From: Dehalococcoidia bacterium | GTDB lineage: Bacteria > Chloroflexota > Dehalococcoidia > SZUA-161 > SpSt-899 | Reading direction: 5' to 3' | NCBI GenBank assembly: GCA_023271215.1 | Contig: JALPYG010000003.1 | Location: forward strand, 1-36,927 | Length of the DNA: 36,927 bases | In this document: positions 1 through 36,927 of the stretch, piece after piece | Layout: each line of letters begins with the position of its first letter | How positions within the stretch are numbered: the first letter of the stretch is position 1 | Made by a program: the position numbers and the translations under genes | Notes under the pieces: generated by a model | Seen by the model: only the letters and a program-made list of their open reading frames with translations | Databases searched by the model: none | What the model was told of the DNA's origin: nothing

Positions 1-14
1 CGGTAGGGTTCTTA

Positions 15-33
15 TTGGGGGTCTTACCCCCAA
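15..33. repeat. short perfect hairpin TTGGGGGT-CTT-ACCCCCAA
   Basis: 8-bp perfect inverted repeat with 3-nt loop read directly. Confidence 0.6.
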
Positions 34-114
34 CCCCCGCAAAAGGATGCCATTCATCCCCGTCCAAAGAACGGGGCATTCTGGCATAATCTCGTAAGAT
101 TTTCAATTTCCTGC

Positions 115-143
115 TTGACTTTTGGCGATCTTACAGTTATAAT
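115..143 (+). promoter_or_regulatory. sigma70-type promoter for the IS ORFs (TTGACT-17-TATAAT)
   Basis: TTGACT 115-120, 17-nt spacer, TATAAT 138-143; AGGAGG-type RBS follows. Confidence 0.7.
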
Positions 144-158
144 ACTGTTAGATAGGAG

Positions 159-479
159 GTGATGGTCATGGGGCAAAGGCAACAGATGCGTGCCAAAGCC
201 AGGGGTTTGCGCTCAGAAATGCGAAAGTTGGGGCCAATGCTCCAGGGATCAGTAATCTTGAGGCGGATGAGGTGCGGGAAACCTAACTGCCGTTGTAACC
301 GGGGCTATCCTCACACCTATCTCTGTGTTACTTACAAGGAGAAAGGCAAGACCAAAACAGTGTACGTAAACAAGTCCCTCCAGGCGGAAGCACTTCTGTG
401 GTCTCGCAACTACAAGATGTTTAAAGTACTGCTTAAGGAACATAGCCAGGTAAATCTTGAGATACTGAAAAGTCGCTAA
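159..479 (+). CDS. DUF6788-type small protein, transposase-associated
   Basis: 106 aa; motif RMRCGKPNCRCNRGYPHTYLCVTYKEKGKTKTVYV typical of small proteins encoded next to transposases; lies 24 bp upstream of a transposase. Confidence 0.65.
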   Translation: MMVMGQRQQMRAKARGLRSEMRKLGPMLQGSVILRRMRCGKPNCRCNRGYPHTYLCVTYKEKGKTKTVYVNKSLQAEALLWSRNYKMFKVLLKEHSQVNLEILKSR

Positions 480-503
480 ATATAGTTTTGGGAGGGATTA
501 GAA

Positions 504-1712
504 ATGAGAGAGCTGATAAATAATGGCGAAGCAGTGAAGGATTTTGCCACGGAACTGAGAGGGAAATTAGACGAACATTTCTCCGCTTTGCCAAAGCCGG
601 TACTGAGAAACATAGTAGAGATAGTGATAGCGCTGCTGATACTTCTCCGAACGCCAAGGGGATGGTACGGAAGGCTGACTTTAAATGGGGTAGCCAGATG
701 TATGAGAACCGAAGGGGATATGCACACCAGATACAAAAGGCTGGACAGATTTCTGAGAAATGCAAGATTTGAAACAAGCAAAACTGCCCTTGGATTATTA
801 ATGATAACTCGGGGGAGAAATAACGAAGGGCTTTTTCCTGTTCTTATCGACCAAAGTACGATAGGGGATGTGCAGGTAATAGCAGCCAGTTTTCCGTATG
901 AGGGCAGAGCCATTCCATTTGCTATGAAAACTTTTGAATATGAGAGCATAGCAGTTAGCCAGAATAGAATAGAGAAGGATTTCTTTTCTCAGTTACAGGG
1001 AACCATCGGCAAAGAAAATACCCCGCTTCTTATAATGGACAGGGGGTACGCAGATGTAAAATACATTCTGGAGTTTAACAAAGAGGGAGTGTTGTACATA
1101 ATCCGGGGTTGCAGTAATGTGAAAGTAGAATATAACCAGGGAGGAAAATTGAAGCGGATTAGTCTTGGGAGATTACCTCATAGGCAAGGGCAGGCAAGAA
1201 GATACCGCAATGTTATATACCATGGCAAAGAGAGGGTATTGCTAGATATCATTGTCTACAGAGAAAAGGGGTTCAAGGAACCCTGGTTTCTCATTGTGCC
1301 GGCTGGGACAGAGGAGATTCTGCCAACCGAGGAGGTTGTGAAATGGTACCGGTCAAGAATGAGAATAGAAGTTAAGTTCCGAGATTTTAAATCATATCTG
1401 GGCGTTAGAGGGCTGAAGTTTAAGGTACATAAGGCAGAAAAGATGGGCCGGCTGCTAACCTGTATGGCTATTGTTTATGTGTTACTTATAGTCATGGGTG
1501 GCAGTGACTTGGCCAGACACTTGAGGAAGCGCATAGAAGTATTGCGAACGAAGCGCAGACATGGTACTCGCCGGACGCTGAGTGTGCTCTCTACGGCACT
1601 TTTTATGGCAACAGATTCGTTTTTATTAACTTTGTCCAACCTGATGGCACTTTTAGCTTCCATGCTCAGCTCATCAACAAATGGCCTTTGCTTTCTATTC
1701 TCTCCGGCCTAA
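504..1712 (+). CDS. IS4-like DDE transposase
   Basis: 402 aa; exact Y(2)R(3)E(6)K signature YRSRMRIEVKFRDFK; DDE-like segments LIDQST and LIMDRGYAD. Confidence 0.8.
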   Translation: MRELINNGEAVKDFATELRGKLDEHFSALPKPVLRNIVEIVIALLILLRTPRGWYGRLTLNGVARCMRTEGDMHTRYKRLDRFLRNARFETSKTALGLLMITRGRNNEGLFPVLIDQSTIGDVQVIAASFPYEGRAIPFAMKTFEYESIAVSQNRIEKDFFSQLQGTIGKENTPLLIMDRGYADVKYILEFNKEGVLYIIRGCSNVKVEYNQGGKLKRISLGRLPHRQGQARRYRNVIYHGKERVLLDIIVYREKGFKEPWFLIVPAGTEEILPTEEVVKWYRSRMRIEVKFRDFKSYLGVRGLKFKVHKAEKMGRLLTCMAIVYVLLIVMGGSDLARHLRKRIEVLRTKRRHGTRRTLSVLSTALFMATDSFLLTLSNLMALLASMLSSSTNGLCFLFSPA

Positions 1713-1981
1713 ATGCCTCATTCCTCCGTGAACAGTCATTTCCCCCGTGTCAATTTCTCACTCATATGGTAGAATAGCAGGTGTCTGAGATTGGTTGTTT
1801 CACGCAATTATTGTTGTTGATTGAAATCGCGGTAATTATTGCCGGAACCAAAGTAAACCATGATTTTTGCTAACCATTTCCCCATTCATTGATAGTACAC
1901 TATCTTCGCACTTTGAAGGTAGGACTTGAGGGCATGACCCGCTTCGTGGATAACGGTATACCGTGAATCCGGAGGTGAGCC

Positions 1982-3302
1982 ATGCCCACACTCATTATAT
2001 GCCTGTCCGAGCCTTTGTGCTGGTTCACCGAGAGCTTTCGCGGCTGCTTCAGCCAGCGCCAGTTGAATTACTTCGTAACCGTACTCCTGGGACTGGTGGA
2101 GTGTCAAGAGCGCCGCCCTCTCAGCGGACTGTTGCGCCGGGTCGCAGCATAGGTAAGCTTATCGCGTTTGTCCCGCTTTCTATCCAGGTGGCCCTGGTCG
2201 GAGAGCGAGCCGGCAGCCATGTGGCAGAGTCGATTCCTGAACCCCTGCTTTCGCCGGGGCAAGCTCTGTGAGGAACAGATTTCGAGGGCAAATGGGACCA
2301 TTGATCCAGGCCGAGCATGCCCGCCCTGGCGATGGGCCAGGGATGAAGGGACTGGGCCGGCATCATTCGACGACCGAGAAACGGCGAGTGAAAGGGCATA
2401 GTTTGTTCAGCGGGCTCTATGAACTGCTGCGGCAACGCTGCCCTTTGGCACCACAGATGTACCGCCAGAAGGCCACTTACAAAGCCGAAGGGATACCCTT
2501 CCAAAGCAAGATCAACATGGCAGTAGAGCAAATCCAGAACTTCCAGTCCGTCGAAGGGATCCACACCCATCCGCTCATGGATTGCTGGTACCACTGCAAG
2601 CAAGTGCGAAGGGCAGCCCAAAAGCGAGGCTGGGATGTCGGCGGCGGATTGAGGAGCAACCGTAAGATGCCGATCAACGAAGCCGATGGTGTGCGCCGCT
2701 GGGCGAGCTTAACCGAGTATGCTTGCCTGAGCCGGAATGACTTTGAGCCGGTGGTGTGGCCCTTGCAACAGGGTGGGCGGGTTATTTATGCCCACATCGT
2801 GCGCAGTAAGGTACGCAAATTGGGGGCCTGCCAGGTGCTCATCAGCCGAGAGTCTCTGGATAGGCCAGTGGAGCAGGTCCGTTGCTGGGATACCACCCTG
2901 TTAACCAGATTGTATCCGGAATTCCGCTTCGCTCCACTCCGTATACAATCTTTAGTGTTAAACGCCGATGCTCAGGCAGTGGTCAATGTGCCGGCCATCG
3001 GCTGGGGTATCGAGGTGATGTTTGAAGACAACAAGGACCTGCTGGGCAGTGATCATTATCAAGTCCTCAGTGACAAGGCCATCCTGCGCTTCTGGACACT
3101 GATCGCTTGTATCTCCGTGTTCCTGGACGAGCAACGTGCCCAGATAGAAGCTGGCATGGAGAGCCACGTGACTTCGGGTGATGCCCGCCGAGCTGCCCAC
3201 GACATACACCAACGCAACTTTCTGAGTTGGATTTACCAGCAGTTTTGGGCTGGAGCCACTCCAACTGATGTCTGTGCCTTGTTGAACGCCAATTCTGTCT
3301 AA
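1982..3302 (+). pseudogene. decayed IS4/IS701-like transposase
   Basis: ATG at 1982, in-frame TAG at 2150-2152 with homologous-looking continuation (SLSRLSRFLSRWPWSE...), then a frame change around 2350-2400 into ORF 2268-3302. Confidence 0.7.
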
Positions 3303-3617
3303 AAAGTGCAAAGATAGTGATAGTAGAATAGTGTCTGACTGGTGTCATTAATCACAGTAAGGCGAGAATCTATAGCCCTATTGAGGCGACGGCAACTATC
3401 TTTCTTGATTGCTATATTGGTGTTCTTGAGTAATGGTGAAAATTCTGGGGGATGGCAAGCCTTTTTTAGGGATTGCAACTGTGAGCTAAGTTGAGAAAGA
3501 CGTGTTAAGAAACGGCGCGAGCGTGCAGGCTGTGGATAGGGGTGAGACGTTGTGTTAGAATAAGTGAACGGCAAACTGAAAGCTGTCGGCTGACAACTTC
3601 AAGAAAAGGGATTGAGA

Positions 3618-4091
3618 ATGGAACATCTATGGGCACCGTGGAGGATGGAATATATTCTGGGCGAAAAGGAAAGGGGGTGTATCTTCTGTGAAAAACCGAA
3701 ACAGGATACGGATGCGCAGAATTACATTCTCCATCGGGGTGAGAGAAATTTCTCCATGTTGAACATCTACCCCTATAATCCGGGGCATCTCATGGTAGCG
3801 CCGTACAGGCATGTGGCGAGCCTGGGGGAGATGAACGACGAAGAGCTGCTGGAGCATTTTCGACTGGTAGGCCGGTGTGTTTCGGTGCTCAGAGAGACGG
3901 TCAGCCCCTCCGGCTTCAATATCGGGATAAATCTGGGCAAGGTCGCCGGCGCTGGAGTCGAGGATCACATTCATACTCATATCGTGCCGCGATGGGAAGG
4001 GGACACCAACTTCATGCCGGTTGTATCCCATACGAGGGTTCTGCCCGAAGCTCTGGTCGAAACCTACGCCAGGCTGGTGGCAAAGTTCTGA
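3618..4091 (+). CDS. HIT family hydrolase / AP4A phosphorylase-like
   Basis: N-terminal WAPWRMEYI, CIFC, and HIT-type motif HIHTHIVPRW. Confidence 0.88.
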   Translation: MEHLWAPWRMEYILGEKERGCIFCEKPKQDTDAQNYILHRGERNFSMLNIYPYNPGHLMVAPYRHVASLGEMNDEELLEHFRLVGRCVSVLRETVSPSGFNIGINLGKVAGAGVEDHIHTHIVPRWEGDTNFMPVVSHTRVLPEALVETYARLVAKF

Positions 4092-4207
4092 TGTTCGGAC
4101 CTTCCGCTCATTCTCCTTGACCCGGTGAGGATTATGTGGTAAGATGCGGTATGTCGCTGAATTGGCGCTGCATCAGTATTACGATATATGCCGGCAGAGG
4201 GATTATG

Positions 4208-4236
4208 TTGACATCTCCGGAAATATATGGTACAAT
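4208..4236 (+). promoter_or_regulatory. sigma70-type promoter upstream of paaX-bam (TTGACA-17-TACAAT)
   Basis: TTGACA 4208-4213, exact 17-nt spacer, TACAAT 4231-4236. Confidence 0.75.
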
Positions 4237-4240
4237 GAAT

Positions 4241-4263
4241 TATGGCGGAAAATTAACGCCATA
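4241..4263. promoter_or_regulatory. candidate operator: inverted repeat TATGGCG-N9-CGCCATA
   Basis: 7-bp perfect dyad just downstream of the predicted -10 box, before the regulator gene. Confidence 0.55.
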
Positions 4264-4284
4264 TAAATTATCTGACATATTACC

Positions 4285-5154
4285 ATGTGGGATCTCGCTA
4301 TGAGTAAGCTTCGTCCGCAATCAGCCATGCTTACGCTCTACGGCGATTATGTCCTCCCTCGCGGGGGCGAATGCGGCATTGGCAGCCTGATAAAACTGCT
4401 GGGCAATTTTGGGTTGTCCAGTCAGGCTATCCGCTCAGCGGTGTCGAGAATGTGCCGCGCCGATATACTCAAGGCGAGGCGAGCGGGCCGGAGAAGCTAC
4501 TATTCACTGACGGAGAATGGTCATCAACTATTGACGAAAGGTGCCCGGCGCATCTTTGAACGGAAGAACAACCACTGGGATGGAGGCTGGAGTATTGTCG
4601 TCTACTCCATCCCCGAACCAAGGCGGCAGGCAAGGGACAAGCTGCGCCTTGAGTTGGGTTGGATGGGATACGGTGCCCTGAGCGAGGCTACCTGGATCTC
4701 ACCCTATGACTTGACCAATGAAGTGGAAGATCTGGTGGATAGACTTCAGATCAGGGAGCACGTCCAGATATTTCGGGCCAGACTGATGAGTTCCGAGTGG
4801 GGCGGGGGCTCAGGACTCAGTACTCAGGACTCGGTACTCGTTGCCCGCTGCTGGGATTTAGACCGGATTCATCAGAAGTATGCCGATTTCATAGCCAAGT
4901 ACCGTCCCAGGCTCGAAGATCACGGGAGGCGTCTTAAGGCCGGAGAAGCTATCCCCCCCAGCGAGTGCTTCGTGGAGAGATTTACTCTGATTCACGAATA
5001 CCGCAAGTTTCCCTTCTTTGATCCCGATCTACCCCGGGGGCTCTTACCGGAGAGCTGGCTGCGCCCTGAAGCTGCAGCCTTATTCCATGAATACCATGGC
5101 CTGCTGGCGGAGAAGGCCAACGAGTACTTTGACTCGGTGTTTAAGGAGTACTGA
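4285..5154 (+). CDS. PaaX family transcriptional regulator
   Basis: N-terminal winged-helix MLTLYGDYVLPRGGECGIGSLIKLLGNFGLSSQAIRSAVSRM plus PaaX-type central and C-terminal segments. Confidence 0.85.
   Translation: MWDLAMSKLRPQSAMLTLYGDYVLPRGGECGIGSLIKLLGNFGLSSQAIRSAVSRMCRADILKARRAGRRSYYSLTENGHQLLTKGARRIFERKNNHWDGGWSIVVYSIPEPRRQARDKLRLELGWMGYGALSEATWISPYDLTNEVEDLVDRLQIREHVQIFRARLMSSEWGGGSGLSTQDSVLVARCWDLDRIHQKYADFIAKYRPRLEDHGRRLKAGEAIPPSECFVERFTLIHEYRKFPFFDPDLPRGLLPESWLRPEAAALFHEYHGLLAEKANEYFDSVFKEY
4807..4840. repeat. heptamer array (ACTCAGN/ACTCGGN type) inside paaX
   Basis: ggctca ggactca gtactca ggactcg gtactcg. Confidence 0.85.
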
Positions 5155-7128
5155 ATGAGGTACGCAGAGACAGGGTTTAATTTAGAAATTGATCTTACCC
5201 GAGGAAACATCGAGAGGGTAGCAACTGACCCAGGAGACACCGAGCTTTATCTTGGGGGCCTGGGGACGAACGCCAAGATATTGTGGGATAGGGTTCCCCC
5301 TGAAGTTGAACCCTTTTCTCCTGATAATCTACTGATATTTGCCGCCGGTCTTTTATGTGGCACACCTGCTATCGGCTGTAATCGTACCATTGTTTCTACC
5401 ATTTCTCCTCAGACTTTGTTAATGGCATATTCAATGATGGGGGGTTTTTGGGCGCCGGAATTGAAGTATGCCGGTTATGACAAAGTGATCGTTCGCGGCA
5501 AGTCCCCGGATCTGGTTTATTTATGGATAAACGATGACGAAGTAGAAATACGTGATGCCTCTCATTTGCAGGGTAAAGGTGCTATTGAAACTGCAGAACT
5601 TATTAAAGAGGAGTTGAATGAGCCGAAAGCCCAGGTGGCGGCTATCGGCCTGGCCGGTGAAAACAGGGTCTATTTTGCTTCCATCGAGCAGGGCAGGGCC
5701 AGTGCCAGCCGAGGCGGAATAGGGGCCGTTATGGGGGACAAAGGGTTAAAGGCGATAGCTGTTCGTGGAAGAAAGGACGTCAATATTGCCCGACCGGTTG
5801 AATACCTGGAGCTTTGCAACGAAGTGCTGCAATACATCAAATGGCGAAATGAAAATCCAATCCCGGGAGTAATACCCATTTTAGCCGGGCTTGGCTCACC
5901 GCAGGAGATGAAAATCCATGATGAGAAGTGGCACACCGAGAATTTTATGTGGGGAAATTCACGCGTCCGCAAAAAAGGTTTCTGGAACAAGGAAGTCGAA
6001 GAGAAGTGGACGGAGACCATGGAAAATGCGCGGACGCGGCTAATAAGTTGCTATAACTGTCCGATGAAATGCGGGGCCACAATTTCCGTCCCGGGACTTC
6101 CAACATACATGATGAAATGCTTCTCGAAACTGACGTATACAATGGCAGCATTTTCAGACCTGGATTTTGGTTTAAGAATCGCTCAACGTGCCACGGAGTA
6201 TGGAGTGGACGCATACTCGACCCCGCAAGTTATGGCCTTCGCCCTTGAGCTTTACGAAAACGGCATTCTTACTGACGATGACATGTCGGGAATGCCGTCC
6301 GATAACGAGGGGAGATTCTACTGGTTACTTGACAGGATTGTTCGGCGGGAAGGGATAGGAGATGTTTTGGCCAATGGTACGTATTGGGCGGCCCAACAGA
6401 TTGGTAAGGGCGCAGAGGAATATGCTCATAATAATATTAAGAAACATGAGCAACTGCCTCTCAAGCTATCAATGCTGAATCCCATTTATTTCCTTATGTA
6501 TGCTACCGGCGAGAAGATAAACATTACCCAGATTGAAGGGCAGTTCCCCCAGACGCCTTTTCCTACGAGAGAGGAGAGAGAAGAGTTTGTAAAGGATTGG
6601 ATCCAGGTTCCTGATGAAAAGTTTAAGCAATATTTTTTGGATTGGGAACTACGAGGAGAAAACTCGATCCCCTATTACCCAACTGTTCCAATGACTTGCG
6701 ACATTGTTGACTGGCAAGAGAAGATGCACTATATTGATGATGCCCTCGGCATGTGCGCCGGGTTATCATCATTCCCCCTGAAGCCTCCCTATCATATCCA
6801 CAATTACCCGAGATTTATCTCATCAGGGGCCGGGATCGATATGGATGAAGCCAAACTAACGCAAGCAGCCAAGAGATACCGAACTTTAGTTAGGGCCGTT
6901 AACATAAGAAGAGGCATGAGGAGGGCTGATGACAAGCCGCCTGAAAACCATTGGAAGAAAAGATTCCCCGAGCTTGAAGCTCAGCTCTTAGATGAGTATT
7001 ACAAATTTAAGGGGTGGAATAACCAGGGTATTCCTACCAAAGAGTCTTTACACGAATTGGCTTTGGATTACGTTAGCGAAGACTTCCTGCGGAGGGGCAT
7101 CTTGACAGATAATGAAGGTATTCCGTAA
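5155..7128 (+). CDS. bamB: AOR-family tungsten enzyme, class II benzoyl-CoA reductase active-site subunit BamB
   Basis: 657 aa; MRYAETGFNLEIDLTRGNIERV, LGGLGTNAKILWDRVPPEVEPFSPDNLL, SCYNCPMKCGATI; recognised as BamB-like; followed by a bamC-I-like gene order. Confidence 0.82.
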   Translation: MRYAETGFNLEIDLTRGNIERVATDPGDTELYLGGLGTNAKILWDRVPPEVEPFSPDNLLIFAAGLLCGTPAIGCNRTIVSTISPQTLLMAYSMMGGFWAPELKYAGYDKVIVRGKSPDLVYLWINDDEVEIRDASHLQGKGAIETAELIKEELNEPKAQVAAIGLAGENRVYFASIEQGRASASRGGIGAVMGDKGLKAIAVRGRKDVNIARPVEYLELCNEVLQYIKWRNENPIPGVIPILAGLGSPQEMKIHDEKWHTENFMWGNSRVRKKGFWNKEVEEKWTETMENARTRLISCYNCPMKCGATISVPGLPTYMMKCFSKLTYTMAAFSDLDFGLRIAQRATEYGVDAYSTPQVMAFALELYENGILTDDDMSGMPSDNEGRFYWLLDRIVRREGIGDVLANGTYWAAQQIGKGAEEYAHNNIKKHEQLPLKLSMLNPIYFLMYATGEKINITQIEGQFPQTPFPTREEREEFVKDWIQVPDEKFKQYFLDWELRGENSIPYYPTVPMTCDIVDWQEKMHYIDDALGMCAGLSSFPLKPPYHIHNYPRFISSGAGIDMDEAKLTQAAKRYRTLVRAVNIRRGMRRADDKPPENHWKKRFPELEAQLLDEYYKFKGWNNQGIPTKESLHELALDYVSEDFLRRGILTDNEGIP

Positions 7129-7140
7129 TTACCCAGGTTG

Positions 7141-7169
7141 TCAGGCCTGCGGCCGGGGGGCAGGCCTGA
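7141..7169. repeat. hairpin TCAGGCCTG-N11-CAGGCCTGA between bamB and bamC
   Basis: 9-bp perfect inverted repeat. Confidence 0.65.
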
Positions 7170-7193
7170 GTAGTTATGTGGAGGGAGTGAACC

Positions 7194-7739
7194 GTGCAGG
7201 GTAAGAAAAAAACGAAAATAGTCAAAACAATAAAAATTGATCTTGATAAATGCAATGGTTGTCGGGCCTGTGAGGTAATCTGCTCCGCCTTCCACGCTAC
7301 CCCGAAATATAGCAGCACTAATCCGGCGAGGGCTCGTATTCGGGTGATTCATGACCCACTTAAAGACGTATACGTTCCTGTATACGCGGGTGAGTATACC
7401 GCAGCCGAATGTAACGGCAGAGACAAATATGTGATTGACGGAAAGGAATACGACGAGTGTGCCTTCTGCAGGGCCTCCTGTCCATCCAGGGACCTTTTCA
7501 AAGAACCCGATTCCGGTCTCCCCCTGAAATGCGATATGTGTGAAGACGATCCGCCGCAAAAAGAGCCCTTGTGTGTTCAGTGGTGCTTAAATGATGCCCT
7601 GACTTACGAAGAAAGGGAAGAGGAAGTAGAGGAAGAAGTGGAGCAGGCGGAGATGGAGATCGGATTGGAAGCATTGGCAAACAAATATGGCCTGGGCAAG
7701 ATAATGGATACCGTCGCCCGAATGTCCATGTCGCGGTGA
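7194..7739 (+). CDS. bamC: BamC-like iron-sulfur electron transfer subunit
   Basis: CNGCRACEVIC, CAFCRASC and CDMCEDD cysteine clusters; immediately follows bamB; GTG start. Confidence 0.78.
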   Translation: MQGKKKTKIVKTIKIDLDKCNGCRACEVICSAFHATPKYSSTNPARARIRVIHDPLKDVYVPVYAGEYTAAECNGRDKYVIDGKEYDECAFCRASCPSRDLFKEPDSGLPLKCDMCEDDPPQKEPLCVQWCLNDALTYEEREEEVEEEVEQAEMEIGLEALANKYGLGKIMDTVARMSMSR

Positions 7740-7754
7740 TTAGTGAATAGTAAG

Positions 7755-7887
7755 TTGACATTGTCAGATTAGGTGGACGCCAATGAATTTCTTTCTGTCA
7801 TTGCGAGCGGAGCGAAGCAATCTCTTTTCTAGAGATTGCTCCGTCGCTTGCGCTCCTCGCAATGACACGGAAATGTGACAATGTCAA
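7755..7887. mobile_element. MITE-like nested palindromic element
   Basis: outer exact 12-bp inverted repeats TTGACATTGTCA (7755-7766) / TGACAATGTCAA (7876-7887) enclosing an inner palindrome 7796-7867 (TGTCATTGCGAGCGGAGCG...CGCTCCTCGCAATGACA). Confidence 0.7.
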
Positions 7888-7888
7888 G

Positions 7889-7967
7889 GTAATTAGTGAT
7901 TAGTAATCAGCAACTAGCTCGTACCACCAATCACCAATCACCAGTCACTCGATCACCAATCACCCGT
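7889..7967. repeat. heptamer tandem array (AATTAGT / ACCAATC types)
   Basis: aattagt gattagt aatcagc aactagc ... accaatc accaatc accagtc ... accaatc. Confidence 0.75.
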
Positions 7968-7990
7968 CCGAAGAGGATCAAAGAAAGATA

Positions 7991-9145
7991 ATGGAGAATG
8001 TAGCCGACTACAGAGAGATCGTAGAGGTCATAAGAGGAAGTGGTGGAGAAGCCCTGAAGAGATGCTTTCAATGCGGATTATGCGATGTTGTTTGTCCCTG
8101 GAATAGGGTTAGAGCCTTTAGTATGCGCAAGATGGTCCGAGAGGCTACGTTCGGTTTGACGGAGATAGAAAGTGAAGAGATATGGCGTTGTACTACCTGC
8201 GGAAGATGCCCTCAGCAGTGCCCCAGGGACGTAAAGCAGATAGATGACGTGGTAGCGCTCAGGAGGATCGCCACCGAAAACAGGGTGTTTCCTACTTCGG
8301 TCCGCTCTATCCATACCGTGAGCGCCGGTCTTGCTACCGGTAACCCTTTCGGTGAAGAACCGGCAAAGAGGGCCGATTGGGCAAAGGGTCTGTCTGTAAA
8401 AACGTTCGTCGAAGGGACGGAAGTTTTATATTTCCCCGGTTGCTACCTCTGCTATGACCCAAGATTAAAGAAGGTGGCTCAAGCCACAGCTAATATCCTG
8501 AACAGGGCCGGGGTAGATTTCGGGATACTGGGTGTCAAGGAGAATTGCTGTGGAGAAAGCATTCGCAAGACAGGCAATGAGGAATTATTCAAACACTTAG
8601 CCAGAGAAAACATCAAAACTTTTATCGAAAACGGGGTGATGAAAATCCTTGTTTCTTCCCCTCATTGTTACCACACATTCAAGAACGAGTATCCTGAATT
8701 CAAGGTGAACTTTGAGGTGGTTCATATCTCCCAATATTTATTCGAGCTCATTAATGAGGGAAGGCTTGAGCTCACCAGGGAGTATGGAAAGAAAGTTACC
8801 TGGCACGACCCATGTTACCTGGGTCGTCATAATGGCATATATGACGAACCCCGGGAGGTCTTAAAGAAGATACCTGGTTTACAGTTGAATGAGATGCCTG
8901 ATTCGCTGGAAGATAGTCTCTGTTGCGGAGGGGGAGGAGGCAGGATTTGGATGGAAACTCCAAAGGGTGAAAGATTCTCCGATCTCAGATTAGAACAAGC
9001 TATCGGGGTCGGGGCTGAGGTACTGGTTACTTCCTGCCCATATTGCATCAGCAATTTTGAGGATAGCAAATTAACCCTGGATGTCGGTGAAGGCATAGAG
9101 ATTAAGGACATCACGGAGATTCTGCAAGTGCAGACTGAAGGCTGA
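7991..9145 (+). CDS. bamD: BamD-like HdrD/CCG-domain (Fe-S)-binding protein
   Basis: CFQCGLCDVVCPW, CTTCGRCPQQCPRD, and two CCG-type motifs (ENCCGES, SLCCGGGGGR). Confidence 0.78.
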   Translation: MENVADYREIVEVIRGSGGEALKRCFQCGLCDVVCPWNRVRAFSMRKMVREATFGLTEIESEEIWRCTTCGRCPQQCPRDVKQIDDVVALRRIATENRVFPTSVRSIHTVSAGLATGNPFGEEPAKRADWAKGLSVKTFVEGTEVLYFPGCYLCYDPRLKKVAQATANILNRAGVDFGILGVKENCCGESIRKTGNEELFKHLARENIKTFIENGVMKILVSSPHCYHTFKNEYPEFKVNFEVVHISQYLFELINEGRLELTREYGKKVTWHDPCYLGRHNGIYDEPREVLKKIPGLQLNEMPDSLEDSLCCGGGGGRIWMETPKGERFSDLRLEQAIGVGAEVLVTSCPYCISNFEDSKLTLDVGEGIEIKDITEILQVQTEG

Positions 9146-9149
9146 AGGG
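9132..9149. repeat. heptamer array carrying the bamD stop codon
   Basis: agactga aggctga agg. Confidence 0.6.
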
Positions 9150-9184
9150 TCTAGCCTTTGCGTTCTGCACTTTGAAATTCCGTA

Positions 9185-9222
9185 ACCGTTCACGGTTTAC
9201 AGTTATCGGTTCACGGTTGATG
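9185..9222. repeat. heptamer array (CGGTTCA type)
   Basis: ccgttca cggttta cagttat cggttca cggttga. Confidence 0.75.
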
Positions 9223-9334
9223 AATGCATAAAAGCAAGAGGTTCGAAGGATTGTTGATTGTCAAAGGTGTTTACCGTAAACCGTTTTCAATATCCAAAAT
9301 GCTTCAATCGTTGCATAGTTTATTGAAAAAACTG

Positions 9335-9411
9335 TGAACCTTGAATGTTGAACCATCAACCATGAACCATGAACCATCAACCATGAACCATCAACCATCA
9401 ACCGTGAAAGG
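9335..9411. repeat. heptamer array, 11 consecutive units, at the fdhD start
   Basis: tgaacct tgaatgt tgaacca tcaacca tgaacca tgaacca tcaacca tgaacca tcaacca tcaaccg tgaaagg. Confidence 0.95.
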
Positions 9412-10201
9412 TGCCACACGGGACGTAGTCTGCGATCGCTTTTCGGACCAGGGATGGGGCAGGGCCTCAGTTTATGTGCCTAGCGAGATGGAGTTCACAA
9501 TCTATGTAAATGGTCAGGAACTGGTGACCATCCTGTGCACTCCAACCAAGCTGAATTGCCTTGTCCTCGGATTCCTGTACACAGAGGGAATCATCTCAGA
9601 CATCGGCGACGTCGCGAGCATGCGGGTGTGTGAGGAGGAATCGCTGGCCGATGTGATGTTGAGCAATCCTGAGTATAAATTGCCAACGCTGCGGACACTC
9701 ACCTCCGGCTGCGGTGGGGGTGCAGTTTTCCAAACTCGGGGACAGAGGGTTGATTCGGATCTTGTTGTTACACCAACGAAAGTACTATCACTGATGAAGC
9801 AGCTTCAGGAGCAGATGGAGCTGTATCGGCTTAGTGGTGGCGTGCATACCTCAGCTCTGTCCGATACCAACAACCTGCTGGTAGTGGCTGAGGATATCGG
9901 ACGACATAACACCTTCGACAAGATCCAGGGCGAATGCCTATTGAGGGGACTATCAACCAGAGATGGATTGCTACTGAGCACCGGTCGCGTTTCGTCCGAG
10001 ATGTTGCTCAAGGCGGCAAAGATGCAGGCCTCGGTTGTTGTTTCGCGGCACTCGCCGACGGGGAGCGCCATTTCGCTTGCTCGTGATCTGGGCATTGCCC
10101 TGATTGGCTATGCGCATGGCAGCCGCCTGTCGGTGTATTCCCACCCGGAGCGACTTGGCCGCTCAACATTTAGTTCTCTGCAAGTAAAGACTGAAGGCTG
10201 A
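9341..10201 (+). CDS. fdhD: FdhD sulfurtransferase (Mo/W enzyme maturation); exact start uncertain
   Basis: NGQELVTILCTPTKLNCLVLGFLYTEGII, TLTSGCGGG, EDIGRHNTFDKI, TGRVSSEMLLKAA, GYAHGSRLSVYSHPERL. Confidence 0.9.
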   Translation: MNVEPSTMNHEPSTMNHQPSTVKGATRDVVCDRFSDQGWGRASVYVPSEMEFTIYVNGQELVTILCTPTKLNCLVLGFLYTEGIISDIGDVASMRVCEEESLADVMLSNPEYKLPTLRTLTSGCGGGAVFQTRGQRVDSDLVVTPTKVLSLMKQLQEQMELYRLSGGVHTSALSDTNNLLVVAEDIGRHNTFDKIQGECLLRGLSTRDGLLLSTGRVSSEMLLKAAKMQASVVVSRHSPTGSAISLARDLGIALIGYAHGSRLSVYSHPERLGRSTFSSLQVKTEG

Positions 10202-10275
10202 AGACTGAAGGCTGAACCGTGAACCGTGAACCTTGAACGGTGAACCTTGAACCTTGAACGGTGAACCTTGAATAA
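10189..10275. repeat. heptamer array after fdhD
   Basis: agactga aggctga agactga aggctga accgtga accgtga accttga acggtga accttga accttga acggtga accttga. Confidence 0.95.
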
Positions 10276-10287
10276 GGGCGGAGAGAA

Positions 10288-13200
10288 GTGAAAAAAGAAC
10301 CCGTTGAAGGGCAGCATTTTAGAATTCCCGCAGACAGCAATTTTGGAGATGTTATGGTTGTCGGTGGAGGGATCAGCGGTATTCAAGCCGCTCTTGATCT
10401 GGCCACTGCAGGTTATAAGGTTTATTTGGTAGAGAAATCACCGACCATTGGCGGCAAGATGGCCCAGCTTGATAAGACCTTTCCCACTAATGACTGCTCC
10501 ATGTGCATTGAATCTCCTAAGTTTATCGAATGTGACAGGCATCCCAATATAGAGATTCTGACCTATACCGAGGTTGACGGTATAGAAGGGGAAGCAGGAG
10601 ACTTCAAGGTAAAACTGATTAAGAAGCCCAGATACATTATAGAGGGCAGATGCACGGGTTGTACTACCTGCGTAGAGTACTGCCCGGTCCCGGCCGGTGA
10701 CCCATTTAATCAGAATTTATCGAATACTAAGGCTGTCCGTATATACTTCGCTCAAGCAATCCCCCTTGTCACTTATATAGACCCCGAAACCTGCCTTTAC
10801 CTTGAAGACGGGAAATGCACTATTTGCGAAGGAGTCTGTAAAAATGACGCCATAGACCTTCATCAAACGGCCGAGAAGGTAGAAGTAAGAGTAGGGGCGA
10901 TAGTTCTGTCTCCGGGCTATGAGGTATTTGACCCTAAATTGAGGGGCGACTATGGCTACGGAAAGTTTGAGAACGTGGTAACCAGTCTTGACTTTGAACG
11001 GCTATTATGTGCCTCCGGGCCATTCGAAGGTGAGATACTGCGCCCTTCCGACATGAAGCATCCACACAATATAGCCTGGATTCACTGCGTCGGTTCCAGA
11101 CGGGTTACCCCGGGCGATAACAGCTATTGTTCCGCGGTATGCTGCACGTATACCCAGAAGCAGGTGATTTTGACAAAAGACCACGACGCCGAGGCCAGGG
11201 CTACGATATTCCATAACGACATTCGGTCCTATGGCAAGGGTTTCGAACGATTCTATCAAAGAGCAGAGAATCTTCCCGGGGTTCGATTTATAAGAAGCTA
11301 CGTATCAATAGGAAAAGAGATCCCGGAAAGCAAGAATGTAACTATACGATACTCTACTACCGAGGAGGGAGTAAAGGAAGAAGAGTTCGATCTGGTGGTA
11401 TTATCTGTTGGAATGAATCCTCCTGCTGATGTGGAGGGCCTGGCAAATACGTTCGGCATCGAGCTCAATTCTCACGGATTCCTCAAAACCAATCCTGCCA
11501 ATCCCATTGAGACATCTCGCCCGGGAATTTTTGTAAGCGGAGCCTTCCAGGGTCCTATGGATATCCCCGAGTCGGTTATGACCGCCAGCGGGGCTGCTTC
11601 CTACTGCGGTCAACTCCTTTCTTGCCGGCGAGGGAAGCTGTCCAAAGAAAGGATGTATCCGCCGGAAAGGGATGTCTCGGAAGAGGAGCCCAGGGTGGGT
11701 GTTTTTGTGTGTCATTGTGGAGCTAATATCGGAAGAGTGGTAGATGTTCCTTCCGTAGTTGAATATGCCTTGACCTTAGACAATGTTGTCCACGCTCAAG
11801 AAAATCTCTTTTCGTGTTCTACTGATGCTGCCGAGCAAATATCAAACACGATCCGCGAAAAAGGGCTCAATCGCGTGGTTGTCGCCGCCTGCACCCCCAG
11901 GACACATGAGCCGCTATTCCGGGACACACTTCGGGAGGGGGGAATTAATCAATATTTCTTCGACATGGCTAATATTAGAGAACATTGCTCCTGGGTCCAC
12001 TCTCGAGAAAAGGAAGATGCCACCGAAAAGGCAAAGGATATAGTCCGGATGTCGGTAGCTCGAACTCTTAGTTTGCAGCCCTTGCAGGAATTTGATCTGC
12101 CCGTCAGCAAGACGGGGTTGGTGGTCGGAGGAGGCCTGGCCGGGATGACCAGTGCTCTGAGCTTAGCCAACCAGGGATTTGAGGTTCACCTGGTAGAAAA
12201 GGATACAGACCTGGGGGGAATGGCGCGAAGAATTCATTTCACCCTGGAAGGGCTGGATGTTCAAGCATATTTGCGTGATGTTATACGCAAGGTATATCAG
12301 CATCCCTTAATACATGTATCACATGATGCTACCATAACTGATGTTTCCGGTTACGTGGGGAATTTCATAACCACGGTGGAATCTGAAGGAAGGGTCAAAG
12401 TGATACACCATGGCGCAACCATCCTTGCTACTGGTGCCGACGAATATAGACCCACCGAATACCTTTACGGGGAAGGCAGGGTATTGACCCTGCTGGAGTT
12501 GGAGGAGCAAATCGCCAGGGGAGAAGAAAGGCTGATTAACTCCCAGAGTCTGGTGATGATCCAATGTGTAGGTTGCAGAGAAGAGGACAGAAATTACTGC
12601 GCCCGGGTATGTTGCAGCCAGGCTATAAAGAACGCCTTGAAACTAAGAGAGATAAACCCCCGGATGGATATCTACATTCTCTATCGGGACATGATGACGT
12701 ATGGGTTGAGTGAGGATTATTATCGAGAAGCGTCAGACAAGGATGTGAAGTTCATCCGCTATGAGGCGCATGATAAACCTCAGGTGGAAGCTGTTGAGGA
12801 GGATGGTCAGTCTATCTTAAGGGTTACCGTGACCGATCCTATTTTAGGTCAGACGCTTGCTATAGATGCGGATTCACTCGCTCTGGCTGCCGCCGTTATT
12901 CCCTCGGCAGGAAGTCAGGAAATATCCCGATTATTCAAGGTACCCTTGAGCCCGGAGGGCTTCTTCCAGGAAGCTCATGTAAAATTAAGGCCCGTGGACT
13001 TCGCTGCAGATGGCGTTTTCCTGTGCGGAATAGCTCACTATCCCAAGCATATATCAGAAACGATTAGCCAGGCTTATGGAGCTGCCGGCCGGGCCGTAAC
13101 TATTCTTTCAAAGGATTCAGTCATAGCCTCAGGTGCTATTTGCGAGGTAAATGAAAGTGAGTGCGTAGGGTGTGGGGCGTGTCAATCGGTTTGTCAATAC

Positions 13201-13416
13201 GGTGCTATAGAGCTTCATGATACACGACAAGGCAAAAAGGCCAGGGTTATTCCTGTTCTCTGTAAAGGAGATGGTCTCTGTAACGCAAAGTGTCCAACGG
13301 GGGCTATTTCACTAAAGCACTATACCGATGAAGAGGTCTTTCGCCAAATCGACGCCGCGGTTCCAGCCTTACGTGGAGAAGTCAGAAGTCAGAGAATAGA
13401 GAACAGAATCGTCTGA
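10288..13416 (+). CDS. bamE: BamE-like protein with two HdrA modules
   Basis: two FAD Rossmann segments (VMVVGGGISGIQAALDLA and GLVVGGGLAGMTSALSLA), HdrA-type CHCGANIG, several ferredoxin clusters; 1042 aa. Confidence 0.78.
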   Translation: MKKEPVEGQHFRIPADSNFGDVMVVGGGISGIQAALDLATAGYKVYLVEKSPTIGGKMAQLDKTFPTNDCSMCIESPKFIECDRHPNIEILTYTEVDGIEGEAGDFKVKLIKKPRYIIEGRCTGCTTCVEYCPVPAGDPFNQNLSNTKAVRIYFAQAIPLVTYIDPETCLYLEDGKCTICEGVCKNDAIDLHQTAEKVEVRVGAIVLSPGYEVFDPKLRGDYGYGKFENVVTSLDFERLLCASGPFEGEILRPSDMKHPHNIAWIHCVGSRRVTPGDNSYCSAVCCTYTQKQVILTKDHDAEARATIFHNDIRSYGKGFERFYQRAENLPGVRFIRSYVSIGKEIPESKNVTIRYSTTEEGVKEEEFDLVVLSVGMNPPADVEGLANTFGIELNSHGFLKTNPANPIETSRPGIFVSGAFQGPMDIPESVMTASGAASYCGQLLSCRRGKLSKERMYPPERDVSEEEPRVGVFVCHCGANIGRVVDVPSVVEYALTLDNVVHAQENLFSCSTDAAEQISNTIREKGLNRVVVAACTPRTHEPLFRDTLREGGINQYFFDMANIREHCSWVHSREKEDATEKAKDIVRMSVARTLSLQPLQEFDLPVSKTGLVVGGGLAGMTSALSLANQGFEVHLVEKDTDLGGMARRIHFTLEGLDVQAYLRDVIRKVYQHPLIHVSHDATITDVSGYVGNFITTVESEGRVKVIHHGATILATGADEYRPTEYLYGEGRVLTLLELEEQIARGEERLINSQSLVMIQCVGCREEDRNYCARVCCSQAIKNALKLREINPRMDIYILYRDMMTYGLSEDYYREASDKDVKFIRYEAHDKPQVEAVEEDGQSILRVTVTDPILGQTLAIDADSLALAAAVIPSAGSQEISRLFKVPLSPEGFFQEAHVKLRPVDFAADGVFLCGIAHYPKHISETISQAYGAAGRAVTILSKDSVIASGAICEVNESECVGCGACQSVCQYGAIELHDTRQGKKARVIPVLCKGDGLCNAKCPTGAISLKHYTDEEVFRQIDAAVPALRGEVRSQRIENRIV

Positions 13417-13448
13417 CCTCTGACTTCTATTTTCTGTCTTCTGCCTTA
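13382..13448. repeat. bipolar heptamer array with hairpin at the bamE 3' end
   Basis: agtcaga agtcaga gaataga gaacaga ... tctgacc tctgact tctattt tctgtct tctgcct; 11-bp stem AGAAGTCAGAG 13384-13394 / CTCTGACTTCT 13418-13428. Confidence 0.8.
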
Positions 13449-13462
13449 GGAGTGAGATAAGA

Positions 13463-14230
13463 ATGGGTACAGGGTTTGAGTTTAAGCCAAGGATCTTAGG
13501 TTTTTTATGCAATTGGTGCTGCTACGCAGGGGCCGACCTTGCCGGAGTTTCCCGGTATCAATACCCCCCTCACATAAGGGTGATAAGGCTGATGTGCTCC
13601 GGCAGAGTAGACCTGGCATTTATTCTCCGAGCTTTCTCAAACGGAACAGACGGGGTGTTTATCGGCGGTTGTTGGCTGGGCGAATGCCATTATATTACCG
13701 AAGGGAATTACGATGCATTAAGCATGATGCATCTATGTAGAAAATTACTGGAGCACATAGGAGTGAACCCCGACAGGTTAAGGCTTGAATGGGTATCTGC
13801 CTCTGAAGGAATCCGTTTCGCCGAAATTATGAATGACTTTACCAGGAAGCTGAAGGAGTTAGGTCCTCTTGGAATAGGCGAAGGAAGAGACGTAAATGGA
13901 TTGAAATTAAAACTTGAAGCAGCTAGAAATTTGGTTCCCTACATTAAGCTGGTGGAAAGGGAGAGATTGAGAGTACATTTTGATACCGAAGACGAATATA
14001 ACGAATTCTTCACCAGTGACGAGGTAAATTGGTTATTCGACGAATTAATTGGTGATAAATTGTCACTAAGCCAAATAATGTTACTCCTGCGGGAAAGACC
14101 CCTTTCAACCGGTGAAATCTCCGAGATTTTAGGCCTAAGCCTGTCTGAAGTATCAAGACACCTTAATATTTCAGCAAGGAAAGGATTGACCAGATTCAGC
14201 GAAAGGCAGAAACGCTTTGCGCCTGCTTGA
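13463..14230 (+). CDS. bamF: BamF-like MvhD/FrhD-type protein with C-terminal HTH-like extension
   Basis: FLCNWCCYAGADLAGVSR, GCWLGECHYITEGNYDA; C-terminal RPLSTGEISEILGLSLSEVSRHLNISARKGL. Confidence 0.8.
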   Translation: MGTGFEFKPRILGFLCNWCCYAGADLAGVSRYQYPPHIRVIRLMCSGRVDLAFILRAFSNGTDGVFIGGCWLGECHYITEGNYDALSMMHLCRKLLEHIGVNPDRLRLEWVSASEGIRFAEIMNDFTRKLKELGPLGIGEGRDVNGLKLKLEAARNLVPYIKLVERERLRVHFDTEDEYNEFFTSDEVNWLFDELIGDKLSLSQIMLLLRERPLSTGEISEILGLSLSEVSRHLNISARKGLTRFSERQKRFAPA

Positions 14231-14265
14231 GGGGAAAGCGAAAAGACCAGAAATAGGACAGAAGC

Positions 14266-14718
14266 ATGGATCACGATAAAACTGACCAGATCATAAATAA
14301 ATATCAGGGCGATGCCAGTTCACTAATTCAGATATTACTGGAGATTCAGAGCCAAAATCGTTGGCTTCCTAGAGAAGTATTAGAGAAGGTCAGCAAGAAA
14401 TTAGAAGTGCCTTTAAATCGGATACAGCATATAGTCACCTTTTATAAAGCCTTCAGTTTAATCCCTAAAGGACGCCATGAAATTCACGTATGTATGGGCA
14501 CTGCCTGCCATGTTCGTGGTGCGACGCGCGTCCTCGAGACGGTGCAAGACCTGACCGGAATTAAACCCGGCGAAACGGACTTTGATTTGAAGTTCAGCCT
14601 GGAAACTGTTAACTGCATCGGCTGCTGTGCTTTAGGACCGGTGATGGAAATCGATGGGAAGACCCACGGTAAGTTGGCGCCGGCCGAGACAGCAGACGTA
14701 TTGAAAAACTATGAGTAG
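14266..14718 (+). CDS. bamG: BamG-like NuoE-family [2Fe-2S] subunit
   Basis: HEIHVCMGTACHVRGA and NCIGCCALGPVMEIDGK. Confidence 0.82.
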   Translation: MDHDKTDQIINKYQGDASSLIQILLEIQSQNRWLPREVLEKVSKKLEVPLNRIQHIVTFYKAFSLIPKGRHEIHVCMGTACHVRGATRVLETVQDLTGIKPGETDFDLKFSLETVNCIGCCALGPVMEIDGKTHGKLAPAETADVLKNYE

Positions 14719-14727
14719 GATAAAACT

Positions 14728-16644
14728 ATGTCGCCGATAAATTCGCCCGCTGAATTGGAAGAATTCAGGAAGGGCATCATGTCGAGAAGAGACCCAGCCA
14801 CGCCCTGCGTTTCAATATGTGCCGGTACCGGTTGTATTGCCTCCGGTGCGGATGAAGTCATCGTAGCTTTCAAAGCAGAGATTGAAAAGCGGGACTTACA
14901 GGCTGATGTGGATATCAAAGGGACCGGGTGCCCTGGATTCTGTGAGCGAGGGCCGGTGGTGATTATTTATCCCGAGGAGATATGCTATCTCCAGGTAACG
15001 CCTGAAGATGTTTCCGATATTGTCTCACAGACCATAGAGGCATCAGGGGGAGACCCCCTGAAACCCCCCGTCGTCGATCGTCTTCTCTACGTTGACCCCA
15101 CCACGGGCGAAAAAGCAATCCATGAATCCGATATCCCCTTTTATAAGAATCAAAAACGAAACTTGATCTGCGATAATACTAAGATTGATTCAAAGAGCAT
15201 CGATGACTATCTGGCGATTGATGGTTATTCCGCATTAGCCAAAGCTCTTACCGGAATGACTCCCGAGGAAGTATTGGAGGAAGTAAAAAAATCAAACCTG
15301 AGAGGGAGGGGTGGTGGCGGTTTTCCCACGGGAAGAAAGTGGGAAGGTTCCCGCAATGTCCCTGAGCCAATAAAATATGTGATCGTCAATGCCGATGAGG
15401 GTGACCCCGGTGCATTCATGGATAGAGCTCTCCTCGAAGGAAATCCTCATTCAATCCTTGAGGGGTTGATCATCGGAGGCTATGCCATCGGTGCCCACGA
15501 GGGCTATGTTTACGTTCGGCAGGAATACCCCCTGGCAGTTGAAAATGTGACCCTCGCGATCAAGCAAGCTGAGGAATATGGTTTTCTGGGGAAAAACATC
15601 CTTGGCTCGGGCTTTGATTTCACGGTTAAGGTGCACCAGGGGGCCGGCGCTTTCGTTTCTGGTGAATCGACTGCTCTGATGAGGGCATTGGAGGGCAGCG
15701 TAGGTGAGCCCCGACCGAAGTATATTCGCTCCAACGTCAAGGGCCTTTGGGAAAAACCCAGCGTGATGAATAATGTTGAGACGTGGGCGAATGTGCCGCT
15801 GATCATCAATAGGGGCGCTGACTGGTTTACGCAATTCGGAACGGAAGGAAGCAAGGGTACGAAGATTTTTTCCCTGGTCGGCAAGATAACCAATACCGGC
15901 CTTGTGGAAGTACCCATGGGCATGACCCTGAAAGATATTGTCTACAAGATAGGTGGCGGCATCCCTGGAGGCAAGAGATTCAAAGCAATACAGACCGGGG
16001 GACCGTCCGGAGGATGTATCCCTGAAGAACATTTAGATATAAAAGTTGATTTTGACGAACTCACCAAAGCCGGCTCGATGATGGGTTCAGGCGGGATGAT
16101 CGTCATGGATGAAGATACCTGTATGGTTGATGTCGCCAGGTACTTCCTTAATTTCCTCGCTGATGAATCGTGTGGCAAATGTGTCCCATGCCGTGAAGGC
16201 ATCAGGCAGATGCTTAAGATTCTGACCAATATCACCAAAGGAAAGGGACGAGTGGGCGATATCGAGTTTTTAGAGGAGCTATCCGAGGTAACTAGAGACG
16301 CCTCTCTTTGTGCCTTAGGGAGGACTGCTCCTAACCCGGTCTTAAGCACCATACGCTACTTCAGAGACGAGTATGAGGCACACATCAAGGAGAGGAAGTG
16401 CCCCGCCTATGTCTGCAAGGAGCTAATCTCGTACTACATTGACCCCGACAAGTGCGAAGCTTGCATGATTTGCCTTAGGAAATGCCCCGTAGAGGCAATC
16501 ACAGGCGGCAAGAACCAGATCCATGTAATCGACCAGGAGAAATGCACAAAGTGTGAGACTTGCTTCGAAGTTTGTCCTCCACGCTTTGGTGCAGTGAAAA
16601 AGATTTCCGGTGAGCTTGTTCCGGTTTCTCAGCCTGAAGACTGA
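14728..16644 (+). CDS. bamH: BamH-like NuoF-family flavoprotein
   Basis: NLRGRGGGGFPTGRKWE, NADEGDPGAFMDRALLEGNPHS, ESCGKCVPCREG, C-terminal 2x[4Fe-4S]. Confidence 0.85.
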   Translation: MSPINSPAELEEFRKGIMSRRDPATPCVSICAGTGCIASGADEVIVAFKAEIEKRDLQADVDIKGTGCPGFCERGPVVIIYPEEICYLQVTPEDVSDIVSQTIEASGGDPLKPPVVDRLLYVDPTTGEKAIHESDIPFYKNQKRNLICDNTKIDSKSIDDYLAIDGYSALAKALTGMTPEEVLEEVKKSNLRGRGGGGFPTGRKWEGSRNVPEPIKYVIVNADEGDPGAFMDRALLEGNPHSILEGLIIGGYAIGAHEGYVYVRQEYPLAVENVTLAIKQAEEYGFLGKNILGSGFDFTVKVHQGAGAFVSGESTALMRALEGSVGEPRPKYIRSNVKGLWEKPSVMNNVETWANVPLIINRGADWFTQFGTEGSKGTKIFSLVGKITNTGLVEVPMGMTLKDIVYKIGGGIPGGKRFKAIQTGGPSGGCIPEEHLDIKVDFDELTKAGSMMGSGGMIVMDEDTCMVDVARYFLNFLADESCGKCVPCREGIRQMLKILTNITKGKGRVGDIEFLEELSEVTRDASLCALGRTAPNPVLSTIRYFRDEYEAHIKERKCPAYVCKELISYYIDPDKCEACMICLRKCPVEAITGGKNQIHVIDQEKCTKCETCFEVCPPRFGAVKKISGELVPVSQPED

Positions 16645-16699
16645 AGACTGAAGGCTTAAGCGATCAACCTTGAACCGTGAACCGTGAACCTTGAACCAG
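16631..16699. repeat. heptamer array at the bamH 3' end
   Basis: cctgaag actgaag actgaag gcttaag cgatcaa ccttgaa ccgtgaa ccgtgaa ccttgaa. Confidence 0.92.
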
Positions 16700-16710
16700 G
16701 GTAAAGAAAG

Positions 16711-17361
16711 ATGAGTGAAATCCTTTTACAGATTGACGGAAGAGAAGTTAAAACAAGGGAAGGGGCGACCATTTTGGAGGCAGCACAAAGCGCAGGAATT
16801 GACATCCCTACGCTATGTCATCATGAAAAATTGGAACCTTATGGGGCCTGCCGAATTTGTACAGTAGAAGTAGAAACTCGCGGTAGGACAAATTTCGTTG
16901 CTGCCTGCCTTTACCCTGTAGAAGAAAATCTGGTGGTAAGAACCAGATCGGAGAAGATAGATAAAATTCGCAAGGTACTTGTGGAGTGGCTGCTGGCTCA
17001 TGCTCCAGAATCCAGGGTATTGCAAAATCTGGCTCAGGAATATAGAGTAAAGGAAGCTCGTTTTGAAAAAGAGCCGTCATTTTGCATTCTTTGCGGTCTA
17101 TGTGTAAGATATTGCGCCGAGGTCAAAAAGAAAAACGCTATTGGATTTGCTGAGAGAGGAGTAAGACGAGAGGTGATTTTCATCCCAGAGATAGCCTCTA
17201 AGGAGTGCTGGAAGTGCCAGGAATGTTTTTCGCTTTGCCCCACAGAGGCAGTACAAGCAACATTTCTCTTAACTGAAGCGCTTTGTAACTACCCGGGTTC
17301 CAGGTTCCGGGTTCACGGTTCAACGGTTAGGCAGTGCCAACCTCGCAACCTTGAACCTTGA
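16711..17361 (+). CDS. bamI: BamI-like NuoG-N-terminal-type ferredoxin subunit
   Basis: GACRICTVEV [2Fe-2S] motif, HAPESRVLQNLAQEY, CILCGLCVRYC, CWKCQECFSLCP. Confidence 0.75.
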   Translation: MSEILLQIDGREVKTREGATILEAAQSAGIDIPTLCHHEKLEPYGACRICTVEVETRGRTNFVAACLYPVEENLVVRTRSEKIDKIRKVLVEWLLAHAPESRVLQNLAQEYRVKEARFEKEPSFCILCGLCVRYCAEVKKKNAIGFAERGVRREVIFIPEIASKECWKCQECFSLCPTEAVQATFLLTEALCNYPGSRFRVHGSTVRQCQPRNLEP

Positions 17362-17387
17362 ACCTTCAACCTTGAACCTTGAACCTT
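17293..17387. repeat. two heptamer arrays of opposite polarity between bamI and hdrA-gltD
   Basis: cgggttc caggttc cgggttc acggttc ... then tgaacct tgaacct tcaacct tgaacct tgaacct. Confidence 0.92.
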
Positions 17388-20300
17388 ATGGAGACAAGAA
17401 CCGGAGTTTACATCTGCCACTGCGGGCTGAACATCGCCGCCACGGTAAATCCGGGGGAGGTAGCGGGAGATGCCGCATCCCTTCGTGACGTGGTGGTGGC
17501 CCGTGATTATATGTTCATGTGCTCTGATCCGGGGCAGGAGCTGATCATGAAGGATATCAAGGAGCAGGGCCTTAACCGGGTAGTGGTGGCCTCATGCTCG
17601 CCGATGCTCCATGAGCGCACCTTCCGCCGTGTCTGCCAGGAGGCGGGTTTGAACCCCTATCTCTTCAAGATGGCCAACATCCGCGAGCATTGCAGTTGGG
17701 TACATAAGGATGGGGCCACGGAGAAGGCGAAGGCACTTGTACGGGCGGCGGTACTGCGGGGGCATTATCAGGAACCTCTACAGACGATGGAAGTTCCCAT
17801 TAACCCGAACACGCTGGTTGTTGGTGGAGGCATTGCAGGGATACAGGCGGCCTTAGACATCGCCATTGCCGGTTATAAGGTCTACCTGGTGGAGCAGGAG
17901 CCCTCGATTGGGGGGCACATGATACAACTGGACAAGACCTTCCCCACGCTTGACTGCTCGGCGTGCATCACCACCCCTAAGATGAGCGATGCGGGCTCAC
18001 ACCCGAACATTGAGCTGCTGACCTACAGTGAGGTAACGGAGGTAGCGGGCTACATCGGCAATTTCACCGTCAAGATAAAGAGGAAATCGAGGTATGTCGA
18101 TGAGAGCAAGTGTAACGGGTGTGGCCTGTGTTTCGCGGGATGTCCGGTGGTGATGGGAAACGAGTTCGATCTGGGTCTGAGGGAGCGCAAGGCGATCTAC
18201 GTGCCCTTTCCGCAGGCGGTGCCCAACAAAGCGGTGATAGATAAGCGCGAGGAGCGACTCTGCAAGGCTGCCTGTGTGGATGCCTGCCCGATCTCGACCA
18301 ATGTACTGGGTTACATCAAGCTGATTGCTGAGGGGAAGTTTAAGGAATCATACGAGCTTATAAGGGCAACCAATCCGCTTCCGGCGGTTTGCGGCCGGAT
18401 TTGCTACGCCCCCTGCCAGGAGGCCTGCAACCGGGGGCAGATCGACGAGCATGTGGCTATTTGCGATCTCAAGAGATTTGCCACCGATCAGGTGGATATC
18501 GCTAAGCTTGAAGTCCCCCAAATCACGGCGACGGGCAAAAGGGTGGCGGTTATCGGATCGGGGCCTGCCGGGCTGGCGGCGGCCAATGACCTTGCCCTAG
18601 AGGGGCATGGAGTGACCGTCTTTGAAGCCCTGCCCGAACCCGGGGGCATGCTTCGCTATGCCATCCCGGAGTATCGTCTTCCCCGGGAGCTTCTTCGCCA
18701 GGAGATAGATTACATCCGCAGGCTGGGGGTGGAGATAAGAACGGGGGTTGAGGTGGGAAAGGACATCTCCCTTGCCGAGGTAAGAAATGAATACCAGGCG
18801 GTCTTCATCTCCGCCGGTGCACAGGGGGGGATGAGGTTAGGGGTGGAGGGAGAGGATCTCCCCGGGGTGATGGAGGGCATCAGGTTCCTTCGGGAGGTAA
18901 ACCTTTCCGAGTTTCGAGTTCCGAGTTCCGAGGTGGGGGGTGGGGACTCAGCACTCAGTACTCAGCACTCGGTACTCGGTCGGGTGGCGGTGATTGGGGG
19001 AGGCAATACGGCTGTTGACTGCGCTCGGACGGCCAGGCGCCTTGGAGGGGAGGAGGTGAGGATCATCTACCGTCGCTCCCGGGCCGAGATGCCGGCCTCA
19101 AGCGAAGAGGTAACTGCGGTGGAGGAGGAAGGGATAGGGATAGATTTTCTGACGGCACCGGTGCGATTTCTCTCTGAGGACGGGAGACTCACGGGGATAG
19201 AGTGCATCAGGATGAAGCTCGGGGAGCCGGATGCCAGTGGCCGGGCCCGTCCGGTCCCCATTGAGGGGTCGGAGTTCAGGATGGGTGTGGATACGGTGAT
19301 AGCTGCTCTGGGACAGGTGCCGGAGACCGGATTCGTCCGGGAACTCGGGATATCACTGGGGAAGACGGGCACGATAGCGATCGATGCCCGTACCGGGGCG
19401 ACGAGCATCGAAGGGGTATTTGCCGGGGGGGACGTGGTGACCGGACCTGCCTTTGCCATCGATGCCATCGCTGCGGGGAAGAGGGCGGCGCGTTCGATAG
19501 GCCGCTATCTGAATGGCGAGCCGATGGAGGTTGAGGAAGAGGAGGGTAAGCCGGAGAGGCTCTCCGAGGAGGAGGTCAAGTCATTAAAGGAACAGTTTCC
19601 AGCGGAGAAGCGGGTGGAGATGGGGGAGGAACCGGTAAAAGAGAGGGTTGCTGACTTCCGAGAGGTAGCCCTGGGGTATACTGAGTCGGAGGCAGTTGGG
19701 GAGGCTTCACGGTGTCTTGCAGGGCAGATAGAGGGATGTATCGAGTGCCGGGAGTGCGAGAGGCGGTGTGAGCCCGGAGCGATCAATTATGAGATGAAGG
19801 ATGAAACTATCCAGGTGGAGGTGGGGAGCATCATCCTGGCCACTGGTTACGATCAGTTCGATCCCTCGGGTATACCGGAATACGGGTATGGAAGGTATGA
19901 GAACGTTATCACCGGGTTGGAATTTGAGCGGCTCTCAAATGCTGCCGGGCCGACGGCGGGGCAGATACTGCTGAAGAATGGCCGGCCACCCCGGAGTGTA
20001 GCCATTATTCATTGTGTGGGCAGCCGGGATAAGAACTTTCACGAGTACTGTTCCCGGGTTTGCTGCATGTATGCTTTGAAATTTGCGCATCTGATCAGGG
20101 AGAAGACCGATGCCGAAGTATATCAACTGTACATTGACATGCGATGTTTTGGGGAGGGGTACGAGGAATTTTACGAGCGTGTGGGGACCGAGGACGGGGT
20201 GAACTTTATCCGGGGGAAGGCGTCGCGGGTAACCGACCAGGCTTTGAACGAGGAGGAGGAAGGGAAGCTCATCGTCTGCGTGGAAGATACGCTGCTGGGC

Positions 20301-20813
20301 AGTTTCATGCGGGTGCCGGTGGAGATGGTGATTCTTTGCACTGCGCTGGAGCCGAGGGCGAACACGGAGGAGATGGCCCGGCTCTTCTCCATCGGGCAGA
20401 GAGCGGATGGATTCTTCCTGGAGAGGCATGTCAAGCTTGCCCCAATAGCGACCACGACCGAGGGGCTGTTCGTTGCCGGGTGCTGCGAAGGCCCGCGGGA
20501 CATCCCGGACACGGTGGCTCAAGCTAAGGCGGCCGCTTCCGATGTGTTGAGTCTGCTGGCACGGGGCAAGGTGGAGATCGAGCCCATCGTTGCCTCGGTG
20601 GACGAGGAGATCTGCGCCGGCTGCGGTCTGTGTGAGAAGATATGCTCCTATAGTGCGCCCTCGATTGACAGGCTTCGGAGAGTGACGGTGGTCAATCAGG
20701 CTCTGTGTAAGGGTTGCGGTGCCTGTGCCGTCACCTGCCCTTCAGGGGCGATGAGCTTAAGCCATTTCACTCGTCGCCAGATACTGGAGGAAGTGGAGGC
20801 CTTGGTCTATTAG
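17388..20813 (+). CDS. HdrA-like protein with an internal GltD-type NAD(P)H oxidoreductase module
   Basis: HdrA motifs (ICHCGLNIA, VVGGGIAGIQAALDIA, FPTLDCSACITTPKM) interrupted by GltD-like CKAACVDACPI...CGRICYAPCQEACNRG...VAVIGSGPAGLAAANDLA...VAVIGGGNTAVDCARTARR, then the HdrA C-terminus and 2x[4Fe-4S]. Confidence 0.85.
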   Translation: METRTGVYICHCGLNIAATVNPGEVAGDAASLRDVVVARDYMFMCSDPGQELIMKDIKEQGLNRVVVASCSPMLHERTFRRVCQEAGLNPYLFKMANIREHCSWVHKDGATEKAKALVRAAVLRGHYQEPLQTMEVPINPNTLVVGGGIAGIQAALDIAIAGYKVYLVEQEPSIGGHMIQLDKTFPTLDCSACITTPKMSDAGSHPNIELLTYSEVTEVAGYIGNFTVKIKRKSRYVDESKCNGCGLCFAGCPVVMGNEFDLGLRERKAIYVPFPQAVPNKAVIDKREERLCKAACVDACPISTNVLGYIKLIAEGKFKESYELIRATNPLPAVCGRICYAPCQEACNRGQIDEHVAICDLKRFATDQVDIAKLEVPQITATGKRVAVIGSGPAGLAAANDLALEGHGVTVFEALPEPGGMLRYAIPEYRLPRELLRQEIDYIRRLGVEIRTGVEVGKDISLAEVRNEYQAVFISAGAQGGMRLGVEGEDLPGVMEGIRFLREVNLSEFRVPSSEVGGGDSALSTQHSVLGRVAVIGGGNTAVDCARTARRLGGEEVRIIYRRSRAEMPASSEEVTAVEEEGIGIDFLTAPVRFLSEDGRLTGIECIRMKLGEPDASGRARPVPIEGSEFRMGVDTVIAALGQVPETGFVRELGISLGKTGTIAIDARTGATSIEGVFAGGDVVTGPAFAIDAIAAGKRAARSIGRYLNGEPMEVEEEEGKPERLSEEEVKSLKEQFPAEKRVEMGEEPVKERVADFREVALGYTESEAVGEASRCLAGQIEGCIECRECERRCEPGAINYEMKDETIQVEVGSIILATGYDQFDPSGIPEYGYGRYENVITGLEFERLSNAAGPTAGQILLKNGRPPRSVAIIHCVGSRDKNFHEYCSRVCCMYALKFAHLIREKTDAEVYQLYIDMRCFGEGYEEFYERVGTEDGVNFIRGKASRVTDQALNEEEEGKLIVCVEDTLLGSFMRVPVEMVILCTALEPRANTEEMARLFSIGQRADGFFLERHVKLAPIATTTEGLFVAGCCEGPRDIPDTVAQAKAAASDVLSLLARGKVEIEPIVASVDEEICAGCGLCEKICSYSAPSIDRLRRVTVVNQALCKGCGACAVTCPSGAMSLSHFTRRQILEEVEALVY
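18908..18979. repeat. heptamer array (CGAGTTC and ACTCAGN types) inside the hdrA-gltD coding sequence
   Basis: cgagttt cgagttc cgagttc cgagg ... gactcag cactcag tactcag cactcgg tactcgg. Confidence 0.92.
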
Positions 20814-20856
20814 CCCCTAGAATCTGAAGTCTTGCGCCAAATGGCCAAATAGCCAA

Positions 20857-20880
20857 CCACGGAGACACCGAGGCACTGAG
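20857..20880. repeat. octamer triplet CCACGGAG ACACCGAG GCACTGAG (left end of GxxExxY cassette)
   Basis: period-8 units, inverted counterpart at 21303-21326. Confidence 0.7.
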
Positions 20881-20905
20881 AAAGCACAAAAGGGTTTATG
20901 CACTA

Positions 20906-21281
20906 ATGTTATATGAAGGGGGTCTAACAGAAAAAAATAGTTGGGGCGGCGATTGAAGTACATCGTCATTTGGGGCCAGGGCTATTGGAATCCGCTTACG
21001 AAGAGTGTTTATGTCGTGAACTGGAATTACGAGGACTTTCCTTTGAACGACAAAAGCCTCTCCCACTGGAATACAAAGGCATTAAGTTAGATTGCGGTTA
21101 TCGGATTGATGTAATAGTTGAGAGTAAAGTGGTTCTGGAGTTAAAGTGTGTAGATGCCATCGCGCCTGTTCACGCAGCACAATTGTTAACATACTTGCGA
21201 CTTTCTGCTCTCAAAGTAGGCTTGATTCTCAATTTTCATGTTGCGGTGATGAAAGATGGGATTAAAAGATTGGTGCTATAA
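20906..21281 (+). pseudogene. GxxExxY protein (PD-(D/E)XK nuclease-like), frameshifted in a poly-A tract
   Basis: [10 protein letters not shown] + frame change at A7 (20931-20937) + [30 protein letters not shown]...[16 protein letters not shown]. Confidence 0.75.
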
Positions 21282-21302
21282 CAGCGACAAACACAAACAA
21301 TT

Positions 21303-21326
21303 CTCCGCGTCTCTGTGCCTCTGTGG
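21303..21326. repeat. octamer triplet, inverted (right end of GxxExxY cassette)
   Basis: ctccgcgt ctctgtgc ctctgtgg; reverse complement CCACAGAG GCACAGAG ACGCGGAG. Confidence 0.7.
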
Positions 21327-21374
21327 TGGATAGCCACAATTTTGGGTCCGGCTTGTCCGGGATAGGAGGATAAA

Positions 21375-22145
21375 ATGGAGTATCGGGAAATAATCCTGCT
21401 GAAGCAGGGCGAAATGGCCAGGATCACCATCAACCGACCCCCGGTTAACGTGATGACCTTGAACACCATAGCCGAGCTGAACCAGGCACTAGGGGGATTG
21501 AGGGAAGATCCCGAGGTCAAGGTGGTGATCATCCGGGGAAGCGGGGAGCGGGCCTTCTCCGCTGGCGTGGAGGTGGCCGACCATCTGGGCGAGAAGTTGC
21601 CCCTGATGTTGGAGGAGTTTGGCCGGTTGTTCAAGTCGTTGAGGAACGTAGGCAAACCGGTCGTCGCCGTGGTAAATGGCATCGCTTTGGGCGGCGGCTG
21701 CGAACTGGTGGCCGGGTGCGATATGGCTATCGCCTCGGAGAAAGCTCAGTTCGGTCAGCCGGAGATAAAGCTGGGTGTGAACCCTCCGCCGGCAAGCGTG
21801 CTTTTCCCCAGGCTCATAGGGATGAAAAAGGCCCTGGAGTTGATCCTCACCGGCGATTCCATAGATGCGTGGGAGGCGCAGAGGATAGGTCTGGTGAACA
21901 AAGTGGTCCCTCACGAGGAACTGGACCAGGCTGCCGAGGAATTCGCCGGCCGGCTTCTGGAGAAGAGCGGGTACATACTGAAGTTGACCCGGGGGGCCAT
22001 CTACGAGGTTAGCGAGATAAGCGACTACGAGAAGGCCCTCGACCTTATGACCTACCGGTCGCGTAAGATCATGGAGTCTGAGGACGCCGTCGAGGGACTG
22101 ACCTCTTTCATCGAAAAGCGCAAGCCGGTCTGGAAAAACCGGTGA
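21375..22145 (+). CDS. enoyl-CoA hydratase/isomerase family; candidate cyclohexadienoyl-CoA hydratase
   Basis: crotonase motifs INRPPVNVM, AFSAGVEVADH, NGIALGGGCELVAGCDMAIA. Confidence 0.85.
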   Translation: MEYREIILLKQGEMARITINRPPVNVMTLNTIAELNQALGGLREDPEVKVVIIRGSGERAFSAGVEVADHLGEKLPLMLEEFGRLFKSLRNVGKPVVAVVNGIALGGGCELVAGCDMAIASEKAQFGQPEIKLGVNPPPASVLFPRLIGMKKALELILTGDSIDAWEAQRIGLVNKVVPHEELDQAAEEFAGRLLEKSGYILKLTRGAIYEVSEISDYEKALDLMTYRSRKIMESEDAVEGLTSFIEKRKPVWKNR

Positions 22146-23306
22146 TGGCAAGTATAATAGACGAACTGGAGCCCATCTTTAATCCCCGAAGCATCGCCGT
22201 GATAGGAGCCTCAGATAATCCCGCTAAGCTGGGCTATCACTGCATGAAGAGCCTGAAAGAGAGCGGGCTTCAGTCCATACATCCCATAAATCCGCGCTCT
22301 TCGGAGATCTGGGGATTTCCGGCCTATCCCTCGCTGAGAGAGGTACATCAGGAAATCGACCTGGCTATCGTGATTGTGCCGGCCTCTGCGGTTCCTTCAG
22401 CAATAGAGGACTGTGCCCGGAAGGGGATAAAGGGCATTGTCCTTATGACTGGCGGATTCAGGGAAGCGGAAGACCCGGCGAGGGCCGAGCTTCAGGATGA
22501 GATAGCTTCGCTGGCCGTCAAGAGTGGAATCAGGGTGATCGGCCCCAACACATTTGGATTTGTCAATCTCTCGGTCCATCTGAATGCCTCCTTTACCCCG
22601 GAATTCCTCGCCACCCGAAGGGGCAACATAAGCCTCATAAGTCAGAGCGGCGGGGTATGCCACCTTCTGTCCCCCTTGCTGATGGAATCGGAGAGGGTGA
22701 TAGGTTTCTCCAAGATTGTGGGCCTGGGCAACCGGTGCAATCTTGATTTTGCCGACGTGCTGGAGTACCTGGCGGTGGACCCGGAGACCAGGGTGATCCT
22801 GATGTATCTCGAGGGGATAGATGATGCTCGCAGGCTTATCGAGGTTGCCCGGCGAGTGGCGCCCCAAAAGCCCATAGTAGCCTTCAAGTCAGGAAAGACG
22901 ACCACTGCGGACAGAGCGGCTTATTCTCGTACCGGTTCCCTGGCTGGAAAGCACGAGGTCTATCTCGCCGCTTTCAGGCAGGCCGGCATCCTGTTAGCGA
23001 GCGATTTCGAGGAATTGCTGGATATCTGACCCGAACATTGATGCCCTCTTGTTTCTCTCTGCCTATGCCTCAGCCAACGAGCCCGTAATCAGAGCGCTCG
23101 CTGCAGTGTTGAAGGAGGAGATCGAGGCTCGCCGGAAGCCGATCCTCACCTGCTTCCCGGCACCGCTGGGAATCTGGGAGGAAAGGGTCGAGCTGGAGGA
23201 GAGCGGCATTCCGGTTTATGCTACGCCGGAGAGGGCGGCTAGATCTCTGGCAGGTTTGGTCTGCTACGGGGATATCCCGGCTTTGGCGCTATTCACGAAA
23301 ACTTGA
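22142..23306 (+). pseudogene. acyl-CoA synthetase (ADP-forming) alpha-type, internally deleted and frameshifted
   Basis: 22142-23029 encodes the CoA-binding and ligase part (NPRSIAVIGASDNPAKLG, SQSGGVCHLL, GRTGSLAGK-like); 23049-23306 encodes a C-terminal piece (LFLSAYASANEPVIRAL...) in another frame. Confidence 0.7.
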
Positions 23307-24372
23307 ACCTCCCATATTTTTCCACCATTTTTTGGTCAATGGAAGGTCCCGTCTTGTGGATAACCTCCGCTAAGTCTCTCATTTCCACATCCCTTGCAAT
23401 GCCGGTCTGGATATTCTCTCTAAAGGGGATCAGCGAGGCTTTAAGGCAGATCTGCCTTATGTCCGCGCCGCTACGACCCTCGGTCATCTGTGCCAGGTTG
23501 TCGAAATCAATATCCTCTGCCAGCGGCTTTCCCTGGAGATTCAATTCAAAAATCTTTTTCCTCGCCTGAGAATCAGGGGGAGGAACGTAGATAGTCTCGT
23601 CAAATCTTCCCGGTCTAAGGGCGGCATGGTCAATGCTCCATGGCTCGTTGGTCGCTCCGATGAAGAGGAGGTTCTCATTTTTCGACTCCATCCCCTCCAT
23701 CTCCGCCAAAATCTGAGGAACAACCCGTTGCATCACCGTAGACCCGGAATCCTTCCTCTTTGGAATCAGTGCTTCAACCTCGTCAATAAAAATCACCGCT
23801 CTCTTCTGATTCCTCGCCGAAGAAAACAGCTTCGCTATATTCTGCTCACTCTCCCCGACCCACTTGCTCATAATTTCGCTCGGCTTTATGCTGAAGAATA
23901 CCGCATCCACTTCATTGGCAACCGCCTTTGCGATGTAAGTCTTGCCTGTGCCAGGGGGACCGTAGAGCAAGATTCCTCCCCCGGATCCGATCCCAAACCT
24001 CTTCGCCTCTTCAGGATATAGAAAAGGATAGATTATCTTGTTCTTGATCTCCTCTTTTATATTCTCCAGTCCTGCCACGTCGTCGAAGGTTACGGCAGGT
24101 CGTTCCTGCAAGATGAATTCTGCACCTTCTCCCCTTCCCGCAGCAGCCTCCTTTTCCTTAAGAGTGATAGACTTTGCCTTCTCCAGGAGTTTCTGGGCGT
24201 TTTCAACCCTTATCAACTTCACCCTCCCCTGCGATTCGGAAGACGCATTAAAGAGTTGTCTGCTCGCCTGCAGGTAATAGTCTCTGGCTTTTCGCAACTC
24301 GCTTTGCGCTTCCGCCTTCATTGCCTCGGCGATACATTCTTCGGCTTTTTGAAGAAATACGTCAATGCTCAT
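23293..24372 (-). CDS. Vps4-like (meiotic clade) AAA ATPase with N-terminal MIT-like helical domain
   Basis: GPPGTGKTYIAKAVANE, FFSIKPSEIMSKWVGESEQNIAKLF, VIFIDEVEALIPKR, ATNEPWSIDHAALRPGRF; N-term three-helix AEECIAEAMKAEAQSELRKARDYYLQASRQLFNA...AQKLLEKAKSI; C-term PSIDQKMVEKYGRF. Confidence 0.82.
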   Translation of the reverse strand: MSIDVFLQKAEECIAEAMKAEAQSELRKARDYYLQASRQLFNASSESQGRVKLIRVENAQKLLEKAKSITLKEKEAAAGRGEGAEFILQERPAVTFDDVAGLENIKEEIKNKIIYPFLYPEEAKRFGIGSGGGILLYGPPGTGKTYIAKAVANEVDAVFFSIKPSEIMSKWVGESEQNIAKLFSSARNQKRAVIFIDEVEALIPKRKDSGSTVMQRVVPQILAEMEGMESKNENLLFIGATNEPWSIDHAALRPGRFDETIYVPPPDSQARKKIFELNLQGKPLAEDIDFDNLAQMTEGRSGADIRQICLKASLIPFRENIQTGIARDVEMRDLAEVIHKTGPSIDQKMVEKYGRFKFS

Positions 24373-24375
24373 CGC

Positions 24376-24975
24376 CTACCCCTTCCGCATCATGTCCTCG
24401 ACTTCCTTGATACCCCTGGAAATCCTCTCATCCAGGCCCTTTTCCTCAGTCTCTACCTCCCCTTCCATCGTTTTTACAATTTCGTTAATGTCTCTATCAG
24501 AGAAACCTTCGGCACTCAAGATACCCTCGCTGGCCATGTCTAAAGTAGTGGACAACGCCTCGTCGATGCCCTCTGCCTGTGCCATCGCCTTCTCAAACTC
24601 CACCTGCATGCCGGCGATCTTTTCTACATCTGGGCCTTCGGTAATGGACTCGCTTATGTCCTTAGCAAAGGTTACAAAATCCCCGGAGATCTTGACCATC
24701 TCCCGTTGAAGTCTGGCCTCGTCCATCAGCAGGAGCATCCGCTGTCCCTTTCTTATCCGTTCCTGCAAGACCAGATATTTGGCAGCCTGCCTCTTCAAAA
24801 ACTTCTCTTCATTTAGTCTAGCTGCCTGCCTTCCCTGATCGTATATCGTCTTTTGCAGGTCCATCAGCTTCGAGATGTAGCCTTTAACCCTTGCTTTCGC
24901 CTTCCTGTACCTTATCTCCCTCTCGATCTCCTTCTCTTCCCTTGATTTTCCCTTCAACTTTTTCAATATGCCCAT
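24376..24975 (-). CDS. ESCRT-III/Snf7-like coiled-coil protein
   Basis: basic N-terminus, long helical hairpin, FAKDISESITEGPDVEKIAGMQVEFEKAMAQAEGIDEAL resembling ESCRT-III alpha3-alpha4, acidic C-terminal half ending in a MIM-like helix; 3 bp from the Vps4-like gene. Confidence 0.65.
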   Translation of the reverse strand: MGILKKLKGKSREEKEIEREIRYRKAKARVKGYISKLMDLQKTIYDQGRQAARLNEEKFLKRQAAKYLVLQERIRKGQRMLLLMDEARLQREMVKISGDFVTFAKDISESITEGPDVEKIAGMQVEFEKAMAQAEGIDEALSTTLDMASEGILSAEGFSDRDINEIVKTMEGEVETEEKGLDERISRGIKEVEDMMRKG

Positions 24976-24992
24976 TCTTTCACTCCTTTACG

Positions 24993-25112
24993 AGGTTCCA
25001 GGTTGACGGGTTTACGGTTCACGGTTCACGGTTCTGCATAGTCTAGAGTCTAGAGTCTAGAGTCTAGAGTTCCCCGCTCCACCCCTACCTTCAACCTTCA
25101 GCCTTCAGCCTA
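24993..25112. repeat. three adjacent heptamer arrays
   Basis: cggttca type 24993-25035; agtctag x4 25040-25070; ccttcaa ccttcag ccttcag 25085-25112. Confidence 0.92.
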
Positions 25113-25828
25113 TCCACCTGAGTAGCCAGGATTACAGTTATATTGTCCCTTCCGTTCGTTTCTTTCGCAGAGTTTATGAGCTTCTCGCAGGCTTCATCGA
25201 GGTCTTTTGAACTTATTATAATTCGCCTTATTTCTTCACCCCGTAAGGAATCTGTCAAGCCATCAGAGCACAACAACAGATATTGACCACAAATCCGGAT
25301 CTCGTAGAGGTCAGGTTTTATATCGGCATCCGTTCCCATCACCCTGGTAATGATATTCTTTTCCGGATGATCAAACGCCTCCTCTTCTGAGATAATACCT
25401 CTATCCACCAGTTCTTGAACGAAGGAATGGTCCTTGGTCTGCTGCTTTATCTCCTCTCCTATCAGATAAGCCCTGCTGTCGCCTATATTTGCGATCACAC
25501 ATCTTTCTTCTTCAATCAAGGCAGCCACCAGCGTTGTGCCCATATTACTATAGTCTGGATTTTCCCGGGCTAAACTGTATATCTCCCTATTTGTCTTCTC
25601 AAAAGCCTGCTGAAGCAGCATCCTGAAGTCAGTAATCCCCTCGCTAAATCCTTTGTTCACCGCCTCTTCTAGCTCTATCACTGCCAGCCCACTGGCAATC
25701 TCGCCGGCGCTGTGCCCGCCCAGACCGTCGGCAACGGCAAGGAGGTAAATGTCGCCGAAGCGCGTTACCGCAAGGCTATCCTCGTTATTTGCTCTCTTCC
25801 CGCTGTCAGTAAGAGATGCTATCTTCAT
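25091..25828 (-). CDS. PP2C/PPM-family serine/threonine phosphatase
   Basis: MKIASLTDSGKRANNEDSL, VADGLGGHSAGEIAS, MGTTLVAALI, NIGDSRAYLI, LLCSDGLTD, GRDNITVIL. Confidence 0.92.
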   Translation of the reverse strand: MKIASLTDSGKRANNEDSLAVTRFGDIYLLAVADGLGGHSAGEIASGLAVIELEEAVNKGFSEGITDFRMLLQQAFEKTNREIYSLARENPDYSNMGTTLVAALIEEERCVIANIGDSRAYLIGEEIKQQTKDHSFVQELVDRGIISEEEAFDHPEKNIITRVMGTDADIKPDLYEIRICGQYLLLCSDGLTDSLRGEEIRRIIISSKDLDEACEKLINSAKETNGRDNITVILATQVDRLKAEG

Positions 25829-26157
25829 CCTTCTGTCCTCGCTTTGCGGATAATTCTATCCATATCGTCTAATCTACGGGGATCTAATGTTACATCACGC
25901 TCAACGCAATAGTTAAGGGCGGCGATTTTACGGTCGATCAAATCCTGTGTCTCACTGGATTTCACCTGGGTTTTTAAGGAATTCAGGTAATCGATACATT
26001 TGTTCAGCGCACTCAAGCGCGTCTCGCGACGTTCCGAGCTGCTATATGCCTGTCGTAAGAGCATATCCGACATCTCGCAATAGACCGTTATTCTCTCCAG
26101 TCGATCTATGGTTATCTTCACCTTTTGTTTGTGTTCTATTTCCAGAACGTCTGCCAA
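25825..26157 (-). CDS. hypothetical small helical protein
   Basis: 110 aa, 4-bp overlap (ATGA) with the PP2C gene. Confidence 0.55.
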   Translation of the reverse strand: MADVLEIEHKQKVKITIDRLERITVYCEMSDMLLRQAYSSSERRETRLSALNKCIDYLNSLKTQVKSSETQDLIDRKIAALNYCVERDVTLDPRRLDDMDRIIRKARTEG

Positions 26158-26162
26158 GTGAT

Positions 26163-26369
26163 TTAAGTTTCGTGGAGACGATAGAAATCAGCAACATTGA
26201 AGCTAAAGAGGGCCCGCCCGAGCGCCGTTGCGTAATCCAGGTGGGCCTGGTCACTTCGCTCAATCATATTCTCCTCCAGAGCTGTGGTCACATTTACACC
26301 ACGCGCTCGCAATGAGCGAACCAGGTCCTGATCCATCGCATCTTCGTCGATGTACAAATGAATTGTCAT
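26163..26369 (-). CDS. DUF5615 PIN-like toxin, apparently truncated
   Basis: LYIDEDAMDQDLVRSLRARGVNVTTALE...ALFSFNVADFYRLH; ends abruptly. Confidence 0.65.
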   Translation of the reverse strand: MTIHLYIDEDAMDQDLVRSLRARGVNVTTALEENMIERSDQAHLDYATALGRALFSFNVADFYRLHET

Positions 26370-26674
26370 GAATCGTCTTGAACGAAGCGAATATGCCCCC
26401 GTTCGAGTGTTTTGGCCTCAGCTTCTTCAACAGCAATGTCGTATTCGACCTCTTCCCGGTTGGCATGGTAATAAGCCAGGGCAGCATATACTTGTGCCAG
26501 TGACAGGTGTCCGGTACGGTTTGCGATCTCCTCAGGGCTCAACCCCAGTTTGTACCACCCCACAACGCGCTGGACCGTGACACCGGTTCCAGCGATCCGT
26601 GGCCGTCCCCCGCGCACCTCCGGCGTTTGAACGATAAGCTCTCCTATGTCGGTCACCTTTGGCATTGTCATCAC
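26366..26674 (-). CDS. DUF433 family antitoxin-like protein
   Basis: GRPRIAGTGVTVQRVVGWYKLGLSPEEIANRTGHLSLAQVYAALAYYHANREEVE; overlaps DUF5615 gene by 4 bp. Confidence 0.82.
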   Translation of the reverse strand: MMTMPKVTDIGELIVQTPEVRGGRPRIAGTGVTVQRVVGWYKLGLSPEEIANRTGHLSLAQVYAALAYYHANREEVEYDIAVEEAEAKTLERGHIRFVQDDS

Positions 26675-26791
26675 ACCCTCCGCTTAAGAATCCTTCATCT
26701 GGTTCCAACGCTCCCTGTCGTGTCCGTGGCCCGTGTCCGGAAGTCCCCCTTCCTTCAGCCTAATCCCCTTCAGTCTAACCTACCTGAGTAG

Positions 26792-27043
26792 TTACCCGAT
26801 TTGTTTCTCAATCCCTCTCTCCCAAATGTGCTTTGCCTCTTCAATGCTCTCATCACTGATTCTAGCATCCTTCCAGATTCCACGTAGAGAAATCACCTCC
26901 CCCTCCGGCGGGGTTTTCTGGGGCTCCCCATGAAGGATTTGCATTCTTACTCGCTCGTTCTCTCTTAAGTCAACTTTGTCCAGAAGTTTGATCACCCCTT
27001 TTTGATAGACGCCCTCTATGACCTGGGGTCGAGTAGAAGTCAT
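26792..27043 (-). CDS. AF2212-like (DUF104) antitoxin family protein
   Basis: IEGVYQKGVIKLLDKVDLRENERVRMQIL. Confidence 0.65.
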   Translation of the reverse strand: MTSTRPQVIEGVYQKGVIKLLDKVDLRENERVRMQILHGEPQKTPPEGEVISLRGIWKDARISDESIEEAKHIWERGIEKQIG

Positions 27044-27157
27044 CTCAACCTCCTTTCAGTAAGCATCCTCAGCCGAATGAGCATGCTCAAATGCGAATAA
27101 CCTGTCTCGAAGATTTTGACTTGTGTTTGTCAGTCCGTAGGAATTATCCATTTCACA

Positions 27158-27436
27158 CTACACTCTCGACAGATTCACAAAAGACTTGTCAAAGCTAATA
27201 ATCTCTCTTTTAGATCCCGTCACGCCTCCCTCCAGGTCATAACCCGCTTCCAATAAGAATTCCTCCAGTGTGCCTAGCTCTTTCATTTCTTCAAATTGGA
27301 TCTCAATGACTTCAAGGAGATTCTGCCTCGCTTCCTCTAGAGAGTTCCCCTGAGCCACCATGTCTAATTCGGGAGAGCGAGCTATATAGAGATTACCCTC
27401 TCTCCAAAACTCTATGGTTGTCTTTAAGGCATTCAT
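27158..27436 (-). CDS. HicB-like antitoxin family protein
   Basis: FWREGNLYIARSPELDMVAQGNSLEEARQNLLEVIEIQFEE. Confidence 0.65.
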   Translation of the reverse strand: MNALKTTIEFWREGNLYIARSPELDMVAQGNSLEEARQNLLEVIEIQFEEMKELGTLEEFLLEAGYDLEGGVTGSKREIISFDKSFVNLSRV

Positions 27437-27512
27437 TTTTCCTTTCCCCCTTATTCTTGCTTTTCAGTAACGAGTCAGGTTGCCAGGCCTGGCCCCGGCC
27501 GCAGGGCGAGGG

Positions 27513-27650
27513 GCTCACGATTCCAGGTTCACGGCTCAGGGTTCTACCTTCAGGGTTCAGGCTTCACGCTTAACAGGTCACACATCACAGATCATGCTAT
27601 TCGCTACACGCTAACTGTGAACCCCGGAACTTTGAACCTGAGTCGTCACC
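27513..27650. repeat. long degenerate heptamer array
   Basis: aggttca cggctca gggttct accttca gggttca ggcttca cgcttaa caggtca cacatca cagatca ... cgctaca cgctaac. Confidence 0.7.
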
Positions 27651-28280
27651 TTTATTCTAAATCTTTTTGCAAAGAACTATAGTTGAATCCCTCCTTAGTT
27701 CTTCGTGGATAACAGTTACTGCTTTACAACATCCTTTCACCTCGATAACAAGATTTTATCCTCTTGCCGGATCTTCTCAATCTAACGGTCGTCTTGGGCT
27801 CTCCCTTTGCTTATTCGTAACCGCCTCTTCGTGAGATTCTTTCAACAGGATTACAGGACTGGCAACATTCTTGTAAGCATTCATCTGAAAACGGACAGTT
27901 AACAGGTGACGGCTGAACACTCACATAGGTAGAGGTGTGGATAATCACCAGGGGGGCAACATGCGGGAGCTTTTGCGGGCAACCCTGTTTCTCAAGGAGT
28001 CGCCGCCAGAAGAAGCTCTTTGCCTGGCAGTCAAGCACTTCTTTCATTGGGCTTGCTCCACCGATGGCCGCTTACAGGCTCAATTATCGGGCCAGGGGCC
28101 GTACCTGTGATTTAGCATTGTCAGGACGTGGCCCCATCAGTTTCATCTGTCTGGTTTGGTTTCTATTATATACTGAACGACTATTGATAGGCAAGATCAT
28201 TCCGAACGTACCTCCGAAACCTGATAAGGGAAAGGACTTTAGTGCGAGATCCCATTGATGCTGCGCTGAGGGATGTGTGA

Positions 28281-28466
28281 AGCAGGCTCTCCCCGCTCTA
28301 CGAGGCGCTGGAAACACGAAAGCTTGACCTGGACGACCAGACTCCCAGAATCAAGCAACTAAGAGGTCGCCAAGATGAACTGCGGCGGGCACGGAATCAA
28401 ACAGATGGGGAGATGGCGGCGGAGCTCCTTTTCCTTTCCCTGCTCATACTATATCCGGAGGTATGA
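28281..28466 (+). pseudogene. C-terminal remnant of a serine recombinase
   Basis: in-frame translation RLSPLYEALETRKLDLDDQTPRIKQLRGRQDELRRA..., resembling the large serine recombinase C-terminal segment; no start, in-frame TGA just upstream. Confidence 0.6.
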
Positions 28467-29820
28467 ATCCCCGGGAGACAAAGTCACGCTCCCAGGCGGC
28501 ATCCAACACCCTGGCTACCTCCGCCGAGTATCTGTCCAATTCACCACAGAGGGTGGTGACCAGTGTCTCGGCACCCTCGTGAGTAGGGTAGGGGCGAAAC
28601 TCAGCGCAAACCTCCCGAAGCACATGGGGGTGATCGATAATCATGCATGGGCGCAAGAGGTTACCACTGTTGTATATATGTAGCTGGCGGGATCTGATTC
28701 CCCTGAAGTAAGGCGAGTTAAGAATTTCTTTCAAACTTTTCTGCTTGACATTGTCGGTTGCTAGATGGGCAAAAATACAGGGCTCTACATCGCCGTGTGA
28801 GTTGATGTGAAAGAAGTGGCGACCAGCGGCGATACAGCCACCAACAAAGGGGGCGTCGTTCCAGAAGTCGAAAACCAGGATTGGCTTCTCCTCGCGGATG
28901 CGCTGAGCCCCCCGTAGTCTCATCAACTCTCGCTGCTCGGCGGTGGGCATTAAGCTGACATTGGGGTCAATCCCTGAGGGCATATAGAGAAAATGCCAGC
29001 CAAAGAGGCAACCTTTCTCAATGAGCATGTCGTTAAATTCATCGCTGATAATGGTCTCCACATTCTGGGAGGTAACCATTACGGAATACCCAAATATTAC
29101 CCCTGCCTCCCGCAGGTTATCCATTCCCTGCATTACCTTCTGGAAGACTCCCCTGCCCCGCCGGGCATCTGTTTCCTCCTCAAAGCCCTCCAGGCTGAAG
29201 ATGATAATCACGTTGCCCAGCTCCGCCAGCTTCCCGGCCACCTCTTTGTTGACGAGAGTCCCGTTGGTATAAATGTGAAATGTAATGTCGCTATGACGCC
29301 GGTAAATGTCCCACAGGTCTGGCCGGATGAACGGCTCGCCACCCAGAATAGTCACAAAGAAGATTCCCAGATCCTTCCCTTCTGTCAACACCTGGTCGAT
29401 GACCTCAGTCTCCAGGTCGTCCTTCATACTGTAATTAGCGGCATAGCAACCAGCACAGCGCAGGTTACAGCGCATGGTGGGGCTAATGAGAAAGGTGTTA
29501 GGAATAGACAAGCCTTCCTTTTTTCTTATCTCCTCACGCCTCACGCTCCCGTACCAGTGGTTTCTAATCACAAAACTGTCCATCACTCTCTCCCTCACGT
29601 GAGGGTTTGCCTGACGAACAAATCTCCGGAAGAACTCGATGGTGGGGTGCTGCTTGTGGCACAACTCCTCTAGCGAGCTAAGTATAGATCTGGAGAATTC
29701 GGTGGGAGCGAACTTTCCCGCTACCCTGAGGACTTTCTCCAAATCCTTATCCGACATCCTGCTCACCAAAGGGAGCATCCGCTTCGCTGCCTGCCTGACG
29801 GCGAACTCTTTTAGGGCCAT
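28444..29820 (-). CDS. radical SAM/SPASM protein
   Basis: CNLRCAGC motif, ILGGEPFIRPDLWDIYRRH, IYTNGTLV, C-terminal Cys-containing SPASM-like region (HINSHGDVEPCIF). Confidence 0.85.
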   Translation of the reverse strand: MALKEFAVRQAAKRMLPLVSRMSDKDLEKVLRVAGKFAPTEFSRSILSSLEELCHKQHPTIEFFRRFVRQANPHVRERVMDSFVIRNHWYGSVRREEIRKKEGLSIPNTFLISPTMRCNLRCAGCYAANYSMKDDLETEVIDQVLTEGKDLGIFFVTILGGEPFIRPDLWDIYRRHSDITFHIYTNGTLVNKEVAGKLAELGNVIIIFSLEGFEEETDARRGRGVFQKVMQGMDNLREAGVIFGYSVMVTSQNVETIISDEFNDMLIEKGCLFGWHFLYMPSGIDPNVSLMPTAEQRELMRLRGAQRIREEKPILVFDFWNDAPFVGGCIAAGRHFFHINSHGDVEPCIFAHLATDNVKQKSLKEILNSPYFRGIRSRQLHIYNSGNLLRPCMIIDHPHVLREVCAEFRPYPTHEGAETLVTTLCGELDRYSAEVARVLDAAWERDFVSRGFIPPDIV

Positions 29821-29880
29821 TTTCTCCTCCGTTTAGTTTTGATTTCCCCTTCGACCTGCTGCATGGTGGGATGTCTAAGT

Positions 29881-29951
29881 GGCAGCGGAGGGATTCGAAC
29901 CCCCGACCAGAGGCTTATGAGTCCCCTGCTCTACCGCTGAGCTACGCTGCC
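29881..29951 (-). tRNA. tRNA-Met (CAT anticodon)
   Basis: GGCAGCG...CGCTGCC acceptor stem, D-arm TAGCTCAGCGGTAGAGCA, anticodon loop CTCATAA, GGTTCGAATCC T-arm. Confidence 0.9.
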
Positions 29952-30080
29952 ACACGCTAAGAATATAGCACCTTACAACTCGGCTGTCACGCCGCCGCCC
30001 AGGGGTCGCACTTTACATAACATTAGCGCTCTTTGATTTTGGAGGACGGGCTGTGGTAGTATAGTAATTGTCCAGCACGT

Positions 30081-30153
30081 CGGGGTGTGGCGCAGCCTGG
30101 TAGCGCACCTGCATGGGGTGCAGGGGGTCGGAGGTTCAAATCCTCTCACCCCG
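30081..30153 (+). tRNA. tRNA-Pro (GGG anticodon)
   Basis: CGGGGTG...CACCCCG acceptor, CCTGC-ATGGGGT-GCAGG anticodon arm, GGTTCAAATCC T-arm. Confidence 0.92.
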
Positions 30154-30187
30154 ATTTTCGTTGGAAATACTGTTGTCTTCTAAAACA

Positions 30188-30215
30188 GGGCTACTCGCTT
30201 GCGACTAGCCCTTTT
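30188..30215 (+). terminator. intrinsic terminator after tRNA-Pro
   Basis: GGGCTAcTCGC-tt-GCGAcTAGCCC followed by TTTT. Confidence 0.65.
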
Positions 30216-30228
30216 GGTGTGAGCAAAG

Positions 30229-33200
30229 ATGAATCTCTCCGGCTTGCGGGCGCTGATGCGGGATGTTCCCGCTTACCACCAGCTTATCCAGGGTAATGGC
30301 AGACAAAAGACGGTAGTCCTCGAGGCCGCCACACCCTTTCTCCTGGCCTGTCTCTATCACGATCTCGGTGTGCCACTCTTGGTCGTCACTCCCGGAGTTG
30401 AAAGAGCGAAGGGACTACACGAGGAGCTATCAAAATGGTGTCATCCCGATGCTCCGGTGCGTCTATTTCCTGAAATTGACATTCCCCCCTACGAGCGCCT
30501 TGCCCCCGATCCCTCGACTGTCCAGCAGAGATTGCAGGTACTGTCCAGACTGAACGAGTGGGATAGGTTGAGCTTGCCTCCCCTGATCGTAGCCTCGGCT
30601 TATGCCGTAGCCCGGAAGACCCTATCCCCGGCTGATTTTGCCTCCGCCTGCCAGGTGGTGAAAAAGGGAATGCGCATTGAACCAGATACACTTATCGCGC
30701 AGTGGATACGCCTGGGTTACGAAATGGCCCAGGTGATAGAGACACCGGGAACCATCAGCAAGCGAGGCGGCATCGTAGATGTATTCTCACCAGGCAATGA
30801 CCTCCCGGCCCGGATCGAGTTCCTCGGAGACGAAGTCGAGAGCATCCGATGGTTTGACCCGGGCACCCAGCGCTCGGTGGGATTCACCGATTCGGTAGCA
30901 ATTGTACCCGCCGGGGAGCTCCCCCCGCCGGAGAGGGAACTCATCGAAGGGTCGTTTGGCGAAAACGGCGGCGCCATAACCGACTACCTCCCTCGCGAGT
31001 CGCTGGTTGTTCTTGACGACCCCGAAGGAATTGTCGCCGAAGCGATCTGGGAGTCTGAAGCCGCAGGATTGCGTCCCGACCATTTCACTTGGTCTGAGAT
31101 ACGGGAGAGGCTGGGGACAATCAAGCAACTGCTCTCGCTCCAGAAATGGGGAGATGAGAGGGTGAGCTCTCTATTTGACTTCGGCGCAGCCCCTGGCTAC
31201 GGGGGCCAAGTCTCCCGTTTTCTGGAAGACACAGAGACCGGTCTGAAGGGTGGCAGACGGATCGTGGTCGTTTCCCAGCAGTCCGAGAGGCTTTCCGAGC
31301 TTCTTCGGGAACGGGATATCCAGGCTTCTCCACAGGCACAACTGGATCAATTGCCACCATTGGGTTCGCTGACCCTGGTTCATGGCTCGTTGGCCGGCGG
31401 TTGGGCCTGGAATGGGACCCTGCTGCTCACCGATGCCGAGCTCTTTGGATTCGTAAAGAAGCGTCGGCCGGCTCCCAAGCGCCGTGCCGAGCAGAAGGTC
31501 TTACTTGCCGACCTATCCGTTGGCGACCATGTGGTCCACGTCGATCACGGTATCGCCATGTTTTCCGGGATAACCCGCATCGCCTCGGATGGCACGGAGC
31601 GCGAGTATCTGATCCTGGAGTACGCCGAGGGTGACCGGCTGTATCTTCCTTCCGATCAGGTGGACCGAGTAGCCCGTTATATCGGCTCCAGCGGTTATTT
31701 CCCCTCCCTCAGCCGGCTGAGCACCCAGGAATGGACTCGCACCAAAGAGCGGGTCAAGAAGGCAGCGGCTGAGCTGGCCCAGGAACTCGTCGCCATTTAT
31801 GCTTCACGGGAGATATCCTCCGGAATTGGCTTCTCGCCGGATACCGTGTGGCAGCAGGAATTTGAAGCCTCCTTCCCCTATGTGGAGACCCCCGATCAAT
31901 TGGAAACGATCCGCAGTGTAAAAGAGGACATGGAGAAATCCAGGCCAATGGACCGACTGGTGTGCGGCGATGTGGGCTACGGTAAGACCGAGGTGGCGGT
32001 CCGGGCTGCCTTCAAGGCGGTGATGGACGGTATGCAGGTGGCCGTCCTGGTGCCGACTACCGTCCTTGCCCAGCAGCACTTCATCACTTTTGCCGAAAGG
32101 CTGGCCGCCTTTCCCATAAAGATCGAAGCGCTGAGCCGGTTTCGTTCCCCCAGGGAGCAGCAAGATGTGCTGGCGAGATTGGCAAACGGCGCTGTCGACA
32201 TCTGCATCGGGACGCACCGTCTGCTGCAGAGGGACGTGGTATTCAAGGATTTGGGGCTGGTCATCATCGACGAGGAACAGAAATTCGGGGTGGCGCACAA
32301 GGAACGGCTCAAGCAGTTGCGCCGGGAAGTAGACGTGCTCACGCTGAGCGCTACTCCCATCCCGCGCACCCTCCACATGTCGCTCATCGGGGTTCGCGAC
32401 ATGAGCACCATGGAGACTCCCCCGGAGGCGCGCCTGCCGATAAAAACCTATGTCGCCGAGTATAGCGATGAGCTGATTCGAAGCGCGATACTAAGGGAGT
32501 TGGACCGCAATGGGCAGATCTTTTTCGTGCACAACCGGGTGCAGAGCATCGCCTATGTTGCCGGCCGGCTGAGGGATTTGCTGCCCGAGGCCAGAATTGC
32601 CGTCGCCCACGGGCAAATGCCTGAGGAATTACTGGAATCGGTGATGGTCGATTTCATCGCCGGCAAGGTTGACGTGCTGGTTTGCACCGTGATCGTCGAG
32701 TCGGGGCTGGACTTACCGAATGTTAACACCTTGATAGTCAATCAGTCCGACAAGCTGGGTTTGACCCAACTGTATCATCTGCGGGGCAGGGTGGGGCGGG
32801 GAGACGTCCGGGCATATGCCTATTTTCTGTATGAAAAGGGCAAGCGGCTGACCGAGCCGGCCCGGAAACGCCTCAAGACCATCTTTGAGGCCGCCGAGCT
32901 CGGTGCGGGGTTCCGCATCGCCATGAAGGACCTCGAAATCCGCGGGGCGGGCAATATCCTGGGGCCGGAGCAGAGCGGCCACATTGGGGCGGTGGGGTTC
33001 GACCTGTACTGCCGGTTGCTGTCCGAGGCAGTGGAGGAACTGAAAAGCGGGGAGGAGAAGCGAGGCCCTCGACGTGCTCCCCTCACCGTCGATCTACCCA
33101 TTACGGCCTATATTCCGGAAGACTACGTGCCTGATCTAAACACTCGCCTGGCCCTTTACCAGAGGCTGGCGAATCTCGATTCCATGAAGCGGATCGAGGA

Positions 33201-33504
33201 TATCCGTCAGGAACTCAAAGACCGGTTCGGCCGGATGCCTCTACCGGTTCAGAATCTGCTCTATCTGGTCAGAATCAAACTCCTGGGTACTGAAGCCGGC
33301 GTTCAGAAAATCTCCGCCGAGGGCAAGCAGATTCTGCTCCGGATGGGGAGCGAGGCGAAGGTGGACAGGGCCTTGCTGCAAAGCAGTTTTGGCAGTAGCT
33401 TGAAGGTGGGCACAACCCAGGTGAGACTGGACAAGAGGCAACTCGGTCAGCACTGGGCAAGGGTACTCGAAGCTGTGTTGCGGTCGATGGCCGCGAGTCG
33501 ATAG
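30229..33504 (+). CDS. mfd: transcription-repair coupling factor
   Basis: 1091 aa; CarD-like domain (GDHVVHVDHGIAMFSGI), helicase motifs CGDVGYGKTEVAVRAAFKA, DEEQKFGV, SATPIPRTLHMSL. Confidence 0.97.
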   Translation: MNLSGLRALMRDVPAYHQLIQGNGRQKTVVLEAATPFLLACLYHDLGVPLLVVTPGVERAKGLHEELSKWCHPDAPVRLFPEIDIPPYERLAPDPSTVQQRLQVLSRLNEWDRLSLPPLIVASAYAVARKTLSPADFASACQVVKKGMRIEPDTLIAQWIRLGYEMAQVIETPGTISKRGGIVDVFSPGNDLPARIEFLGDEVESIRWFDPGTQRSVGFTDSVAIVPAGELPPPERELIEGSFGENGGAITDYLPRESLVVLDDPEGIVAEAIWESEAAGLRPDHFTWSEIRERLGTIKQLLSLQKWGDERVSSLFDFGAAPGYGGQVSRFLEDTETGLKGGRRIVVVSQQSERLSELLRERDIQASPQAQLDQLPPLGSLTLVHGSLAGGWAWNGTLLLTDAELFGFVKKRRPAPKRRAEQKVLLADLSVGDHVVHVDHGIAMFSGITRIASDGTEREYLILEYAEGDRLYLPSDQVDRVARYIGSSGYFPSLSRLSTQEWTRTKERVKKAAAELAQELVAIYASREISSGIGFSPDTVWQQEFEASFPYVETPDQLETIRSVKEDMEKSRPMDRLVCGDVGYGKTEVAVRAAFKAVMDGMQVAVLVPTTVLAQQHFITFAERLAAFPIKIEALSRFRSPREQQDVLARLANGAVDICIGTHRLLQRDVVFKDLGLVIIDEEQKFGVAHKERLKQLRREVDVLTLSATPIPRTLHMSLIGVRDMSTMETPPEARLPIKTYVAEYSDELIRSAILRELDRNGQIFFVHNRVQSIAYVAGRLRDLLPEARIAVAHGQMPEELLESVMVDFIAGKVDVLVCTVIVESGLDLPNVNTLIVNQSDKLGLTQLYHLRGRVGRGDVRAYAYFLYEKGKRLTEPARKRLKTIFEAAELGAGFRIAMKDLEIRGAGNILGPEQSGHIGAVGFDLYCRLLSEAVEELKSGEEKRGPRRAPLTVDLPITAYIPEDYVPDLNTRLALYQRLANLDSMKRIEDIRQELKDRFGRMPLPVQNLLYLVRIKLLGTEAGVQKISAEGKQILLRMGSEAKVDRALLQSSFGSSLKVGTTQVRLDKRQLGQHWARVLEAVLRSMAASR

Positions 33505-33573
33505 TCGATAGTCGATAGTCGATAGTCCCCCACCCCTCCCCATGTGACTATTGCCTGCCGACTGCTGACCGCT
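33496..33573. repeat. heptamer arrays between convergent mfd and ilvE
   Basis: agtcgat x4 + agtc (33496-33527); tgactat tgcctgc cgactgc tgaccgc (about 33546-33573). Confidence 0.85.
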
Positions 33574-34486
33574 ATATAAAGTCCAACCAGTGGTAGTATC
33601 GCTCGTCCTTGCCTCTGACAATGTCGAAGAACTTGGCCTGAATCCTGGCCGTCAACTCTCCGCGGCCGCCGTTGCCGATGACCCTTCCATCAACTTCCCT
33701 GATAGGCGTCACCTCCGCGGCTGTTCCGGTAAGGAAGGCCTCATCGGCCAGGAAGAGTTCTTCACGCGATATATCCCTGCTGACAAAGGGAATGCCCATG
33801 TCTCTGGCAATGGTTATCGCCGAGTCCATGGTGATTCCCGAGAGTGCGCCGGCGCTCAGAGGAGGCGTAATAAGCGTGCCATTCTTGATGATGAATAGAT
33901 TCTCCCCCGCACCTTCGCATACCTGTCCGGCGAGGTTGAGCATTATCGCTTCATCGTAGCCACACTCCTGGGCCTCCAGAACAGCGAGCACTGAATTGCC
34001 ATAATTGGCGCTGGCCTTTGCCTGCGGCGGCAGCATACGGGAATCTATCCGCAGCCACGAGGATATCTTGCACCGAATCCCTTTCTCCATCCCCTCGACC
34101 CCCAGATAGGCTCCCCATTCCCAGGCAACGAGCGAAACGTCCACCGGATTCTGGCCAGGATTAACTCCCATCTCACCGACCCCGTAGTAGGCGATCGGAC
34201 GTATATAGCATTCTTTGAAGCCGTTGGCCTTGACGACCTGTCTCACCGCGATGCACAACTCATCAACGGAATAAGGCATATTCATCTGGTATATCTTGGC
34301 GCTATCAGCCAGCCTTTGCATGTGGTCTCTCGGCCGGAAAAGCGCCGAACCTCTGGTGGTTTCATAACACCTCACACTCTCGAACACCGCTGTGCCGTAG
34401 TGCAGCGCGTGAGTCAAGACATGAACCCTTGCCTCACCCCAGGGGATGAGTTCCCCGTTTAGCCAGATTTTTTCTGCTTTTTCCAT
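33572..34486 (-). CDS. ilvE: branched-chain amino acid aminotransferase
   Basis: IWLNGELIPWGEARVHVLTHALHYGTAVFESVRCY, KASANYGNSVLA, GQVCEGAGENLFII. Confidence 0.93.
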   Translation of the reverse strand: MEKAEKIWLNGELIPWGEARVHVLTHALHYGTAVFESVRCYETTRGSALFRPRDHMQRLADSAKIYQMNMPYSVDELCIAVRQVVKANGFKECYIRPIAYYGVGEMGVNPGQNPVDVSLVAWEWGAYLGVEGMEKGIRCKISSWLRIDSRMLPPQAKASANYGNSVLAVLEAQECGYDEAIMLNLAGQVCEGAGENLFIIKNGTLITPPLSAGALSGITMDSAITIARDMGIPFVSRDISREELFLADEAFLTGTAAEVTPIREVDGRVIGNGGRGELTARIQAKFFDIVRGKDERYYHWLDFI

Positions 34487-34533
34487 GTCACCCTCCTGAC
34501 AGGAGCCTCTCACTGCTCTCATTATAGCATAGG

Positions 34534-34562
34534 TTTACAAAAAGGTGGAAATCAGTTATAAT
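34534..34562 (+). promoter_or_regulatory. sigma70-type promoter for nfeD-SPFH (TTTACA-17-TATAAT)
   Basis: exact 17-nt spacer between TTTACA and TATAAT. Confidence 0.65.
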
Positions 34563-34606
34563 GGAAGTTGAATGGGAGATACTGGTGGATTTGACGGAGG
34601 CATGCA

Positions 34607-35893
34607 ATGAGAAAATGTATGCGCATTTTCTTTCTATTGATCTTTATCCTGGGCATTCTATCCGCGGGAATGGCCAGTGCTGCTTCCCCGGTTATTCACG
34701 TGCTCCAGGTTGACGGAATCATCGTCCCGGTGGTGGCCGATTTTATCGACCAGGGAATCACCGAGGCCGAGGACCGCGGGGCCGCCGCACTGGTGATTAA
34801 GCTGAATACCCCTGGTGGTACAGTTCCCCCCACCAGAGACATCGTAGAGCGAATCCTCGCTGCTCGAGTGCCGGTGGTGGTCTATGTCGACCGCTGGGCC
34901 GGCTCTGCAGGCACCTTTATCACCCTGGCTTCCCACGTAGCGGCGATGGCACCGGGCAGTAATATCGGCGCAGCTACCCCCGTAGCATTGGGGGAGGGCG
35001 AGGTGCCAGACGAGGCACAACGAAAAGCGATTGAGGATGCGGCCGCTTGGATCAGAAGCATCGCCGAAATGCGCGGTCGCAACCCTGAGCAGGCTGACTT
35101 GACCGTCACCGAAGGTAAGTCTTTTACCGATAGCGAAGCCTTAGAGGCTAACCTCATCGATCTGCGGGCCGACAGCCTCCAGGATCTTATCTCGCAGCTT
35201 GACGGGATGGAGGTAACAATTCACGGAGAGGAGATAATCCTTAACACCGAAGAGTACGTACTGGATGAAATCGAGATGACCCTCGTCCAGCGCTTTCTCC
35301 ATGCGATAAGCGATCCCAATATCGCCTATACTCTCCTGAGCATTGGCTTGCTGGGGCTCACATTGGAGCTTTACAGCCCGGGCACCATCTTTCCCGGTGT
35401 AGTAGGTGCCATCAGCCTTCTGCTGGCATTCTATTCTCTGGCGATGCTCGAGGCCTACTGGGCGGGGATTATCCTGATCCTGCTTGCATTTGCTCTCTTT
35501 GCGACCGAGGTGTTCGTTGCCAGCGGGGGTCTGCTCACCGCCGGGGGGTTGGCGGCGCTGATATTCGGGTCTTTAATACTGTTCGATGGGCGGCCAGCGA
35601 TGCTCGATATAGACTGGTGGCTCATCGCCATTGTAGCGGTCAGCGTCGGAGCTTTCTTTATCTTTGTGGTTCAGGCGGTGGTGCGCACCCAGCGCCGCAA
35701 GCAACCGACGGGGCAAGAAGGGCTCATCGGCATGGTAGCAGAGGTCAAGAGTGCGCTAAATCCCAGGGGGACCGTGTTCGTACACGGTGAACTCTGGGAG
35801 GCTATACTGGATGAGGGACAGGCCGATCCCGGAGAGGAGGTAACGGTAACCGACGTAAGAGGTTTGAAACTCAGGGTGACCAAAAACAAATAG
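34607..35893 (+). CDS. NfeD-type membrane protein with ClpP-like serine protease domain
   Basis: LKLNTPGGTVPPTRDIVERIL, GSAGTFITLASH, multi-TM region, C-terminal OB-like domain. Confidence 0.88.
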   Translation: MRKCMRIFFLLIFILGILSAGMASAASPVIHVLQVDGIIVPVVADFIDQGITEAEDRGAAALVIKLNTPGGTVPPTRDIVERILAARVPVVVYVDRWAGSAGTFITLASHVAAMAPGSNIGAATPVALGEGEVPDEAQRKAIEDAAAWIRSIAEMRGRNPEQADLTVTEGKSFTDSEALEANLIDLRADSLQDLISQLDGMEVTIHGEEIILNTEEYVLDEIEMTLVQRFLHAISDPNIAYTLLSIGLLGLTLELYSPGTIFPGVVGAISLLLAFYSLAMLEAYWAGIILILLAFALFATEVFVASGGLLTAGGLAALIFGSLILFDGRPAMLDIDWWLIAIVAVSVGAFFIFVVQAVVRTQRRKQPTGQEGLIGMVAEVKSALNPRGTVFVHGELWEAILDEGQADPGEEVTVTDVRGLKLRVTKNK

Positions 35894-35904
35894 GAGGTCT
35901 GTAA

Positions 35905-36687
35905 ATGGAAGGTTTGATACTGGTGGTCATAATATTATTTGTGGCGCTGATAGTCATCACGTCGGCGGTGAGGATCGTCCGGCAGTATGAGCTGGGGGTG
36001 GTCCTCAGATTCGGCCGGTTGGTGGGAACCAAGAAGCCGGGGCTTCGGATCATCATCCCCTTCGTCGACGAGATGCGGAAGATAGACACTCGCACCGTTA
36101 CCATCGATGTCCCCTCCCAGGAGGTGCTTACCAGAGACAATGTGACCACGAGGGTTAACGCCGTGGTATTCCTGCGAGTGATGGACCCGGAAAAAGCGGT
36201 GGTGGATGTGTTCGACTTCAGAGTGGCAACCTACCAGATGGCCCAGACGACCTTGCGCAGTGTACTGGGGCAGCACGAGCTCGATGACTTGCTTTCTCAG
36301 AGGGACAAGCTGAATCAGATGTTGCGACAGATCATCGATGACGCCACCGATCCCTGGGGGGTCAAGGTAAGCAGTGTAGAGATCAAGGATGTGGAGCTTC
36401 CCGCAGGTATGCAGCGGGCCATGGCTGCTCAAGCGGAGACCGAACGGGAGAGAAGGGCGAAGATCATCCACGCCGAAGGCGAACTCCAGGCTTCCGAGAA
36501 ACTGGCCCGGGCCGGGAAGATCATCGGCGAGGAGCCAACAACCCTCCAGTTGCGCTATCTTCAGACCCTGACTGACATAGCTACCGAAAAGACGAATACC
36601 GTGATCTTTCCCCTGCCTCTGGATATACTCCGGGCATTCATGTCCGACAGGGCTAAACGGGGCAGGGCTAAACGGGGCGAAGAGTAA
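35905..36687 (+). CDS. SPFH/band-7 (stomatin/slipin-like) protein
   Basis: RIVRQYELGVVLRFGRLVGTKKPGLRIIIPFVDEMRKIDTRTVTIDVPSQEVLTRDNVTTRVNAVVFLRV. Confidence 0.92.
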   Translation: MEGLILVVIILFVALIVITSAVRIVRQYELGVVLRFGRLVGTKKPGLRIIIPFVDEMRKIDTRTVTIDVPSQEVLTRDNVTTRVNAVVFLRVMDPEKAVVDVFDFRVATYQMAQTTLRSVLGQHELDDLLSQRDKLNQMLRQIIDDATDPWGVKVSSVEIKDVELPAGMQRAMAAQAETERERRAKIIHAEGELQASEKLARAGKIIGEEPTTLQLRYLQTLTDIATEKTNTVIFPLPLDILRAFMSDRAKRGRAKRGEE

Positions 36688-36722
36688 CCTGCTTTACCAG
36701 CAACTACTCAGGTTCAAAGTGC

Positions 36723-36746
36723 CGCGGTTCACGGTTCAAGGTTGTG
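36723..36746. repeat. short heptamer array (CGGTTCA type)
   Basis: cggttca cggttca aggttgt. Confidence 0.65.
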
Positions 36747-36757
36747 GCCCCCTGCGA

Positions 36758-36787
36758 ATCCTTGTGGACGGCACAGGGATTTTTTTG
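36758..36787 (+). terminator. intrinsic terminator downstream of SPFH gene
   Basis: ATCCTTGTG-gacgg-CACAGGGAT followed by a T-run. Confidence 0.7.
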
Positions 36788-36804
36788 GGCGTAACTGTTC
36801 AGCC

Positions 36805-36927
36805 ACTCTACGTCACCCTGACCCTGAACGCAGTGAGGGGGAAGGGTCTCTGAGATTCTTCGCGGAGCCTGTCCTGAGCGGAATGAGATTCTTCGCTGCG
36901 CTCAGAATGACAGAAGCGAAGGGCTCA
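36805..36927. repeat. interspersed repeat fragment with direct copies of TGAGATTCTTCGC
   Basis: TGAGATTCTTCGC at 36851-36863 and 36884-36896, followed by CTCAGAATGACAG; runs off the window edge. Confidence 0.55.

Follow-up and report, generated by a model that had tools for sequence, protein, structure and literature searches.

The closest described counterparts are the archaeal "main clade" ESCRT systems (Makarova et al. 2024, PMC10936438), many members of which are associated with a kinase and a phosphatase. Control of ESCRT by such enzymes has been proposed for archaea from gene neighborhoods. A recent survey restricted ESCRT with both a filament protein and its ATPase to archaea and eukaryotes. 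Bacterial Snf7 or PspA genes adjoining AAA+ ATPase genes, and the transfer of Vps4-like ATPases from archaea to bacteria, have already been noted (Ravi et al. 2024, PMC11237479). However, the transferred Vps4 genes of that study lacked snf7, whereas a Snf7-Vps4-like pair is present here, and the Snf7-AAA operons in that study carried ABC transporter genes where a kinase and a PP2C phosphatase are found here.

The window, that is, the whole stretch of 36,927 nucleotides analyzed, belongs to a Dehalococcoidia bacterium (Chloroflexota). With a probability of about 0.8, we consider that it holds one of two ESCRT-type loci horizontally derived from the kinase/phosphatase-associated archaeal ESCRT systems. 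All four minus-strand ORFs were found where the initial annotation had placed them, as were the 4-bp overlap (25825-25828) and the 3-bp gap (24373-24375) that it described, and the spacing from the PP2C gene to the Snf7-like gene was 115 bp. The features are as follows.

23293-24372, minus strand: Vps4-like AAA ATPase, 359 aa (Pfam AAA, MIT and Vps4_C; CdvC profile; AF2 model)
24376-24975, minus strand: ESCRT-III/Snf7-like protein, putatively filament-forming, 199 aa (Thermococcus homologue; family members passing Snf7; AF2 model)
25091-25828, minus strand: PP2C-type Ser/Thr phosphatase of the Stp1 family, 245 aa (NF033484; Thermococcus PP2C)
25825-26157, minus strand: kinase remnant, a C-terminal tail left after loss of the Ser/Thr kinase catalytic domain (sister kinase, synteny, dN/dS)
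26164-26791, no strand: segment with DUF433 and DUF5615 genes at the place occupied by 3.1 kb in the sister genome (blastn breakpoints, Pfam)

The window PP2C scored 263 bits with the Stp1 equivalog NF033484 (cut-off 230) and was 41% identical to the PP2C adjoining the Thermococcus ESCRT-III-like gene. The product of 110 aa, first annotated simply as a helical protein, turned out to be the decaying C-terminal end of a Ser/Thr kinase; in sister genome G002 this kinase is intact and has 751 aa (L008:6296-8551). Homology between the window and the sister locus stops at 26163; beyond this point the 3.1 kb of the sister genome encodes the catalytic portion of the kinase along with a TM protein, while the window has a DUF5615 gene (26163-26369, Pfam E=1.5e-7) and a DUF433 gene (26366-26674, Pfam E=5e-19). 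The dN/dS of the remnant was 0.7-1.1, in comparison with 0.05-0.28 for its three neighbor genes (0.05-0.17 for the Snf7-like gene and 0.14-0.23 for the ATPase gene). These values show purifying selection on the three neighbor genes. A link of the 110-aa tail to the conserved C-terminal helical domain of the other kinases was unsupported by hhalign (probability 2.4).

The Snf7-like protein was compared with a protein encoded on a Thermococcus plasmid, and the two shared 45% identity over 168 aa (E=1.6e-43). The match exceeds chance, because shuffled copies of the Thermococcus protein reached at most 33 bits and the real sequence 176 bits, and in a small tree the two proteins clustered with support of 100/100. 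The window protein itself fell below the gathering score of Pfam Snf7 (PF03357; 12.7 vs 27.3 bits, E=0.1). The Snf7 assignment therefore draws on its relatives, which matched this profile at E=5e-6 and E=1.1e-7; only the second of these matches passes the gathering score. In bits, the homologue at L010:2675-3274 scored 32.1, over the cut-off of 27.3, and the L007 copy scored 26.7, slightly below it; both copies were 34-35% identical to the window protein. The AF2 model (pLDDT 82) contained helices at residues 3-6, 12-53, 57-110, 117-153, 160-176, and 181-198, which is the order expected for ESCRT-III (a long alpha1-alpha2 hairpin, then more helices), and the family alignment showed a conserved C-terminal helix (LD-[DE]-RI), a candidate MIT-interacting motif. 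A PDB profile search with the family reached CdvB at E 1.6-2.1 only, and Foldseek of the model returned nothing under E 0.001, with BAR domains ranking ahead of CdvB. Bacterial PspA/Vipp1 (IM30) proteins also belong to the ESCRT-III superfamily; however, PspA identity was rejected, since the PspA_IM30 profile (PF04012) matched neither these proteins nor anything in genomes G000-G004 or G448.

The ATPase consists of an MIT-like N-terminus, one AAA cassette, and a C-terminal helix. It matched Pfam AAA (E=2e-43) and AAA_lid_3. The MIT match was weak (E=0.0058 at full length; E=4.9e-4 and 20.6 bits for the N-terminal 90 aa, Pfam cut-off 30), and the AF2 model predicted a three-helix MIT-like N-terminus at about residues 3-68 (helices 3-22, 26-45, and 49-68). 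The best full-length PDB match of the MIT-region profile was the chitin synthase 1 small domain 2mpk (E 9e-4 to 0.004), which we take to be an MIT domain; VPS4B MIT chains matched at E 0.085 or weaker. Vps4_C was also weak in the window protein (15.3 bits, E=0.02, cut-off 21.3), and it exceeded the cut-off in the close relatives from L007 (22.5 bits) and L075 (29.0 bits). The pair shares with the crenarchaeal cell-division pair CdvB/CdvC an ESCRT-III-like protein and an AAA protein, here with an MIT-like N-terminus, and the CdvC profile spans the MIT-like region and AAA of the window ATPase (residues 17-355). However, its score of 257 bits is far from the CdvC equivalog cut-off of 650, and, unlike in the CdvB/CdvC system, the host has FtsZ. 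The CdvC-minus-CDC48 score was -8.5 bits for the window ATPase, within the range of -7 to -19 given by the remaining ESCRT-linked ATPases, whereas Cdc48 D2 gave -136 to -170. This balance agrees with that of archaeal ESCRT ATPases, and Cdc48 identity was rejected on it.

In a tree whose Vps4 sampling was confined to archaea outside the Asgard and TACK groups, the window ATPase fell in a separate clade B (95/98), apart from archaeal Vps4 and Cdc48, and did not cluster with Cdc48 D1, Cdc48 D2 or FtsH. From these sequences it appears not to be an orthologue of the archaeal "main" Vps4 proteins sampled, and to form a clade of its own. C107_AAA1, an ATPase of the second locus, was the sister of the Thermococcus ATPase within an archaeal clade (97/85). 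Foldseek of the window ATPase model was dominated by p97. The structural comparison suggested by the initial annotation left the Snf7-like model without a significant match and the ATPase nearest p97, an outcome that does not clearly contradict the proposed pair, and none of the refuting outcomes named in that annotation was clearly observed.

The second locus, on contig C107 of the same genome, encodes kinases, ESCRT-III-like proteins, two Vps4-like ATPases, and a PP2C. The locus on Thermococcus peptonophilus plasmid NZ_CP014751.1 reads 172aa-607aa-198aa-201aa-kinase-AAA-PP2C-ESCRT-III, so that a Vps4-like AAA protein, an ESCRT-III-like protein, a Ser/Thr kinase, and a PP2C are clustered there as in the Chloroflexota loci (28-54% identity per gene). 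The second locus also encodes relatives of further proteins of the Thermococcus locus, among them homologues of two accessory genes (29%, E=5e-17; 28%, E=2e-18) that fit arCOG09748 and arCOG08177 by description rather than by profile; proteins of these two types are absent from the window locus. Of the kinase and phosphatase found in many members of the archaeal main clade, the PP2C is intact in the window, and the kinase is whole in G002 and truncated in the window. Unlike the archaeal systems, these genes have a bacterial host and lie at two loci in its genome, and the window locus has lost its kinase. The clade of the window's MIT-like AAA protein is a second one, not seen in the Thermococcus locus, and PEGA/CARDB kinase, SPFH, and transglutaminase-CDC48_N partners also set the Chloroflexota loci apart. 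The claim of a bacterial ESCRT-III/Vps4-like pair with a phosphatase holds, and a gene-for-gene archaeal counterpart, the second locus, and a closed plasmid strengthen it; the system is, however, far larger than the four genes first described.

Related loci were found in four more Chloroflexota MAGs (G001, G002, G003, and G448) and on a closed circular plasmid of Candidatus Chlorohelix allophototropha (Chloroflexota). The Vps4-like and ESCRT-III-like genes share one locus in the window, L007, L008, L009, and L010, and the linkage anticipated earlier was kept in all loci of the genus that span both genes.

Archaeal contamination or mis-binning would fit genes that look archaeal and a host MAG that comprises 150 contigs at 68% completeness. 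However, mfd and other bacterial genes flank the locus in the window, secD/F, mraZ, rsmH, ftsA, and ftsZ lie on C107, and two other assemblies have the window locus with the same flanking genes. These shared bacterial flanks, with the relatives in four MAGs and on the complete plasmid of a named species, exclude contamination, which we regard as extremely improbable, and the bacterial host is upheld.

Another explanation is a proteostasis module, in which a coiled-coil substrate or adaptor serves a Cdc48-like unfoldase and the likeness to ESCRT is superficial. Among solved structures the AAA cassette is nearest to p97/Cdc48, both by sequence and by Foldseek, and for the Snf7-like model BAR domains are as good a match as CdvB. 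However, Cdc48 D2 favors the Cdc48 over the CdvC model by 136-170 bits and the window ATPase by only 8.5; the latter has a single cassette, an MIT-like N-terminus, and relatives with Vps4_C, while the partner family passes Pfam Snf7 and is common to the archaeal ESCRT-type locus. We consider this explanation unlikely. Slightly less likely still is a kinase/AAA-based anti-phage or conflict system with borrowed ESCRT parts. The toxin-antitoxin-like neighbors, the sporadic distribution, the one plasmid-borne relative, and PADLOC kinase and AAA models matching locus proteins are in its favor, but those PADLOC hits reflect kinase and AAA domains in general, no PADLOC model matched the Snf7-like protein, and the archaeal counterparts have been described as ESCRT systems (PMC10936438).

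For the ESCRT-type system, we propose that the Snf7-like protein would polymerize at the inner surface of the cytoplasmic membrane, that the MIT-like domain would dock the AAA ATPase onto the filament protein's C-terminal tail, and that the ATPase would spend ATP to remodel and take apart the polymer. The Ser/Thr kinases and PP2C may set the phosphorylation of filament subunits or cargo and thereby switch the module. Because its dedicated kinase is broken, the window locus would either use no local kinase or be served in trans by the second-locus kinases. The likely outcome would be membrane repair, vesicle formation or protein sorting; cell division is a less likely role because ftsA-ftsZ share a contig with the second locus.

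A gene-rich version in bacteria, with one example on a closed plasmid from a named and enriched phototroph, runs counter to the survey statement on archaea and eukaryotes, and the ESCRT machinery seems able to cross the domain boundary. Some bacteria may well possess a functional ESCRT machine of many subunits that came from archaea and is controlled by phosphorylation, and a second Vps4-like lineage may have been elaborated within Chloroflexota. Such a machine would comprise several paralogous ESCRT-III-like proteins, Vps4-like ATPases of two kinds, SPFH partners, and sensor kinases with extracellular repeat domains. If so, ESCRT systems are not confined to archaea and eukaryotes, and a bacterial setting is available for probing kinase/phosphatase switching of ESCRT.

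The distribution is sparse (2/400 Chloroflexota and 5/393 Dehalococcoidia genomes sampled), and the viral contigs searched gave no match. Toxin-antitoxin-like genes adjoin the window locus. The "bam operon" named earlier in its surroundings proved to be a Bam/Hdr-type electron-transfer module rather than the outer-membrane BAM complex.

The four minus-strand open reading frames reported in the initial annotation as a bacterial ESCRT-III/Vps4-like operon with a PP2C phosphatase were present exactly at 23293-26157. Pfam and NCBIfam profiles identified an AAA protein, which has a single cassette and matches MIT weakly, a PP2C phosphatase of the Stp1 type, and a helical protein (199 aa) whose Snf7 match was below threshold. 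The host genome, including this contig, was 1.58 Mb and 68% complete. The fourth frame (110 aa), which had been taken for a helical component of the operon, was not borne out as such. In the sister genome G002, the frame overlapping the PP2C gene encoded a 751-aa protein that combines a Pkinase domain (8e-43) with the C-terminal tail found in the window, and the contig of the related genome G003 started within the same kinase. Nucleotide comparison with the sister locus showed that homology ended at 26163 and restarted at 26792, and that the intervening 628 bp, which carry DUF433 and DUF5615 genes, replaced 3.1 kb of the sister, which carried the kinase catalytic part and a transmembrane protein gene. 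The dN/dS was 0.7-1.1 for the 110-aa frame versus 0.05-0.28 for the other three genes, values that are approximate because there were few substitutions. Therefore, the 110-aa frame is a decaying kinase tail. The toxin-antitoxin-like DUF433 and DUF5615 genes (26163-26674) lie at the breakpoint where the kinase was removed, and a truncated DUF5615 is fused onto the N-terminus of a kinase (L007:11030-12526) on a second contig of the host genome, C107; two kinases of the system were thus cut beside such modules, which may instead reflect chimeric assembly.

The C107 locus was richer. It contained a membrane kinase with PEGA and CARDB repeats, a 193-aa coiled protein, an AAA protein (C107_AAA1) with Vps4_C above the Pfam cut-off, a Snf7-like protein (35% identity to its window paralogue), an MIT-AAA protein whose Vps4_C also exceeded the cut-off, and a further kinase and PP2C. 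The Snf7 profile matched the family in a common register, with E-values of 0.1 for the window protein, 4e-4 for a Thermococcus relative, 5e-6 for C107 and 1.1e-7 for a further related locus (L010), the last of which exceeded the cut-off, and the PspA_IM30 profile gave no match. In the AlphaFold2 prediction for the window protein (pLDDT 82), the helices followed the expected order. Foldseek listed both BAR domains and CdvB for this model, with no significant E-value; therefore, assignment of the family to ESCRT-III rests on sequence and context, not fold.

For the window ATPase, three helices were predicted in the N-terminal 70 residues, the region of the weak MIT match, and Vps4_C exceeded the cut-off in two close relatives. 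The CdvC minus CDC48 score was -8.5 bits, in comparison with -7 to -19 bits for other ESCRT-linked ATPases, including archaeal ones, and -136 to -170 bits for genuine Cdc48 D2 domains. In the ATPase tree, clade A joined archaeal Vps4, C107_AAA1 and the Chlorohelix protein, with C107_AAA1 sister to Thermococcus (support 97/85), while the window-type MIT-AAA proteins formed a separate ESCRT-linked clade B, a placement limited to a sampling without eukaryotic, Asgard and TACK sequences.

Two plasmid records matched the C107 Snf7-like protein: one from Candidatus Chlorohelix allophototropha (Chloroflexota), a closed molecule of 375 kb, and one from Thermococcus peptonophilus (NZ_CP014751.1), in which kinase, AAA, PP2C and Snf7-like genes were contiguous.

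Pairwise identity of Thermococcus proteins to bacterial relatives
Snf7-like, to the window protein: 45% over 168 aa (1.6e-43)
PP2C, to its counterpart: 41%
AAA, to C107_AAA1: 54% over 393 aa
198-aa protein: 52%
201-aa protein: 41%
Kinases: 44-50% across the kinase domain
607-aa coiled-coil protein: 29% across its C-terminal half

A relative of the 172-aa Thermococcus protein was present upstream on C107. When the Thermococcus sequence was shuffled 500 times, the maximum score was 33 bits versus 176 for the real sequence. This gene content fits the published description of the archaeal main-clade ESCRT system, in which Vps4 and ESCRT-III occur with a kinase, a phosphatase, and arCOG09748 and arCOG08177 proteins (PMC10936438).

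Snf7-like matches were found in 2/400 Chloroflexota, 5/393 Dehalococcoidia and 1/158 genomes of the Chlorohelix class, in samples that overlap. The genomes were the host, G001-G003, G448 (a different family, 94% complete) and Chlorohelix. A GTDB pattern scan, which is blind to distant relatives, gave no records beyond Dehalococcoidia/Chloroflexi. The sparse presence, the ATPase nested among archaeal ones and the plasmid location point to acquisition by horizontal transfer.

Ravi et al. (2024; PMC11237479) have already reported that Snf7 or PspA genes in bacteria can lie near AAA+ ATPases, and that bacterial Vps4-like ATPases occur without snf7. The novelty claimed here is therefore limited to a complete module of the archaeal type that includes kinase and phosphatase; the bare idea of bacterial ESCRT relatives was already known. 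A search that excluded subscription papers and preprints found no literature joining ESCRT-III, Vps4 and Chloroflexota.

We infer that these loci encode a putative phospho-regulated membrane-remodelling module of the cytoplasmic membrane. FHA-domain genes adjoin the Chlorohelix Snf7-like gene, which fits a putative phosphorylation-dependent recruitment. The C107 contig also carried secD/F, mraZ, rsmH, ftsA and ftsZ (named by eye from sequence), and finding FtsZ on the contig that holds this locus speaks against a dedicated role in cell division.

In G001, an SPFH gene was immediately upstream of the Snf7-like/AAA pair. The expanded G002 cluster (about 20 kb) contained SPFH, zinc-ribbon, transglutaminase-CDC48_N, and ESCRT-III-like proteins and one further AAA protein; the transglutaminase core and CDC48_N domain lie in one protein (L018:6357-7979), a possible adaptor. 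The start of the Chlorohelix plasmid record (L051:1-4655) encoded two more ESCRT-III-like coiled proteins, together with a kinase and a Vps4-like ATPase of clade A; on the circular map, these genes are separated from the Snf7-like and FHA genes by about 30 kb.

Elsewhere in the window, NfeD1b and SPFH/stomatin-like genes stand in that order at 34607-36687 and form a common membrane-microdomain pair; they lie 8 kb from the ESCRT-type locus, and SPFH genes also occur in relatives of that locus. An acyl-CoA synthetase-like gene (22142-23306), convergent with the AAA gene and overlapping it by 14 bp, was broken into 295-aa and 85-aa frames; its G003 counterpart (L009:2901-4319) was an intact 472-aa frame. 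The 'bam operon' of the initial annotation is probably the large AFOR/HdrA/NuoF-like cluster at 5155-20813, which resembles the Bam electron-transfer module of benzoyl-CoA reductase. Short tandem repeats with units ctagact and gtgaacc occupy about 24990-25065, within the gap separating the PP2C gene from the Snf7-like gene, and the frame at 9341 opens with similar repeat-derived text.
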